Source: an uncultured Verrucomicrobia subdivision 3 bacterium
GTDB lineage: Bacteria > Verrucomicrobiota > Verrucomicrobiia > Limisphaerales > UBA11358
DNA length: 64,000 nt
Assembly (NCBI GenBank): GCA_903850425.1
Contig: CAINLR010000070.1
Span: 1-64,000 of the forward strand
Reading direction: 5' to 3'
A program made the translations under genes and the position numbers. The notes under the pieces were generated by a model, which was not told the origin of the DNA, did no database searches, and worked only from the letters and a program-made list of their open reading frames with translations. Shown in pieces: positions 1 to 64,000 of the stretch. Position 1 is the first letter of the stretch. Each line of letters begins with the position of its first letter.

Positions 1-2334
<2,334 letters not shown>

Positions 2335-2342
<8 letters not shown>

Positions 2343-2667
2343 CGAACCCAACAAAACCTCAAAGCCCCCACCGACTTTCGCGGGAGAAATCGGCGCGAAG
2401 GCGGCGCGCAAAATCAAGGCGCGCAAATCCACGCAAGGCGTCTGGCTGGGCTTGGGCATGATGGGTTTGGTCGGCTGGTCGGTGGTCGTGCCGACCTTGC
2501 TCGGCGCGGCGCTCGGCATCTGGCTGGACAAACATCATCCGGGCAAACATGCCTGGACGCTGGCTCTCCTGGTAGCCGGACTGGCAGTCGGCTGTTTGAA
2601 CGCATGGTTTTGGGTGGCCAAGGAAGAAAAAGCGATGCGGGACGAACCGGAGGATGGCGATGAATAA
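2335..2667 (+). CDS. atpQ: AtpI-like membrane protein AtpQ of N-type ATPase
   Basis: A 110-residue membrane protein with two hydrophobic segments at about residues 40-62 and 73-92. It corresponds to AtpQ, the AtpI-related protein encoded between epsilon and AtpR in N-ATPase operons. AtpI proteins are thought to help assemble the c-ring or handle ions. The N-terminus is charged and the C-terminus acidic (KEEKAMRDEPEDGDE). The start ATG overlaps the atpC stop, which excludes the longer reading from 2287. The assignment rests mainly on gene order and the two-helix pattern. Confidence 0.8.
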
Positions 2668-2974
2668 TTATTTTATTTTGGCCTTCGCGCTGGTCGCGGG
2701 TCTGGTGCTCGGCGCGATCTTCTTTGGCGGCCTTTGGTGGACGGTTCGCCACGGCGTTTCGTCCAAGCATCCGGCGCTTTGGTTTCTCGGCAGTATGGTG
2801 ATGCGAATGAGCATTGTCCTCGCTGGATTTTATTTTGTCGGACGTGGAGATTGGCAGCGGTTGGTGGCCTGTCTGGCCGGATTTATCATCGCGCGGTTCA
2901 TCGTGATGCGACTGACTCGCACGCGAATCGAAACCACCGCTTCCATCGCGAAGGAGGCGAGCCATGCGCCTTAG
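2660..2974 (+). CDS. atpR: N-ATPase-specific membrane protein AtpR
   Basis: A small three-helix membrane protein found only in N-ATPase operons. The hallmark segment FFGGLWWTVRHG is present near residues 21-32, and basic residues sit at the ends of hydrophobic helices (VMRMSIVLAGFY, FIIARFIVMRLTR). In the family these arginines are proposed to interact with the acidic residues of the c subunit during ring assembly. I take the ATG at 2660 because GGAGG ends 6 nt before it. The ATG at 2654 touches that ribosome-binding site and would add only two residues. It overlaps both neighbours slightly. Confidence 0.85.
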   Translation: MNNYFILAFALVAGLVLGAIFFGGLWWTVRHGVSSKHPALWFLGSMVMRMSIVLAGFYFVGRGDWQRLVACLAGFIIARFIVMRLTRTRIETTASIAKEASHAP

Positions 2975-3674
2975 TCCCGATCAGATGATTTTCTGGCAGC
3001 ACGGTTTTTTCAAACTCAACGCGACGATTGTGTTCACTTGGGGGCTGATGCTCGTGCTCGCTGTCGGTTCAAAGCTGATCACGCGAAAACTCACCACCGA
3101 ACACACCCGTTCCCGCTGGCAAAATCTGTTGGAAATCGTCGTCACTGCCATCGAGAAACAAATCGAAGACGTCGGTCTCCAGAACCCGAAGAAATATATG
3201 GGCTTTCTGGGCACGCTCTTTCTGTTCGTCGCGCTGGCCGCAGTTTGCACGATTATTCCCGGTTACGAGCCTCCCACGGCCTCGCTCTCAACCACCGCCG
3301 CGCTGGCGTTGTCCGTGTTTGTGGCCGTGCCGTTGTTCGGCATCGAGGAGCAAGGTTTTGGCGGTTACCTCAAGTCTTATACGAAGCCGACGATCATCAT
3401 GCTCCCGTTTAACATCATCAGCGAACTTTCGCGCACGCTTGCCCTGGCCGTCCGGCTGTTCGGCAACATGATGAGCGGCGCGATGATCATCGGCATTCTG
3501 CTCACGATTACGCCGTTCATTTTTCCAGTCATCATGACCTTGCTCGGTCTGCTGACCGGCATGGTGCAGGCCTACATTTTCTTCATCCTGGCCACGGTTT
3601 ACATCGCGGCGGCCACGCGGAAACGCAAGACCAAGCAGGAGCCAGCGCCGAAACTCGAAACAACAACAAACTAA
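2964..3674 (+). CDS. atpB: N-type ATPase Fo subunit a
   Basis: Ion-channel subunit a of Fo, 236 residues, with about five membrane helices. The essential arginine is seen as R164 in LAVRLFGNMMSG, the equivalent of the stator arginine that faces the c-ring. The segment PFNIISELSRTLAL just before it is also characteristic. AAGGAGG at 2951-2957 sits 6 nt before the ATG and supports this start. The gene overlaps atpR by 11 nt. The C-terminus ends in a short basic stretch (RKRKTKQEPAPK), reminiscent of but far shorter than the tails on alpha, beta and b. Confidence 0.95.
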   Translation: MRLSPDQMIFWQHGFFKLNATIVFTWGLMLVLAVGSKLITRKLTTEHTRSRWQNLLEIVVTAIEKQIEDVGLQNPKKYMGFLGTLFLFVALAAVCTIIPGYEPPTASLSTTAALALSVFVAVPLFGIEEQGFGGYLKSYTKPTIIMLPFNIISELSRTLALAVRLFGNMMSGAMIIGILLTITPFIFPVIMTLLGLLTGMVQAYIFFILATVYIAAATRKRKTKQEPAPKLETTTN

Positions 3675-3687
3675 GCAAAGGATCATT

Positions 3688-3978
3688 ATGGACAGCATGA
3701 CAATCATCGCGGTGGTATCAATCGCCACCGCTGGCATCACCACAGGCATCGGGTGCATGATGCCTGCGATGGGTGAAGGGAAGGCAGTCAGCTCCGCCCT
3801 GACTGCGCTGGCACAGCAGCCCGACGCCTCCGCCACCATCACGCGAACCCTCTTCGTCGGTCTGGCGATGATTGAGTCTACGGCCATCTATTGCTTCGTG
3901 GTCTCGATGATTTTGATTTTCGCCAACCCGTTCTGGAATCACGTCATCGCCGGGGCGGCCCAGGCGGCTGGAAAGTGA
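3688..3978 (+). CDS. atpE: N-type ATPase Fo subunit c (rotor ring)
   Basis: A 96-residue hairpin of two membrane helices that forms the rotor ring. Helix 2 carries the ion-binding carboxylate E63 in MIESTAIY, with S64, T65 and Y68, the pattern also seen in Na+-binding c subunits. Helix 1 has PAMGEGKAV with a second glutamate, E30. The glutamine that completes the Na+ site of Ilyobacter c subunits is replaced by proline (P26). Two carboxylates are a known feature of N-type c-rings. Ion choice (H+ or Na+) cannot be decided from sequence. The loop QQPDA joins the helices and contacts the central stalk. Confidence 0.95.
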   Translation: MDSMTIIAVVSIATAGITTGIGCMMPAMGEGKAVSSALTALAQQPDASATITRTLFVGLAMIESTAIYCFVVSMILIFANPFWNHVIAGAAQAAGK

Positions 3979-3982
3979 ACTT

Positions 3983-4999
3983 ATGTTGATTGACTGGTTT
4001 ACAGTGGGTGCGCAGGCGCTGAACTTCCTCATCCTAGTGTGGCTGTTGAAGCATTTCCTCTACAAACCCATCCTCAACGCCATTGACGCGAGAGAGAAAC
4101 GAATCGCGAAGGAACTCGCGGACGCCGACGCGAAAAAGACCGAAGCCCAAAAAGAGCGCGACGAGTTCCAAAAGAAGAATGAGGAATTCGACCAGCAGCG
4201 TGCCGCCCTCTTGACCAAGGCGACAGACGAGGCGAAAGCCGAACGCCAGCGACTCCTCGACGAAGCCCGCAAAGCGGCCGATGGCTTGAGCGCCAAGCGT
4301 CAGGAATCGTTGATCAACGACGCTAAAAATTTGAACCAGGCCATCAGTCAGTTGACGCAGAAAGAGGTATTCTCCATTACGCGCAAGGCGTTGACGGATC
4401 TGGCCACGGTGAGTTTGGAAGAGCGGATGGGCGAGGTGTTCACCCGCCGCTTGCACGGATTGGACGACAAAGCGAAAACGGTCCTTGGCGACGCGCTCAA
4501 GAAAAATTCCGAACCCGCGCTGGTTCGCAGTGCTTTTGATTTGCCCGCCGAGCAACGTGCGGCGATTCAAAATGCGCTTAACGAAACTTTTTCGGCAGAA
4601 ATTCACCTTCGGTTTGAAACCTCGCCGGACTTGGTCAGTGGGATCGAATTATCCTCGAACGGACAAAAAGTGGGTTGGAGCATCGCGGATTATCTGGCGT
4701 CGTTGGAAAAGGGTGTTGGCGAACTTCTGAAAGAAAAGGACAAGCCTGCACCCAAGCCTGAAGTCACAGTTGAACCGAAAGCTGAATCGCCAAAGCCCAA
4801 AGAAAAGCCAACGCCTACACCAGAAGTTAAGGCTGAACCCAAACCCGAACCTGCGCCGGAGACTAAAACTGAAGCCAAGCCCGAAAGTGATAAAAAAGCC
4901 GAGTCCGAGACAAAGCCGGAAACCAAAGTTGAGCCCAAGCCTGAACCCAAATCCGCACCTAAACCTGAAGAAGCCGAGCCCGCAATAAAGAGCGCATGA
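3983..4999 (+). CDS. atpF: N-type ATPase subunit b with delta-like domain and tail
   Basis: The peripheral stalk protein, 338 residues, about twice the length of a classical b subunit. Residues 8-30 form the single membrane helix. Residues 30-145 are a charged coiled coil ([20 protein letters not shown]). Residues about 150-245 resemble the C-terminal half of the delta subunit, with the strand pattern [16 protein letters not shown]. Residues 252-338 are a Lys/Pro/Glu repeat tail. There is no separate delta gene in the operon, so the delta-like part probably takes over the link between stalk and F1. This arrangement is known for N-ATPase b subunits; the tail is not. It overlaps atpA by ATGA. 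Confidence 0.92.
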
Positions 5000-6729
5000 A
5001 CGCTGCCCCTGAAAAATTGCAGAGCGTCTTCGACCGCACGTTTGCCGGTATTAGCCAGAGACTGGCAAACTTCACGCCGCAACTGACGCCACGCGAGGTG
5101 GGCACGATCATGAGTGTCGCCACGGGCATAGCGAAGGTTTCCGGCCTGCCTGGCGTCGGTTTTGAGGAGTTGGTAAAATTTCCCGGCGATGTGCTCGGCA
5201 TCGCGTTCAACGTGGACGAGGACGAAATCGGCGTGGTGTTGCTCGGTCCGTATCAAGATTTGCACGCGGGCGACGAAGTCGAACGCACGGGCCGGGTCAT
5301 GGACGTGGCGGTCGGTGAGGAATTGCTGGGACGCGTCATTGATCCGCTCGGTCGGCCACTGGATGGAAAGGGAACGGTGAACGCGACCAAGCGCCAACCC
5401 ATCGAACGTCCCGCTGCGGCCATCATGGATCGCGCGCCGGTCACCGTGCCGCTTCAGACCGGGCTCATGGTTGTGGATGCGCTGATTCCCATCGGCCGCG
5501 GCCAGCGCGAATTGATTTTGGGCGACCGGCAGACGGGCAAAACCGCAATCGCGCTCGACAGCATTTTGAACCAACGCGGGAAAGATGTGATCTGCGTTTA
5601 TTGTGCGATTGGCCAGCGCGCTTCCGCCGTCGCTAAAGTCGTGGCGAATCTCCGTGAAAAGGGCGCGATGGAATACACCGTGATCGTGGTCGCCGAAGGT
5701 AACGATACGCCGGGTCTGACTTATATCACGCCCTACGCCGCGACGAGCATCGCGGAATATTTCATGGAACAGGGCCGTGACGTGCTGATCGTTTACGACA
5801 ATCTCACGAAACACGCCGAAGCCTATCGCGAGTTATCCCTTCTGCTGCGCCGCCCGCCCGGCCGCGAAGCATTTCCCGGCGACATATTTTACATCCACTC
5901 GCGCCTGCTGGAGCGCTCGACACATTTAAGCAAGGAACGCGGCGGCGGCTCACTCACCGCGCTGCCGATCATCGAGACCGAAGCGCAGGATATTTCCGCC
6001 TACATTCCGACCAATCTGATTTCCATTACGGACGGGCAAATCTACCTCTCGCCTACGCTGTTTGAACTGGGCGTGCTGCCGGCGGTGGATGTCGGTAAAT
6101 CCGTTTCGCGTGTGGGCGGCGCTGCGCAATGGGCGGCTTACCGCGCCGTCGCCGGCGACTTGAAGCTCGCCTACGCGCAGTTTGAGGAACTCGAAACCTT
6201 TGCGCGCTTCGGCGCGCGGCTGGACGACGACACCCGCAAGATCATCGGACACGGGCGGCGAATTCGCGCCTGCCTCAAGCAACCAGAATTTTCTCCGGTT
6301 TCTGTTCCCGCGCAAATCACCGTTCTGCTCGCGTTGACGGCGAATCTTTTCGATCCCGTGCCGCTGGAAAATATGACCGCCGCCGCCCACGCCGTGCAAG
6401 AATCTGCGACGACCATTCCGGCTGAAGTCAGCTCGCGCTTTGAAACCGCTGCAAAATTGAGTGACGAAGATAAGAAAGCGATCATTGAAATCGCCCGGAA
6501 AGCGCTCGTCCCTTTCCAACCTAAACCTGAAACCAAACCCGAAGTTAAGGTCGAGCCGAAAACCAAAGATAAAGAGAAAGCTAAATTCGAACCCAAACCC
6601 AATCCGGAGGCCAAAGTTGAACCTAAGCCGGTGGTTAAGTCCGAGACGAAACCTGAAGCCGAAACCAAGCCAGAGTTCCCAGCGGAACACAAATCCACGG
6701 CGACGGCTGAACTCAAGGAGAAGCCATGA
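4996..6729 (+). CDS. atpA: N-type ATPase F1 subunit alpha with C-terminal tail
   Basis: The non-catalytic nucleotide-binding alpha subunit. The P-loop GDRQTGKT is at residues 176-183 and the segment SITDGQIYL marks the conserved nucleotide-binding core. A normal alpha subunit would end near residue 506. Residues 507-577 are a Lys/Pro/Glu repeat tail much like those on AtpD and AtpF. The start ATG overlaps the atpF stop and the stop overlaps the atpG start, both as ATGA, so atpF-A-G are probably translationally coupled. Confidence 0.96.
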
Positions 6730-7622
6730 GCAACTCCACGGCAAGCTTGACGCGTAAGATCAGCAGTGCCGGCGACCTTCAATCAGTCGTGCGCACGATG
6801 AAAGCCTTGGCGGCCTCGAGCATCGGCCAATACGAGAAATCGGTGCAGGCATTGGCCGACTATTATCGCACGGTCGAATTGGGACTGAGCGCGTGCTTTC
6901 GGGAAAGCCAGCCTCCAGTCCCGGAAGTAAAACGAAAAGGAAAAGCTGATGGGGGGGCGATTGGCGCGGTCGTGTTTGGTTCCGATCAGGGACTCGTGGG
7001 GCAGTTCAATGACGTGGTGGCCGATTTTGCGGTCAAAACCCTGGCTGCGTTGCCCGGCAAACCGGAAGTCTGGGCGGTCGGCGAACGTGTTCACGCACGT
7101 CTAGCCGATGCGGGCGTGCCACTCATGGGGCTATTTTCTGTTCCAAATTCAGTCCAGTCCATCACGCCACTCGTCGGGCAGATCCAAATCGAAAGCGAAG
7201 CTCGTCGCGCCAAAGGCGAATATGCCCAACTCTACATTTTTCACAACCGCCCGAAGTCCGGCGCACTTTATGAACCGGTAAGCCAGCGGTTATTACCGCT
7301 CGACGCGTCATGGCAGCATGGTCTGGCCAAAGTTCCGTGGCCAACCAAACTCTTGCCGGAAATTATGTGCAGTGGCACGATCACCCTCCGCGCGCTTATT
7401 CGAGAATACCTTTTCATCTCGCTCTTTCGGGCATGCGCTGAATCCCTCGCGAGCGAAAACACGAGCCGCCTCGCAGCGATGGAACGCGCCGACAAAAACA
7501 TTGATGAATTGCAGGAGACACTTCATGGCACTTTTCACCGCATCCGTCAGGCTGGCATTGACGAAGAGCTCTTCGACGTAATCTCCGGCTTCGAGGCGTT
7601 GTCAAACGGCAACACGCGGTGA
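6726..7622 (+). CDS. atpG: N-type ATPase F1 subunit gamma
   Basis: The central shaft, 298 residues, close to the usual length. The N-terminal helix contains the conserved [13 protein letters not shown] pattern and the C-terminal helix the pattern [16 protein letters not shown], together forming the coiled coil that turns inside the alpha/beta ring. The middle Rossmann-like part includes [13 protein letters not shown]. It is the last gene of the operon, does not carry the Lys/Pro/Glu tail, and is followed after 35 nt by a convergent regulator gene. Confidence 0.93.
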
Positions 7623-7657
7623 AACGGGACGTGGATGCACACCTTTCATATTTGAGT

Positions 7658-8044
7658 TCAGTCAGAGTTTACGCCATCAACCTTCACAACAGGCTTTAAG
7701 CAATAACGGATAGCTGCCGTCTTGCCGGTGCGGCTAATGATGCCAGCCTTGGTCAACCGATCTAAATGGCGAAAAGCCGTGGTCTTCGGCAAGTCCAAGC
7801 CTCGTTGAACATCCCGTGGCGAAGCGCTACCAATGCGTTCAATGTATCGAATGATAGCGGACGGTGTTTCATCGCAGCCAACGATCCGCTCAGCCTGCTG
7901 GACCGCCGCAGTCGCGGACGGAATAAAGTTTGCCTTTCGTTTCTCCTCAGCTTCCCGAAACACCATAAGGGTGATTCCTTTTGCCAATAATTCTCCCAAC
8001 CGCTTTATGCGTTCCGATCTTGTAAAATAATCATTCAGATTCAT
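7658..8044 (-). CDS. Winged-helix regulator, copy 1
   Basis: A 128-residue putative DNA-binding protein. The C-terminal half (YIERIGSASPRDVQRG, PKTTAFRHLDRLTKAG, RTGKTAAIRY) has the form of a winged helix-turn-helix. The N-terminal half is a helical segment of unknown role. It is clearly paralogous to the protein at 14107-14484, by eye around 60% identical, and both start with MNLN. That shared start is why I prefer the ATG at 8044 over a longer frame reaching 8134. Copy 1 and its upstream hairpin lie between the ATPase operon and the HEAT-protein gene. Autoregulation through the hairpin region is plausible but unproven. Confidence 0.75.
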   Translation of the reverse strand: MNLNDYFTRSERIKRLGELLAKGITLMVFREAEEKRKANFIPSATAAVQQAERIVGCDETPSAIIRYIERIGSASPRDVQRGLDLPKTTAFRHLDRLTKAGIISRTGKTAAIRYCLKPVVKVDGVNSD

Positions 8045-8064
8045 GCTCCCGGATCCGAATCTCA

Positions 8065-8110
8065 GCGCGACCAGTGCAGCGAGGATGCGAAGCGTCCGGA
8101 CTGGTCGTGC
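8065..8110 (-). promoter_or_regulatory. Nested inverted repeat upstream of regulator copy 1
   Basis: The outer arms are GCGCGACCAGT (8065-8075) and ACTGGTCGTGC (8100-8110). An inner stem is formed by GGATGC (8083-8088) and GCGTCC (8092-8097) around a GAA loop. It lies 20 nt upstream of the regulator start. The second regulator has the same structure at the same distance, with sequence changes that keep the inner stem paired. It could be an operator for the regulator or a structured leader RNA. Confidence 0.6.
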
Positions 8111-8275
8111 AATAATTTTCACCCCCGCAGTCACGTCTCCACCCAGAATTATTCCTTTCCACTACCCCATTTCCCCTTTTTGTTTTTCTTCCGGCAAAAT
8201 TTAATCGGTGTGCCTTGCCATTTGTGCTTGCAATGAAATCAGTGAAGGCGCAAACCGTTCGGGACAAAAGCATGG

Positions 8276-9994
8276 ATGAAAAAATGGCGCGCATTCCCCC
8301 TCCCGGTTCTGATTCTAGTCCTGATTGGAATCGGTCTGCTACTGCTGTTAACGCATGAGCCACGCTATCAAAACCGAACGTTGACCAGCTGGTTGCAGCA
8401 ATGCTGGGACACGCCGCTGATGGAAACGCAACGGCTTGCCGAAGCTCAGAACGCCATCCTTGGGATTGGTGCAAAGAAGGCGCTGCCGAAATTATTGAAA
8501 TTGGTTCAGTCTGAAGATGACCCGGTCAGCATGTCGATCATGCTCATTGGGGATGAATTGAGAATCAGCGATGATATCGGGGACCGCTTCATCCGCTGGC
8601 ATTCAGCCGAGGATTTTTGGTGGCTAGGTGAGAGAGGATTCGAAGTTTTGGGAACGAATGGCTCCCCCGCAGCTGAGGCACTGGGAAAACTCTTGAACAA
8701 ACCAAAGCGGCTTTTAGTCATCGGCCGATGTCTTGAATCCATCGGCAAACCGGCTGAGCTTGTCATTTGTCAGGCAGTGACTAATCAGGACGTGGCCGTC
8801 AGACAATGGGCCATTGAGCATCTTGCCTCCGTCACGGACGATGTCGAAGTCTATATCAACCGGATCAAACCCCGCCTCCTTGACTCCTCTGATGCCGTGC
8901 GCGCCACAACGGTGGACGCCATTGGCATTCAGACCAGCGCGCCGGAACTCGCCGTTCCGCTGTTAATCGAAGCGTTAAAAGATTCAGCGGTTACCGCCAA
9001 AGCAGCGGGAGCGCTCGCGAATTTCGGAACCAACGCGCTGGTCGCTTTCCCCATTCTGACCAACTTGGTCCAGGACGGCGGCCCCACTGTGGCGGGCGCG
9101 GCGTTGAAATCAATCATCATCATTGATCCAGAGCAGGCACTGCCCATTTTGACAAACTGCCTCGCTCGTGGAAAACCCGGAACTGCGGTGGCGCTAAAAG
9201 CACTCGTGGACGTTGCCCCTGATCAAGCCCTCCCGATAATTCTTGATCGTTTCCAATCGCCCGACACCGAAACGCGCCGCGTTGCGTTCCGGCTCCTGTG
9301 CCGTTATCCCCTGACTCCACCCGTTGAATCAGCCTTGCAAGCCGCTGCCGCTGATTCTGATCTCAAGATTGCCACCCAGGCCAAAAAAATTCTCACGGAA
9401 AATCACCTAAAGGCAAATCCACTTGAATCACAGTTTTTAGATGATCCTAGTTACGAGGGTAAGCGGCTTGGCGAATGGCTGAAAATTTATGAGCGTCAGG
9501 GGGATTATTCCTATTCCAAGGAAGCAACGAATGCGATCCATCACATTGGGACCAATGCCATTCCTGCGCTGCTGCGTCGGCTGGTTTATGTGAAATCACC
9601 GTTTGGCCTGCCCGATTATGATGTCAACATGGATGGGGTGCGGGGATTTATCACGTTAGGCGATCAAGCAACTCCTGCGTTACCGCAGTTGCAAGTCCTG
9701 CTGGATGGCACGAACCAAAGCCTGGTTCTATACGCCATGGTCTCTGCGCTGGGGACCGGCACGAATGCGATTCCGGTTTTGATTAAAGGGCTGACGAATC
9801 AATTCGCGGAGGTTCGCGGTGAAGCGGCGCATAGCCTCACCGAAGGCATCGCCGACCGATTTCCAGAGCACCGCCAATCGATCATTATCCTGCTCACGAA
9901 CCTACTGGCCGATCCCGATTCCGAAGTTCGTCTCAACGTGAAGGGCGATTTGCAAGAGCTGAATTCGCCGCCGCCGCCGGCCCCAAATAAATGA
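8276..9994 (+). CDS. Membrane-anchored HEAT-repeat protein
   Basis: A 572-residue protein with an N-terminal hydrophobic anchor at about residues 8-26 (LPVLILVLIGIGLLLLL) followed by a long helical-repeat region. Repeats of the HEAT type recur, for example DSSDAVRATTVDAIG, LIEALKDSAVTAKAAGALANFG and ADPDSEVRLNVKGDL, with the G-TNA turns typical of Verrucomicrobia and Planctomycetes HEAT proteins. It is probably an extracytoplasmic scaffold or binding protein; no enzymatic motif is visible. The C-terminus is Pro-rich. It overlaps the next gene by ATGA, so the two are probably made together. Confidence 0.75.
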   Translation: MKKWRAFPLPVLILVLIGIGLLLLLTHEPRYQNRTLTSWLQQCWDTPLMETQRLAEAQNAILGIGAKKALPKLLKLVQSEDDPVSMSIMLIGDELRISDDIGDRFIRWHSAEDFWWLGERGFEVLGTNGSPAAEALGKLLNKPKRLLVIGRCLESIGKPAELVICQAVTNQDVAVRQWAIEHLASVTDDVEVYINRIKPRLLDSSDAVRATTVDAIGIQTSAPELAVPLLIEALKDSAVTAKAAGALANFGTNALVAFPILTNLVQDGGPTVAGAALKSIIIIDPEQALPILTNCLARGKPGTAVALKALVDVAPDQALPIILDRFQSPDTETRRVAFRLLCRYPLTPPVESALQAAAADSDLKIATQAKKILTENHLKANPLESQFLDDPSYEGKRLGEWLKIYERQGDYSYSKEATNAIHHIGTNAIPALLRRLVYVKSPFGLPDYDVNMDGVRGFITLGDQATPALPQLQVLLDGTNQSLVLYAMVSALGTGTNAIPVLIKGLTNQFAEVRGEAAHSLTEGIADRFPEHRQSIIILLTNLLADPDSEVRLNVKGDLQELNSPPPPAPNK

Positions 9995-10503
9995 AAACGA
10001 AATCCGACATCACCGATTATATTCGCCCGCTCGTAATTTTGGCGGCGGTCATTTTTCCGATCGTCAGCGCCCAGGCCAACCCCATTGAAGTTCCGGAAAA
10101 ATCCATCATCCCGGAAATCTCTTTTCTCATCGGACTCGCCATCCTGATTGAGGTCATTTGCGTCTGGTTCATGTTGCGGCGTTCCCGCCGACCGCGATTT
10201 TTTATTCTGTGGCTGGTTGGGATGCACTTGATCACGTATCCGTCGTTTATGGGTCTGCTTTGGCTGCTGCAAGCGATGCGACCGGCTTTTGCCGTGGCCA
10301 TCGGCGAAGGTTTGGTCGTGGTGGTTGAAGGGCTACTCATCTATGCCATGTGCTGGCTGATCGCTCCCGCAAATCCCACGCTTCCCCGACCGACGATGAC
10401 TAAATGTTGGCTGGCATCTTTGATCGGCAACATCTGCTCGGCAGTGGCATTCCCGATTTTGTTTACCGTGTTCAAGATTGTTGAACGATCAGGATCAGGC
10501 TGA
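9991..10503 (+). CDS. Small membrane protein of unknown function
   Basis: A 170-residue protein with about four to five hydrophobic segments (near residues 9-25, 41-62, 69-90, 96-118 and 135-160). I do not recognise the family. It overlaps the upstream HEAT-protein gene by 4 nt, and the DUF3160 gene starts 22 nt after its stop, so it sits in the middle of a probable three-gene transcription unit. The first segment ends in SAQAN, which could be a signal-peptidase site, leaving a four-helix mature protein. Confidence 0.65.
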   Translation: MKTKSDITDYIRPLVILAAVIFPIVSAQANPIEVPEKSIIPEISFLIGLAILIEVICVWFMLRRSRRPRFFILWLVGMHLITYPSFMGLLWLLQAMRPAFAVAIGEGLVVVVEGLLIYAMCWLIAPANPTLPRPTMTKCWLASLIGNICSAVAFPILFTVFKIVERSGSG

Positions 10504-10525
10504 ACACGGCACCGCATTTCAATCC

Positions 10526-13500
10526 ATGAAACTCTATTCTCACTTTAACAAGATAACGACGATGCGATGTCGATGGCTCATGCCGCTGGTGGCTGGCGTT
10601 GGTCTCTGGCTCCATCCGATTGTGGTTTGTGGTCAAACCTACAATCTTCGATCGGTCAAAGGCATCGAGGCGTTCAATGGTTCAACTGGCGCAAAGGAAC
10701 TGCTCAGCAAAAATGGCTTCGTGGTCGCCGACCCGTCATTCAAACAGATTTTCGAGGCTTACATCAAAGCTCCTCAAACCGAAGCGCCTTCTGAGAAAGC
10801 CCCCATGGGCGGCTCTCTGCCATCGTATATCACGCCGGATTCGGCATGGCACACTTACCATGTCCTGCTGGAAGAAGGCGTGAAGAGCATGGAGGAAATC
10901 CAAAGCAAACGGTTGCGCACTTTTTCGCAACGCCTGCTGGCATCGGCGACCAATTCCAGCAACAGCGCCGGAGATTTGATCCTGTTCGCTTCCGTCGGCC
11001 TTGCGTTGCAGGACGAACAATTTCGGCAAGCGTTGGCACCAGCGGCAAAACAGATCGTGGAGGGATTACGCAAGGGCTCCACACCCGTGGTCGTGCCCAT
11101 CGGATTTGAATTGTCGCCAGCTCAATTTCGCGCGCAAAGTTTTTACACCCAATCTCCGGAACTGAGTGATTATTTTGCGGCCCGGCAATGGTATGCCAGC
11201 GTGGTATTCCGCCTGGCAAATCCGCGCGAAACCAGACTTGCTCTTACTCTCACGTCGGTCATCAACGCCGATCCCGAATTGCTGGCGTTATGGCGGCAAC
11301 TGTCCGAGCCATTCGACGCGTTTTTGGGGCCGGCCGAAGACGGCACGGTTCGCGAATATGGCGACGTTGCAACCGTTGTGCTAGGCAGCACCAATATTCA
11401 AATCACCCCGATTTCTGAGGCGCAGCTCCTTGCCATCCAAAAAAAGCTGGAATCTCAACTGCCGTTGCCGCAAATGAGCGATCAACTGGTGTCGCCGGCA
11501 CAATACGTTGAATTTGCCAAGCAGACCCGCGGCTTTCGTTTGCTGCCTCCGCGCCGCCTACCGGACGCCGTCTGTTTCCACAACACGGTGGATCCGAAGA
11601 TTCCCGGGCGCGAGTTTCCTTCTGGCTTAGATTTTCTGGCTGCATCGCCGGAACTGACCTCGCCAGCGGCCCGGCGGGCAGTGCAAAGTGAATTTGGAAA
11701 AACCATCGGCGATCAAATTCTTAAAGCGGATTGTGGCCCGCTGCCGGACTCGCTACATGGCGAGGCGATGCGCTTGTTGGCGACGCTGCAAAAGCCATTG
11801 CCCGCAACCGCGCCCAAACCATTGCGCACGGAGGCTTGGTCGGACTTGCAACTCTGGACACAGATGGGGGCTTGGGCGGAGCAGCGGCACACCTGGGCAT
11901 TGCACACGAAGATGACGGTGATGGTCATGGGCATTATTTCGCCGCCGCGAGGCATGGTGGCGCCATATCCTGATTTCTTCTCCGGTCTGGCCAAATTGAC
12001 GCGGCAAACCGCGGCTGCGTTTGATAAGGGTGGGTTTGGCCAAACCTTTGAAATCAAGCCCGTCGCCGCAGAGTTGCTGACGAAGCTGGAACTGTCGCAG
12101 AAAATATCCGCCTCCCGGGATGAGAAGGATATGGAGGAGAACTCCGCCAAGCTGGTGCAGTTCGGGCAATTTTACCAAAGCTATTACGAGAAACACCGGG
12201 CCGAATTTGAAACCAACCGGTCGCGCGAAGCCAATAAAAGTATCGAAAGCGATTTGGTGGCGATGGCCCAGCGCTGTGCGGTAAATGGAACCACCAACGC
12301 GGCCGACATTGAAACGCTTCGTCTGTACTACGATTCCCGGCAGAACATCTCCCGCCTGCTGAACGAATATGCCCCGGTTTGCGACCGCCTCGCCGCTCTG
12401 GCCACGAAGTCCCTGACCGGAGAAGCCTTGACGGAGGATGACGGTAAATGGATCGAGAACTACGGCGTCACGCTCGCGGGCTTTAGTTTTTATTACGGCA
12501 ATTCCTACGAGGTCCCCCGCGATGATTTTCCGATGGTGACGCGGGTTTTCTCCAGTCCGCTGACGAGTTCCCTGCTGTATGCCGGAATTGCCCGGCCGCA
12601 AGCGCTTTATGTGATCATCCCTCAGGGCAAAACTTTGCAGTTGTATCGCGGCGCCGTGCTCACCTATCGCGAGTTTGTCCGGCCGAGTGATCCGTTGCTG
12701 GACGACGACGCCTGGCGGGAAATGATTTTCAAGGGCCAGACGCCGCCACCCCCGCCGTTTACACGCAGTTTCTATGCAGAAACCAGCGTTGGCGAATTGC
12801 TCAATCGCCTACACGCCCAAGCCGGAAGTGAAAACGCCAATTATGGCGACACGCAGGACATCCTCTTCCAGATTGGCTCCAGAGCGACGGAGAAAGATTT
12901 TCCAGCCCTGTTCAATGTGCTGACCCACATCAAGGGGGACGAGCAAGGCGACGTGGTGGACGGCATAGCGGAGATTATCGGCAACTTGTCATGGCAGACA
13001 CGCCAGAAACAGATGGTCGAGCTGCTGGCTTCGCCGGACACCATCTTGGCCAAGGCGATGGCCCGCATCTTCATCGAACAGCCCGCATCATTGGACACGA
13101 CATTGTTAACGGCTGGATATGCACATCAATCGCCACGCACACGACGGATCTATTGTGCCATCCTGAGTCATCAGCCCCACCAGACCGAGGCCACGCGTAA
13201 GCTGCTCTTGCAGGCAATGCAGGATCCGGTGGCTGGGGTGCGCTGGCAGGCGGCGCTGGGACTGGGCAAAGTGGGTGGGAATGACCCGCAAATCCAGACA
13301 GCCTTGTTGACGGCGGTGAACGATACGAACCAGTTCGTCGGTGCGGTCGCGGCATATTCACTGACCCGTTTGGGGGCGACCAATGCGGCGCCCGCCCTGT
13401 TCGAAAAATTAAAGGTGACGCTGGCAACCAACAACACTCCGATTGACCCGTTGGCGGGCCAAGCTGCTGAGATTCGGCAAGAGTTTCAAGGCGATGAAAA

Positions 13501-14089
13501 CCATGCGGTCCATGTGCTCGATACTGACAACATGGGGTTGCGGTTGTATGTGAACGCCGAGGTCACCGCCAACGTTCGTAAGCGGGCTGTCATGAGATTG
13601 CCGCCCAGGCCCTTTGATTTGCCGATCCACAATTATGACTTGGCCTACGCACTGATTGAAGCGCTGGGTAATTTGCGATACGCACCGGCAACGGATGAGT
13701 TATTCAAGCTGTCCGGCACCGATTATGAGGGTGTGGCCACTTCGGCGCTGGGAAAACTTGCGCCCGCACGTCTGACCGATCAGCTCTTGACCACCGCCAA
13801 GGATAAGCAGCTGGACAGCTACCTGCGGGAGAAAGCGCTGGTCACCTTGTGCAACATCCAAGCCACTAATTGTGTCCGTGATCTGGTCCCGCTGCTGGAC
13901 GACACCACGCCGATTGTGTATTCGCCACCCATGCGGCTGGGAACGAAGTGGCAGGTTTGTGATCGGGCTGCAGTGACCATTGCGACTCTGCTGGGCTGGG
14001 AGAATCGAATGGCCCCTGTGTATTTTCCCCAGCAGAAGCGCGATGAGACCATGACGCGAGTGCGAGACTGGGCAAAGCAAAGTCCATGA
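10526..14089 (+). CDS. DUF3160 protein with C-terminal HEAT repeats
   Basis: A large secreted or surface protein of about 1187 residues. The N-terminus has a signal peptide (hydrophobic stretch ending near VVCGQ). The central part matches DUF3160 by its typical pattern LLSKNGFVVADPSFKQIFEAY and ITPDSAWHTYHVLLEEG. Its function is unknown. The last ~350 residues are HEAT-like repeats (LLLQAMQDPVAGVRWQAALG, FVGAVAAYSLTRLG). I take the ATG at 10526 (MKLYSHF); 10562 is an alternative that gives a cleaner signal peptide. It follows two other genes closely and probably shares their transcript. Confidence 0.8.
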   Translation: MKLYSHFNKITTMRCRWLMPLVAGVGLWLHPIVVCGQTYNLRSVKGIEAFNGSTGAKELLSKNGFVVADPSFKQIFEAYIKAPQTEAPSEKAPMGGSLPSYITPDSAWHTYHVLLEEGVKSMEEIQSKRLRTFSQRLLASATNSSNSAGDLILFASVGLALQDEQFRQALAPAAKQIVEGLRKGSTPVVVPIGFELSPAQFRAQSFYTQSPELSDYFAARQWYASVVFRLANPRETRLALTLTSVINADPELLALWRQLSEPFDAFLGPAEDGTVREYGDVATVVLGSTNIQITPISEAQLLAIQKKLESQLPLPQMSDQLVSPAQYVEFAKQTRGFRLLPPRRLPDAVCFHNTVDPKIPGREFPSGLDFLAASPELTSPAARRAVQSEFGKTIGDQILKADCGPLPDSLHGEAMRLLATLQKPLPATAPKPLRTEAWSDLQLWTQMGAWAEQRHTWALHTKMTVMVMGIISPPRGMVAPYPDFFSGLAKLTRQTAAAFDKGGFGQTFEIKPVAAELLTKLELSQKISASRDEKDMEENSAKLVQFGQFYQSYYEKHRAEFETNRSREANKSIESDLVAMAQRCAVNGTTNAADIETLRLYYDSRQNISRLLNEYAPVCDRLAALATKSLTGEALTEDDGKWIENYGVTLAGFSFYYGNSYEVPRDDFPMVTRVFSSPLTSSLLYAGIARPQALYVIIPQGKTLQLYRGAVLTYREFVRPSDPLLDDDAWREMIFKGQTPPPPPFTRSFYAETSVGELLNRLHAQAGSENANYGDTQDILFQIGSRATEKDFPALFNVLTHIKGDEQGDVVDGIAEIIGNLSWQTRQKQMVELLASPDTILAKAMARIFIEQPASLDTTLLTAGYAHQSPRTRRIYCAILSHQPHQTEATRKLLLQAMQDPVAGVRWQAALGLGKVGGNDPQIQTALLTAVNDTNQFVGAVAAYSLTRLGATNAAPALFEKLKVTLATNNTPIDPLAGQAAEIRQEFQGDENHAVHVLDTDNMGLRLYVNAEVTANVRKRAVMRLPPRPFDLPIHNYDLAYALIEALGNLRYAPATDELFKLSGTDYEGVATSALGKLAPARLTDQLLTTAKDKQLDSYLREKALVTLCNIQATNCVRDLVPLLDDTTPIVYSPPMRLGTKWQVCDRAAVTIATLLGWENRMAPVYFPQQKRDETMTRVRDWAKQSP

Positions 14090-14106
14090 CAACGACCAGC
14101 GATGCT

Positions 14107-14484
14107 TCACGATGAAGCAACCGGCTGTTGAGCGGCGAGCTGGTAACGAATGGCCGCCGTCTTCCCGGTGCGGACGATACAGCCAGCTTTAACCAGCCGA
14201 TCCAGGCGGCGGAAAGCCGTCGTTTTGGGAATACTCAGGCCGCGTTGAACGTCACGAGGAGACGCACTTCCGACCCGGCTGATATATTTCAAGACATCCG
14301 TCTCCGATTCATCACCATCAAAGACACGCTCGGCCTGCTCGACTGCCGCAGTTGCGGTCGGAATAAACTCCGCCTTGCGCTTCGCCTCAGCTTCGCGGAG
14401 CAACATCAACGATACCCCTTTCGAAAGAAGCGCACCGATTCGCTGAACGCGTTCGGTTCGTGTCATATGTATATTCAGATTCAT
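14107..14484 (-). CDS. Winged-helix regulator, copy 2
   Basis: A 125-residue paralogue of the regulator at 7658-8044. The most conserved block is RVGSASPRDVQRG followed by IPKTTAFRRLDRLVKAG and RTGKTAAIRY, which should form the winged helix-turn-helix. The N-terminal part (LLSKGVSLMLLREAEAKRK) is also shared. The gene is convergent with the DUF3160 gene, 17 nt apart. Its start lies 20 nt downstream of a nested inverted repeat matching the one upstream of copy 1. The two copies lie in the same orientation 6.4 kb apart, bracketing the HEAT/DUF3160 genes. Confidence 0.75.
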   Translation of the reverse strand: MNLNIHMTRTERVQRIGALLSKGVSLMLLREAEAKRKAEFIPTATAAVEQAERVFDGDESETDVLKYISRVGSASPRDVQRGLSIPKTTAFRRLDRLVKAGCIVRTGKTAAIRYQLAAQQPVASS

Positions 14485-14503
14485 ACGACTGTCCCATTTA
14501 TAC

Positions 14504-14551
14504 GGCGCAACCGGTGCAGCGAAGACGCGAAGCGTCTGGACCGATTGCGCC
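14504..14551 (-). promoter_or_regulatory. Nested inverted repeat upstream of regulator copy 2
   Basis: The outer arms are GGCGCAACCGGT (14504-14515) and ACCGATTGCGCC (14540-14551), with one mismatch. The inner stem AGACGC (14523-14528) pairs perfectly with GCGTCT (14532-14537) around a GAA loop. Compared with copy 1, an outer G-C pair of the inner stem has become A-T, so pairing is kept although sequence changed. Position relative to the start codon is the same as in copy 1. Confidence 0.6.
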
Positions 14552-14857
14552 TCAAAATCTCCTCTCCACTACGTGTTGTTCCAACACGTCCTGATACTGA
14601 AATAAACATCAAGCGCGCGTCCGCGCATTTCAGCGAAATCAAGTTGCAGCCGGTCAGTTCTAGGGGGGTGGTTTGAGGCGTGATGCACGCTGTGCAACTT
14701 GCATTTTCATTTGCCACATATTCTTTGGGGTCAAGCGGCACACCCGGCTTACCACCGTGTTGGTCTTGGCGGTGGATACACAGACATTGCCGGCCTGCAT
14801 CTCCAGCCAAATTGCCGGGTGCCATCAATGTTGTGTTCAATGTTTTCATGGTTTGGG
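14552..14857. other. Stretch between regulator 2 and the island, no secure gene
   Basis: A minus-strand open frame with an ATG at 14849 (MKTLNTTLMAPG) runs through this stretch and contains CTACI and PEGylation-unrelated Cys residues, but it lacks a ribosome-binding site. Its 3' end reads through the hairpin upstream of the regulator, so it is probably not real as a whole. A short gene at 14650-14849 cannot be excluded. The stretch marks the left side of the accessory island; I see no direct repeat or attachment site. Confidence 0.3.
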
Positions 14858-17188
14858 TTAGTCCCCATAGTTCTTCGGATCGGCTTTTTTGCCGGGTTGA
14901 ATCAAATGTTGTATGCCCGCCACTTGAGGAGCGATAGAGCCCAAGCGGCGACCCAGGGGATCGCACACCGCCAACACGACGCGGTTGGTGTCGTCTTTTT
15001 TGAGCAGGCCGGGCTGGCACAAGGCTTCGTGCAATCCTTTGGCTTTGGTCAATTCGTCAGGCTCAGTGCGGAGTTGGGACCAGGCGCTGTTCAAGGCGGC
15101 AATGATTTTCGGGTCGCGCAGTTTGTCCCGGGTTCGTATCCACAGCCTGGTATCAAGACGTGCCACGCCGGTGAACAGTTGAGCGGCGTTGTGTTCCTCC
15201 GCGCTAAGGGCCGAAGTCTCTGGTGTCGGCAGTTCCATATCCAGCCCGAGCGAGGCGAGCTCGGATCGGATGCTGGCGGCTTGGACGACAAACCGTGGAC
15301 GATACTCGAGCAGTGTGATGGACTGGGATCCAGCGCTTAGAATGAATCTCCCGGAATGTTTTTTACGTTCAGGTTTGAGGCCCAGCGCTGAAAACTTATC
15401 GGTGGCGTCGAGGATGGCTCGCAGATCCTGGTCTTGCTGCACGGCTTTCTTCGCCAGTGACAGCAAAAACATTTCCTCACTGCTCCAGTCGAACGCGACC
15501 GGTGCTGCTACTGGAACCGGTGTGATGACCTTGACTGGAGCCTTCGTGTTGACGTTGGTGTTGATGGTGGGGCTGATGGTGGGACTGACGTTGGTGTTGG
15601 CGCGGGGTTTTGAAGGAGGCACACGCGGGACAACAGTGGACGACTTTTTAGGTGCGCAGTCCTGCTCCAGTCCGAGAACCTTCGGTCCGATGGTGCCCAT
15701 GCGTTGAGCCATGGGATCACATACTGCAAACACGATGCGATTGACCTCGATCCAGTTGAGCTGGCGGCTCTGCATCAATGCCCAGTGGAGCCGCTTGGCT
15801 TTCACCAACTCATCGGGTTCGGTGGCGAGGTGTGGCCACTCACGTTGGAGCACCGATAGAATCGGTGGCTGCTTGAGCTTGTTACGGGTCTCAAGCCAGA
15901 GCCCCTCTCTGAGGTGCGCCAGGACGGTGAATTTCCGCGCGGCTTGATGCTCCCCTTCGTTGATGGGAGTGACCATGGTTGCCGGCGGGGTCACCGCCAG
16001 ACCCATCACGTCGAGTTCGTGTCGCACGCAGGCAGATTGCAGAAGGAACAACGGGCGATAATTGGGCAGGGTGATGGACTTCTCACCCTCACGGAGTGTT
16101 GCCGTGCCGTTGTTGTAATCTTCCTTCCACACCAGGCCCAGCGCGGCAAACTGCTCATTGGCGTTTGATATTTTATACAATTGCTGGCCATGGCGGGCGA
16201 CCCTTAGCCCAAGAGATAAGAGAAAATCTTCCTCGCTATTCCAGTTCAGTGCGACCGTTGGTGCGCAAGACAGGGTGATGGCTTTCTCGACGGACTTGGC
16301 GGGTTCGACGGTCCGTGTGGCCGGAATAATCAGCGCGGGCGGCATGATTATTTTGCTCTGGCGATATTCGACCGCGAGCGCCACTTCCTCGACCAATCCC
16401 GGCAAGCTGACAGTGAATCCGGAATTTCTCCGGGTCATCCCCAAGTCCAGGGAATTCAGGATCGGGCGGCGGATGCGAACGACCTCGTTGTCTCCCGTCG
16501 AGACGAGGTCGTAGCCGAAGAGTTTGACACCTTTGATGATCTGGTGCACCGAGGTGGGCGGCGTTGGCAGACACGCCAGCTGTTCGCAAAGATAGAGGCT
16601 GCCGCCGGCGGCGTGGCGTTGCTGCTTCACATCCTCCACTGAGGGAATCAGGTTCAGGCCTTTAGTTTTGCGCTCGAGGTTGAGTTCGCTGATGATGTAG
16701 TTGAAGAGCTCGCAGAATTGTCCCCACATGTTTTGGTTCCGGTCGCGCAGCAAAACGGGGATGCCACCAATGTCCAAAACGCTGGAAAATATGATGTTGA
16801 AATCAGCGCCTTTCTGTCGTCCATAGGAGACCCAGGGCGGAATGTGCCAGTTGTGGATCCCGATGGTTTTATCTAGAAAATTTTGGACGGTGCGGTCCAC
16901 GAAGTCGCGCTCGTGATCCAACAGCAGCACTCCATCCGCGAAGCGCGGCATCGCCCAATAGGCAATGTTTTCTACGTCGGTGTCGCCCGCGAGGACGCTG
17001 GCCTGTTTATACCAGGCAACCCGGTCTTCGCAGTCTTTGGCGAAGCTGTCCAACGTCGTATTCCCCATGCAAATCAGGTTTGTCAGGAGATAATTCAGGT
17101 GGTCGAGATCCTTTTTGTCCTTCAAATATTTCTTTTTCTTCGCCACCGCTTTTTCGGTTTTCAGCGCGTAGATGGTTGTGATGGCCAT
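14858..17188 (-). CDS. Large unknown island protein with a duplicated domain
   Basis: A 776-residue protein of unknown function. The N-terminal ~300 residues match nothing I recognise. Residues about 314-508 and 566-765 are two copies of one ~200-residue domain: compare NWNSEEDFLLSLGLRV with DWSSEEMFLLSLAKKA, YRPLFLLQSACVRHEL with YRPRFVVQAASIRSEL, and VFAVCDPMAQRMGTIGP with VLAVCDPLGRRLGSIAP. A Pro/Thr/Asn-rich linker separates them. It is the last gene of a five-gene minus-strand unit beginning at 19699. Its place just after a MobC-like gene is where a relaxase would often be, but no relaxase motif (HUH or metal-binding histidine triad) is visible. Confidence 0.7.
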   Translation of the reverse strand: MAITTIYALKTEKAVAKKKKYLKDKKDLDHLNYLLTNLICMGNTTLDSFAKDCEDRVAWYKQASVLAGDTDVENIAYWAMPRFADGVLLLDHERDFVDRTVQNFLDKTIGIHNWHIPPWVSYGRQKGADFNIIFSSVLDIGGIPVLLRDRNQNMWGQFCELFNYIISELNLERKTKGLNLIPSVEDVKQQRHAAGGSLYLCEQLACLPTPPTSVHQIIKGVKLFGYDLVSTGDNEVVRIRRPILNSLDLGMTRRNSGFTVSLPGLVEEVALAVEYRQSKIIMPPALIIPATRTVEPAKSVEKAITLSCAPTVALNWNSEEDFLLSLGLRVARHGQQLYKISNANEQFAALGLVWKEDYNNGTATLREGEKSITLPNYRPLFLLQSACVRHELDVMGLAVTPPATMVTPINEGEHQAARKFTVLAHLREGLWLETRNKLKQPPILSVLQREWPHLATEPDELVKAKRLHWALMQSRQLNWIEVNRIVFAVCDPMAQRMGTIGPKVLGLEQDCAPKKSSTVVPRVPPSKPRANTNVSPTISPTINTNVNTKAPVKVITPVPVAAPVAFDWSSEEMFLLSLAKKAVQQDQDLRAILDATDKFSALGLKPERKKHSGRFILSAGSQSITLLEYRPRFVVQAASIRSELASLGLDMELPTPETSALSAEEHNAAQLFTGVARLDTRLWIRTRDKLRDPKIIAALNSAWSQLRTEPDELTKAKGLHEALCQPGLLKKDDTNRVVLAVCDPLGRRLGSIAPQVAGIQHLIQPGKKADPKNYGD

Positions 17189-17223
17189 AAAAAATGTGTT
17201 GTTGAGCGCGTTATAGGTGTGGG

Positions 17224-17787
17224 TTAACTGCCGGATGGATCGGTTTTGCCCGGATCGGCCAGGATGTTCAGCGCGACCAAATATTTGGCGATGTCCAGCG
17301 CGGTGGAATTACCTCCGGTTGGCGTGGCGGTGCTGCCCATGACTGACGGCAGAAGCGCCTGGGCTCCCTTAATAGAATCCGCCAACTTCGGATGGGGATG
17401 CAGGCCGGCCCAGACACCACCTAACTGATCCCGCGTGGCGATGGCGCGGGCGCGCAATTCCCCCACACGATCCAGGGTGGCCGCACCGGCAAAAACCTTG
17501 CCGACGAGAGTCGCCTGGTTGCTGCGGCGGGCAATCGAATGCCACAGCGAATTCAGACGGGCAATGAGCTGGGTCAGGCTGGCCGCCAGCAGCTGGAACT
17601 CGCGGGCGCGGATGAGGGGGCGGGCGCTGGTGTTCACGAGCTGGTTCGCCAACATTTGATCGGCGAGCTGGCTTTCGGTGCAATGCAGATCCTTGGCGCG
17701 CCATTTCAATTCATTTTTCGTGTTGGTGCGGACCTTCACCGTGAAGCGGTGCGCGTTCTTTTTTAATTTTTTTTGGTGGCGGCTCAT
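17224..17787 (-). CDS. MobC-like ribbon-helix-helix protein (putative)
   Basis: 187 residues. The N-terminal RFTVKVRTNTKNELKWRAKD, then LHCTESQLADQMLANQL, fits a ribbon-helix-helix fold: one beta strand and two helices. It is followed by a helical region with LTQLIARLNSLWHSIARRSN, resembling the 'L-NLNQIA--N' region of MobC-type relaxosome accessory proteins. These bind near the transfer origin and help the relaxase. The match is only by pattern. The N-terminus is strongly basic (SRHQKKLKKNAHR). It overlaps the upstream gene by 4 nt and precedes the 776-residue unknown protein by 35 nt. Confidence 0.5.
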   Translation of the reverse strand: MSRHQKKLKKNAHRFTVKVRTNTKNELKWRAKDLHCTESQLADQMLANQLVNTSARPLIRAREFQLLAASLTQLIARLNSLWHSIARRSNQATLVGKVFAGAATLDRVGELRARAIATRDQLGGVWAGLHPHPKLADSIKGAQALLPSVMGSTATPTGGNSTALDIAKYLVALNILADPGKTDPSGS

Positions 17788-18350
17788 GATGGCGAAACAG
17801 GTTTGAATTGCTTGGGCAGGGAGATCGCGCCCGAGCGCAGCGCCAGGCTGGCGAGTTTGATTTTTTCTTCCGTCAGCCCCTCCATCGGCATGCCGGGACC
17901 GAGCGTGCGCCCGACGGCGGCGGCGGCGCGGGCATGGAGATCGGCGAAAGCGCTGGCCGTGGATTTAGCTTCGCAGGCGATGGCCTGGCTGGCCGTGTTC
18001 AAGGCCGGCTCCAGCATTTCAAGGTCGGCTTTAAATATCTTCCAGTGCAGGTATGACTCATCGCCATCGGCCTGGACTTTTTCCAAAACGCGGCGCGCGC
18101 GCGCCCGGTGGCGCCCCAGCCGGCGCGTGAGATTCTTGAGATTGCCGACGGCATCAATCAGCGGAGATTCCAAGGGCAACTCCTGAATTTGGCGTTCGAT
18201 CAGGGCTCCTCCGCTTTGGCGCAGGGAGGGCTGGACCAAACGGCCGGGCTTCCCGGCGAGGGCGTCATTGGCGGCCTTCGCGTCGGCCTTGGCCTGCCGC
18301 GCGAGCGCGGAGGCCAAGGCTTTGGTGGAGTGGATGCTGACGTTGCTCAT
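17784..18350 (-). CDS. Unknown helical protein of the island
   Basis: 188 residues, Ala-rich and probably almost all helical, with a basic middle section (LTRRLGRHRARARRVLEK) and an Ala-rich region (FADLHARAAAAVGRTLG). No family recognised. Its stop overlaps the start of the MobC-like gene by ATGA, so the two proteins are probably made in a fixed ratio and may work together. It is the third gene of the five-gene unit. Confidence 0.65.
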   Translation of the reverse strand: MSNVSIHSTKALASALARQAKADAKAANDALAGKPGRLVQPSLRQSGGALIERQIQELPLESPLIDAVGNLKNLTRRLGRHRARARRVLEKVQADGDESYLHWKIFKADLEMLEPALNTASQAIACEAKSTASAFADLHARAAAAVGRTLGPGMPMEGLTEEKIKLASLALRSGAISLPKQFKPVSPS

Positions 18351-18376
18351 TTGATTTTACAACGGGGTTTACAGTC

Positions 18377-18982
18377 TCAGCGCAGAACCGAATCCGGGTG
18401 AACGCTCTTTCCAGAGAGTATCCCCTTGCGGAGATTCTCTGGCAGTTGCAAGAACTGCTCGAACCCGGTGGTCAGTGCCCAGGCCAGAAAACGGGCGAGG
18501 TTTTTCTTGTTGTTGAGGCCCAAGACGCCGAGCAGCTGGGTCACGCGGGCACGGGCGGGTCTGCAGCTGCTGACGTTTTTGTCACTGCCCATCACCGGGC
18601 GGGCGGCCGGGCGGGTGACGACCAACTGTGTGGCGGGGCGTGTCATCGCAACCCCCGGCAAGCCGGATTTGGCACCGGTGAGCAGGTCTAGCATTTCGCC
18701 GGGCGTCAGGCGGCGCTGGTTGACGACTTTGCCCTGCTTGTCGAGAACGGGAACAAACGTTCCCATGATGTCGCTGGTCACTTGATTCACCGCCCACTCG
18801 GCAACGCGATTGCAGGCCTGGGGCGTGTTGGTGAGACCTTCGGCCAATAGCTCAACTTTGAGGTTGAGCGCCGGCTCCTTGGCCTGAGCGAGCGGCAGGT
18901 TTTGCGGGAGCGGTGGCGAGCTGCTGGCTGGTGCCGCCGCCGGCTTGGGCGGTGGCAAGGATGTGTTAGTTAATGTATTCAT
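18377..18982 (-). CDS. Unknown protein with Pro-rich N-terminus
   Basis: 201 residues. The first 35 residues are Pro/Ala/Ser-rich and probably disordered (LPPPKPAAAPASSSPPLPQN). The middle carries RRLTPGEMLDLLTGAKSGLPG, and the C-terminal ~60 residues look like a helical domain (ARVTQLLGVLGLNNKKNLAR). No family recognised. It starts 6 nt after the upstream gene and ends 26 nt before the next one in the same unit. Confidence 0.65.
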   Translation of the reverse strand: MNTLTNTSLPPPKPAAAPASSSPPLPQNLPLAQAKEPALNLKVELLAEGLTNTPQACNRVAEWAVNQVTSDIMGTFVPVLDKQGKVVNQRRLTPGEMLDLLTGAKSGLPGVAMTRPATQLVVTRPAARPVMGSDKNVSSCRPARARVTQLLGVLGLNNKKNLARFLAWALTTGFEQFLQLPENLRKGILSGKSVHPDSVLR

Positions 18983-18988
18983 TGTGTT

Positions 18989-19699
18989 TTACTTTCTTTT
19001 TTGTTGTTTCTTACCGCGCTTAAGGAGGCGGCGGTTTTCCTTTTTTCCGCCGGATGTTTTCCGGTTCGAAACTGTTGTGGCCTTGGTGGTTTCCTTAGCG
19101 GCGCGCATCGCAGTTTGGAGCGCATGAAATTCGGTGGTGACTTCGTCGGAAACGGCGTCCGGTGACGCCTCGACGCGGCGGCGCAAGGCGACAAAAAGTT
19201 CAATAATGATCTGCGCAGGTGATTTTGCTTTCGGATTGCCAAACTCGCGTTGCATCGCCCGCAGAGTGAGGTAGTCATCGGCGATTTTTTTTAATTGGGC
19301 GAAAGTGATATGGTGCAGAGGCGCGGGGTCGCGACGGTAAAATTTCAGGTCACCACTGGGGAGGTATCCGTATTTAAATAAGGACTGCAAAAGCATGCGC
19401 ACCCAGAGGTCTATTTCGCTGCGGCTGGGAAGACCGGGGCAAAGCTCAATCAATCGCTTGATAAATTGACCGATAGTGCGATGTTGCAACCGTGATTTCG
19501 CAATCACCAGCCAGACTGCGAATTGAAGGATGACCAGGAGAAGACTGGCCTGGGTTGGTTTTATTTGTTGGGCCGCGCCGAGGGCACCGCTTTCCAGAAA
19601 GGCAATGATGCTGGTGCCCGGGCTGGGGATGGGGACGAGGCCAAGGTTGGACGACGCCTTTAAGGGCGGGGCTGTCGGTTTCTTTGCTTTATTTTTCAT
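18989..19699 (-). CDS. Unknown basic protein, first gene of the left island unit
   Basis: 236 residues with one hydrophobic stretch (about residues 50-67, ASLLLVILQFAVWLVIA) and a very basic C-terminus (KKENRRLLKRGKKQQKRK) that could bind nucleic acid or membrane phospholipid. No family recognised. It opens the minus-strand unit 19699-14858 and is divergent from the ParB-like gene, with a 195-nt repeat-bearing spacer between them. Confidence 0.65.
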   Translation of the reverse strand: MKNKAKKPTAPPLKASSNLGLVPIPSPGTSIIAFLESGALGAAQQIKPTQASLLLVILQFAVWLVIAKSRLQHRTIGQFIKRLIELCPGLPSRSEIDLWVRMLLQSLFKYGYLPSGDLKFYRRDPAPLHHITFAQLKKIADDYLTLRAMQREFGNPKAKSPAQIIIELFVALRRRVEASPDAVSDEVTTEFHALQTAMRAAKETTKATTVSNRKTSGGKKENRRLLKRGKKQQKRK

Positions 19700-19894
19700 A
19701 AATTCAAACTGTAATGACTAGTATATTCGGGTTCTAGTATGCTGCCAGACCTCCACTTTTTAATTGATTCAAACTGTTTAAAGCCCTTTAAATACAGGAG
19801 TGTTTATCTATAAATATTATTTCAGACGCACTTTTTGCTTTTGTTGTGCAATTTTTAGTGACTAAAGCGTTCGCCGGTGTATGTTGTCCGGTAG
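19700..19894. promoter_or_regulatory. Divergent spacer with palindrome and direct repeats
   Basis: AT-rich spacer between the basic-protein gene (minus) and the ParB-like gene (plus). It contains an 11-nt direct repeat ATTCAAACTGT at 19702-19712 and 19767-19777. A perfect palindrome, TTTAAAG-CC-CTTTAAA, lies at 19777-19792, directly abutting the second copy. The heptamer CTAGTAT occurs at 19718-19724 and 19734-19740. These would suit binding sites for a partition or repressor protein, or iteron-like elements. A TATAAA box near 19810 may serve the plus-strand gene. Confidence 0.45.
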
Positions 19895-21232
19895 ATGAGC
19901 GTTTCCTTGCCCGACTCAAACATGGCTACGCGCACCGGGCGGGGAGTCCGCGGTGCGCGACCGCCGGCACTGCGGCTGGATGACGGGGAACAGGCGGCTT
20001 TCGAGCGGCTGGATGCTGAATTGACGGAGCAATCTGGGTTGGTTCTGCATCCACTATTAAGATGTATTCCACTACCCAAGCCCGAGAAAGAATATGCCAA
20101 GGTGATATTAGACCGGTTCGCAGCGGAAGGCTGGACGGCTCCAGTGCTGGTGGTGCGGTTTGGCCAAACCCGGCGGATTTTGACCGACGCGTTCGCGTTG
20201 AAGCTGTGGCTGGACTCAGGCCGGAAGCTGGCGGAAATTTTGCCACCTAATATATATAGGGCCTCGGATGCGGTGGTTCTCGCCTGGTATTTGCATAACC
20301 ATGTTCCCCGGAGCTGGAAAAAATGGCGGCGGGCGCTGGCCGCAGCGGCGCTGGCGGGCGCCTGCCATAATCACCTACACGGAATGGCGGCGCTGTTGGG
20401 CTTGGAACCCATGGCTGCCTCGGTAAAAAATGTCCTGGCCAGGCTGGTGGGCGTCAGTCCGCGGCACTTGCAGTATGCGCTGCTCCAGCTGCGGCGATCT
20501 GACGACCGGTTTCGCCGGGCGCTGTGGGGCACGGCCAAGGTTTTTTCGGTAAAACGTATCGCGCCGGCGGTGCCCCGAGGATCAGGTGCCCGCAAAGACA
20601 AATTAGAATTACATAAATTCGGCAATCCCCGACTGCCGGCACAATTTCATGCGTCCCTGGCGATCATTGATCTAGAGCTGGTCAATTGGAAAGCGTGTCG
20701 TCCCAAGGACATCGTGAATTTTTTGGTGCCTCCTGGGTATGTTGTTCTGTTGGCTGACTCGGCGCCCGCGAGCGGGAATCAATACATTCAGAATTTGAAC
20801 CAGGCGCTGGGGGCTTCACTACCTCCCTACGAAAAGTTAGCTCAGTTTAAGTGCGTGGTTAAGGTCAAGCAGGCGAAGGCAGGAGAAAAGAAGCCTGACG
20901 TATCGTACCGCGAGGCGCTGGTCCTATGGCGTGATCTTTCCTCAAATCCTCAATGGGATGAGGCTAAAAAAATGCAATACCGAAATTATCGTGAGACGAT
21001 GAAAGAAAAGTGCGATCTGGAGAAACCGGAAAAATTCGTGCATAATCTAGATCGTCGTCAGGCTCGCATTCGCGTTTATAAACAATTGATGAGTCTGTAT
21101 GCCTATCCGAAGGAGATCCCCGTGTTTGCACCCTGTTTCGACGGCAGCACTACCAGTGCACACAGAAAATTCCTCAGCTGCTTCAAATCGGCAGGCCATC
21201 GTGCGAAACGGAGTCTGCTATGCTACGAGTGA
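19895..21232 (+). CDS. ParB-like protein (putative)
   Basis: 445 residues, the only long plus-strand gene inside the island. Residues ~50-110 resemble a ParB N-terminal domain (PLPKPEKEYAKVILDRF, then APVLVVRFGQTRRILTDAFA). Residues ~150-215 look like the helical DNA-binding core (MAALLGLEPMAASVKNVL, LVGVSPRHLQYALLQLRR). The C-terminal half (from about residue 230) is unrelated to anything I recognise. ParB proteins bind centromere sites for plasmid partition; related proteins act as transcription regulators. No ParA is encoded nearby, which argues for a regulatory or nuclease-type relative. Base composition becomes more AT-rich in the 3' half. Confidence 0.5.
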   Translation: MSVSLPDSNMATRTGRGVRGARPPALRLDDGEQAAFERLDAELTEQSGLVLHPLLRCIPLPKPEKEYAKVILDRFAAEGWTAPVLVVRFGQTRRILTDAFALKLWLDSGRKLAEILPPNIYRASDAVVLAWYLHNHVPRSWKKWRRALAAAALAGACHNHLHGMAALLGLEPMAASVKNVLARLVGVSPRHLQYALLQLRRSDDRFRRALWGTAKVFSVKRIAPAVPRGSGARKDKLELHKFGNPRLPAQFHASLAIIDLELVNWKACRPKDIVNFLVPPGYVVLLADSAPASGNQYIQNLNQALGASLPPYEKLAQFKCVVKVKQAKAGEKKPDVSYREALVLWRDLSSNPQWDEAKKMQYRNYRETMKEKCDLEKPEKFVHNLDRRQARIRVYKQLMSLYAYPKEIPVFAPCFDGSTTSAHRKFLSCFKSAGHRAKRSLLCYE

Positions 21233-21427
21233 AGCTCGGAATTTGATTTTCCAACCCCGTTGGCTGCTTGCCGATTTGCCCAGACCGCCAGCTCGTTAAA
21301 AATTGAAAATGGCAACGGTTGGTATTTTGCCTAGGCTTGAGCTTTTCCCAAGGTTGGAGGCCCAATGCTAGGCAGTTTGACAGGGGCAGTGATCCGTTCG
21401 CTGTTCGCGAATGGCGTATAACCAGAA

Positions 21428-21456
21428 CCATGGCGATGCCCCCTGCACCGCCATGG
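21428..21456. terminator. Hairpin between convergent genes
   Basis: A perfect 8-bp inverted pair, CCATGGCG (21428-21435) and CGCCATGG (21449-21456), with a 13-nt loop and imperfect pairing extending outward on both sides. It lies between the convergent ParB-like gene and the small minus-strand gene at 21473, so it may end transcription from both directions. There is no strong T-run. Confidence 0.35.
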
Positions 21457-21472
21457 CATACCAGTTATCAGT

Positions 21473-21871
21473 TTATTTTGAGCGGCTTTCCTGACGTTCC
21501 TGGTTGATTTTGTCCCAGTATTTCTTCCGCGCCGCCGACTTGGCCGGGATATTCGGCACGCGGTAGCCGGCGCACTTGGGATCAGCTTTGACCAGCGCGT
21601 GGACGTGGGCGGCAACCTCCGGGTGGTTCAGTAATACATCGAGCCCACCAGAGCCATCCGTCAATGTTTGCACGCGCGATCCTGGCCTGGGGCGCAGCAG
21701 CAGGCACACGACAGGGTAACTGTGCTGCGGATGCCGTCGGGCGGTCGTGACCTTGGTAACGATTTCTACCGCGCCGTCTTCCGAACGGTAATTGACGACG
21801 TCGCCAGATTGAGATTTGGCTACGTTCGGTTCGCTCGTAACTTGGCAGTGATTTGATTTGTTTTGGTTCAT
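21473..21871 (-). CDS. Small unknown island protein
   Basis: 132 residues, no recognised family. The N-terminal part is Asn/Ser-rich, the middle contains a likely beta-sheet region (VEIVTKVTTARRHPQHSYPVV), and the C-terminus is basic and helical (KSAARKKYWDKINQERQE). It lies 131 nt after the coupling-ATPase gene and is probably the last gene of that unit. Confidence 0.55.
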   Translation of the reverse strand: MNQNKSNHCQVTSEPNVAKSQSGDVVNYRSEDGAVEIVTKVTTARRHPQHSYPVVCLLLRPRPGSRVQTLTDGSGGLDVLLNHPEVAAHVHALVKADPKCAGYRVPNIPAKSAARKKYWDKINQERQESRSK

Positions 21872-22002
21872 GTTGTTGTTGGTTCACTTTTTATTTTTTA
21901 TTAACCCAGAGACGGCGGAAAAGCGTAACGGTCATCGGCGGGCGGTGGTTCCGCGCTGCACCACGGTGGCCAGCGTCGGAAAAATGTTTGGTGCGGAGAT
22001 TT

Positions 22003-23379
22003 TTAATCGAACGTGCACTGAAACTCGTGCACAGACCCATCCGCAAGCTTCGCGCGAGCAGCTCCCGCGGGCAGGCGCGACAGCGTTTCTGCCGAAATCA
22101 ACGGCACCTCGGTGGGCACTTGCGTGACCTGGGCCGGCTCTGGCTCATCCGGTTCATCCGTGAGGAATAGCTGTGGCGGAGCCAGCGCTGGCACGGTCGT
22201 CCGGTGCGCGCGCATCACCAAGTGGGTGCCAAAGATGCGCTGTGCCAGCCGCAGCGTGGTCGGGCAGTTGTTCGTTAAAAATACCAACGTGCCGCATAAG
22301 GCCATCAGTTTATCCGTGATCGTATCGCCGCTCACCGCGTTGAGTCCGCTTAAATTTTGGCAGGCCAAAATAAATGATACACGGTTTGAGCGCGCCATCT
22401 CCATCGCAACATGTTCCGCTGATAAATGGTTTTGCCCGCTGAGGAGCCTATTGGCCTCGTCCATCACAATGGCGACCATGCGCTTTTGGTTGATGGGCAA
22501 CCGGGATCGCGAGAGGGCGAGCCGGAACAATGCCTCCTTAAGCAACATGCATCCGGGCCACAGTTCCTCGGCATGTTCCGCCTGGCCAACGTTGAGCACG
22601 ACGACCTTACCGCGCTGGACCACGTCATGCAGGTTCAGCGTCGGCCGCCCAGGCTCCGGATTAACGAGCCGGCTGAGCGGCGTGCGGGCCCACGGCGCCA
22701 GGATGTTGCCGACGGAAGCTGTGACGCACCCTCGGGTGGTGTCGGCTGGCAATCGCGACCATTCTTTCAAAGCAGCCGCAGAGGCTTCGGATAAGATGGG
22801 AGAGACCACAGAAACCCATTCCCGCAATTTTTCGTTGGTCTGGGTCAGTAGTCCGCGCGCCCTCTGTAAATGCTCCATTGCCAGCTGTCCGTGCCCGGCC
22901 TCGCGCAGGGTGGTTTGAGTTAACTCGATCAAGCTGGTTAGCAAATCCATTCTCGCGGTGGACCAAAATAATTCTTCGGATTTGGAGCGCTGGCCGGCCT
23001 CCGGACCGCCTAAAGACGAGGCCGACGTCAATTGCTGCGCGATTTGCGACGGCGTCAGGCTAGGATCGCCGATCGGATTAAATACTGCTTCGCTGGCGCC
23101 GACTCCCACGGTGATTAGATCATTTGTCCGGCCACAGGATTTAAGCGCGACCTCGACGATTGGTTTCAAATCGCCTTTGACGTCAAAAATGACCATTGCC
23201 GGCCGTAGTTCCGGTGAATGTAAATCCGCTGCAGCGAGTTGGGAAATGAGGGGACGTAGCACACCCCTGGTTTTACCGGAGCCCGTTCCGCCGATGCAAA
23301 TTAGGTGCAAAAAAATCCACTCCTGGGGAAAACGAATGCCGTAAAGATTGATGAGTTTGGGATTAAATGTGGTTTTCAT
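22003..23379 (-). CDS. VirD4/TraG-type coupling ATPase without membrane anchor
   Basis: A 458-residue ATPase of the type IV coupling protein class. Walker A GGTGSGKT is at residues 30-37, and Walker B is VAIVMDEANRLL. The C-terminal part (RVSFILACQNLSGL, ALCGTLVFLTNN) matches the TraM-recognition region of VirD4/TraG/TraD proteins. Such ATPases deliver DNA-protein complexes to a secretion channel. Classical members have two N-terminal membrane helices; here the Walker A motif begins 30 residues from the start and no helix precedes it. No other type IV secretion gene is in the window. The ATG at 23379 is preferred over 23427; it overlaps the ClpP-like gene by 17 nt. Confidence 0.8.
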   Translation of the reverse strand: MKTTFNPKLINLYGIRFPQEWIFLHLICIGGTGSGKTRGVLRPLISQLAAADLHSPELRPAMVIFDVKGDLKPIVEVALKSCGRTNDLITVGVGASEAVFNPIGDPSLTPSQIAQQLTSASSLGGPEAGQRSKSEELFWSTARMDLLTSLIELTQTTLREAGHGQLAMEHLQRARGLLTQTNEKLREWVSVVSPILSEASAAALKEWSRLPADTTRGCVTASVGNILAPWARTPLSRLVNPEPGRPTLNLHDVVQRGKVVVLNVGQAEHAEELWPGCMLLKEALFRLALSRSRLPINQKRMVAIVMDEANRLLSGQNHLSAEHVAMEMARSNRVSFILACQNLSGLNAVSGDTITDKLMALCGTLVFLTNNCPTTLRLAQRIFGTHLVMRAHRTTVPALAPPQLFLTDEPDEPEPAQVTQVPTEVPLISAETLSRLPAGAARAKLADGSVHEFQCTFD

Positions 23380-23974
23380 GGGTGTTGTTTTTATTGGGTT
23401 CAAGTGACCGGATAATGGAAGTTTCAAGCGTGAGCTTGCGCTCCACTACGTGATCGGCGATTCCCGCCTCAATGGCGGCCGACGCGCTCAGTATTCTGTG
23501 GGTGGCAAAGGTTTTGGCTGGGAGCTTTAGTTCCGCGAGCAGTTCTTGGTGCTGCTGTTGCAACAATCGCTCCGTCTGCTGCTGGGCCGGTTCGTTGGCA
23601 GACCGATGCAGCCCGATGACGGTTTTCTGCAAACCGTGAATCCAGTCTGGTGGGGAAAGCGAGACGAGCGTGTGCGGGAGCAGATAACGTTGGCCGACCG
23701 TGCCGCAGGCCAAAATTAACGGCAGCCAGCCAGTTAATAATCCAAATCCCGCCGTGCGCAGTGGCGAACGCACTGTGCGCATCACTTCGGCAATCATCAT
23801 GGCTTCGACCGCTGAAATTGGTGCTGGATCATTTCCCCCGACGACATAAATCGTGACCGGCTTGGCGTGGTGTTTGCCCGCGTGCAAGCGGAGCAGTCCG
23901 TCAACAATTGCGTTCGCAGTCAACCCCGTGCCGACGGGCAGAGTTCTGCCCCGGAAATCATAAAGTGGTTCCAT
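23363..23974 (-). CDS. ClpP-fold protein lacking the catalytic triad
   Basis: 203 residues with the layout of a ClpP/crotonase-fold subunit: VTIYVVGGND (ClpP: IYINSPGG), then the helix AVEAMMIAEVMRTVRSP, the block GQRYLLPHTLVSLSPP (ClpP: KRYALPNSRIMIHQP), and RILSASAAIEAGIADHVV (ClpP: RFLSAEEAKEYGLVD). Aligning by eye, the serine position becomes Gly82, the histidine Ser107 and the aspartate His159, so all three catalytic residues are lost. It should form a ring or hydrophobic-pocket scaffold rather than cut peptides. It overlaps both neighbours by 17 nt and is thus coupled to the coupling ATPase. Confidence 0.65.
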   Translation of the reverse strand: MEPLYDFRGRTLPVGTGLTANAIVDGLLRLHAGKHHAKPVTIYVVGGNDPAPISAVEAMMIAEVMRTVRSPLRTAGFGLLTGWLPLILACGTVGQRYLLPHTLVSLSPPDWIHGLQKTVIGLHRSANEPAQQQTERLLQQQHQELLAELKLPAKTFATHRILSASAAIEAGIADHVVERKLTLETSIIRSLEPNKNNTHENHI

Positions 23975-25121
23975 ATAGGTCTCCCTTTCGTTTTAGTTCT
24001 TGGCGGTGTTGCAACGCTTCCAAAATCAACGAGGCTTCGCGGTCATAGGTGAATTTTCCCAGTCGATCGCCGAGCCAGTAGCTCAGCGGCGCGACGTCGA
24101 GGTCCAGCGCGTGGGCCAATTCGAACGCCCACAATGGATCCGCCGGCTGCGACAGCGCGAGTCCAGCGTTCTCTGGTTCGAGGTGAAGATAAAAGTTGAA
24201 CCAGGCACATCCCCCCTGATGCGTGGTTAGCTGCCGCAGTTCATCCTTCATGCTGTGCCACTCTGGCGGTGCCAAAGTATGACGGGACCAGAAGATCGCG
24301 GCGTAACCGGCAGCGGTGGCCTGTGCGTTTTTCAGCGTGGAGAGCCAGAGGCTCCGCGCCGCAGGCGGTGCCGTTGGATTGAGCACCAACATGGAAACAG
24401 CGGCATGGTTGTCTTCGCAGGCGGCGAGTCCGGTCGTCCGCAACCAGTTGCTGAAATCGGCCTCGGTTCCAAGGCGCGCGACCATCAAACCCGAAGCGAG
24501 ATCGCGTCGGCCGCGGGCTTGCTTCAGGCAGGCGCTGCCAAATCCTGGGACGCGGCTGGCTCCGAGCGTGGCGATGTTATCGCCGGCTAGGGGCGGAATG
24601 ATTTGGTCGCGCTCGCTGGCGGTGTGCAAACTCTCAGCGGCCAGGTAAGCCCCTTGGGGAGTTTTTAAAGCCGTTGCCAATAATTGTCGGCGCAGACGTG
24701 ATCCTGGTTCGGGACTGAACGCGAAGAGCAGCAAGCCCGCGACCAAGGCATCATCGGGACCATCCCAATTCTCCTGCCGGAACGGATCCTGCATGAGATC
24801 GCAGGCCTCCGCCAATTGCTGTGACCGTTTCTGCCGGTTCACCCAAGCCAAACACGGTTTTGCCCAAGTTCCAGGCAGGTCGGCTATGCTGAGGCTGGAA
24901 TTTTGCTGAAAAAAGGCGATCGGCGAGGTTTGGAACGGTGGTGGCTGAAGCCTTGGATAGCGAGGAAGTTCTGGCGGTCGCGATAGATGATCCAGAATGA
25001 ACGGAGACATCTGCCCATCGAGTTGTTCGGCCGCGTTGCGGGCCGTGTCCACATCCATGCTGGGGCCAGCAATGTAAAAGGCGAGCTGGGCGTGGATATT
25101 TGTTGGTTCAAGATTTGGCAT
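23958..25121 (-). CDS. Unknown island protein, paralogue A
   Basis: 387 residues, probably helical throughout. It is paralogous to the protein at 27182-28279: compare DALVAGLLLFAFSPEPGSRL with GAVAGMLLLALRPMPGSLR, and AIFWSRHTLAPPEWHSM with AIRWSQHTWPAAEWRQL. The family is unknown to me; the periodic helices could form a solenoid. The ATG at 25121 is chosen because the upstream gene stops 2 nt earlier. The open frame continues to 25340 only as a shadow of that gene. The 3' end overlaps the ClpP-like gene. Confidence 0.65.
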   Translation of the reverse strand: MPNLEPTNIHAQLAFYIAGPSMDVDTARNAAEQLDGQMSPFILDHLSRPPELPRYPRLQPPPFQTSPIAFFQQNSSLSIADLPGTWAKPCLAWVNRQKRSQQLAEACDLMQDPFRQENWDGPDDALVAGLLLFAFSPEPGSRLRRQLLATALKTPQGAYLAAESLHTASERDQIIPPLAGDNIATLGASRVPGFGSACLKQARGRRDLASGLMVARLGTEADFSNWLRTTGLAACEDNHAAVSMLVLNPTAPPAARSLWLSTLKNAQATAAGYAAIFWSRHTLAPPEWHSMKDELRQLTTHQGGCAWFNFYLHLEPENAGLALSQPADPLWAFELAHALDLDVAPLSYWLGDRLGKFTYDREASLILEALQHRQELKRKGDLYGTTL

Positions 25122-25122
25122 A

Positions 25123-25536
25123 TTAAGACTGGATGGATTGATGGATGGTGATGGTAAATTGGGTGCGGTCACAAAAGATGAGCAGGTCGGTCGGGGCCGG
25201 TCGCGTGCTCGTGGCGGAATCTTCCAGCCATTGGTCCGCGCAGCTGGCCTCGTAATTGAGCACTTGAATTGGCTGCGTCGCAGCGATGGCTTGAAGCTGT
25301 AAATCCCAGATCCCACCCGCGCGCCACCGGGGAAAGGCATCGGCGTTCTTGAGTGGCGGCAGTTTCACCCGCCACACCCTGGCGATTCCGGATTTGCCCG
25401 GGGAAAACTCGAATTTTAATTTTGCATCTTCGGCGTGAACACCGTTGCTGACGGTGACGTGCAGCTGGAGCCGCTTGGGGGACGGTGTGAGGGTTGGCGG
25501 CGCGTAAGGGTTGGGAATTCTGGGTCTGATGGACAT
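25123..25536 (-). CDS. Small unknown island protein
   Basis: 137 residues beginning MSIRPRIPNPY. It appears beta-rich (LQLHVTVSNGVHAEDAKL, KFEFSPGKSGIARVWRVKL, TDLLIFCDRTQFTITI). No family recognised. It is the first gene of the unit 25536-21473, just downstream of a strong minus-strand terminator, so its own promoter should lie in 25540-25616. Only one base separates it from paralogue A. Confidence 0.6.
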   Translation of the reverse strand: MSIRPRIPNPYAPPTLTPSPKRLQLHVTVSNGVHAEDAKLKFEFSPGKSGIARVWRVKLPPLKNADAFPRWRAGGIWDLQLQAIAATQPIQVLNYEASCADQWLEDSATSTRPAPTDLLIFCDRTQFTITIHQSIQS

Positions 25537-25616
25537 GGTATTTGTTTTGATGTGTTGTTGTTTATTGGTGAAGCCAAAAACGTCGTTGTCTTGGCTTGCC
25601 GCTGAATGGCACAAAG

Positions 25617-25651
25617 AAAAAATGGGATGCCTACGAATGTAGGCATCCCAT
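25617..25651 (-). terminator. Rho-independent terminator (minus strand)
   Basis: A perfect 13-bp stem, ATGGGATGCCTAC at 25622-25634 with its complement at 25639-25651, and a 4-nt loop. Read on the minus strand it is followed by six T residues. It lies directly after the gene 25673-26233 and separates the two minus-strand units. Confidence 0.85.
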
Positions 25652-25672
25652 GAGACAATATTGACCTGCTGG

Positions 25673-26233
25673 TCAGCTCGCTGGAGGATTTTTCTGCCGG
25701 CGATTTGATTGGTGCAATATCTGACCCGCCGCAAAGAAGTTGGTGACCGACGTTACAATCAGTTTATCACGCTTTTGAATCTGCGTGTTTGAAATGCCCG
25801 TCATCGAGGCGAGCTCCGCCGCGCGCTCGCGCAGATCGGTCAGTTGTTGTGCGAATTGTTCGCTGTGGAATCGCAAGGTCACGCCCTGCTTCGATTCAGC
25901 ATAGGCGAGCTCATCCAATCGGCAAAAAATCAGGGACATGAAAAGAGCCATGTCAACAATCTGCTCCGGTGGTGAATTGACGGTGACGGAGTGCAGTCGT
26001 AAAAAGTAGCCGGCCCAAGGCCAGGACTCGTTCAGCCGCTGAAAAAATTTGCGGGACTCAGGATCAGCAAATATGTCAGCGGGTTTGGTGACACCTTCCA
26101 CCCGCAGGCGCACCGCGCCGCCGAGGCCGTAAATTTCCTCATTGAGGATAACGGCGGGATCCACGGGATGAACCACATCGTCAACGTTGCCGGCCGCAAT
26201 TTGCGCCCGGGTGATGAGCCAGTTTTTATTCAC
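25673..26233 (-). CDS. Unknown island protein
   Basis: 186 residues, no recognised family. The middle is hydrophobic-helical (QIVDMALFMSLIFCRLDELAY), and the C-terminal part contains ELASMTGISNTQIQKRDKLI, which could be a helix-turn-helix-like element. It starts 24 nt after the ankyrin protein gene and ends at a strong terminator, so it is the last gene of the unit starting at 28279. Confidence 0.6.
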   Translation of the reverse strand: MNKNWLITRAQIAAGNVDDVVHPVDPAVILNEEIYGLGGAVRLRVEGVTKPADIFADPESRKFFQRLNESWPWAGYFLRLHSVTVNSPPEQIVDMALFMSLIFCRLDELAYAESKQGVTLRFHSEQFAQQLTDLRERAAELASMTGISNTQIQKRDKLIVTSVTNFFAAGQILHQSNRRQKNPPAS

Positions 26234-26257
26234 AATCGTTTTTATCGTTTGCCCTGA

Positions 26258-27142
26258 TCACAACATGGCCGCGCAAACGCGCGGATATATGGCGATTTTA
26301 TCACGAAGTTCAGGGGTCAGCCTCCGGTCCTTCACGAGCAGTTCCAATTTTTCGCGGTGCGATTTACGATTTGGGTTGAGCATTCTAGCGAGTTCAGGGC
26401 AGGCCAACAGGTTGTTGATCGCTGTCTCTGGGCTATATGTCTGGGCAAATTCTTTAACAGCAATGTCCCATGCGGTCCGACCCAAATTGTCGCGACTGCC
26501 CTTGAGTTCGGCCATCGTGCACGGGATTAAATTTCCAAAATTGGCGGCGGTGTGCAACGGAGTCATCCCATATTTATCGCGGCCGCGTTTCAATTCCTGC
26601 ACCGTTATGTTTTTTGGGAAAACTCCACGATAAGCTGCCTTGTGCAATAAGCTGCTGCTGCTCGTTTTAATTTTTGCCAGATCTACGGCGGATAAATCTG
26701 CGGGGAATTTGGGTTTGATGGCGTATTCATCAAATAACGCAAAGATCGCGCGCCGTTTATTTCGTCCCCTGGTTTCCAAGAGGTCAACCTTGGTCAGTCC
26801 GCGCGGGTAAAGCCCCTTGGAAATTACCAGATGCAAAGCCGTTTCATTTTTTCGGCGCGACGAGTTCATCGGAATCACCGCCAGATCTTTCGCTGTCATC
26901 CCTGGCGGAAACTTTTTCCAAAAAAGCGCCGACCCGACATCCTCCTCGTTGAAGGCCGTTTTTCTCTGCTGGAAGGTCAGGCAAAGTTGCCCGTCCTGGC
27001 TGGCAACGATATTGAAGGTGGTGAGATGCGGTTGGTAGTTGAGCTTTAGCAGCGCCGGCTTCAAGGCTTCCTGGAGCGCGCGCTGCTGTTCGGGAGCAAG
27101 CTCCAGTTTTTTAAATTTAGATTTTTTATTTTTGGTTTTCAT
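26258..27142 (-). CDS. Ankyrin-repeat protein of the island
   Basis: 294 residues. The N-terminus is strongly basic (KTKNKKSKFKKLEL). Ankyrin-like repeats follow: NETALHLVISKGLYP, SSLLHKAAYRGVFP, YGMTPLHTAANFGNLIP and NLGRTAWDIAVKEFA. The spacing is longer than the standard 33 residues because conserved inserts of the type 'TVQELKRGRDK' occur between repeats. It should be a protein-binding scaffold. It sits between paralogue B and an unknown gene in the same unit. Confidence 0.7.
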   Translation of the reverse strand: MKTKNKKSKFKKLELAPEQQRALQEALKPALLKLNYQPHLTTFNIVASQDGQLCLTFQQRKTAFNEEDVGSALFWKKFPPGMTAKDLAVIPMNSSRRKNETALHLVISKGLYPRGLTKVDLLETRGRNKRRAIFALFDEYAIKPKFPADLSAVDLAKIKTSSSSLLHKAAYRGVFPKNITVQELKRGRDKYGMTPLHTAANFGNLIPCTMAELKGSRDNLGRTAWDIAVKEFAQTYSPETAINNLLACPELARMLNPNRKSHREKLELLVKDRRLTPELRDKIAIYPRVCAAML

Positions 27143-27181
27143 AATGGTTTTTATTTCGTGGTGAAAATGAGGAGGAGTGGA

Positions 27182-28279
27182 TCAGGATAATTTCCGGCGC
27201 CGGCTCAACCAGCGGAGCGCGAATCGGGCTTCATCGTCCGCCGGATTTTCGGCGAACTGGTGTTGCATGCGCTCGCGAAGGTCATGGGCCGGATTTTTTG
27301 AGAAGTCGGCGAGCTCAGACTGCCAAAGCACCGACACATTTGATTCTGCCAACGCTTCCGGGATGCCTTCAGGCTCAATATCCCGGAACCAGTGGAACCA
27401 ATGCTGACCTCGGTCACGGCAGACGGTGGATTTTAAATTTAAACGCAACTGCCTCCATTCAGCAGCGGGCCACGTGTGTTGGGACCACCGGATTGCTTGA
27501 TAAGTCAAACGAGGATTTGCATTTTGCAGGCGGGCGCACCAAGTGGATTTGAAATCATGAGGTGCTGATGGTAGCAGCGCCAGCGCCGTGCCGGCGGCGT
27601 GGGAATTTACCAACCCAATGGTCGCAACCCGATCCAACCACTCAGCCGCGTTCGGCTGCTGGAGCGAAATTGTGGACGACCAAATATCGTGCTGGCGCAA
27701 CGCCAATTTAACCAGTGGTGCGGCGAGATCCGGATTCTCACGATGCAAGCCGGCGGTAAGCCGTGGATCATTCGCAACCCCCGCGAGCAATCTGTTGGAT
27801 TCATTTTCATAAACCACGCCCAGCAGCGCAAAAAACATACCCCACCAATTTTTACTGCAATGGTCGAGCAGTGCCGCTCGCAATGATCCCGGCATTGGTC
27901 GCAGTGCCAGCAACAGCATGCCGGCGACGGCGCCATCCGTGTCTTTATCCAAATCGTTGGGAACGTCATCCCCAGAATTTTGACAGGCAGGATACAGCCG
28001 CTGGACCTGCGCGTTTCGTCGACAGCGTTGTCTGTGAAAATAATGCGCCGCCCGCCAGTGCGGAGGTAATTTGCGGAGCACGAATGGGCCGAGGTTTGCC
28101 ACGAGGGCCTCGGGTTGCTCTTGAATTGGCAGGCCGATGGAATCGCCGCCGACGTCAGGCAGGATGCCGCAGTAATTCATTTTCTCATGGAGACGTGGCC
28201 ACGGTAAATACGGCAGTAATTTTGACAGCGAAGACCGGGCTTCTGTCAGGCTCATCGTTAGATTGGGTTTGGAATTCAT
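27182..28279 (-). CDS. Unknown island protein, paralogue B
   Basis: 365 residues, paralogous to the protein at 23958-25121 over most of its length. Shared landmarks are the GMLLLALRPMPGS block, an asparagine/alanine 'LQNANPRLTYQAI' block, and the aromatic QHWFHWFRDIEPE block (paralogue A: CAWFNFYLHLEPE). Function unknown. It is the first gene of the unit 28279-25673. Upstream are a small hairpin (28302-28323) and the terminator of the preceding gene. Confidence 0.65.
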   Translation of the reverse strand: MNSKPNLTMSLTEARSSLSKLLPYLPWPRLHEKMNYCGILPDVGGDSIGLPIQEQPEALVANLGPFVLRKLPPHWRAAHYFHRQRCRRNAQVQRLYPACQNSGDDVPNDLDKDTDGAVAGMLLLALRPMPGSLRAALLDHCSKNWWGMFFALLGVVYENESNRLLAGVANDPRLTAGLHRENPDLAAPLVKLALRQHDIWSSTISLQQPNAAEWLDRVATIGLVNSHAAGTALALLPSAPHDFKSTWCARLQNANPRLTYQAIRWSQHTWPAAEWRQLRLNLKSTVCRDRGQHWFHWFRDIEPEGIPEALAESNVSVLWQSELADFSKNPAHDLRERMQHQFAENPADDEARFALRWLSRRRKLS

Positions 28280-28301
28280 ATTTTATATTTCAGGTGGTTG
28301 T

Positions 28302-28323
28302 AGCGGAGCGAAAACGTTCCGCT
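28302..28323 (-). other. Short hairpin upstream of paralogue B
   Basis: AGCGGAGCG (28302-28310) pairs with CGTTCCGCT (28315-28323) through one G-T pair, around an AAAA loop. It lies 22 nt upstream of the start codon, about the same distance as the hairpins before the two winged-helix regulators, though the sequence is different. No T-run follows, so it is not a terminator; it may be an operator or leader structure. Confidence 0.4.
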
Positions 28324-28348
28324 GTGGTTGCTAATGTATGCACCCAGC

Positions 28349-28381
28349 AAAAACGGGAGCCCGGCTGATGCCGGACTCCCG
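28349..28381 (-). terminator. Rho-independent terminator (minus strand)
   Basis: A 12-bp GC-rich stem with a 4-nt loop at 28354-28381, followed on the minus strand by five T residues. It ends transcription of the gene at 28555-28953 before the unit starting at 28279. Confidence 0.85.
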
Positions 28382-28554
28382 CTCGTAATCCCGGTGGATT
28401 TATTTCACCGATTTGCTTTTATTTCTATCGTTGCAGCCATTCGTTTTGAAACGTCTGACTGCGGAAATTCGTTTTAGATCTTTTACTCCTCAGTCGGGGC
28501 ATGCCGTTGGAAACGGCCGGACCTTTCTGTTTTCTCACGCGCGCGCAGGTGCGA

Positions 28555-28953
28555 TTACGCCTTGCAGTATTGGCTGAAACTCGAAGACAGCAGCCCGCCC
28601 AGTTGCCTGTGCCGCCGGTCGATTGCCTTGGTGGACAGGCCGGCTTGCTGCCCCAGCTCATAAATGCCCACCGCCGCTTCGCGAAAGAAATTCTCCACTT
28701 CATCCTGCTTCGGCAGCACAACGTAGTCCGCGCTTGCCGCCCGGTCGATGACCACGAGATTCTCGAGTTGGCCGCAGGCATAAATAAAAAAGAAAGCCGA
28801 GGCGAGGTCGCAGAAAAAAGCTGCGGAACCCGGCCTCCAGCGCCGGCCCAGGGCCCGCATAAATGATCTCACTTCCTGAACCACGATGGGGTTTAGCTGG
28901 CAGTCGATGTAGCCGCTGATCTTGATATCGAGTGTCCCGCACAGAAATTTCAT
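28555..28953 (-). CDS. Unknown small protein at the right end of the island
   Basis: 132 residues from the ATG at 28953. It contains a hydrophobic middle (AFFCDLASAFFFIYACG) and a C-terminal helical part (VGIYELGQQAGLSTKAIDRR). No family recognised. A longer frame to 29046 exists, but that part overlaps the leader of the divergent gene at 29016. It has its own terminator downstream at 28349-28381. Confidence 0.5.
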   Translation of the reverse strand: MKFLCGTLDIKISGYIDCQLNPIVVQEVRSFMRALGRRWRPGSAAFFCDLASAFFFIYACGQLENLVVIDRAASADYVVLPKQDEVENFFREAAVGIYELGQQAGLSTKAIDRRHRQLGGLLSSSFSQYCKA

Positions 28954-29015
28954 CTCGGATGCAGTCGCAAACAATGTTGTATTGGCCCCCGAAGAGGAGG
29001 AAGGAGGCGTGCCGG

Positions 29016-29420
29016 ATGAAGCCCCACATGAATAATCCAAAATCAAAGCCGACGTGGATGCCTTATGAGACGATTCGTTCGCGCCGCGATACGGATTACG
29101 AACAGTTGGTGGCTGGCGCTCCGCCTTGCTTCAAATCATTCTACTTGCCCGAGCCCAAACTGGTCTTTGCGAACGGCCAGTTGAGTGCGGATGCTAAGGA
29201 GGGCTTGACGCTTTACGGGCCGGCAAATATCGGTGGCAAAACGCCGCGCACCATCCGGGTTGTGACACCGTGCAATATGTTTCATCCCCGCAAGCTGGGT
29301 CACATCCGCGAAGGTAGTATTTCACAGATCCTCAACTCAGGGCCGGCGGAGACATTCCGCCAGTCTCACAAGCAGGATGCCTACTGCCGAAATTGTGCCT
29401 GGCTGGGAGGGGACGCATGA
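29016..29420 (+). pseudogene. Chimeric ORF: short-Argonaute-like start fused to SPASM end
   Basis: A 134-residue frame built from two unrelated pieces. Residues 43-82 (LPEPKLVFANGQLSADAKEG, then LTLYGPANIGG and TIRV) resemble the N-terminus of short prokaryotic Argonaute proteins, which begin with an EEPKxxFAxGQ-like strand and a GPL segment. Residues 83-134 (CNMFHPRKLGHIREGSISQI and DAYCRNCAWLG) are the C-terminal part of a SPASM domain from a radical SAM enzyme, with its last cysteines. AAGGAGG at 29001-29007, 8 nt before the ATG, is a genuine start site. The likely junction is near 29262. Both parent genes are therefore truncated. The downstream glycosyltransferase overlaps by ATGA, as it would have with the intact radical SAM gene. 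Confidence 0.65.
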
Positions 29421-30430
29421 GTTCGTTGGTGCATCTGCCCAGTGGCGAGACGTTTGATTACTGGTGGGAGGAAATGCGCGGGCGTGCCGGCCGAAAGCGG
29501 TTCTTGTTGACCAAAATTCTTGAGGTCATCGCCTATAAAGCTTCAAAAAATGGCTGTGCCACAAGTTCAAAACACCAACCCAAATCGGTGCTCGAACTCC
29601 CCCCTCATATTTTAAGAAACAGCGTTAATCAACGTTCACAGGCCGTGGTAATTATTCCGGCAAAGTGTTCAACGGAATCCCAGTTGGCATTGTTGCAACG
29701 CTGTATCGACAAACTAGTTCAACAATCGGCATCGATTATTGTCATCAATGACGGATCCAAAGTATGGTCCCGACTGCCAGAGCCAGTTCAGGTTTTGACC
29801 AATGCCAAATCGAAAGGGCCGGCGGCATCGCGGAATCAAGGGCTTGATGTTGCAGTAAAGAATGAAGCCGATGTCATTTTGTTTACGGATTCAGACTGTA
29901 TCCCGAACTCGGATTGGGTTTCGGAAGCCATCGCCGGTCTAGTTGAGAACCCCTATGTGCACTGCTTGTCGGGTCGCACTAATTCTGCAAACACTACTTG
30001 GTTTGATAAATATCATGAAATCAACGGCACCCTGAATGGTCGATGTTTCAAAGGCACGAATATATTACTATATGGGCCAACCTGTAACTTGACCATTACC
30101 CGTCACCTGGCGGAGCGTTTCAGGTTTGATGAATCATTTCCGAACGCTGCGTGCGAAGACATTGATTTTTGCTTTCGCCTCCTACAGCAAGGATTTCGTG
30201 CGATTCATCGTCAATCATTGGTCGTCAATCACGACTATCAATACCGGCATGGAGATTGGGTTTCCAATGCTGGCAGATTTATGAGGCAGTTTAGAAAATA
30301 CGCGCAGGCGGAGTCGCTGTTAGTGGCGAAGTTTCCAAATTATTATCCATATTTTGGCCAGACCCAGGAGATAGGCACGTATAAGAATCCTGGTTGCTTA
30401 GTGCTGGTAAATAGCAATCGGCGGCAGTAA
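29417..30430 (+). CDS. GT2-family glycosyltransferase
   Basis: 337 residues with the GT-A fold landmarks: a nucleotide-binding start (VVIIPAKCS, IIVINDGS), the metal-binding acidic motif FTDSDCIPNSDWV, and the acceptor-side acidic motif ACEDIDFCFRLLQQG. Family 2 enzymes transfer a sugar from an NDP-sugar to polysaccharide, lipid or peptide acceptors. The N-terminal ~80 residues lie outside the catalytic domain. It overlaps the SPASM fragment by 4 nt. A radical SAM/SPASM enzyme and a glycosyltransferase may originally have acted in one modification pathway that was broken by the island insertion. Confidence 0.85.
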   Translation: MSSLVHLPSGETFDYWWEEMRGRAGRKRFLLTKILEVIAYKASKNGCATSSKHQPKSVLELPPHILRNSVNQRSQAVVIIPAKCSTESQLALLQRCIDKLVQQSASIIVINDGSKVWSRLPEPVQVLTNAKSKGPAASRNQGLDVAVKNEADVILFTDSDCIPNSDWVSEAIAGLVENPYVHCLSGRTNSANTTWFDKYHEINGTLNGRCFKGTNILLYGPTCNLTITRHLAERFRFDESFPNAACEDIDFCFRLLQQGFRAIHRQSLVVNHDYQYRHGDWVSNAGRFMRQFRKYAQAESLLVAKFPNYYPYFGQTQEIGTYKNPGCLVLVNSNRRQ

Positions 30431-30677
30431 CCAATCGGTTGAATTGTCCAAAATCTCTTCTCTGTGGTAACTATACTTATAAGGTTCGTAGAATCCTTTA
30501 AATATAATTTGACAGTATTAACCTAGGTGAACTAATTTAGCCTCAGGTAAAAGTATAAGTCTGACTCCTGCGTCACGTCTCGCCTCATAGTTACCTTCAC
30601 GCGTTGCTCCGCCAGCGCAAAAATAACAATAGTGATAGTGGGCTTAGTGTGCCCGCGAATCAGAAAGGTAACTGTTT

Positions 30678-31118
30678 ATGAAGAAAATTATACTTGGACA
30701 TAAGGGGACGGAACTTGTTTTTAAGGCCGTTGCGACCGCGCTCGGCTTGAAACATCGCAAAGTGAATCCGTCCGGAAAATTTGACCAAGCCGGACGATTC
30801 TACCTCCAGACATTGTGCCCGCACTGCGCTGGCATTCGCAGTCCCAGCCGAGCATACCCGTATTCGGCGCTGGTTCATGGCCGCACCTTAAAGCACGTCT
30901 ATCACGAATTCCCGCTGGCTTCAAAAATGACTGAATCGGAATTCATCAAGCTGGCAAGAGCGGCGGAGAAGTTGGCGAATAAAGATACCCCCAACTGGGT
31001 GGCCGACTTTAAGGTTGCTCTTCTGCATGCGATACAAGGCGGCGCCGTTAAGGGAATGCATGTCAGATTTCGCGCAGACGCCGCTTTAACACCAGAGGAG
31101 CTCGCAGCGGTGCTATAA
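30678..31118 (+). CDS. Unknown protein with CPHC motif
   Basis: 146 residues, no recognised family. A CPHC pair at residues 47-50 suggests a metal or redox site, but only one pair is present. A ribosome-binding site (GAAAGG) precedes the ATG. It is the first of three close plus-strand genes ending with a metallopeptidase-like protein. The 247 nt upstream are AT-rich and hold possible promoter boxes (TTGACA at 30509-30514), with no other gene. Confidence 0.6.
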   Translation: MKKIILGHKGTELVFKAVATALGLKHRKVNPSGKFDQAGRFYLQTLCPHCAGIRSPSRAYPYSALVHGRTLKHVYHEFPLASKMTESEFIKLARAAEKLANKDTPNWVADFKVALLHAIQGGAVKGMHVRFRADAALTPEELAAVL

Positions 31119-31157
31119 GCTTGGACCGTTATTTAACAAACGTCGTTAACCAAAATC

Positions 31158-31664
31158 ATGAGCTTTTTCTTCGCCTTTTCAGTCATGGGGCTCGAGGCCA
31201 CCGTGGACGAGGTCTGCGACAGAAGGCGCTGTGAAGTGCGCGTGTTTAAACAGAAAGCCACGCCCGACCGACCGGCCCACGTTTCCTTTGCTGGCTCTGA
31301 CAGCCTCATCTCATCGAGGCAGGCGATGGCCATCGCCGGATTGATTCAAGTTGGGGCGCGTATGGCAGAGGCATTTGATACCATCCAACCTCTGGTGACG
31401 AGTCTGGGCAAACTTGTTTTAAAATATGATGCGCAAGTCGGCCTGGAAATTGAATTGACGCCGGATGAACGGAATGTGTTGGACCAGGTGCGCGTGCTTG
31501 ATCATCTCTTGGCGCTGCTCTCAGCCCTGACCGCCCAGTCGATCGAATCCCTCCTCCGAACGGTGAAGCGCCGTTCGTGGCAGGACTTGCGCGGTCTGCC
31601 GGCGGCGGATTTTGAAAACCTGTTAATAAAAGGCTCACCCGAATCAACCTGTGAATTATTATGA
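31158..31664 (+). CDS. Unknown protein, middle of the metallopeptidase cassette
   Basis: 168 residues, mostly helical (SRQAMAIAGLIQVGARMAEA and VLDQVRVLDHLLALLSALTA). No family recognised. It overlaps the metallopeptidase-like gene by ATGA, suggesting that the two proteins are co-produced. A role as partner or inhibitor of the peptidase is only a guess. Confidence 0.6.
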   Translation: MSFFFAFSVMGLEATVDEVCDRRRCEVRVFKQKATPDRPAHVSFAGSDSLISSRQAMAIAGLIQVGARMAEAFDTIQPLVTSLGKLVLKYDAQVGLEIELTPDERNVLDQVRVLDHLLALLSALTAQSIESLLRTVKRRSWQDLRGLPAADFENLLIKGSPESTCELL

Positions 31665-32416
31665 AAATGACCGCCATCAACCTCAAGCCGCAGATTAAAG
31701 CCCCTCAATTCAAGGATGAAAATATTGGTCCGCAGAAAAGGCGCGACGTCATGACCGAACAGCAACGGATGTATCAAACCTGTATTCACGAGGCGGCGCA
31801 CGCGGTGTTTACCTACTGCTTGAATGGAGCGCTGGAGCGCGATGGCTGCTCTATAGACTCTTGTGATGAAGGTGTCGCCAGAACGGATTTATACTCCTGG
31901 GAACCAGCGGATGAAGCCGTGATGACCATGGCTGGGGCCACGGCTGAACTGGTCTGGCTGGGGCACCCCAGCCGGTCAACCCGCGCAAATTTTCAATGGT
32001 GGTATGAAAACGAGCGTCGTTACACCCCTGACATGGGTCGAACCGATTCCCAAACGCAGTTAGAAATCGCCGAAGCACTTCGCCCTGATGACAAATACGG
32101 CATCATGGGAGAGTGGGATTGGAAAGTGAACCGCATGCTCAAGGATCCGGTGATTTGGAACACCATCATTGGCGTTGCCAACAGATTATATGCGGAACAG
32201 GAATTGGACGGTGAAGCGGTCGAACGAATCATCATGCGGATTGTAAAACAGGCGCAGGCCACTGGTTTTCCGGAGCCCACCAAATACAACCGGCTGCTAT
32301 ATGAGCTGCGCAATAATTTTAAGAAGTTCATTCAAGAGCGGCGGGCGCAGAGACCATCATGGGAAATTGACATTAAGGACATTTTGGCAATGCGTTCAGC
32401 GGCTGCCTCAAAGTAA
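31661..32416 (+). CDS. HEAAH metallopeptidase-like protein
   Basis: 251 residues with the zinc-peptidase motif CIHEAAHAVFTYCLNG at about residues 41-56, of the HExxH type and closest in form to the peptidase part of FtsH (M41, HEAGHA). A possible third ligand region follows within EPADEAVMTMAGATAELVW, resembling the M41 pattern in which an aspartate after a 'AGxxAE' helix binds zinc. No ATPase domain is attached. Function and substrate are unknown. It is the last gene of a three-gene unit beside the island. Confidence 0.65.
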   Translation: MKMTAINLKPQIKAPQFKDENIGPQKRRDVMTEQQRMYQTCIHEAAHAVFTYCLNGALERDGCSIDSCDEGVARTDLYSWEPADEAVMTMAGATAELVWLGHPSRSTRANFQWWYENERRYTPDMGRTDSQTQLEIAEALRPDDKYGIMGEWDWKVNRMLKDPVIWNTIIGVANRLYAEQELDGEAVERIIMRIVKQAQATGFPEPTKYNRLLYELRNNFKKFIQERRAQRPSWEIDIKDILAMRSAAASK

Positions 32417-32496
32417 AACATCAGCTTCTGTATTCAAGGCGCCTCCACGGGTTCGGGCTTCAGGCGCTGGCCTGTTTTCGATAATCTGTCGCCGCG

Positions 32497-33570
32497 ATGT
32501 ATCGAGTCATCCTTCATCTGGACATGGACGCTTTTTTTGCGTCCGTGGAGCAGCGCGATGATCCGAAACTACGGGGCCAGCCGGTGATTGTTGGTGCGCC
32601 GCCCACCCAGCGTGGCGTGGTCTGCGCCGCGAGCTACGAAGCCCGGAAGTTTGGCGTGCGTTCTGCCCTGCCCAGCGCCACCGCCGGTCGGCTGTGTCCC
32701 AAAGGCATTTTCGTCCGCCCGCGCATGGACGCCTACCGCGAGGAATCCCACCGGATCATGGAGATCATCGCTACCACCGGGGCCATCGTGGAACAGATGT
32801 CCGTGGATGAGGCCTATGTGGACGTATCGGCGATCTGTCAGGCGGAAACTGCCGACGCTTCACTGTTGCTGGCCCTGCCATTGGCGCGGGATTTGAAACA
32901 GCGGATTCTGTCGGAGCGCCAGCTCACGGCGACCATCGGCATCGCGTCGAACAAGCTTCTGGCGAAGATTGCCAGCGACCATCAAAAGCCAGATGGCCTG
33001 ACGGTGATCACCGATCAGGAAAAAGTTTCGTTCCTGCGACCGCTGCCGGTGCGCACACTTTATGGCGTCGGCAAGGTCACGGAGCAGACTTTGAACAAGG
33101 TGGGCATAGTCACGATCGGCGATTTGCAGGATTACGCCGGCGACTTGCGCGCGCAGGTCGGTTCGTTCGGGCCGAAGCTCAAACAGTTTGCATTCGGCGA
33201 AGACGACCGGCCGTTGGAAATCGGCGACGAGATCAAGAGCATCTCGGGCGAGGAAACCTTTCTCAAAGACACCGACGACCGGAAGATTCTGCGCGTGTGC
33301 CTGAAAGAACAGGCGGCGGATATTTCAGCGCGGCTCAAACATAAACGGCTGGGCGCGCACACGGTCCAGGTGAAGGTTCGCTACACCGACTTCACGACGT
33401 TGACGCGCCAGATTTCCGTGGAGGAACCGCTGACCGAGGCCGCCGACATTTACCGGCTCGGCTGTTTTCTGCTGGGCCGGGAAAAACTCGTGTCACGACC
33501 ACTGCGCCTGCTGGGACTGGGCGTCAGTAATTTGCGCGAGCCGACGACCAGGCAATTGGCACTGCTGTAA
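32497..33570 (+). CDS. dinB: DNA polymerase IV (Y family)
   Basis: 357 residues, the usual length of DinB. The catalytic acidic motifs are LDMDAFFASVEQ at the N-terminus and MSVDEAYVDVS at about residues 103-113. The thumb helix-hairpin-helix region (YGVGKVTEQTLNKVGI) and the little-finger domain follow. It copies past DNA lesions with low fidelity. No LexA box was seen upstream, and it appears to be transcribed alone. Confidence 0.95.
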   Translation: MYRVILHLDMDAFFASVEQRDDPKLRGQPVIVGAPPTQRGVVCAASYEARKFGVRSALPSATAGRLCPKGIFVRPRMDAYREESHRIMEIIATTGAIVEQMSVDEAYVDVSAICQAETADASLLLALPLARDLKQRILSERQLTATIGIASNKLLAKIASDHQKPDGLTVITDQEKVSFLRPLPVRTLYGVGKVTEQTLNKVGIVTIGDLQDYAGDLRAQVGSFGPKLKQFAFGEDDRPLEIGDEIKSISGEETFLKDTDDRKILRVCLKEQAADISARLKHKRLGAHTVQVKVRYTDFTTLTRQISVEEPLTEAADIYRLGCFLLGREKLVSRPLRLLGLGVSNLREPTTRQLALL

Positions 33571-33682
33571 GCACCACACAAGAGCGCGACTTCACTCATT
33601 GCTTGGCCGGCAAGACGCTGGCGGGCAAGTTAAGGTGCGCGGCTTGGATTTGAGCGACGTTCAGTGTAGATTCCCCATCGCT

Positions 33683-34477
33683 ATGAATCTGAAACTGGAG
33701 AACAAATTGGCACTGGTGACCGGTTCAACGGCGGGCATCGGACTAGCGATCGCCACTTCGCTCGCCCGCGAAGGCGCCCGCGTCATCGTGAACGGCCGCA
33801 CCACTGATCGTGTTGAACAGGCGATGCAGACCATCCGCGCCGCGCAGCCCGGTGCCAAGTTGGAGGCGCTGCCGATCAATCTTTCCACCGCCGACGGCGC
33901 GGCAGAAGCCGTCCGGCGCTTTCCCGAGGTCGAGGTGCTCGTGAATAATCTTGGCATCTTCGAGCCGAAACCCTTTGAGCAAATTCCGGATGCCGACTGG
34001 CTGCGCTTTTTTGAGGTAAACGTGATGAGCGGCGTGCGCTTGAGCCGGGCGTATCTGCCGAAGATGAAGGCGCGCAACTGGGGCCGCATCGTGTTTATCT
34101 CCAGCGAGTCGGGCCTGCAAATCCCGGCCGAGATGGTGCATTACGGGATGACCAAGACGGCGCAGATTGCGATCGCGCGCGGCATCGCGGAAACCTGCGC
34201 TGGCACCGGCGTCACCTGCAACGCGGTGCTGCCTGGGCCCACCGGGTCGGAAGGCGTCAAAGAGTTTGTCGGATCGCTCGCGAAACAGAGCGGCCTGAGT
34301 TTCGCCGAAATGGAAAAAGAATTTTTCCTGAAAGCCCGCCCGACCTCGCTGCTCAAGCGCTTCGCCTCGCCGGAGGAAGTTGCGGCGATGGTCACCTTCG
34401 TCTGCAGCCAACTCGCCTCGGCCACCAACGGCGCAGCGTTGCGGGTGGACGGCGGCGTGGTCAAATCCCCATTTTAA
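33683..34477 (+). CDS. Short-chain dehydrogenase/reductase
   Basis: 264 residues with the classical SDR marks: the nucleotide-binding TGSTAGIG near the N-terminus, NNLGIF, and the catalytic serine/tyrosine/lysine set in FISSESGL and HYGMTKTA. The substrate cannot be named. The ATG at 33683 follows the short leader and gives the usual length; a frame from 33599 adds a non-homologous extension. The next gene starts 1 nt after its stop, so these oxidoreductases are probably one transcript. Confidence 0.92.
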   Translation: MNLKLENKLALVTGSTAGIGLAIATSLAREGARVIVNGRTTDRVEQAMQTIRAAQPGAKLEALPINLSTADGAAEAVRRFPEVEVLVNNLGIFEPKPFEQIPDADWLRFFEVNVMSGVRLSRAYLPKMKARNWGRIVFISSESGLQIPAEMVHYGMTKTAQIAIARGIAETCAGTGVTCNAVLPGPTGSEGVKEFVGSLAKQSGLSFAEMEKEFFLKARPTSLLKRFASPEEVAAMVTFVCSQLASATNGAALRVDGGVVKSPF

Positions 34478-34478
34478 T

Positions 34479-35489
34479 ATGAAATCATGGCAACTTACCG
34501 CTTCCACCGGGGCGGATGCATTAAAACTCACGGAACTGGCCGAGCCCCAGCCCGCTCCCGGGCAGGTGCTGGTGCGGGTGCGCGCGACGTCGCTAAATTA
34601 CCGTGACCTCATGGTGGCGAGCGGCCGTTACGGCCCTGGCGTGCCCTTGCCGTTGATTCCGCTTTCCGACGGGGCCGGCGAGATTGCCGCAGTCGGTGCC
34701 GGTGTGACCAAATGGAAAACGGGCGATCGCGTGGCCGGCACTTTTTTCCAGAACTGGCAGACGGGACCGGTGCGCCGGGAGGCATTCGAATCGGCGCTTG
34801 GCGGCTCCATCAACGGCATGCTGGCTGAATTCGTCGCCTTGTCAGCGGATGGCGTCATTGCGATTCCGCCGCACCTGAGCTTCGAGGAAGCGGCGACCCT
34901 GCCGTGTGCCGCGCTGACGGCCTGGCACGCGCTGGTGACGGACGGGAAAATTTCCGCCGGCCAGACGGTGCTGGTGCTGGGCACCGGCGGCGTTTCCATC
35001 TTCGCGGTGCAATTTGCCAAAATGCACGGGGCACGCGTCATCATCACTTCGAGCAGCGATGCGAAGCTCGCCCGCGCCAAGGCGCTCGGCGCCGATGACA
35101 CGATCAATTACAAGACGACACCGGATTGGGAAAAAGAGGTGTTTCGCCTCACGGACAAAGCCGGCGCGGATCACATTGTCGAAGTGGGCGGCACCGACAC
35201 CTTTCCCCGATCGCTGCGCGCGGTGGCCATGGGCGGGACGATCAGCGTCATTGGCGGCGTCAGCGGGTTCACCAGCGATGTGCCGCTGCGGGATATTCTC
35301 GGCAAATCGGCTCTTATCCGCGGCATCTTCGTCGGAAGCCACGACATGTTCGCGGCGATGAACCGCGCCATTTCACAGCACCAGCTCAAGCCCGTGATCG
35401 ACCGCGTATTTTCATTTACCGAAGCCTCGGCCGCCTACCGCTATCAGGAAAGCGGCGCACATTTTGGAAAAGTGGTCATCGCCGTTTAA
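34479..35489 (+). CDS. MDR-family NAD(P)-dependent alcohol dehydrogenase
   Basis: 336 residues of the medium-chain dehydrogenase/reductase superfamily. The N-terminal GroES-like part contains [15 protein letters not shown] and the coenzyme part [18 protein letters not shown]. The zinc-binding cysteines of classical alcohol dehydrogenases are missing (the site reads SLNYRD), placing it with the zinc-free quinone oxidoreductase-like branch. It lies between an SDR and an aldo/keto reductase, suggesting joint use in detoxifying or reducing carbonyl compounds. Confidence 0.9.
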
Positions 35490-35512
35490 TCAGCAATCAA
35501 CACCTCTCATTT

Positions 35513-36511
<999 letters not shown>

Positions 36512-36534
36512 GATTCTGCGCTGCCGCCCCCGGT

Positions 36535-36570
36535 TTGACAATTGGTAGCATTTTGCTACCTTTGTGATAT
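36535..36570 (+). promoter_or_regulatory. Promoter and palindromic operator of the TA pair
   Basis: A consensus -35 box TTGACA lies at 36535-36540. It is followed by a perfect inverted repeat GGTAGCA-TTT-TGCTACC at 36544-36560, which would cover the spacer and -10 region. The antitoxin start codon is 10 nt further on. This is the expected layout for an operon repressed by its own ribbon-helix-helix antitoxin. Confidence 0.65.
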
Positions 36571-37008
36571 ATGAGTCAACCCGTCAAAGTTTCGGATGCG
36601 CTGCTGCTGGATGCCCGGGTCGCGGGCGAAGCCGTGGAACGTTCCATCGCCGGCCAGATCGAGTTCTGGGCCAAAATCGGCCGCGCGCTCGAACCCATTC
36701 TCCGCGGCGATTACGTCATGGCGCTTTGCCGGTCTGGCAACGTCAAGCCGCTCTCCACCTGTCTGGCTACGGTGGATTCACCCGCCGGCCGTCAGCGGGT
36801 GGTCGAGCATCTCAACTCCCGGCCCTTTCCCCACTACGAAGCTGCGCCCGCCTCGCCGGGCATGCTCGTGAGGATAGAGGCAAACGGTAAGCGCACCGTG
36901 GGCCGTTTTGTGAACCGGCATTTCCAGCCGGTGAAAGCCTCGCTGCGGTCTCCGGTAAAGAAAGTGTCGGCCAAGAAGACAACGAAGTTGGTTCTGGCCC
37001 ACGCCTAA
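36571..37008 (+). CDS. ParD-like antitoxin
   Basis: 145 residues. The N-terminal 45 residues (MSQPVKVSDALLLDAR, then ERSIAGQIEFWAKIGRALE) match the ParD-like antitoxin family, a ribbon-helix-helix DNA-binding unit. The rest, including a basic C-terminus (KKVSAKKTTKLVL), should bind the toxin or DNA. A palindrome sits just upstream in the promoter. The toxin gene starts 2 nt after its stop. Confidence 0.75.
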   Translation: MSQPVKVSDALLLDARVAGEAVERSIAGQIEFWAKIGRALEPILRGDYVMALCRSGNVKPLSTCLATVDSPAGRQRVVEHLNSRPFPHYEAAPASPGMLVRIEANGKRTVGRFVNRHFQPVKASLRSPVKKVSAKKTTKLVLAHA

Positions 37009-37010
37009 AG

Positions 37011-37592
37011 GTGAAAAAGCCTTCACCGAAATCTTCTGCACCGTGGAATATTCCCGCGCTAGATAAGCGACCGGTGATTGTCGCCGTGGTCGGACCTAAC
37101 GGCGCCGGCAAATCCACTTTTTACGAAGCTCATCTCAAACCCGCTGGCCTCCGGTTTCTCAATGCCGATGTCATGGCCGGAGAATTGGGAATTGATTCGT
37201 ATCAAGCGGCAGAAGTTGTTGCAAAGTTGCGGCAGGAATTGGTGAATCAGGGAGAGAGCTTTGTTTTCGAGACGGTATTCTCCGATCCGGTGGGCGACAA
37301 GCTGGCCTTTTTGAAGGACGCCGCTCAGCGCGGCTATTCCGTGGTGCTCTGCTTCATCCGCATCGCCAGTGTGGACCGTTCCGAGGAACGCGTGGCCATG
37401 CGGGTCAGCCAAGGCGGTCACGACGTGCCCACAGACAAACTCATCGCCCGGTTTCCGCGCACCATGGCCAATCTCAAGCAGGCAATCAAGGATCTGCCCT
37501 GCGTGGCCATCTTCGACAACGATGATCTAGGGACACCGTATCGCCTCGCGGCCATTTATCAGAACGGCGCGCGGACTTATTCGACCACATAA
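37011..37592 (+). CDS. Zeta-like toxin kinase
   Basis: 193 residues starting with GTG. The P-loop VVGPNGAGKST is at about residues 26-36. The zeta-like elements FLNADVMAGELG, FVFETVFSDP and GGHDVPTDKLIARFPRTM follow. Zeta toxins phosphorylate UDP-N-acetylglucosamine and block wall synthesis; related kinases may have other targets. The partner is ParD-like rather than the epsilon/PezA type. Tight spacing to the antitoxin supports a toxin-antitoxin pair. Confidence 0.75.
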   Translation: MKKPSPKSSAPWNIPALDKRPVIVAVVGPNGAGKSTFYEAHLKPAGLRFLNADVMAGELGIDSYQAAEVVAKLRQELVNQGESFVFETVFSDPVGDKLAFLKDAAQRGYSVVLCFIRIASVDRSEERVAMRVSQGGHDVPTDKLIARFPRTMANLKQAIKDLPCVAIFDNDDLGTPYRLAAIYQNGARTYSTT

Positions 37593-37660
37593 ATTTCAAG
37601 GTGGCTTGCGCCGGCACTTTGAAACGACAACAATCCGAAAAACGGAACCGCGGAGATTTT

Positions 37661-39049
37661 ATGGCCAAATTGAACCCAATTAAAACGATCGTGGTGGTCA
37701 TGATGGAGAACCGTTCGTTCGACCACATGCTGGGCTACCTGAGTCTGCCGCCGTTCAATCGAAATGATGTGGATGGTCTGAAGACCGACCCTGCGTGGCT
37801 GGCTCAATTTACCAACGACGACAATGGCCGGGCGATTCAGCCATTTCTCAGCACTGATCCTTACGACATGCCGGATGATTTCGATCCGCCCCATGAACGC
37901 CCCAACATGGCCGCCAATCTCGGAACGTTGCAAGACAATGCTTATCCGATGAACGGGTTTGTCAGTGCCATCCCATCGTCGGTCTCGACCAACCCGGATG
38001 TGCGGAAGCTCGTGATGAGTTATTTCGGCGCGGAACAAGTGCCGATGAGCCACTTTTTTTCGCAGAACTTTGCCATCTGTGACGCATGGTTTTCCGCGCT
38101 GCCGGCAGGCACGCAACCCAATCGTTTGATGTCCATGAGCGGGGAAACGATGATTGACGTCAACCGCACCATCTTGCCGCCCCAAGACCTAGTGTATGAC
38201 TGGCTGACGGCACGCGGCGTGAGTTGGCGGGTTTATCATCAGGGGATTCCCTTTTTCACCATGATGCTCAAGTGGGTTCCGGAAATTGTTTTGAACAACC
38301 ATTTTCGCCCTTTCAATCATCTCGCGAGTGATCTGATGAATTCATCGCCGGATGATTTACCGCAGGTGATTTTCGTAGAGCCGACGTATCAGGATGCCCC
38401 ACATCTGGGCTTCGCCACCGACGAGCATGCGCCGTCTGGTGTCAGCAATGGCCAGGAATTTTTGATGCAGACATACAATGCGTTAATCAACAGTCCATTC
38501 TGGGATAATTCCCTCATGATCGTTGATTACGATGAAAACGGAGCGTTCTTCGACCACGTCACACCGCCGATGATTCCAACGGCCGCCCAGCCCGGTGCCG
38601 CTTGGAGCAATCCGTCCCCATTTATTTCCCTAGGGCCGCGGATTCCGGCCTACGTGATTTCACCTTTTGTAAAGCCAGGTTCGGTTTATCACGGCATTTT
38701 AGATCACACCTCGGTCTTGAAGTTGATCGGAGAAAAGTTTGGTGTCAACGGATCCTATTCACCACTGGTGGACGCGCGCCCCGTGCAAAGTATTTCCGAC
38801 ATGCTTAATTTTAACGGCCCCGCAGCCAATGCGCCGGCACCACCAGCACTCGATGCTTATTTGGCAAAGCGTCCGCCGGCCCCGACGGGAGCCACAGTGC
38901 CAACGCCAGACACCAATTTGCAGAAGGGATTCCAACAGGCAGTGACCAGCCTGAAACAAGGCGGGGCCGATATGAACCACCCCAAATTTGGCGAGCTGAT
39001 TTACGAAATGGACAATCCAGTCACAGTGAGATCTGTTGAACCAACATGA
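37661..39049 (+). CDS. Phospholipase C-type phosphoesterase
   Basis: 462 residues of the phosphoesterase family that includes phospholipase C and acid phosphatase AcpA. The metal-site motif VVVMMENRSFDHMLGYL is at the N-terminus and a second conserved site MIVDYDENGAFFDHVTPP lies near residues 286-303. No signal peptide or Tat motif is seen, so export is uncertain. The ATG at 37661 starts just before the conserved core. It overlaps the ankyrin lipoprotein gene by ATGA. Confidence 0.9.
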   Translation: MAKLNPIKTIVVVMMENRSFDHMLGYLSLPPFNRNDVDGLKTDPAWLAQFTNDDNGRAIQPFLSTDPYDMPDDFDPPHERPNMAANLGTLQDNAYPMNGFVSAIPSSVSTNPDVRKLVMSYFGAEQVPMSHFFSQNFAICDAWFSALPAGTQPNRLMSMSGETMIDVNRTILPPQDLVYDWLTARGVSWRVYHQGIPFFTMMLKWVPEIVLNNHFRPFNHLASDLMNSSPDDLPQVIFVEPTYQDAPHLGFATDEHAPSGVSNGQEFLMQTYNALINSPFWDNSLMIVDYDENGAFFDHVTPPMIPTAAQPGAAWSNPSPFISLGPRIPAYVISPFVKPGSVYHGILDHTSVLKLIGEKFGVNGSYSPLVDARPVQSISDMLNFNGPAANAPAPPALDAYLAKRPPAPTGATVPTPDTNLQKGFQQAVTSLKQGGADMNHPKFGELIYEMDNPVTVRSVEPT

Positions 39050-39528
39050 AAACCCAATTTCTCCAGCCAATAAGAACGGCGTTCTTAACCGCAGTATTGG
39101 TCATCACCTGCAGCGGATGTTTTCTCATTCCGCTCAAACACAGCGATTATCGTGCGATCCACGAATACGCCACCGACGGCAATGTTGCTGGTATTACCCA
39201 GGACCTGGCTACCTACCCGGGCGATGTGAATTTGACGGACGATGCCGGGCGAACGCCTTTACATCTGGCCGCAACCCACTGCCACGTTGATGCCGCCAAG
39301 GTGTTGCTGGATAAGGGAGCTAAAGTTGACGCCAAAGCGGTTGGCGGCACTACGCCGCTGGATGTGGCCGCGCAGGCAGGTTGTGTGGACATGGTCAATC
39401 TGTTGCTCGCCAAAGGAGCCAAGGTGAATGTGCGTGACGATCAGGGACGCACGCCGCTGGACCGAGCATTGCAATGGAAGCGGGATGAAGTGGTGCAAGT
39501 TCTTCGTGCGCACGGCGGCATCGAATGA
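39046..39528 (+). CDS. Ankyrin-repeat lipoprotein
   Basis: 160 residues. A signal peptide ends in a lipobox-like site (VITCSGC), so the protein is probably lipid-anchored. Three ankyrin repeats follow: AGRTPLHLAATHCHVDAAKV, GTTPLDVAAQAGCVDMVNLL and QGRTPLDRALQWKRDEVV. It overlaps the phosphoesterase gene, and may bind or restrain that enzyme at the cell envelope, as ankyrin partners of exported enzymes often do; this is inference. Confidence 0.8.
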   Translation: MKTQFLQPIRTAFLTAVLVITCSGCFLIPLKHSDYRAIHEYATDGNVAGITQDLATYPGDVNLTDDAGRTPLHLAATHCHVDAAKVLLDKGAKVDAKAVGGTTPLDVAAQAGCVDMVNLLLAKGAKVNVRDDQGRTPLDRALQWKRDEVVQVLRAHGGIE

Positions 39529-39900
39529 TGTGGTTGCCGGCTGGCCGCAATTCCCAGCAACCTTGAGTCCTTTGTGAATCCGTCCAGCGAATTCACGAAT
39601 TTGCGGCCATTCTTTTTACCGGCTTGCGGACTTTTTCGCCCCCTGTAGATTCCACAGTGGAGAGCAATCCAGTTGAAAAGATCTTCTCGCGGCACTCCCC
39701 ACGGAGCTTTCTCACCTCATTCTGGACCTCTCAAGGTGGGGCGAGGAGAGGAAGAAGCGGCGCTTCTCCCGATGTTAGCGAGCCTAAAATAGTCCTTGCA
39801 AATATTTGGTGCCGGCAGAAAATCACAACAATGACCCGCGCTGGTCGTAGACCAGAAACCAAAAGGGAAGATATTCCCGATCAAGCGAGCATTAAGGAGG
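39529..39900. other. Intergenic stretch, no gene seen
   Basis: About 370 nt between the ankyrin lipoprotein and the Kelch remnant. Open frames here are short and without recognisable protein patterns. A ribosome-binding sequence AAGGAGG directly abuts the ATG at 39901, which is too close for efficient use. No strong hairpin was found. Confidence 0.4.
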
Positions 39901-40227
39901 ATGACTATTATCAAAACTTCAACCCTTTTCACCGCGAGCCGTCGGTTGCGTCTCGCCGGTTTTGCCGCCATGCGGACGTTTGGCTTGACGGCGATTCAAC
40001 CCGCCCAAGCCAGTTATTTCACCAACACGGGGGCGGCGAACACTGGCCGTTGGACCCACACCGCTACTTTGCTGGCCAATGCGGAACTGTTTGATCCGGC
40101 CAGCGGCACCTGGCGAACCAATGCCACCGGCACCGGCACCGGTACCGGCAAGATCACGAACATTTTCCTGCCGTTCTCACTGTTCAGTCCGGCCAAACAG
40201 GGTTTCATCCGCGTCTCCACGCAATGA
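39901..40227 (+). pseudogene. Remnant of a Kelch-repeat protein
   Basis: A 108-residue frame with an N-terminal export-like region, then TNTGAANTGRWTHTATLLAN joined directly to AELFDPASGTWRTN. In intact Kelch repeats (see the next gene) about 20 residues of the type 'GKVLVAGG' lie between these blocks, so part of the repeat seems deleted, and only one repeat remains. The C-terminus is unrelated. It is most easily read as a decayed copy of the neighbouring Kelch protein type. Confidence 0.55.
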
Positions 40228-40274
40228 GTCAAATTTGAAAGCCGCCTCATCATTCAACGCTAACCACCAGCCAA

Positions 40275-43200
40275 ATGAAAATTACCTTAAATTCCCGTGC
40301 GCATTACATCTGGCAATCACTCGCTTCCGCCATCGTCCTCGTCTTGCTTGCCGTGCCCGTAGCGCGCGCAGGGCTGACGATCGAGTTGGACCTGGACCGG
40401 GGCGACTACCAAGGTTATCAGTATTACCAGTTTTATTGCGGCTTGAGCACGAATGACGCGTCGCCGAATGTTCCTTACGGGGATTACTTCGTGGTCTCGC
40501 CGGGCTGGCCCACCAACGCCAACGCCTCCGCGACACTGTTTCATTTCAATGCCACCGGCTTCAACCAGATCAGCAGTTCTGGCAGCGGGGACTTCACCCA
40601 GTTCGACGCGCCGAATTTCAGCGATTCGTTCATCCAAAACATCACGAACGGAAAGTGGTCCATCTTCGTCACCAATGCCGTGACCACCAATGTTTATTAC
40701 TTTTCCGTCACAGCCCACATCAGCAGCAATGCCATTCCGCCGGTGAGTATAATTTATCCGCCGAACAACGCGTTGAATGTCACGAACCAGCCCACCATTC
40801 TCTGGCAAAGCCCGACCAACTACGACGAGCAGATTCTTTACGGGCCGGACTTCGGCTATGATCTGCCGGTCACGCAGCAAAGTTACTCCGACGCCACGTT
40901 CGCTGACGGACTCAACGGCCTCACGCTCGACACTTACTACCATTCTTCCACGGGCATTGTCTGTTCGGCACCGACCAACAGTGCTGGCAGCCCTCTTTCC
41001 GGCTGGGTTTCCACCTGGCGCGTGTGGGACTATGCCAACGTGCAATTCACCGTCGGCAGCCCCTCGGTAGATTTCAACGCTGCCCTCGGCACCACCAATT
41101 TACCATGGGCCACCATGGGCGATGCCGCCTGGTTCAGCGAAACCACCAACACTGCCAACAACTCGTCGTCCGCCGCGCAAAGCGGTAGTGTCACCGGCGG
41201 TCAATTTTCAACCCTCTCGGTGACCGTCACCGGTCCGGGAACGCTGACGTTTGACTGGTCGAGCATCGCCGAGGATCCGAACCAGGGCTTCGCCTGTATA
41301 TTCAATATTGATGGAAATTATGCCGACAATATTAACGGTGACACCGATTGGTTTCAGGAATTTGATCCGAACACGGGCGAGCCTTTTGTGATTCCCGCCG
41401 GGCTGCATGTGCTGACTTGGAAGGTGAATGCTGGCGGCGACACCGATCCCACCGAAGCCGGATTCCTCGCTAACGTGAGCTATGTCTCAGTGCCCTCGCC
41501 CAGCTTGACTGTGACCGCTACCCCGTCATCCGGCCTGGCATCACTGACCGTGCAGTTCACCAGCCCCAGCACGGATAGCCAAGGCAACACGGTGACCAAC
41601 TGGAACTGGGATTTTGGCGACGGCGGCACCAGCACGGCGCAAAGTCCTTCTCACACTTTCACGACGGGCGGTTTATTTTCTCCCAGCCTAATCGCGTATA
41701 GCACCTACGGAACAACACCTCTGACGGTCAACGGCCCGGGCACCATCAACGTGAGCAACCCCTCGCTGGCTGTAAGCGCCACGCCCCCATCCGGCTTTGC
41801 CCCGTTGACGGTTCAATTCTTTAGCCCGATCACGGACAGCGCCGGTAACACGGTGACCAGTTGGAACTGGACCTTTGGTGATGGCGGCAGCAGCACGGCA
41901 CAGAGTCCATTGCATACCTACACGAATACCGGCTCTTTTTCGCCTGCCCTCACCGCTTACAGCACCTATGGACCATCGCCGCTTTCCGTTACCGGCCTCG
42001 GCACGATTAGCGTCACACTGCCGCCGCCTTCACCCGGGGTCTGGACCGTTACGGGTGGAATGAAGGCCATCCGCGCGTTGGAAACTTTGACCCTGTTGCC
42101 CGATGGCAAGGTGCTGGCTTCGGCGGGCGAAGGGGCCGGCTATTTCTCCGTTGCGACTGCGGAATTGTATGATCCGGCCCTCGGAACGTGGGCGAATACC
42201 GGATCATTGGCGACCGACCGCTACGGCCACACGGCCACCCTGTTGGGCAATGGCAAAGTATTGGTCGCGGGCGGTATTCAGAGCTTCAGCACTTATGGCC
42301 ATATTGCGAGCACGGAATTATACAATCCCATGAACGGAACCTGGACGACCAATAATGCCATGACGACCTCGCGCTATAGCCATACGGCGACCTTGCTGGG
42401 GAATGGAAAAGTTCTGGTGGCCGGCGGCCAGTCGCATGATGCCAGTGGTTATACTGGTCTCGCCAGTGCGGAACTGTATGATCCCAATTTGGGTGTCTGG
42501 ACATTGACGGGCACGATGCCTAATGTGCATCAGTTCCATTCGGCGACCCTGCTGACCAACGGCTGGGTGTTGGTCGCGGGCGGCGAAGACACCAACAGTT
42601 CGGCCATCGCCGATGCCGATCTTTACAATCCAGCGTCTGGATTGTGGGCAAAAACCGGCTCAATGACCACAAAGCGCAGCAACCAGACGGCGACTTTATT
42701 GCCAAATGGAAAAGTGCTTGTCGCCGGGGGCTCTGACGGGAACTTCAATCCTCAGGCCAGCGCGGAGCTTTACGATCCAGCCCTGGGAACCTGGTCGGCG
42801 ACCGGTTCGTTGACGACCGGACGCTCCGGGGCTGACGCCATGCTGCTCACCAACGGATTGGTTCTGGTCACAGGTGGATATGGTGGCCTTGCTTCCGCCG
42901 AACTTTATAATCCCGCTTCAGGACTATGGACGCCAGCAGCCACGATGCATAATCAACGCCAGCAATTCCCGGCGGTCTTGCTGCCCAATGGCCAGGTGCT
43001 GGTGGCGGGCGGATTTTACTTCAGTTCTCTCACCAACTCCGAGTTATACGGTTCGGTAGCATCAGTCACGCTGCCCATCCGTTTGCTGAACAGCACGCGG
43101 CTGAGCAGCGGCGCTTTCCAATTTGGTTTCACCAACACGCCCGGGGCCGGTTTCACGGCATTGACCACCACCAACCTGTCGTTGCCCTTGAGCGACTGGA

Positions 43201-43304
43201 GCGTGATCGGCAGCGTCCCGGAAATCTCACCTGGAGTGTTCCAGTTCACTGACCCGCAGGCGACAAACGGCCCGCGACATTTTTATCGCGTCCGCTCTCC
43301 CTAA
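40275..43304 (+). CDS. Secreted PKD and Kelch-repeat protein
   Basis: 1009 residues. A signal peptide (IVLVLLAVPVARA) is followed by a beta-rich region. Two PKD domains lie at roughly 410-495 and 500-580 (WNWDFGDGGTSTAQSPSHTF and WNWTFGDGGSSTAQSPLHTY). Then come about six Kelch repeats (RYGHTATLLGNGKVLVAGG, RYSHTATLLGNGKVLVAGGQ, RSNQTATLLPNGKVLVAGG) that should form a beta-propeller. The C-terminus ends HFYRVRSP, a motif common in Verrucomicrobia surface proteins. Probably an exported carbohydrate- or protein-binding protein. Confidence 0.85.
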   Translation: MKITLNSRAHYIWQSLASAIVLVLLAVPVARAGLTIELDLDRGDYQGYQYYQFYCGLSTNDASPNVPYGDYFVVSPGWPTNANASATLFHFNATGFNQISSSGSGDFTQFDAPNFSDSFIQNITNGKWSIFVTNAVTTNVYYFSVTAHISSNAIPPVSIIYPPNNALNVTNQPTILWQSPTNYDEQILYGPDFGYDLPVTQQSYSDATFADGLNGLTLDTYYHSSTGIVCSAPTNSAGSPLSGWVSTWRVWDYANVQFTVGSPSVDFNAALGTTNLPWATMGDAAWFSETTNTANNSSSAAQSGSVTGGQFSTLSVTVTGPGTLTFDWSSIAEDPNQGFACIFNIDGNYADNINGDTDWFQEFDPNTGEPFVIPAGLHVLTWKVNAGGDTDPTEAGFLANVSYVSVPSPSLTVTATPSSGLASLTVQFTSPSTDSQGNTVTNWNWDFGDGGTSTAQSPSHTFTTGGLFSPSLIAYSTYGTTPLTVNGPGTINVSNPSLAVSATPPSGFAPLTVQFFSPITDSAGNTVTSWNWTFGDGGSSTAQSPLHTYTNTGSFSPALTAYSTYGPSPLSVTGLGTISVTLPPPSPGVWTVTGGMKAIRALETLTLLPDGKVLASAGEGAGYFSVATAELYDPALGTWANTGSLATDRYGHTATLLGNGKVLVAGGIQSFSTYGHIASTELYNPMNGTWTTNNAMTTSRYSHTATLLGNGKVLVAGGQSHDASGYTGLASAELYDPNLGVWTLTGTMPNVHQFHSATLLTNGWVLVAGGEDTNSSAIADADLYNPASGLWAKTGSMTTKRSNQTATLLPNGKVLVAGGSDGNFNPQASAELYDPALGTWSATGSLTTGRSGADAMLLTNGLVLVTGGYGGLASAELYNPASGLWTPAATMHNQRQQFPAVLLPNGQVLVAGGFYFSSLTNSELYGSVASVTLPIRLLNSTRLSSGAFQFGFTNTPGAGFTALTTTNLSLPLSDWSVIGSVPEISPGVFQFTDPQATNGPRHFYRVRSP

Positions 43305-43440
43305 CCGAAAAAGCGTAATTCTTAAGAGTAAAAAGTAGTCATATATGTATTTACTTCTCAATCTATAGGATGGTTATTAACTCAAGCCTGCCGGAATGCG
43401 CTGGCACGAGGGGTTTCTGGGCGATCTATTACCGATTGCG

Positions 43441-43761
43441 TCGAGAGCGCCACACCGTCCCAAATGGTTTCAAGGCCCGTTCGGCTAGACGCTCGCCATC
43501 ATGATGACGGACCTGCGCGAAGATCCGTTTGAGCGCTTGGGGTCGGTGCGCGGCGAATCCATGAACGACGGTGGCGGTAACGGCTACATGAACAGCTTCT
43601 TCGCCCGTGAGTTCTGGCGCTTCATCATGATGCAGGAAGCCGTTTCGGTTTTGGCCAAGTCGGCGATTGATTATCCGCCCATGCAACCCGGCGCGGGCTT
43701 TGGCATCGAGCAAATCAAGGCCAAGATTGAGGAGGCCATCGCCGCCCAGCGCGGCCAGTAA
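43441..43761 (+). pseudogene. Degraded 3' end of a sulfatase gene
   Basis: The translated stretch reads PKWFQGPFG, an in-frame TAG at 43486-43488, then TLAIMMTDLREDPFERL and a C-terminal helix. This is the typical end of arylsulfatases, in which a 'W-PF--LR-P---NLR-DPFER' pattern precedes the final helices. Everything upstream is missing and a stop codon interrupts the remainder, so it cannot make an active enzyme. Together with the Kelch remnant, it marks a zone of gene decay left of the recombinase. Confidence 0.55.
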
Positions 43762-43985
43762 GCGGATTTCGATTCACGGGCCGGCGGCTCGCACAGGCTG
43801 CCTGCTTGTTGGATTGATTCGATTGTGAAACACGCGGGCTGTCCAAGTGGGCAGCCCGCGACTTCACCGCCGAGACATTACGGTCAACTTCAGGGCCACA
43901 GCCACATGGGGTTCCTCAGCCGAATACGATAATTCAATCGGAGCGAGAGCATGCAACTCATCCAGTCAATTCCTTGCTGCGAAAG

Positions 43986-44033
43986 CATAGTTCGTATATT
44001 ATTTTTTTAGTCTGAACAATCATACGAACTATG
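43986..44033. promoter_or_regulatory. Perfect 12-bp inverted repeat over the recombinase start
   Basis: CATAGTTCGTAT (43986-43997) and ATACGAACTATG (44022-44033) are exact complements separated by 24 AT-rich nt. The right arm includes the ATG start codon of the recombinase. It may be an operator for a dimeric repressor or a binding site of the recombinase itself. The spacer contains a T7 run. Confidence 0.6.
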
Positions 44034-45733
44034 AGCAAGTGCACCGACATTGCCGGGGAAAAGAAGAAGCAGGTTCGCTGCGCGATCATCACGCGCGTTT
44101 CTACGGACGACCAAGCGCGGGGCGACTACAGTTCCCTCAAAAGTCAGCAGGACATTTGCGAGCACTACATCTCGGTGCATCAGCTGGATGGCTGGGTCGC
44201 GACTCATTATTTCGAAGATCCGGGCTATTCAGGGAAGGACTTGAATCGTCCTGGCATCCAGGCCTTGCTGGCCGAAGTTCGGGCAAAAAAATCGATGTGG
44301 TGGTCGCCTACAAAATTGACCGGATTTCCCGCTGCCTGCCAGATTTCTACGAGTTCTGGGGCATCCTTCAAAAGCACGGCGCGAATTTTGTTTCCGCCAC
44401 GCAGAATTTCGACACAAGCACGCCCATGGGGATGCTGATGCTCAACATGCTCTTGAGCTTTGGCCAGTTCGAGCGGGAAACCACGGCGGAACGGACTTTT
44501 CACAAACTCGCGGAACGAGCCAAGCGCGGCAAATGGAATGGCGGCTGGGTTCCCATTGGCTACGCATACGACAAGGCGACTCAGCTATTGCAACCCCATC
44601 CGGATGAAGCCGAGCTCCTGCGGAACATGTTTAAACTCGCGGTGCAGCATCAAAACGCCACGGAGGTTGCCAAAAAATTGAATGAGACAGGACAACGAAC
44701 GCGCCAGCGCGTGCTCATCAAACCAGATGGCAGCCAGCGAGTCATAGGTGAAAGGCGCTTCATTGGCGACCGGGTCAAGGCCATCATTCGTAACGAGGTT
44801 TACAAAGGCATCATCAAGCATGGCGACAAGGAATATCCTTCGGAACATCCGGCCCTGGTGTCCGCGAAGCTGTGGGAAGAAGCCAACGCGGCGCTCCAGC
44901 GGCGGCCGGATCAGCCGAAGCGGCTTCAATCGCGCGATAAGCACTTTCATCTGCTGAAAGGCCTGCTGGTGTGCGGGGAGTGCGGCACTTCGCTCACGCC
45001 GTATCCCAGCGGCAAGAAAGATCCGGATGGAAATCCCTATCTTTACTACACCTGCACACACGTCAGCAAAGACGGCAAAGCCTCGCCATGTCCGGTTCGC
45101 AGCATTCCGGCGCGGGCGTTTGAAGATTTGATCATTTCGTATCTGGGCGAGATCGGCCGCCACCCAGAAATCATTGAAGCTGCCGTGCAGGCGTCCAACG
45201 AGGAAAAGCAAAAGGCCATCCGCCCGCTCAAAGCCAAGATGGCGGAGCTTGAACGGCGCTACCGTGCGTTATCGGAGTCCGTTCGGAACTGCATCGAGCT
45301 GGGGAAGAAGAAAGGGGCTAAAAACATTGGCGACGATTTTATCGCCGAAGCCAACCGGCTGTCGGAAGAAAAACTCGCGGTGGAACTGGAAAAGACCAAG
45401 GTTCAGATGGACATCAATTACCGCGAAGGCGTCGTGGCCGACAAGCAGATCATCGCTGACGCACTGTTGAAGTTTGGCAGCGTCGTGAAGAGCCTGCCGG
45501 AAGCGGATCAAAAGGAGCTGGTTCAACTCATTATCCGTGAGGTTTCTGTTAAACACTTCGACCCAGAAACCGACCCGACTCCTAAGGAAAACGGCGTGTT
45601 TAAAACCAAAATCCGAACTAAATGGTATTTGGTGAACATTTCACTATTCGCAAGTGACTTATTTCCAGCAGGTTTTAAAACTGGGGAAATAAGTTCGGAT
45701 TTGAAGCGAATTGGCTCCAGAAGTAGGACTTGA
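44031..45733 (+). CDS. Large serine recombinase, frame broken at an A7 run
   Basis: A serine recombinase of about 567 residues if a frameshift is allowed. The first frame gives the start of the catalytic domain with the active serine in IITRVSTDDQA, up to LLAEVRAKK. The rest, from IDVVVAYKIDRISR, is in another frame. It includes a recombinase domain, a zinc ribbon (LLVCGECGTSLTPY and YYTCTHVSKDGKASPCPV) and a C-terminal coiled coil. The shift falls at seven A residues (44285-44291), arranged as A-AAA-AAA in the first frame, a classical -1 slippery site. It may be programmed, a mutation, or a sequencing error. The ORF ends inside the 3' end of tRNA-Asn on the opposite strand. Confidence 0.8.
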
Positions 45734-45786
45734 ACCTACAACCACACGGTTAACAGCCGCGTGCTCTACCATTGAGCTATTCTGGA
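45712..45786 (-). tRNA. tRNA-Asn (GTT), CCA encoded
   Basis: Acceptor arms TCCAGAA and TTCTGGA pair perfectly, the D-arm reads AGCTCAATGGTAGAGC, the anticodon loop CTGTTAA contains GTT (Asn), and the T-arm reads GTAGGTTCAAGTCCTAC. The discriminator is G, and CCA is encoded at 45712-45714. Its 3' end lies beneath the recombinase ORF. Confidence 0.95.
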
Positions 45787-45800
45787 ACGCAAACGGATGA

Positions 45801-46691
45801 TTATTCTACAAATCGCCGCGCGTTCGTCAAACCGTTTCGGCAGATCTTTTGGCAACGCGGACAGAAGAAGGTGCTCCGCGCCGCCTGCACGATGCGCTTA
45901 ATGCGCGAAGCACAATGAATACAGGGCTGTCCCGCACGGTCGTAAACTCGCAACCGTTCCGAATAAAAATCCGGCACGCCCGCCGCGTGGCCAAAATAGA
46001 ACAGCCCGTCCGACTTCACGGCACTGAAATTCAATGGCAGCGTGCTGCCGCAGTCAATTGCCTCGGTCAAAACTTCAAAAATTGCGCCTTGAAGTTCGCC
46101 GGTTTGCGCGTTGGTCAGCTTATTCGCCGCCCGGCGAGGCGAAATGCCCGCACGGAACAGTGCCTCGCTCGCATAAATGTTGCCCACGCCCGCGACCAGC
46201 GATTGATCGAGCAATTTCACCTTGATTGGTTGCCGCGATTTTTTTAACTGCCGCCCAAAATCAGCCACGGAAAACTCTTCGCCGAGCGGTTCCGGCCCCA
46301 GTTTATTCACCGATGCAAGATCCAAAGTAAACCGGCCAAAATAACGCGTGTCCTCGTAGATAAAATTTTTCGCGCCGAGGTCCAGGACCACCGCCGCGTG
46401 CTTGGGCCACGGCTCATTTTTGCGCGCCAGAAACATCCGCCCGGTCATGCCGAGATGGCCCAGCAAGGTGATTTCACGGCGGCGGTTTTTCGGGCGGAGT
46501 CGAAACAGCAGATACTTTCCGCGCCGGGTCAGGGCGAGAAATTTTGCACCCCGCAGATTTCTTTTGAACTCCCCGACTGAGGTCGGGGACAAAACTTTTT
46601 CGCGTCGGACGGTGACTTCACGAATCGTTTTGCCACGAATGAGCGGACGCAGATGACGCACGAGCACCTCGACTTCGGGCAGTTCAGGCAT
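45801..46691 (-). CDS. mutM: Formamidopyrimidine-DNA glycosylase
   Basis: 296 residues. After Met removal, the N-terminal proline and glutamate (PELPEVE) form the catalytic pair that excises 8-oxoguanine and opens the ring-damaged sugar. The C-terminal zinc finger CIHC-(16)-CPRC is intact, and RRGKYLLF supplies the conserved lysine loop. The ATG at 46691 is certain, since the protein must begin at this proline; a longer frame is spurious. It is followed closely by tRNA-Asn, and preceded by pyrH on the same strand. Confidence 0.96.
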   Translation of the reverse strand: MPELPEVEVLVRHLRPLIRGKTIREVTVRREKVLSPTSVGEFKRNLRGAKFLALTRRGKYLLFRLRPKNRRREITLLGHLGMTGRMFLARKNEPWPKHAAVVLDLGAKNFIYEDTRYFGRFTLDLASVNKLGPEPLGEEFSVADFGRQLKKSRQPIKVKLLDQSLVAGVGNIYASEALFRAGISPRRAANKLTNAQTGELQGAIFEVLTEAIDCGSTLPLNFSAVKSDGLFYFGHAAGVPDFYSERLRVYDRAGQPCIHCASRIKRIVQAARSTFFCPRCQKICRNGLTNARRFVE

Positions 46692-46704
46692 GGATTTTGC
46701 GCGG

Positions 46705-47472
<768 letters not shown>

Positions 47473-47531
47473 TCAAACGCGCGGCGGTCAAACCAATCTA
47501 CTCGAACGGAGGTCGTTTGACGCAACCGCTC

Positions 47532-49250
47532 CTATTTTAATAGCGCTTCAGCGTGTTTGCGTGCGGCCTCGCTCTGACCACCGAGCATCCGCGCCAGTTC
47601 GGTGACGCGCTCTTTTTTGCCAAGCAATTCTATCGTGGAAATCGTCCGGCCGTTCTTCACCAGCTTGGTCACGACATAGTGCGCGTCCGCCGGTGCCGCC
47701 ACCTGCGGCAGGTGCGTGATGCACAAAACCTGACGCTTGGCGGCGATCTGCTTCATCTTCTCGCCCACCGTGTTGGCGGTCTCGCCGCCGACGTTGGCGT
47801 CCACTTCGTCGAAAATCAAAACGGGAATTTCATCTTCGGCGGCCAGCACGGTTTTCAGGGCCAACATCACGCGCGCCATTTCACCGGACGAGGCGATGGC
47901 GCGCAGCGGCTTGGCCGGCTCGCCAAGGTTTGGTGCGAATTGGAATTCAATTTCATCGAGGCCGGTCCACTTAAATGTCGGAGACGACGTGAGGAGTCTC
48001 TGACTTTCTTTTGATTTGAGACTCGTCACCTCGTCTCCTACAAAATCAGTTTTGATCGCCACGTCAAATTTGCTTTGCTTGAATCCCAGATCAGCGAGCT
48101 GTTTGCCCACGGCCTTGGCGAGCGGCGGAATCACTCCCTTGCGCGCGGCGGTGAGCTTCTTGCCCGCACTCATAAGATCAGCATCCAGCTTTGCCAGGGC
48201 GGCATTGATCCGGGCGAGTTCGGCGTCGCGGCTTTCGAGCGCCTGCAACTTCTGCTGCGCGTCGTCGCCAAACACGACCACTTCGGCCAGGGTTGAGCCA
48301 TATTTGCGTTTGAGCGAATGGATGAGATTCAGTCGCTCCTCGACTTCCGCCAACCGCGCGGGGTCAACGTCCACCTTGTCGGCGTAACGCGAAAGTTCCG
48401 TCTGCAACTCGCGCATCGTCTCGGTGGCCTGCGCGTGGAGCTCGACCAGATTCGCCGCGCCCGCATCCACGCGCTGAAGTTCGGCGAGCCCGCGGCCGAT
48501 CACGCCGGACTGCGTGAGCAGCGAGTTTTCGTTCTCGCTCAAAGCGTCGAGCGCGGCCTGGCTCAACTGCAAGAGTTTTGCCGCATTGCTCGAACGGATA
48601 AATTCCGCCTCGACGGTTTGCTCTTCGTCCGGCTGCAAACGGGCGGTGGAAATCTCCTGGACTTGAAAGCGTAAAAGGTCGAGCTGCTGCGCGTAAGTTT
48701 TCTCATCCACGACCAGCGCGGCCTTTTCCTTTTCCAGGGTGCCGCGCCGCTGAACCAGTTCGCCGAAAGCCGCGCGTTCTTCTTCCAAGCCGCCGAAGGC
48801 ATCGAGAATGGCGAGCTGTTTCGCGGCGTGCAGCAGCGATTGATGATCATGCGGACCGTGCATGTCCACGAGCCATTCGCCAAGGCTGGCCAGCGTGGCG
48901 AGCGTGGTCGCGGAGCCGTTGATAAACTGACGATTCGTGCCGGCGGCGGAAAAGTTGCGCTTGAGCACCAACTGATGATCCTCGCAGGGCTCCAAGCCGT
49001 TGTCTTCGAGAAAATTTTTCAGCGGCGCACGCAGCTTCTTCACCTCGAATACCGCTTCGACGGAACAACTTTCTTCGCCGCTGCGAATGAGCGAACGGTC
49101 GGCGCGTTCGCCCAGCACGAGGTTCAAGGCCCCGATGATGATGGACTTGCCCGCGCCGGTTTCGCCGGTAATGACGTTGCAGCCGGGCTGGAGTTCCAGC
49201 GTCAGGTCGCTCACCAGAGCAAGGTTTTTGATGCGCAGCGTCGTTAACAT
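47532..49250 (-). CDS. recN: DNA repair protein RecN
   Basis: 572 residues of the SMC-like RecN family, acting on double-strand breaks. Walker A ITGETGAGKSIIIGAL is near the N-terminus; the ABC signature AIASSGEMARVMLALK and Walker B VLIFDEVDANVGG are near the C-terminus. The middle is a coiled coil. The ATG at 49250 (MLTTLRIKNLALV) gives the standard start. It is divergent from the PhnP-like gene with 61 nt between them. Confidence 0.95.
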   Translation of the reverse strand: MLTTLRIKNLALVSDLTLELQPGCNVITGETGAGKSIIIGALNLVLGERADRSLIRSGEESCSVEAVFEVKKLRAPLKNFLEDNGLEPCEDHQLVLKRNFSAAGTNRQFINGSATTLATLASLGEWLVDMHGPHDHQSLLHAAKQLAILDAFGGLEEERAAFGELVQRRGTLEKEKAALVVDEKTYAQQLDLLRFQVQEISTARLQPDEEQTVEAEFIRSSNAAKLLQLSQAALDALSENENSLLTQSGVIGRGLAELQRVDAGAANLVELHAQATETMRELQTELSRYADKVDVDPARLAEVEERLNLIHSLKRKYGSTLAEVVVFGDDAQQKLQALESRDAELARINAALAKLDADLMSAGKKLTAARKGVIPPLAKAVGKQLADLGFKQSKFDVAIKTDFVGDEVTSLKSKESQRLLTSSPTFKWTGLDEIEFQFAPNLGEPAKPLRAIASSGEMARVMLALKTVLAAEDEIPVLIFDEVDANVGGETANTVGEKMKQIAAKRQVLCITHLPQVAAPADAHYVVTKLVKNGRTISTIELLGKKERVTELARMLGGQSEAARKHAEALLK

Positions 49251-49311
49251 CGTTAGATTTCCTCCGCCCATTTGAGCGGTTTGTGCCGTTCGGCAAAAGA
49301 AAAATTTTACA

Positions 49312-50100
49312 ATGTCATTCCATTTTACCTTTCTCGGCACCGGCACCTCGCAAGGCGTGCCGCTCATCGGCGTGGATTATCCCCCGGAATTTCTGGCCAA
49401 TCCGAAGAATTGGCGCACGCGACCGGCAATTTACGTCGCGACCGACAAAGTCAAGCTGGTGGTGGACACGCCACCGGATTTCCGGATGCAATGCCTGCGG
49501 GAAAATCTCAAGTGGCTCGACGCGGTGCTGGTGACGCACGCCCACGCGGATCACATCCTGGGCATGGACGATTGCCGGCGGTTCTGCGATCTGCGCGGTG
49601 GCAAATCCCTGCCGATTTATGCGAGCGAAGAAACGATGGTGCATTTGCGCCGCGTGTTTGTTTACGCTTTTCATCAAGGCCCGTGGCCGCGCGGTTATTT
49701 TATTCCGGAAGAATGCATCCTGTCCGGACCGTTTGAAATCGGCGACCTGACAATCACGCCGCTGGAGCTGCCACATGGCCGCATGACCACCACGGGATTT
49801 TTATTCGAACAAGCCGGACGCAAGCGCCTCGCCTATCTGAGCGACTGCAAAGAAATTCCCGAACCCGCAATGGAAAAGGTTCGCGGGGTGGACATCGCCG
49901 TGATTGACGCGCTGCGCCACAAACCGCATCCCACGCATATGTGCCTCGATGAAGCGCTAACCGCCGCACGGCGCATCGGCGCCTGCGAAACTTACTTCAC
50001 GCACCTGACTCACGATTACGACCACGACAAGGCCCAGGCGGAACTGCCGCCCAGCGTGATGTTCGCGTGGGACGGGCTGAAAGTGAAGTGTGAAGCGTGA
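49312..50100 (+). CDS. PhnP-like metallo-beta-lactamase-fold phosphodiesterase
   Basis: 262 residues. The zinc-binding motif THAHADH, later histidines ([21 protein letters not shown]) and the N-terminal [19 protein letters not shown] identify the PhnP/MBL-fold hydrolase family. PhnP cleaves cyclic ribose phosphates; related proteins act on other phosphodiesters. No phosphonate-degradation genes are nearby, so the substrate is open. Confidence 0.88.
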
Positions 50101-50153
50101 ACCGACTTTGAAGCGATTACTGACGACAAGACAATGACGTCCGTTCGTGCATA

Positions 50154-51335
50154 ATGAAGTTTCCCATGAAACGCATTTATCTGAAATTTCTATTGATGGC
50201 GGCGCTCCTGCCGTTTCCCCACGCGTTAGCGCAAGCGGCGACCGACGACACCTTCACCCCGGCGAACCCGCCGGAGATGAAGCCCATGGCGAACCATGAC
50301 ACGCCAGCCTACCGCACGCTGGCGTGGTTCCAGCGCGGCGCCAATCTTGGTGATTACCTCGAAGCAAACCGCCGTTGGCGGCAGCTCGAGGTGTCCGCCG
50401 ACGAGTTCGTGCAAATGAAAAAGGAAGGGTTTGATCATGTGCGCGTGCCGATTGGCTGGCATCAATACGCCGGGCCGGGACCGGAGTTCACCTTGGAGCC
50501 GGAGATTTTTGCGAAGGTAGATTTCGTCGTGACCAACGCGCTCAAAAACAATCTGGCGGTGATGATCAACCTCCACCACTTCAACGCGCTCGACCAGAAT
50601 CCCACCCATGCGACCGCTGAGTTTTTGAAAGTCTGGCAGCAAATTGCCACGCATTACCAAGCGTTTCCACCGCAACTGATCTTCGAGTTGGACAACGAGC
50701 CGCATGACCAGGCGACGACGGCGTTGATGAATCCCATTTACGCACAGACCATCAAGGAAATTCGCCAAACGAATCCGCAGCGGACCCTCGTGGTAGAGCC
50801 GGGCGGCTGGGGTGGCATCGGCGGGTTGAAAGACTTGGTGTTGCCGCCGGACGACAACGTGATCGTCTCGGTGCATTGCTACGATCCATTTAATTTCACA
50901 CATCAGGGCGCGACCTGGACGAGCGGGCAAACGCCGGTGACGGGCATCGTCTTTCCCGGCCCGCCGGCGCAGCCGCTCGTGCCCGACCCGAAATTGCAAC
51001 TGAAGGACTACCAGTTGAGTTGGATCGAAAAATACAACACGCTGCCGGCGGACAAAAACCCGAGCAGCCCGCTGGCCTTCACTGGCAAATTTAAGTATCT
51101 CCGCGCCTGGTCGGATTATTACGGTCGCCCGATTCATCTGGGCGAATTTGGGGCCTACACCAAAGCCGATGGGCAATCGCGCGCGAATTTTTATGCCACC
51201 TTCCGGCAGGCGGTGGAAGCGGAGAAACTCGGCTGGTGCATTTGGGACTGGAGTGGCGGCTTCCGTTACTGGGATAAGCAGAATAACGCCCCGATGCCCG
51301 GAATGCGCGCCGCGCTTTTTGGCAAAACGAAATGA
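50154..51335 (+). CDS. Secreted GH5-type glycoside hydrolase
   Basis: 393 residues with a signal peptide (FLLMAALLPFPHALAQA). It has the GH5 (clan A) pattern: NLGDYLEANRRW, HVRVPIGWHQYAG, the acid/base glutamate in LIFELDNEPHD, and the nucleophile in IHLGEFGAY, about 140 residues apart. It should cleave beta-1,4-glucan or mannan-type polymers outside the cell. The start could be 50154 or 50166. The following TIGR03790 gene is adjacent or overlapping. Confidence 0.9.
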   Translation: MKFPMKRIYLKFLLMAALLPFPHALAQAATDDTFTPANPPEMKPMANHDTPAYRTLAWFQRGANLGDYLEANRRWRQLEVSADEFVQMKKEGFDHVRVPIGWHQYAGPGPEFTLEPEIFAKVDFVVTNALKNNLAVMINLHHFNALDQNPTHATAEFLKVWQQIATHYQAFPPQLIFELDNEPHDQATTALMNPIYAQTIKEIRQTNPQRTLVVEPGGWGGIGGLKDLVLPPDDNVIVSVHCYDPFNFTHQGATWTSGQTPVTGIVFPGPPAQPLVPDPKLQLKDYQLSWIEKYNTLPADKNPSSPLAFTGKFKYLRAWSDYYGRPIHLGEFGAYTKADGQSRANFYATFRQAVEAEKLGWCIWDWSGGFRYWDKQNNAPMPGMRAALFGKTK

Positions 51336-51370
51336 ACCTCCGGCGCCGCCAGCAGTCAAATCTCCCACTG

Positions 51371-52978
51371 ATGAAGTGTATTAGACTCGCGATTTTATCG
51401 CTGCTGCTGGCCCCCTTGGCGGCCGGTGCGGGTGGCGACGAAGTGGTCGTCATTTACAACTCCCGCGTGCCGGAATCCAAAGCCATCGCCGAACATTACG
51501 CCGCCGCGCGGGCGGTGCCGGCAAAACAGATTTTCAGCTTCGCCCTCACCACCAACGAAGTCATCACGCGGGCGGACTTCACCGATTTTTTGCAGCAGCC
51601 GCTGGCCGACCAGTTGGAAAAATCGGGCTTGTGGAAATTTGGCCAGGCTCCGATTCCGGCCACCAGCAACCAGCCCGCGCACTCTGAATACCGCGTGGTG
51701 GCGTCGAAAATTCGCTACGCCGTTTTGTGCTGGGGCATGCCGCTGAAAATTGCCCCGAGCTCCAAAATAGAAGAGCTGGCCCACAAAATCACCCGCACTG
51801 AATTGCTCCGCAACGAGGCGGCGGTGGATTCGGAACTCGCGTGGCTGCCGCTGCTCAAAATGGACACATCCTTGACCGGACCGCTCCCGAATTTATTTTA
51901 CGGCACCACCAATCGCGCCTTGCTGTCACCGCTCAACGGCCTGCTGCTCGTGACCCGGCTCGACGGCCCCACGCCGGAAATCGCCAATCAACTCGTGGAT
52001 AAAGCGCTGGCCGCCGAGCGGGATGGATTTTGGGGGCGGGCGTATTTCGACGCGCGCGGTCTGCAAACCAACGATGCGTATTTTCTGGGTGACCAGTGGA
52101 TTTTGACCGGTGCCGAGATCTGCCGGCAGCTGGGCTTTGATTGTGAAACGGACACGAACGGCGAAACGTGGCGCGCATCGGCGCCGATGAGTCAGATCGC
52201 CATTTACTGCGGCTGGTATACTGGCGATGCCGACGGACCGTTTGCCGCGCCAAAGGTCGAGTTCATGCCCGGAGCCTTCGCGTATCATCTGCATTCCTTC
52301 AGCGCCGACACGCTGCGCAGCACCACGCGCAACTGGTGCGGCCCGTTGCTCGCCAAAGGCGCGACCTGCACGCTGGGCTGTGTGTATGAGCCGTATCTGC
52401 AATTCACGCCCAACCTTGCCTTTTTTCTCCAGATGCTGGGCAGCGGCTACACGTTTGGCGAGGCCGCTTGGGCCTCCGAAAACGCCTTGTCCTGGCAGAT
52501 CACCGTCATCGGCGATCCCTTGTATCAGCCCTTCAAAAAGCCGTTGCCGGAACGCCACGCCCAACTGGCGCGCGAGCATAATCCGCTCCTCGAATGGTCG
52601 TTCGACCGCCTCGTGAACCTCGACCTCGCCCATGGCGTCCGGGCACCGCCACTCGCGAAATTTCTTGAAGCGGTTCCCGCCACGGCGCAGAGCGCGGTGC
52701 TCACGGAAAAACTCGCCAGCCTCTATGCGGCGCAAGGCAAGCCGTCTTCGGCCATCAACGCTTTCCAAACGGCACTGAAATTAAACCCATCGCCGCAGCA
52801 GCGCCTCCGCATTCGCCGCCACCTGGCGGAAGAACTGCTCGCGCAAAACCGCGCGGCGGACGCGGCGGAAAACTGGCGGCAACTCATCGCCGAAGCCCCG
52901 GATTATGCCGACCTACCGAACGTCCGCAAACAGCTGAACGAACTGGAACAAAAATTCGCCGCTGAAAAAGCTAAATGA
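51371..52978 (+). CDS. TIGR03790 family exported protein
   Basis: 535 residues. A signal peptide (LAILSLLLAPLAAGAGG) is followed by VVVIYNSRVPESKAIAEHYA, the hallmark of the TIGR03790 family, known mostly from Verrucomicrobia, Planctomycetes and some Proteobacteria; its function is unknown. The C-terminal ~110 residues look like TPR helices (AVLTEKLASLYAAQGKPSSA, LAEELLAQNRAADAAENWRQ). The ATG at 51371 gives the cleaner signal peptide; 51332 overlaps the GH5 stop by 4 nt and is possible. Confidence 0.8.
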   Translation: MKCIRLAILSLLLAPLAAGAGGDEVVVIYNSRVPESKAIAEHYAAARAVPAKQIFSFALTTNEVITRADFTDFLQQPLADQLEKSGLWKFGQAPIPATSNQPAHSEYRVVASKIRYAVLCWGMPLKIAPSSKIEELAHKITRTELLRNEAAVDSELAWLPLLKMDTSLTGPLPNLFYGTTNRALLSPLNGLLLVTRLDGPTPEIANQLVDKALAAERDGFWGRAYFDARGLQTNDAYFLGDQWILTGAEICRQLGFDCETDTNGETWRASAPMSQIAIYCGWYTGDADGPFAAPKVEFMPGAFAYHLHSFSADTLRSTTRNWCGPLLAKGATCTLGCVYEPYLQFTPNLAFFLQMLGSGYTFGEAAWASENALSWQITVIGDPLYQPFKKPLPERHAQLAREHNPLLEWSFDRLVNLDLAHGVRAPPLAKFLEAVPATAQSAVLTEKLASLYAAQGKPSSAINAFQTALKLNPSPQQRLRIRRHLAEELLAQNRAADAAENWRQLIAEAPDYADLPNVRKQLNELEQKFAAEKAK

Positions 52979-53081
52979 CCAAACCCAAATGGAATTGACC
53001 GCCCGGAGCCCAACGGCAAGCGGAGTGTTTTCTGTGTGCTTCCGGTGTTTCAATCAACTGCATTTTTCAGTTTGAAATGAC

Positions 53082-53888
53082 ATGACTCCCTTCTTCGACA
53101 CTCACGCGCACCTGGACTATCCCGACTACGCCCCGGATTTTCCGGCGGTCATTGACCGCGCGCAAGCGGCGGGCATCACCAGAATTATCGCCATCGGCAC
53201 CACGCTCACCAGCAGCGAACGCGCCATTCAGCTAGCCGAAATGTATCCGGGTATCTACGCCGTCGTCGGCTGGCATCCCACGGACGCGTTGACCGCCCCG
53301 GACGACCTCCGCCCGGCCCTCCGCCAACTGGGGCGCCATCCGAAAGTCGTCGCGATTGGGGAGACCGGACTGGATTATTTTCGTCCCCCCAGTGCCGCCG
53401 GTGGTTCGTCGCAGGACGATGTGCGCTACAAAAACAGGCAAGCGGAAATTTTCCAGCAGCAACTCGAAGTCGCCGCCGAGCTGGGACTGAACTGCGTCAT
53501 CCATCAGCGCGCCTCGTTTGACGACACGCTGGCACAGCTCAAGCCGTTCGCCGGTCGGGCGCGCGGCGTCTTTCATTGCTTCGGTGAATCCATTGCCCGG
53601 CTGGAGCAGGTGCTGGCCATCGGTTCGCTCGTCAGCTTCACCGGCATTGTGACTTTCAAAAATTCCCAGAATGTCCGCGACGCCGTCGCCGCCGCGCCCC
53701 TCGGCCAGTTCATGTTGGAAACGGACTGCCCGTATCTCGCGCCCGTGCCATATCGCGGCAAGCGCTGTGAACCGGCATTCGTGAAGGAGATTTCGGAGAC
53801 CGTCGCGGCGGTGAAAGAGTGTTCGCTGGAAGCATTGAGTGCGGCCACCTGTCAGACGGCGCAGGCATTTTTTAGGAAACTGCAATAA
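53082..53888 (+). CDS. tatD: TatD-family metal-dependent hydrolase/DNase
   Basis: 268 residues of the TatD family (TIM-barrel, DNase and general quality-control enzyme). The first metal motif FFDTHAHLDYPDY is at the N-terminus. Also present are VVGWHPTDAL, VAIGETGLDYFR, the histidine site CVIHQRASFDDTL, RGVFHCFGES, and the last metal aspartate in LETDCPYLAP. A short insert after the DYFR block is slightly longer than in E. coli TatD. Confidence 0.93.
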   Translation: MTPFFDTHAHLDYPDYAPDFPAVIDRAQAAGITRIIAIGTTLTSSERAIQLAEMYPGIYAVVGWHPTDALTAPDDLRPALRQLGRHPKVVAIGETGLDYFRPPSAAGGSSQDDVRYKNRQAEIFQQQLEVAAELGLNCVIHQRASFDDTLAQLKPFAGRARGVFHCFGESIARLEQVLAIGSLVSFTGIVTFKNSQNVRDAVAAAPLGQFMLETDCPYLAPVPYRGKRCEPAFVKEISETVAAVKECSLEALSAATCQTAQAFFRKLQ

Positions 53889-54155
53889 GCCTCAAAATCA
53901 TCCAGCCTGTCCTGTTAATAAGGGAGGATTTTCCGCCTGCATGGCGCTGGCTCTCTGGTGTGAACCAGGGGTGATTGGTTTGGCCCAAAATTACGTTGCC
54001 GATTCCAGTCAATTGCTTAAGGTTTCACAGCGGCGTTGCGCCCGCCTGCCTTAAAAACATCCCGCGCAGCCGGGCGGCAGGTGATGGCACCACACTGGCA
54101 TCAAAGCTGCATATCAATTCATGATTGCAGACCGGACGTTGTCCAATTAAAGCAA

Positions 54156-54557
54156 ATGAAAAAAAACTTATTCCTCACTTTCGCCGCGGTGCCGCTGATG
54201 TTCACTTCGTGTGCCACGCCGCCGCCGCCGCCGCCGCAGGCGTTTCACAATGTTGACCGCAGCGCGCTGGTCATTGCGTCGCTGGACGACAAAAACTGCC
54301 GACTGCTCCAGCCGACGGCGGCGGACAAGTTGGAAAACAACCAAGCGCTGGATCAAGTCAAAAAACTGCCGCAGCATCAAACCGCGGTGGTCATCCTGGA
54401 AAATTTCAACGAACAAATCGTTGGGAATGAATTTCGCGACCGCAGCACCCCCCTGTTCATGGGTTTGCGGACCATCGGTTACGAACACATCGTTTTTCTC
54501 CAGGGCAAAGGCGTCAATGATCCCGAAGGTTTGACGCTGATCGCCAAATACGACTGA
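54156..54557 (+). CDS. Small lipoprotein of unknown function
   Basis: 133 residues. An N-terminal signal sequence ends in LMFTSC, a lipobox-like site, then a run of six prolines. The mature domain (ALVIASLDDKNCRLL, QTAVVILENFNEQIVGN, YEHIVFLQGKG) is alpha/beta-like, but no family is recognised. A strong terminator follows, so it is probably transcribed alone. The preceding 267 nt hold no gene. Confidence 0.65.
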   Translation: MKKNLFLTFAAVPLMFTSCATPPPPPPQAFHNVDRSALVIASLDDKNCRLLQPTAADKLENNQALDQVKKLPQHQTAVVILENFNEQIVGNEFRDRSTPLFMGLRTIGYEHIVFLQGKGVNDPEGLTLIAKYD

Positions 54558-54579
54558 TCCTTTGGTTTGGTTGGGTTCT

Positions 54580-54621
54580 CGGCCTGCCGGTTTTATTTTT
54601 TGTTCCGGCAGGCCGTTTTCT
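54580..54621 (+). terminator. Rho-independent terminator (plus strand)
   Basis: An 11-bp perfect stem, CGGCCTGCCGG at 54580-54590 and CCGGCAGGCCG at 54605-54615, with a 14-nt T-rich loop, followed by TTTTCTTTT. It ends the lipoprotein gene. Confidence 0.85.
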
Positions 54622-54664
54622 TTTCCATTGCCGCCGCTTCATATCAGCCTATCTTCGCGACGTA

Positions 54665-55477
54665 ATGGCGGGGCAAACAAAAACAATTCAGGCCGATGAA
54701 AAGCTCGCGGCATCTCCTGCCGCAACGCTCCAAATCCGCGTTCACGGCGAGGCTTCGCTGCCGACCTTGGTGTATCTCCCTGGTTTGCACGGTGACTGGA
54801 CGCTCATCGCTGGTTTTCGCGCGCAGCTCGCGGGCAAATTGCGGTTTGTCGAGTTCATTTATCCGCGCACCCTGACTTGGTCGCTCGACGAATATGCGGC
54901 GGACATCGAAACCGCTTTAGCGCAACACAACATCACCGCTGGCTGGCTGCTCGGCGAATCCTACGGGTCGCAAATCGCTTGGACTCTGCTGGCGCGCAAG
55001 CAATTTGAGGCGCAAGGCATCATTCTTGCCGGCGGCTTTGTCAAACATCCCTTGCCCTGGGGCGTGCGGCTGATGAAAGCAGCTATTGGAAGGATTCCTT
55101 TCAAGCTGCTGGTCTGGGGCCTTGCCCGTTTCGCGTGGGTTATTCGGCTTCGCTACCGCCATTCGCCGGAAACAAAGGCCAGCCTGGCTGAATTCACGGC
55201 TCGTCGGACGGAGCTGGATCGCCAAGCGATGCGGCATCGACTTAACCAGATTGCCCAATTTGATCCGCGCGAAATTGCCCGCAACACCAGCCTTCCCGTC
55301 TATTATGTCAGCGGCTGGCTTGACCCGCTGGTGCCGTGGCCTCTGGTGCGATCTTGGCTCAGGAAGAATTGTCCAAGATTGCGAGGCGACAAAATCATCG
55401 CCACCGCCGATCACGTTGTGCTTGGCACCGCGCCGGCCACAGCCGCTCGTCAGATCCTGTTCTGGATGCAGCGGTGA
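54665..55477 (+). CDS. Alpha/beta-hydrolase
   Basis: 270 residues. The nucleophile elbow GESYGS, the acid in GWLDPLVPW and the histidine in ATADHVVLG make a complete triad. The oxyanion region VYLPGLHGDW is near the N-terminus. No substrate can be named. The open frame of the next gene overlaps its 3' end, but the real mlaE start lies 281 nt later. Confidence 0.85.
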   Translation: MAGQTKTIQADEKLAASPAATLQIRVHGEASLPTLVYLPGLHGDWTLIAGFRAQLAGKLRFVEFIYPRTLTWSLDEYAADIETALAQHNITAGWLLGESYGSQIAWTLLARKQFEAQGIILAGGFVKHPLPWGVRLMKAAIGRIPFKLLVWGLARFAWVIRLRYRHSPETKASLAEFTARRTELDRQAMRHRLNQIAQFDPREIARNTSLPVYYVSGWLDPLVPWPLVRSWLRKNCPRLRGDKIIATADHVVLGTAPATAARQILFWMQR

Positions 55478-55758
55478 AGAAAGTGCGGTTACCGCCGGGC
55501 GCCAGGCGCGCGAGCGATCCGCTGGCCGAGCCCAAAACCGCAACGGAATTGAAACGCCGTGGCCAGCTCGCCCGCAGCACTGAAAAAGTGGGCTTCTCCC
55601 ATCCGGAAAAATTCCTTCGCCGATCGTCTAATTTAAATCAGGCGAATAAACAGCCAGGCTGCCCAAGCCGTCTTAACCACGTTGCATTTCGGAAAGGACC
55701 TCAAGCAGCAAACCGCGCGCTGGCAAATCAGAAGCTCGTTTGCTACGCTCCGCCAGCA

Positions 55759-56541
55759 ATGAAATCTCTCGCGGATACATGGGTCGGCAGTTGGCTCGTC
55801 GGGCTGGGCCGCATCGCGGCGCTGGCGCGGGAGGCCACCGTTTCGCTGCTCACGCTCAAGGTGACGTGGCGCGATCTGCTCTATCAGATTTATTTCATCG
55901 GCATCAAATCGCAATCGGTCGTCATCATCACCGGCGCGTTCACCGGCATGGTGCTGGGCGCGCAGACGTATTTCCAATTTCACAAAGTCAAAATGGACAC
56001 GGCCACGCTCGCGGTGGTCGGGGTTTCCATGTGCAGCGAGCTTGGGCCGGTGCTGACGGCGCTGATGGTGGCGGGACGCGTGGGCGCGGCCATCGCGGCG
56101 GAAATCGGCACAATGCGCGTCACGGAACAGATTGACGCGCTGCGGACTTTGGCGACCCATCCGGTGGATTATCTGGTGGTGCCGCGCCTGCTGGCCTCGA
56201 CCATCGCCCTGCCCTTGCTGACGATTGAATCCATCACCATCGGCATTGGCGCCAGCTATCTGGTGGGCGTGTATCTGCTGGGCATTGATCCGGTGTATTC
56301 GTGGTGTAACATGCTGAAATATACGGGCAACATTGACTTGGTCTTCGGCCTGATCAAGGCGCTTGTGTATGGCGGCATCATCGCGCTGATCGGTTGTTAC
56401 AAGGGCATGACCTGCGGCGTGGGCGCACAGGGCGTGGGCCGCGCCACGACGGAGGCGGTGGTCTTTTCTTCCATCACGATTCTGATCACGAACTTCTTCC
56501 TGACGCTGGTCTTGCAGCGGGTGGCGGTGATGACGTTATGA
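55759..56541 (+). CDS. mlaE: MlaE-type lipid ABC transporter permease
   Basis: 260 residues with six predicted membrane segments. The MlaE patterns AFTGMVLGAQTYFQF, CSELGPVLTALMVAGRVGAA and AEIGTMRVTEQIDALRTLAT (the coupling region) are present. It moves phospholipids between the membranes together with the ATPase and MCE protein that follow. The ATG at 55759 fits the family; the frame stays open far upstream without homology. It overlaps the ATPase gene by ATGA. Confidence 0.92.
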   Translation: MKSLADTWVGSWLVGLGRIAALAREATVSLLTLKVTWRDLLYQIYFIGIKSQSVVIITGAFTGMVLGAQTYFQFHKVKMDTATLAVVGVSMCSELGPVLTALMVAGRVGAAIAAEIGTMRVTEQIDALRTLATHPVDYLVVPRLLASTIALPLLTIESITIGIGASYLVGVYLLGIDPVYSWCNMLKYTGNIDLVFGLIKALVYGGIIALIGCYKGMTCGVGAQGVGRATTEAVVFSSITILITNFFLTLVLQRVAVMTL

Positions 56542-57284
56542 TCGAAGCCCGCCAACTCACCAAATCCTTCGGCCCGCAGAAAATCCTCGACGGCGTGGAT
56601 CTGCGCATCGAGAGCGGCGAGTCGGTGGCGATCATCGGGCGCAGCGGCGGCGGCAAGAGCGTCCTGCTGAAACATCTCATCGCCCTCCTGCAACCAGATT
56701 CCGGCGACGTGCTGATTGACGGCGAAAGCATCGTGCGGATGGACGAGCGGCAACTGCTCCGCATCCGCGAAAAGTTCGGCATGGTCTTTCAGGGCGCGGC
56801 ATTGTTTGATTCGATGACGGTGGCGGAGAACGTGGCGTTTCCGCTGGTGCGCAAAAAGAAAAAACACACCGCCGCCGAAATTGAAAAGCGCGTGGCGCGG
56901 GCGCTGGAGGTGGTGGACTTGTCGGGCGTCCAGAAAAAAAATCCGGCGGAACTCTCCGGCGGCATGCGCAAGCGGGTCGGCCTGGCGCGGGCGATTGTTT
57001 ACGAACCGCAAATTCTGCTTTACGATGAGCCGACCACCGGGCTGGACCCGATCGTGTCGGACAGCATTGACCAACTGATCATCCGCGTGCGCGACCAATT
57101 CAAGGTCACCTCGGTGGTGGTGACGCACGACATGCGGAGCGCCCGGCGGGTGGGCAACCGGGTGATGCTGTTGCACGAAAAACGGATCTACGCCCACGGC
57201 ACGCCCGACGACATTTTCACGTCGCACGACCCGGTGGTGCGCCAGTTCATTGACGGCGTGGCGGACGCCAAAGAAACCCTTTAA
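56538..57284 (+). CDS. mlaF: MlaF-type ABC transporter ATPase
   Basis: 248 residues. Walker A GRSGGGKS, signature LSGGMRKRVGLARAI, Walker B ILLYDEPTTGLDP and the switch histidine VVVTHDMRSARR are all intact. MlaF drives lipid transport by the MlaE permease. The MCE protein gene begins 5 nt after its stop. Confidence 0.93.
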   Translation: MIEARQLTKSFGPQKILDGVDLRIESGESVAIIGRSGGGKSVLLKHLIALLQPDSGDVLIDGESIVRMDERQLLRIREKFGMVFQGAALFDSMTVAENVAFPLVRKKKKHTAAEIEKRVARALEVVDLSGVQKKNPAELSGGMRKRVGLARAIVYEPQILLYDEPTTGLDPIVSDSIDQLIIRVRDQFKVTSVVVTHDMRSARRVGNRVMLLHEKRIYAHGTPDDIFTSHDPVVRQFIDGVADAKETL

Positions 57285-57289
57285 TCGTC

Positions 57290-58267
57290 ATGGAAAAATC
57301 TCGCTTAGAACTAAAAGTCGGCCTGTTTGTGGCCCTCTGTTTGATCCTGCTGGCGGTGCTGGTCATTCTCTTCAGCAAGGGCACGAGCTTGTTCCGCGGG
57401 ACCTATGCGCTGCAGTTGAGCGCGGCCAATGTCGGCGGGCTGAAAGTGAAATCCGGCGTGCTGCTTTCCGGGGTGCAGGTCGGCACGGTGGACGCAATCC
57501 ACCTCGCGGCGGACGGCAAGAGCGTCAACATCACGTTGAAGGTCTATAAGGATTTTCCGATTTATCACGACGCCCGGTTCGTCATCCAGCAGGCCGGCTT
57601 CCTTGGCGATCAATATGTCTCGGTCATCCCCACGGAGAACTTGCCACCGGCACTGACCAACGATGCGGCAGTGAATTGCCAGGAGCCGTTTGACTTGCAG
57701 GAAGTCGCCCGCAGCGCGGCCGGTTTCATCCAGCGCCTCGATGGCACGGCGAAAAAACTGGACGAGTCCGTCACGGATTTGCGCGCCAAAGTGCTCAACG
57801 CGCAAACGCTCGCCAGCTTCGGTGACTCCATCACCAATCTGCGGCTGATCACCGAACAGGCCGTCACTGCCGTCAAGGGGGTGAACGACGTTATTGCCAC
57901 CAACGGCGCGCAGGTCAGTCTCGCCGTCAGCAACGCCGTCAATTTTTCCGCCGAGTTGAACCGCCTGGCCGTCTCCGCGCAAAGGGTGCTGGACACCAAT
58001 GGCGCGAACCTCACCGCGGCCACCAAGAACATTGAGGATATTTCCCTCACCGCCAAACAACTCGCCGCCGATTTGCAGGCGGGCAAAGGTCTGGCGGGAA
58101 CCGTGCTGCAAAACCCCGAGCTCGCCACGAACTTTCAGGCACTCGCCGCCAATCTCGCCGTCACCAGCAGCAACTTGAACCGCCTCGGTCTGTGGGGCGT
58201 GCTGTGGGCGCATAAACCGCCGACCACCAATCCATCCGCCACCAACCCCACACACAAACAGCCATGA
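57290..58267 (+). CDS. mlaD: MCE-domain protein, MlaD type
   Basis: 325 residues. An N-terminal membrane helix (VGLFVALCLILLAVLVILFS) is followed by one MCE domain (VGGLKVKSGVLLSGVQVGTV, VIQQAGFLGDQYVSVIP) that binds lipids and forms a ring. The C-terminal ~170 residues are helical (apolipoprotein-like) and end in a Thr/Pro/Asn-rich tail. The C-terminal part is longer than E. coli MlaD. The set lacks MlaB and MlaC in this window. Confidence 0.9.
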   Translation: MEKSRLELKVGLFVALCLILLAVLVILFSKGTSLFRGTYALQLSAANVGGLKVKSGVLLSGVQVGTVDAIHLAADGKSVNITLKVYKDFPIYHDARFVIQQAGFLGDQYVSVIPTENLPPALTNDAAVNCQEPFDLQEVARSAAGFIQRLDGTAKKLDESVTDLRAKVLNAQTLASFGDSITNLRLITEQAVTAVKGVNDVIATNGAQVSLAVSNAVNFSAELNRLAVSAQRVLDTNGANLTAATKNIEDISLTAKQLAADLQAGKGLAGTVLQNPELATNFQALAANLAVTSSNLNRLGLWGVLWAHKPPTTNPSATNPTHKQP

Positions 58268-59292
58268 CACCCCTTTGGTCCATCCGCCTTTTGTTTCTGA
58301 GCCTCTGCATCCTGGGCGGCTATGCCGTCAGCCAGGTGCGACCGGAATTTGTCGGCGATCAGCACGGCAGCATTTTCGGCATGATGATCGGCTTTGGCTT
58401 CGGCGGACTGCTCATCGCCGTGGACGAAATGCTCAAAGGCTTTTCACTTCGCGCCTTTTCCGCGACGACGTTCGGCCTGCTGCTGGGCACCGTCGTCGCC
58501 TCGCTGATCGACCGCTCGGGGTTGTTTGTGAACGCCGACGAAAATGTCCGCTGGCTGATCCGGCTCGGTTTGTTTTTGAGTTTTGGTTACATCGGCATTG
58601 TGCTGGCCATGCGCAGCAATAAGGAGGATTTTTCGCTGATCATTCCCTATGTGCGGTTCGCCCCGCAAAACCAGCCGGACCGGCTGCTGCTGCTGGATAC
58701 CAGCGTGATCATTGACGGACGGATCGCCGACTTGATCGAGGCCAAATTCGTTGAAGGTCTGGTGGTCGTGCCGCGTTTTGTGCTGCACGAGTTGCAGCAG
58801 GTCGCCGACTCTGCCGATTCCGTCAAACGGGCGCGCGGGCGTCGCGGTCTGGACTTGCTGAACCGGCTGCAGCACAACCCCAAGATCGAAGTCCGCATTC
58901 ATGACGGCGATTTTCCCGAGGAAAAAGGCGTGGATGGCAAGCTCGTCCGCCTGGCGCGCGGCCTCAACGCCAAACTTTACACCAACGATTCCAACCTCGC
59001 CAAAGTCGCCGAACTGCAAGGCGTCACCTGCATGAACTTGCACGAAATCGGTCGGCTCATGAAAGCCGCGCTGCTGCCCGGCGAACTGCTGGAATTGCGC
59101 ATCGTCCGTGAAGGCCGCGACAAAGGCCAGGGCATCGGCTACCTGCCGGACGGCACCATGGTGATTGTCAACAACGCACAAGCCCACGTCGGCAAACAGA
59201 TTGACGTGCAAGTGCAGAGCACCATTCAAACCGGTGCGGGCATCATCGTCTTCGCCGAAGCCCGCGTGGAACCGCCCGCGCTGAAAGAATAA
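58264..59292 (+). CDS. PIN/TRAM-domain membrane protein (YacL type)
   Basis: 342 residues. Four hydrophobic segments lie in residues 5-120. A PIN nuclease domain follows (LLLLDTSVIIDGRIADLI, with acidic residues in LYTNDSNLAKVAEL), and then a C-terminal TRAM domain (GQGIGYLPDGTMVIVNNAQA). PIN domains cut RNA and TRAM domains bind it, so this is probably a membrane-bound ribonuclease. It overlaps mlaD by 4 nt. Confidence 0.9.
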   Translation: MTPLWSIRLLFLSLCILGGYAVSQVRPEFVGDQHGSIFGMMIGFGFGGLLIAVDEMLKGFSLRAFSATTFGLLLGTVVASLIDRSGLFVNADENVRWLIRLGLFLSFGYIGIVLAMRSNKEDFSLIIPYVRFAPQNQPDRLLLLDTSVIIDGRIADLIEAKFVEGLVVVPRFVLHELQQVADSADSVKRARGRRGLDLLNRLQHNPKIEVRIHDGDFPEEKGVDGKLVRLARGLNAKLYTNDSNLAKVAELQGVTCMNLHEIGRLMKAALLPGELLELRIVREGRDKGQGIGYLPDGTMVIVNNAQAHVGKQIDVQVQSTIQTGAGIIVFAEARVEPPALKE

Positions 59293-59293
59293 T

Positions 59294-59509
59294 ATGAATC
59301 CCGTCACCCTCTACAAAGCCCTCAATCCGGCCGATGCCCAGATGGTTTTTTCCCGGCTCGACGCGGCGGGCTTTCACCCCTTTGTGGCCGATGAAATCGC
59401 CGCCTTGAGCCTGGAGGGTTACGCCTTGTCCGCCGGCGGCATCCGCGTGCAAGTGCCCGCCTCGGAATACGCCGACGCCAAGGAATTCTTAGACACGCCC
59501 GCCGAATGA
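59294..59509 (+). CDS. Small DUF2007-like protein
   Basis: 71 residues. The pattern LYKALNPADAQMVFSRLDAAG and GGIRVQVPASEYADAKEFL matches the DUF2007 family of small signal-transducing-type proteins that resemble the PII fold. Its function is not known. It starts 1 nt after the PIN/TRAM gene and probably ends the operon. Confidence 0.75.
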   Translation: MNPVTLYKALNPADAQMVFSRLDAAGFHPFVADEIAALSLEGYALSAGGIRVQVPASEYADAKEFLDTPAE

Positions 59510-59648
59510 CTTTCGTAAGGACCTGACGGTCTTTCCCGCCCAGCCAGATGCCCGCGGCGGTAGGAAACGACGTGAGGAGGCTCAAATCTGTTGTGCTGAA
59601 ATCCAATGCGGGCGCGCGGCACCGACTGACCAGCCGCCGCTGCCAAAC

Positions 59649-60758
59649 TCAAATGGCAAACAGCGCGTGGAAAACAAGTTTCCCGCCGAAGAGCCAGATG
59701 ACCGCCGCGAGCGCGATGTAGGGACCGTAGGGCATCCGCGATGACCACTCACGCTTGCCCAGCACGATCAAAACCACGCCAACCGCCGCGCCGATCATCG
59801 AGCTAACCATGAGTGAAAACAAGGCCCCCTGCCAACCGATGAAGGCCCCGATGGCGCCCATGAATTTCACGTCGCCCAAACCCATCGCCTCGCGCGGCAC
59901 GACGATTTCCGAGCAGACGGCTTCGAGATGCTTCACCGTTTCCGGGTTGATGCGCTCGTCGCCGATTTTCAATTCCTGCGGCGACAACCGCAGGGTGACG
60001 TCCTGATAACCCCGGTCCACCAGTTCGACGGTTTGCGCCGACAACACAATCGCGTCCGACTTGCGGTAGAAAAACTCTTCGTAGGGAATCTCCTTATCCG
60101 GCAGGCAAAGCGCCGTTTCGGAGAAAACGATTTTGGTGCCCGGCTCCAGCTTCAGGCGTTGCCGGCCAAACATCAATTTGCCCAGCCGCAAAATCGCATA
60201 GACAATCCCGGCGCCGGCGGCGAGGCCCACCAGGCCGCGCCCCATCCCCTGCCCGTTCGTGGTGGCCTCATGCAAGCGCGGCAGCAGAAAAGAGATCACC
60301 AAACCAGCCGCCGCACCGCCCAGGGTGATTTCGTCGGGAATGATGAAATGCTCGAAGTCAATGAAGGTGGCGGTGATCAAGCCGGCGAGAAAAACCGTGT
60401 AAACGAGCGCCAGCCACACCGACTGCTGGCCAAACATCAGCCAGCAACTGAGAAACATCAGGCCGGTGAGCAGTTCCACGACGAAGTAGCGCGGCGAGAT
60501 CGGCGCGGCGCAGTTTTTGCACCGGCCACGCAGCCAGAGCCAGGTCAGCAGCGGAACATTCAAGTAGAACGGGATTGCGTATTTGCAGTGCGGACAGTGC
60601 GACGGCGGCGTGACAATGCTCAGGTCCAGCGGCATCCGGTAAATGCACACATTGAGGAAGCTGCCGACAATGCAGCCGAAGGCGAAGAACACGAGCGACC
60701 AGAAGTGGAACGGCACGAGTGCCCAGTTGTGCGTGTCAAAGATGGCGTCAATGCCCAT
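59649..60758 (-). CDS. pilD: Prepilin peptidase
   Basis: 369 residues, an integral-membrane aspartate protease that trims type IV prepilins. The N-terminal GSFLNVCIYRMP, the zinc-type pairs CPHC and CKNC, and the two catalytic aspartates in TFIDFEHFIIPDE and MGLGDVKFMG are all present. Between them lies an unusual insert of about 90 soluble residues (KIVFSETALCLPDKEIPYEE and following), absent from classical PilD. It overlaps aroE by 11 nt. Confidence 0.9.
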   Translation of the reverse strand: MGIDAIFDTHNWALVPFHFWSLVFFAFGCIVGSFLNVCIYRMPLDLSIVTPPSHCPHCKYAIPFYLNVPLLTWLWLRGRCKNCAAPISPRYFVVELLTGLMFLSCWLMFGQQSVWLALVYTVFLAGLITATFIDFEHFIIPDEITLGGAAAGLVISFLLPRLHEATTNGQGMGRGLVGLAAGAGIVYAILRLGKLMFGRQRLKLEPGTKIVFSETALCLPDKEIPYEEFFYRKSDAIVLSAQTVELVDRGYQDVTLRLSPQELKIGDERINPETVKHLEAVCSEIVVPREAMGLGDVKFMGAIGAFIGWQGALFSLMVSSMIGAAVGVVLIVLGKREWSSRMPYGPYIALAAVIWLFGGKLVFHALFAI

Positions 60759-61677
60759 AAATATTTTGTTCGAGCGCGCGGCGCATCACGTCGCGCGGGG
60801 CCGTTTGGCCGGTCCAGATTTCAAACGCCTTCGCGCCCTGGTGCAGCAACATGCCCAGGCCGTTGGCCGTTTTGCAACCGGCGGCTTTGGCGGCGGCGAG
60901 CAAGGGCGTTGCCGCCGGACGATAGATCATGTCGTAAACGGCGCGGGTTTGCTTCAGGGAAAACCGGCTTTCGTCGAGCGGCGACGCGTCCTCGGATTTC
61001 AGGCCGAGCGAGGTGGCGTTAATGACCAGATCCACTTCGGTTTTGGGATAGTCCAGCCCGACATAGACGGCGGGAAAGTTCTTTTTTATTTCAACCTGAA
61101 GGTCGAGTGTTTTTGAGAAGGTCCGGTTGACCAGGAACAGTTCCAGCACATTTTCCGAAGCGAGCTTCAAGGCCGCCGTGCGTCCGGCACCACCGGCTCC
61201 GAGCAGCAAAACTTTTTTTCCAGACAGCTCAATGCTCAAATCCTCACGCAACGCCGCCGCCAACCCTTCCGCGTCGGTGTTGAAACCTTGCGCGCGAATT
61301 TCAACCGGCGCGCCCTGATGAAATTCCCGCAACGGCAGCCAGTCGCTTTTTTCAGTGCGTCCCTCAAAACGAATGGTGTTCACCGCGCCCCAGACTTTCG
61401 CGGATTCATCCAGCGCGTCCACCATATCCACCGCGAGCAGCTTGTGCGGCACGGTTAAATTCAATCCGGCAAAGCCCATCGCTCGCGCGCCTTCGATGGC
61501 GGCGCGGAGATTTTTCGGGTCCACTTCAAACGCAAGATAGCGCCAGTTCAGACCGAGCGCGGCGAAGGCGGCGTTGTGCATCGCGGGCGAGGCGGAATGC
61601 CGAATGGGCAGGCCATAGACCGCGCACAAGCTCGTGGCGGCATTAATGGCGGTTGGAACCGGTTGAGGCACGCGCAA
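60748..61677 (-). CDS. aroE: Shikimate dehydrogenase
   Basis: 309 residues, catalysing the NADPH-dependent reduction of 3-dehydroshikimate. The shikimate-binding GLPIRHSASPAMHNAAF, the catalytic lysine in NLTVPHKLLAVD, the NADP-binding LLLGAGGAGRTAALKL and NRTFSK are present. The start is a TTG at 61677; GTG at 61671 is an alternative. It is transcribed upstream of the prepilin peptidase gene, overlapping it. Confidence 0.95.
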   Translation of the reverse strand: MRVPQPVPTAINAATSLCAVYGLPIRHSASPAMHNAAFAALGLNWRYLAFEVDPKNLRAAIEGARAMGFAGLNLTVPHKLLAVDMVDALDESAKVWGAVNTIRFEGRTEKSDWLPLREFHQGAPVEIRAQGFNTDAEGLAAALREDLSIELSGKKVLLLGAGGAGRTAALKLASENVLELFLVNRTFSKTLDLQVEIKKNFPAVYVGLDYPKTEVDLVINATSLGLKSEDASPLDESRFSLKQTRAVYDMIYRPAATPLLAAAKAAGCKTANGLGMLLHQGAKAFEIWTGQTAPRDVMRRALEQNIYGH

Positions 61678-61779
61678 TTTATATGCGGGCAGGGCGCGAG
61701 TTCAAAGCGCAAAGTCGGCGGTGACCGTCAAAATGGAGGCTAACGGAATAGAATGTTCGGATGCACGCGGGCCAAGGAT

Positions 61780-61896
61780 GGGGCGCAGGCTTGCCAGCCT
61801 GCCCCATGTCAGCGGCGGATTTCCTTTCGGAATTGAGGTTCAAACTGCCGCGGTTAGCCGGCGCTACAAACCCCGTTTGGAAACCAAACGGGGTTT
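61780..61896. other. Two strong hairpins between the repeat protein and aroE
   Basis: The 323 nt from 61678 to 62000 hold no gene. One hairpin, at 61780-61805, has GCAGGCT and AGCCTGC arms around TGCC. A second, at 61868-61896, has perfect 13-bp arms AAACCCCGTTTGG and its complement around AAA. Both lie downstream of the minus-strand repeat protein and upstream of aroE. They probably help end its transcription, though no T-run follows. Confidence 0.45.
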
Positions 61897-62000
61897 GCGC
61901 CACAGATCTCGTCGTTAAGGGTTAATTGTGAATGTCGGAACCTGATCACGCCACTCGGCAATCACCATCACAACCTTCGAGTGGATTTCAGACTCACCGC

Positions 62001-64000
62001 TTAATTCCCATTCCAAGACATGCGGTAGTAAGCCGACGACGGAATAGTGCCGAGATCACTGAAGTTGTCGGTCACGCTGAACGCGCCGTTGCTGGGCGTG
62101 TTGGTGGTCAGAATGTTTACCCAGTTCACCAGATTCGTCGAACGTTCCACTTCATACTTGTAGCCGGGAATGCCGGCGAATTCCACCGTGGCCGTGCTGC
62201 CGCTGACCGTGACGCTCGCGTTCTGCCCGGAGACGAACGGTGCGGCCACCAAGGTGACCGTAGCGGTGGCGCTGCCGCCGTTGCCGTCGGCCACCGTGTA
62301 GGCGAACTGGTCATTGACCAGGTTGGTGTTGACGTAGGTAACGTAGCCACCCGCGATGGTCAGGGTGACGCCGTTGGTGCTGGTGCCGACGCTGCTTAGA
62401 GTCAGCGGATCGCCGTCCGCATCGGCCGCATTCGTCAGAAGATTCGGCACCGCGATCTGCCAACTGTTCACGCTGCCCCGGCTGTAGCTGGCATTGTTCG
62501 CCGTCGGGGCGTGGTTGACGACGAGGTAAAGTTCGCCGCCGACAATTTTCAGCGTTGTCAGCGCGCCCGAAGCGAATCCGGCGCCGAGCACCGTCACCGG
62601 CGAACTCGCCACAGCTCCGGCCACTGCGCCACCGGTCGTGGCGGAAATGAGCTTGTAACTGCCCGCCGGCAAGGCCGTGCCGATAACCGTCACGGTCACG
62701 GCATTGTTGTTCAAAGACAGTGTGCCGTTGGTCACCGCCAGCGTCGCGGTGCCGTTGGTGTAGTTCAAGGCCACGGAACCCGCGGTCAGCGTGGCATTGC
62801 CGGCGATGAGGCCGGTCGCACCCGTGCCGCTCAACGTCTGACCCGCACCGAGCGTGAAGGCGGAGGACAAGCCGCTCACGTCAAACGTGGCCCCGCTGCC
62901 GATGACAATGCCCGGCGAGTTCGCAATCGTCGCCGTGCCGGTCAGCGCCAGCACGCCGTTGCTGATGGTGGTGGTGCCCGAGTAAGTGTTGTTGCCGCTC
63001 AGGAACAACGTGCGCAACCCATTCATCATGATGCTGGACGGCGACAGCTCGCTGATGCTGCCGAGCGAGAGGTCCGCACTGGTTTGAGGCGCGGTGTTCC
63101 AGCCAGGAGTCTTGGGAGAAAATGTAATTGTGCCGCCGGTCAAGGTAGCGCTCTGGAATACGACCGTGGAACCCGCTCCATTCACGTCCACGCCGAGTTC
63201 CTGTCCACCGCCGATGGTCAGATTGCCCATCGTGACGCTGGTGCCGGCCAACCCACTGAGCGGGTCAACCACGGCCAAGCCCGCGCCGGAAATTGCGATG
63301 TTATTACCCAAGATGGTGCTGCCGCCGCTGAGGTTGCGCAGGTTCAGTTCAGAAAAAGAGCCGTTGACGGTGTTGTTCGTGAGCACCCCGGCCGTGATAA
63401 CAATCTTGCCGGTGCCTACAGGGCTATAGGGTCCCGCCACAGAAGTCTGGATTTCACCTTTGATGCCTTTGGCGAGAATCACGGTGCCGCTGAAATCACT
63501 CGGACCGGTAGTGCGGAAACGGAAGCCCGCGCCGCTGTCAGGGGAAACGTCATTGGTGACACCGGCCACAATGACCGTGCCGCTGCCATGCCAGACATTC
63601 GTGCTGGCCACTTCGAGGGGATCGGTCGCGCCGAGTGTGTTCGGATCAGCGATCAACAGGGTGGAGGTCGTGCCCGCCACCGCTGTCACATCCGGGCGGA
63701 ACGGATTTTGGACCACGCTCACGCCCAGCGTGCCGCCGGCGAGCAGCACGTTGTTGACAATGTTGGAAACCACGAGCACCACGGTGGCACCGTTGGTCAC
63801 CGTGATGTTGCCCGTGCCCGGCGCACCGACCGTGCCCAGACGCACCGTGCCCCCGTTGGCAAGCAGGCCGCCGGCAAAACTGTTGGCACCGCTCAAGGTC
63901 AGCGTGCTGTTGTTCTTCTTCGTCAACGAACCGGTGCCGGAAATGACAGTGCTGAGCGCGAGGTCGTCGGTGCGGCTGAAAACCAGCGCGCCATTGTTGA
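62001..64000 (-). CDS. Autotransporter-type beta-strand repeat protein, 3' part
   Basis: The frame stays open to the window edge, so the 5' part is missing; about 665 residues are seen. Beta-strand repeats of the autotransporter-associated type recur (LTLSGANSFAGGLLANGG, LFLSGNNTYSGTTTISNGVL). A cadherin/Ig-like domain follows (PLTLSSVGTSTNGVTL, QFAYTVADGNGGSATATV). The C-terminus has the pattern GYKYEVERSTNLVNWVNIL that ends many Verrucomicrobia surface proteins. It is probably a huge exported surface protein. No C-terminal beta-barrel is present, so secretion must use another route. Confidence 0.8.
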   Translation of the reverse strand, partial: NNGALVFSRTDDLALSTVISGTGSLTKKNNSTLTLSGANSFAGGLLANGGTVRLGTVGAPGTGNITVTNGATVVLVVSNIVNNVLLAGGTLGVSVVQNPFRPDVTAVAGTTSTLLIADPNTLGATDPLEVASTNVWHGSGTVIVAGVTNDVSPDSGAGFRFRTTGPSDFSGTVILAKGIKGEIQTSVAGPYSPVGTGKIVITAGVLTNNTVNGSFSELNLRNLSGGSTILGNNIAISGAGLAVVDPLSGLAGTSVTMGNLTIGGGQELGVDVNGAGSTVVFQSATLTGGTITFSPKTPGWNTAPQTSADLSLGSISELSPSSIMMNGLRTLFLSGNNTYSGTTTISNGVLALTGTATIANSPGIVIGSGATFDVSGLSSAFTLGAGQTLSGTGATGLIAGNATLTAGSVALNYTNGTATLAVTNGTLSLNNNAVTVTVIGTALPAGSYKLISATTGGAVAGAVASSPVTVLGAGFASGALTTLKIVGGELYLVVNHAPTANNASYSRGSVNSWQIAVPNLLTNAADADGDPLTLSSVGTSTNGVTLTIAGGYVTYVNTNLVNDQFAYTVADGNGGSATATVTLVAAPFVSGQNASVTVSGSTATVEFAGIPGYKYEVERSTNLVNWVNILTTNTPSNGAFSVTDNFSDLGTIPSSAYYRMSWNGN

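What the first reader, a model, noticed from the sequence alone, without database searches (positions are those of the whole stretch)
29016..29420. Recombination scar: Argonaute-like start joined to a SPASM end
Seen: one ORF with a good ribosome-binding site whose first part resembles the N-terminus of short Argonautes and whose last part is a radical SAM SPASM end, in frame. It marks the right island border precisely (near 29262) and implies that an Argonaute defence gene on the element and a chromosomal radical SAM gene were both truncated.
Basis: partly seen in the sequence, partly recalled or inferred. Interest (0 to 1): 0.7.

Follow-up and report, generated by a model that had tools for sequence, protein, structure and literature searches.

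The report
Argonaute–radical SAM recombination scar
A small hybrid gene was made when a broken-off piece of a bacterial anti-phage (Argonaute) gene was joined, in frame, to the tail of an unrelated enzyme gene carried on mobile DNA; it is a real but essentially ordinary relic of DNA rearrangement.

Summary
ORF 29016-29420 (134 aa) is an in-frame chimera, and each parent was found intact in the same genus. Residues 1-82 are the start of the short Argonaute of a SPARTA-type (TIR-APAZ + short pAgo) operon. The piece 28957-29262 is 92.5% identical to an intact system in MAG palsa_1443 and also holds the last 25 codons of TIR-APAZ. Residues 83-134 are the SPASM end of a radical SAM enzyme. The piece 29260-30413 is 83% identical to an intact radical SAM-glycosyltransferase operon in MAG bin-264. 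Three bases (TTG, 29260-29262) fit both parents. The missing parts of both genes are absent from the own genome. No fused relative was found.

Two parts of the interpretation fail. The radical SAM operon is not ordinary chromosome: it is rare (4 of 320 genomes of the order) and lies beside a MobF relaxase in two of them. And 29262 is not a single island border: sharp edges also lie at 28957 and about 30413.

Best reading: two accessory cargo operons fused by an illegitimate deletion or join at 3 bp of homology. The chimera has no known activity; the downstream glycosyltransferase is intact. Misassembly is unlikely but reads were not available. Low interest.

The parts
28957..29262 (+). SPARTA scrap: last 25 codons and stop of TIR-APAZ plus first 82 codons of the short Argonaute
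   Evidence: 92.5% gap-free DNA identity to L005 7942-8247 (intact TIR-APAZ 6572-8020 and pAgo 8001-9629)
28957..29035 (+). tail of TIR-APAZ gene (DAVANNVVLAPEEEEGGVPDEAPHE*), without start
   Evidence: translation and codon comparison with L005
29016..29420 (+). chimeric ORF, 134 aa: Argonaute N-terminus (1-82) fused in frame to SPASM C-terminus (83-134)
29002..29007 (+). AGGAGG ribosome-binding site, inherited from the Argonaute gene
   Evidence: sequence; the GGAGG core is also present in L005
29260..29262 (+). junction: TTG fits both parents (3-bp microhomology)
   Evidence: alignments with L005, and with G041, G014 and G214, which all read TTTGTGAC
29262..29420 (+). C-terminal 52 codons of a radical SAM/SPASM enzyme; radical SAM core missing
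   Evidence: Pfam PF13186; 90% aa identity to L006
29417..30430 (+). intact family-2 glycosyltransferase; its ATG overlaps the stop of the chimera (ATGA)
   Evidence: PF00535 E 1.1e-14; dN/dS 0.08 against G041
30413..30413 (.). right edge of homology with the radSAM-glycosyltransferase operon (G041; 30380-30390 in G214 and G014)
28555..28956 (-). remaining part of a minus-strand ORF of unknown family that runs through the left edge into the Argonaute scrap
   Evidence: no relatives in 320 genomes of the order nor in viral contigs

Best explanation
The ORF is a recombination scar between two pieces of accessory (cargo) DNA. A SPARTA-type defence operon (TIR-APAZ followed by short Argonaute) and a radSAM-radSAM-glycosyltransferase operon, both reading rightwards, were joined inside the Argonaute and the second radical SAM gene. 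The join used 3 bp of shared sequence (TTG), most simply as one deletion between neighbouring operons or as an end-joining or template-switch event. A second breakpoint at 28957 removed the rest of TIR-APAZ. Shown: both parents, both breakpoints of the Argonaute piece, the microhomology, absence of the missing parts, and the intact glycosyltransferase. Inferred: the order of events, the deletion mechanism, and that the 134-aa product has no enzymatic function. It lacks nearly all of MID-PIWI and the whole radical SAM core. It may still be translated from the old Argonaute start and so keep ribosomes arriving at the overlapping glycosyltransferase start codon.
For: Gap-free 92.5% and 83% DNA matches that meet at 29260-29262. 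Intact parents with full domains: TIR_2 E 9.5e-22, pAgo_I E 1e-148, Radical_SAM and SPASM. The missing parts of both parents are absent from the own genome. Three right-parent homologues in different contexts all start matching at the same base 29260. No fused relative in 195 relatives, 320 genomes of the order, or genome contigs (L007 is an intact Argonaute). Differences from the parents are mostly synonymous (dN/dS 0.09 Argonaute piece, 0.07 SPASM piece), as expected if the parents diverged while functional and the join is recent. Mobile nature of the right parent: MobF relaxase beside it in G014 and G214.
Against: No sequencing reads and no second genome of this species, so the join rests on one assembly. 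The direct parents are not known; the relatives differ by 7.5% and 17%. Three bases of shared sequence arise by chance in about 1 of 20 random joins (my own estimate), so microhomology-driven joining is only weakly supported. No Ku gene was found, so classical bacterial end joining is not indicated.
Confidence: 0.86

Rival explanations
1. Assembly artefact: two unrelated contigs were wrongly joined at or near 29262.
For: The window is one contig of a draft genome in 197 contigs with 3.7% estimated contamination; reads are not available.
Against: Repeat-driven misjoins need a shared repeat of k-mer length. The region 28200-31700 has no second copy in the own genome except 31419-31700, well away from the join, and the parents share only 3 bp at the join. 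No run of N. The 306-bp piece is bounded by breaks on both sides, which would need two misjoins. The frame is kept.
Confidence: 0.07
2. The chimera has been kept because it works: either as a small protein, or as a translated leader that feeds ribosomes to the overlapping glycosyltransferase start codon. (Compatible with the scar as origin; the confidence is for present function.)
For: Argonaute ribosome-binding site and start kept; join is in frame (1 in 3 by chance); ATGA overlap with the glycosyltransferase kept as in G041; glycosyltransferase under purifying selection.
Against: No conserved relative of the fusion; an ORF this short stays open by chance if the event is recent; radical SAM core and MID-PIWI are lost; no consensus promoter found upstream. 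Polarised changes on the SPASM piece (52 codons) are too few to show selection on the fused protein itself, and the Argonaute piece has no close outgroup.
Confidence: 0.15
3. 29262 is the right attachment-site border of an integrative element, made by a site-specific integrase cutting in a chromosomal radical SAM gene.
For: The join lies between a stretch with a VirD4-like gene on the left and other genes on the right.
Against: The radSAM-glycosyltransferase piece is itself mobile cargo and ends at about 30413; no other part of the radical SAM gene is left in the genome; the right flank is not syntenic among relatives, so no empty site could be read.
Confidence: 0.05

Closest known systems
SPARTA (short prokaryotic Argonaute with TIR-APAZ)
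   Same: Left half is the start of its short Argonaute with the TIR-APAZ tail in the same overlapping order as in intact L005.
   Different: Only 306 bp are left; no TIR, almost no APAZ, no PIWI. It cannot be a working SPARTA system.
Radical SAM/SPASM enzymes with a partner glycosyltransferase
   Same: Right half is the SPASM end; followed by the intact family-2 glycosyltransferase as in G041, G014 and G214.
   Different: The radical SAM core and the first radical SAM gene of the operon are missing.
Chimeric ORFs made by illegitimate recombination
   Same: Sharp, non-homologous join with a few shared bases, two truncated parents, no conserved relatives.
   Different: Happens to be in frame and preserves a start site and a gene overlap.

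Membership tests
SPARTA | TIR-APAZ partner gene | tested here: not met
   Only the last 25 codons remain at 28957-29035; no other copy in the own genome. Parent L005 has it: TIR_2 E 9.5e-22, APAZ-type profile E 2e-32.
SPARTA | short Argonaute with MID and PIWI | tested here: not met
   Only residues 1-82 of 542 remain; parent L005 full length, pAgo_I E 1e-148.
radical SAM/SPASM enzyme | radical SAM core with CX3CX2C motif | tested here: not met
   No PF04055 match in the chimera; parent L006 has it.
radical SAM/SPASM enzyme | SPASM domain | tested here: met
   PF13186 E 2.7e-8, profile positions 16-66 of 67, so its first part is missing.
illegitimate recombination product | abrupt change of parentage with little or no shared sequence | tested here: met
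   Identity falls from over 80-90% to background at 28957 and 29260-29262; 3 bp shared at the latter.
illegitimate recombination product | join present in the organism, not only in the assembly | not testable with these tools
   No reads; indirect evidence only.

The most novel reading that the evidence does not exclude
The lineage repeatedly makes in-frame gene chimeras in its accessory DNA. A second case (dinB codons 1-113 joined in frame to the end of another accessory gene) lies in contig C134 of the same genome, so an active shuffling process that favours short in-frame joins may create new leaders or proteins for mobile operons.
Probability: 0.05. Interest if true: 0.6.

Novelty: new member of a known kind. 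Interest (0 to 1): 0.24.

Why it matters
It gives a base-precise example, with intact relatives of both parents in hand, of a defence system being lost to rearrangement in a mobile region. It also shows that a radSAM-radSAM-glycosyltransferase operon travels beside MobF relaxase genes in this order (Limisphaerales-type Verrucomicrobia). As a gene in its own right the chimera is probably inert.

Tried and rejected
Fused architecture in relatives: none found; the Planctomycetota hit L007 that seemed to cross the junction is an intact Argonaute, and its match past residue 82 is a chance extension. Second copies of the missing parts in the own genome: none. Origin of the left neighbour (28555-28956): no relatives in 320 genomes of the order or in viral contigs. 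Empty site through the right flank: genes of the flank lie on different contigs in relatives, so synteny cannot define the border. Junction sequence in viral contigs: none. SPARTA Argonaute in viral contigs and chimera in plasmids: none. Ku-type end joining: no Ku gene found in the own genome (the control found it in Bacillus subtilis). VirD4-like gene of the left stretch: only weak matches (21-25% identity) in plasmids, none in viral contigs. Structure prediction of the chimera was not run: a 134-aa product with two partial domains would not decide between the readings.

Full report
Observation. The ORF at 29016-29420 is real and open. Its last part is a SPASM domain above Pfam's cut-off. Its first part matches the start of short Argonautes in PADLOC and in solved structures. 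A scan of genome contigs with the whole protein returned three loci: one matching only residues 1-82 at 95% identity (L005), one matching only residues 83-134 at 90% (L006), and an intact, more distant Argonaute (L007). At DNA level 28957-29262 matches L005 at 92.5% and 29260-30413 matches L006 at 83.0%, both without gaps, and both matches stop abruptly.

Left parent. L005 lies in MAG palsa_1443 (G015 here, same genus). It carries a TIR-APAZ gene (6572-8020; TIR_2 E 9.5e-22, APAZ-type profile E 2e-32) overlapping a short Argonaute gene (8001-9629, 542 aa; pAgo_I E 1e-148; best solved relatives are short Argonautes), among restriction and other defence-like genes. This is the SPARTA arrangement described in PMC11156904 and PMC10474274. 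The window keeps only the last 25 codons of TIR-APAZ and the first 82 codons of the Argonaute.

Right parent. L006 (MAG bin-264, G041, same genus) carries two radical SAM genes and a glycosyltransferase gene; the second radical SAM gene has the radical SAM core and SPASM. The same three-gene operon is in G014 and, in another family of the order, in G214. There it lies beside a MobF relaxase gene, and the shared stretch is 90% identical between G014 and G214. It occurs in only 4 of 320 genomes of the order, counting the window's fragment. It is therefore most likely mobile cargo, not a fixed chromosomal gene. The match of the window begins at 29260 against all three copies and ends at about 30380-30413.

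Junction. The left parent reads CGGGTTGCCGCC, the right parents read TTTGTGACGCC, the window reads CGGGTTGTGACACC: TTG at 29260-29262 fits both. The reading frame is kept. The missing parts of both parents are nowhere else in the own genome. Apart from itself the region 28200-31700 matches the own genome only at 31419-31700, so no repeat is present that would explain a misjoin. Reads were not available, so this is indirect.

Age and function. Differences between the Argonaute piece and L005 are mostly synonymous (12 synonymous, 4 non-synonymous codons; dN/dS 0.09), as in the SPASM piece (0.07) and the glycosyltransferase (0.08) against G041. Most of this divergence thus arose while the genes worked, and the scar is probably recent (inference). 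The chimera lacks the radical SAM core and nearly all of MID and PIWI, so an enzymatic or guide-binding role is not expected (inference). The glycosyltransferase is intact and its start codon overlaps the stop of the chimera (ATGA), as in the parent; the chimera could serve as a translated leader (inference, untested).

Mechanism. The simplest history is that the two operons once lay near each other in the same orientation in an accessory region and a deletion fused them at 3 bp of shared sequence; a further break at 28957 removed the rest of TIR-APAZ. No Ku gene was found, so replication slippage or another Ku-independent route is more likely than classical bacterial end joining. The left neighbour (28555-28956) has no known relatives, so the left breakpoint cannot be resolved further.

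Border claim. The DNA to the right of 29262 is itself accessory and has its own edge near 30413. It is followed by a block (31419-33570) that has a second copy in contig C134 of the same genome. The join is therefore one of several breakpoints in a mosaic rather than the right border of an island. Relatives do not keep the order of the right flank, so an empty site could not be read.

Verdict. Real and base-precise, with intact relatives of both parents identified. Ordinary in kind.

Noticed in passing
L041 (G000:C134) 15231-15842: A second in-frame chimera in the same genome: dinB codons 1-113 joined to the end of a gene like window 31158-31664, followed by a further copy of the peptidase-like gene and a dinB copy.
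   Followed up: partly
L006 6397-9181; L024 5525-8306; L049 6923-9704: Mobile radSAM-radSAM-glycosyltransferase operon; the glycosyltransferase is distantly like mycofactocin MftF (E 3.6e-28, far below the family cut-off) and the radical SAM proteins resemble several maturases. In G014 and G214 it lies beside a MobF relaxase. Possibly a peptide or cofactor modification cluster.
   Followed up: partly
L041 10867-14784 and L006 2457-6374: A nuclease/ATPase pair like SbcD-SbcC, 85% identical between the own genome and G041; in G041 it directly precedes the radSAM-glycosyltransferase operon, in the own genome it precedes the dinB chimera instead.
   Followed up: partly
window 31419-33570: Block of accessory genes with dinB that has diverged copies (80-84%) in contigs C134 and C141 (dinB only) of the same genome.
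   Followed up: partly
window 22003-28279: Run of minus-strand genes with a VirD4-like coupling protein, a Clp-protease-like protein and an ankyrin-repeat protein; the coupling protein has only weak plasmid matches.
   Followed up: partly
L005 28-15913: Defence island of MAG palsa_1443 around the intact SPARTA system: a restriction/methylation enzyme, a candidate defence protein PDC-M32A, a NERD/UvrD-like helicase and an AAA-type restriction-like protein.
   Followed up: no
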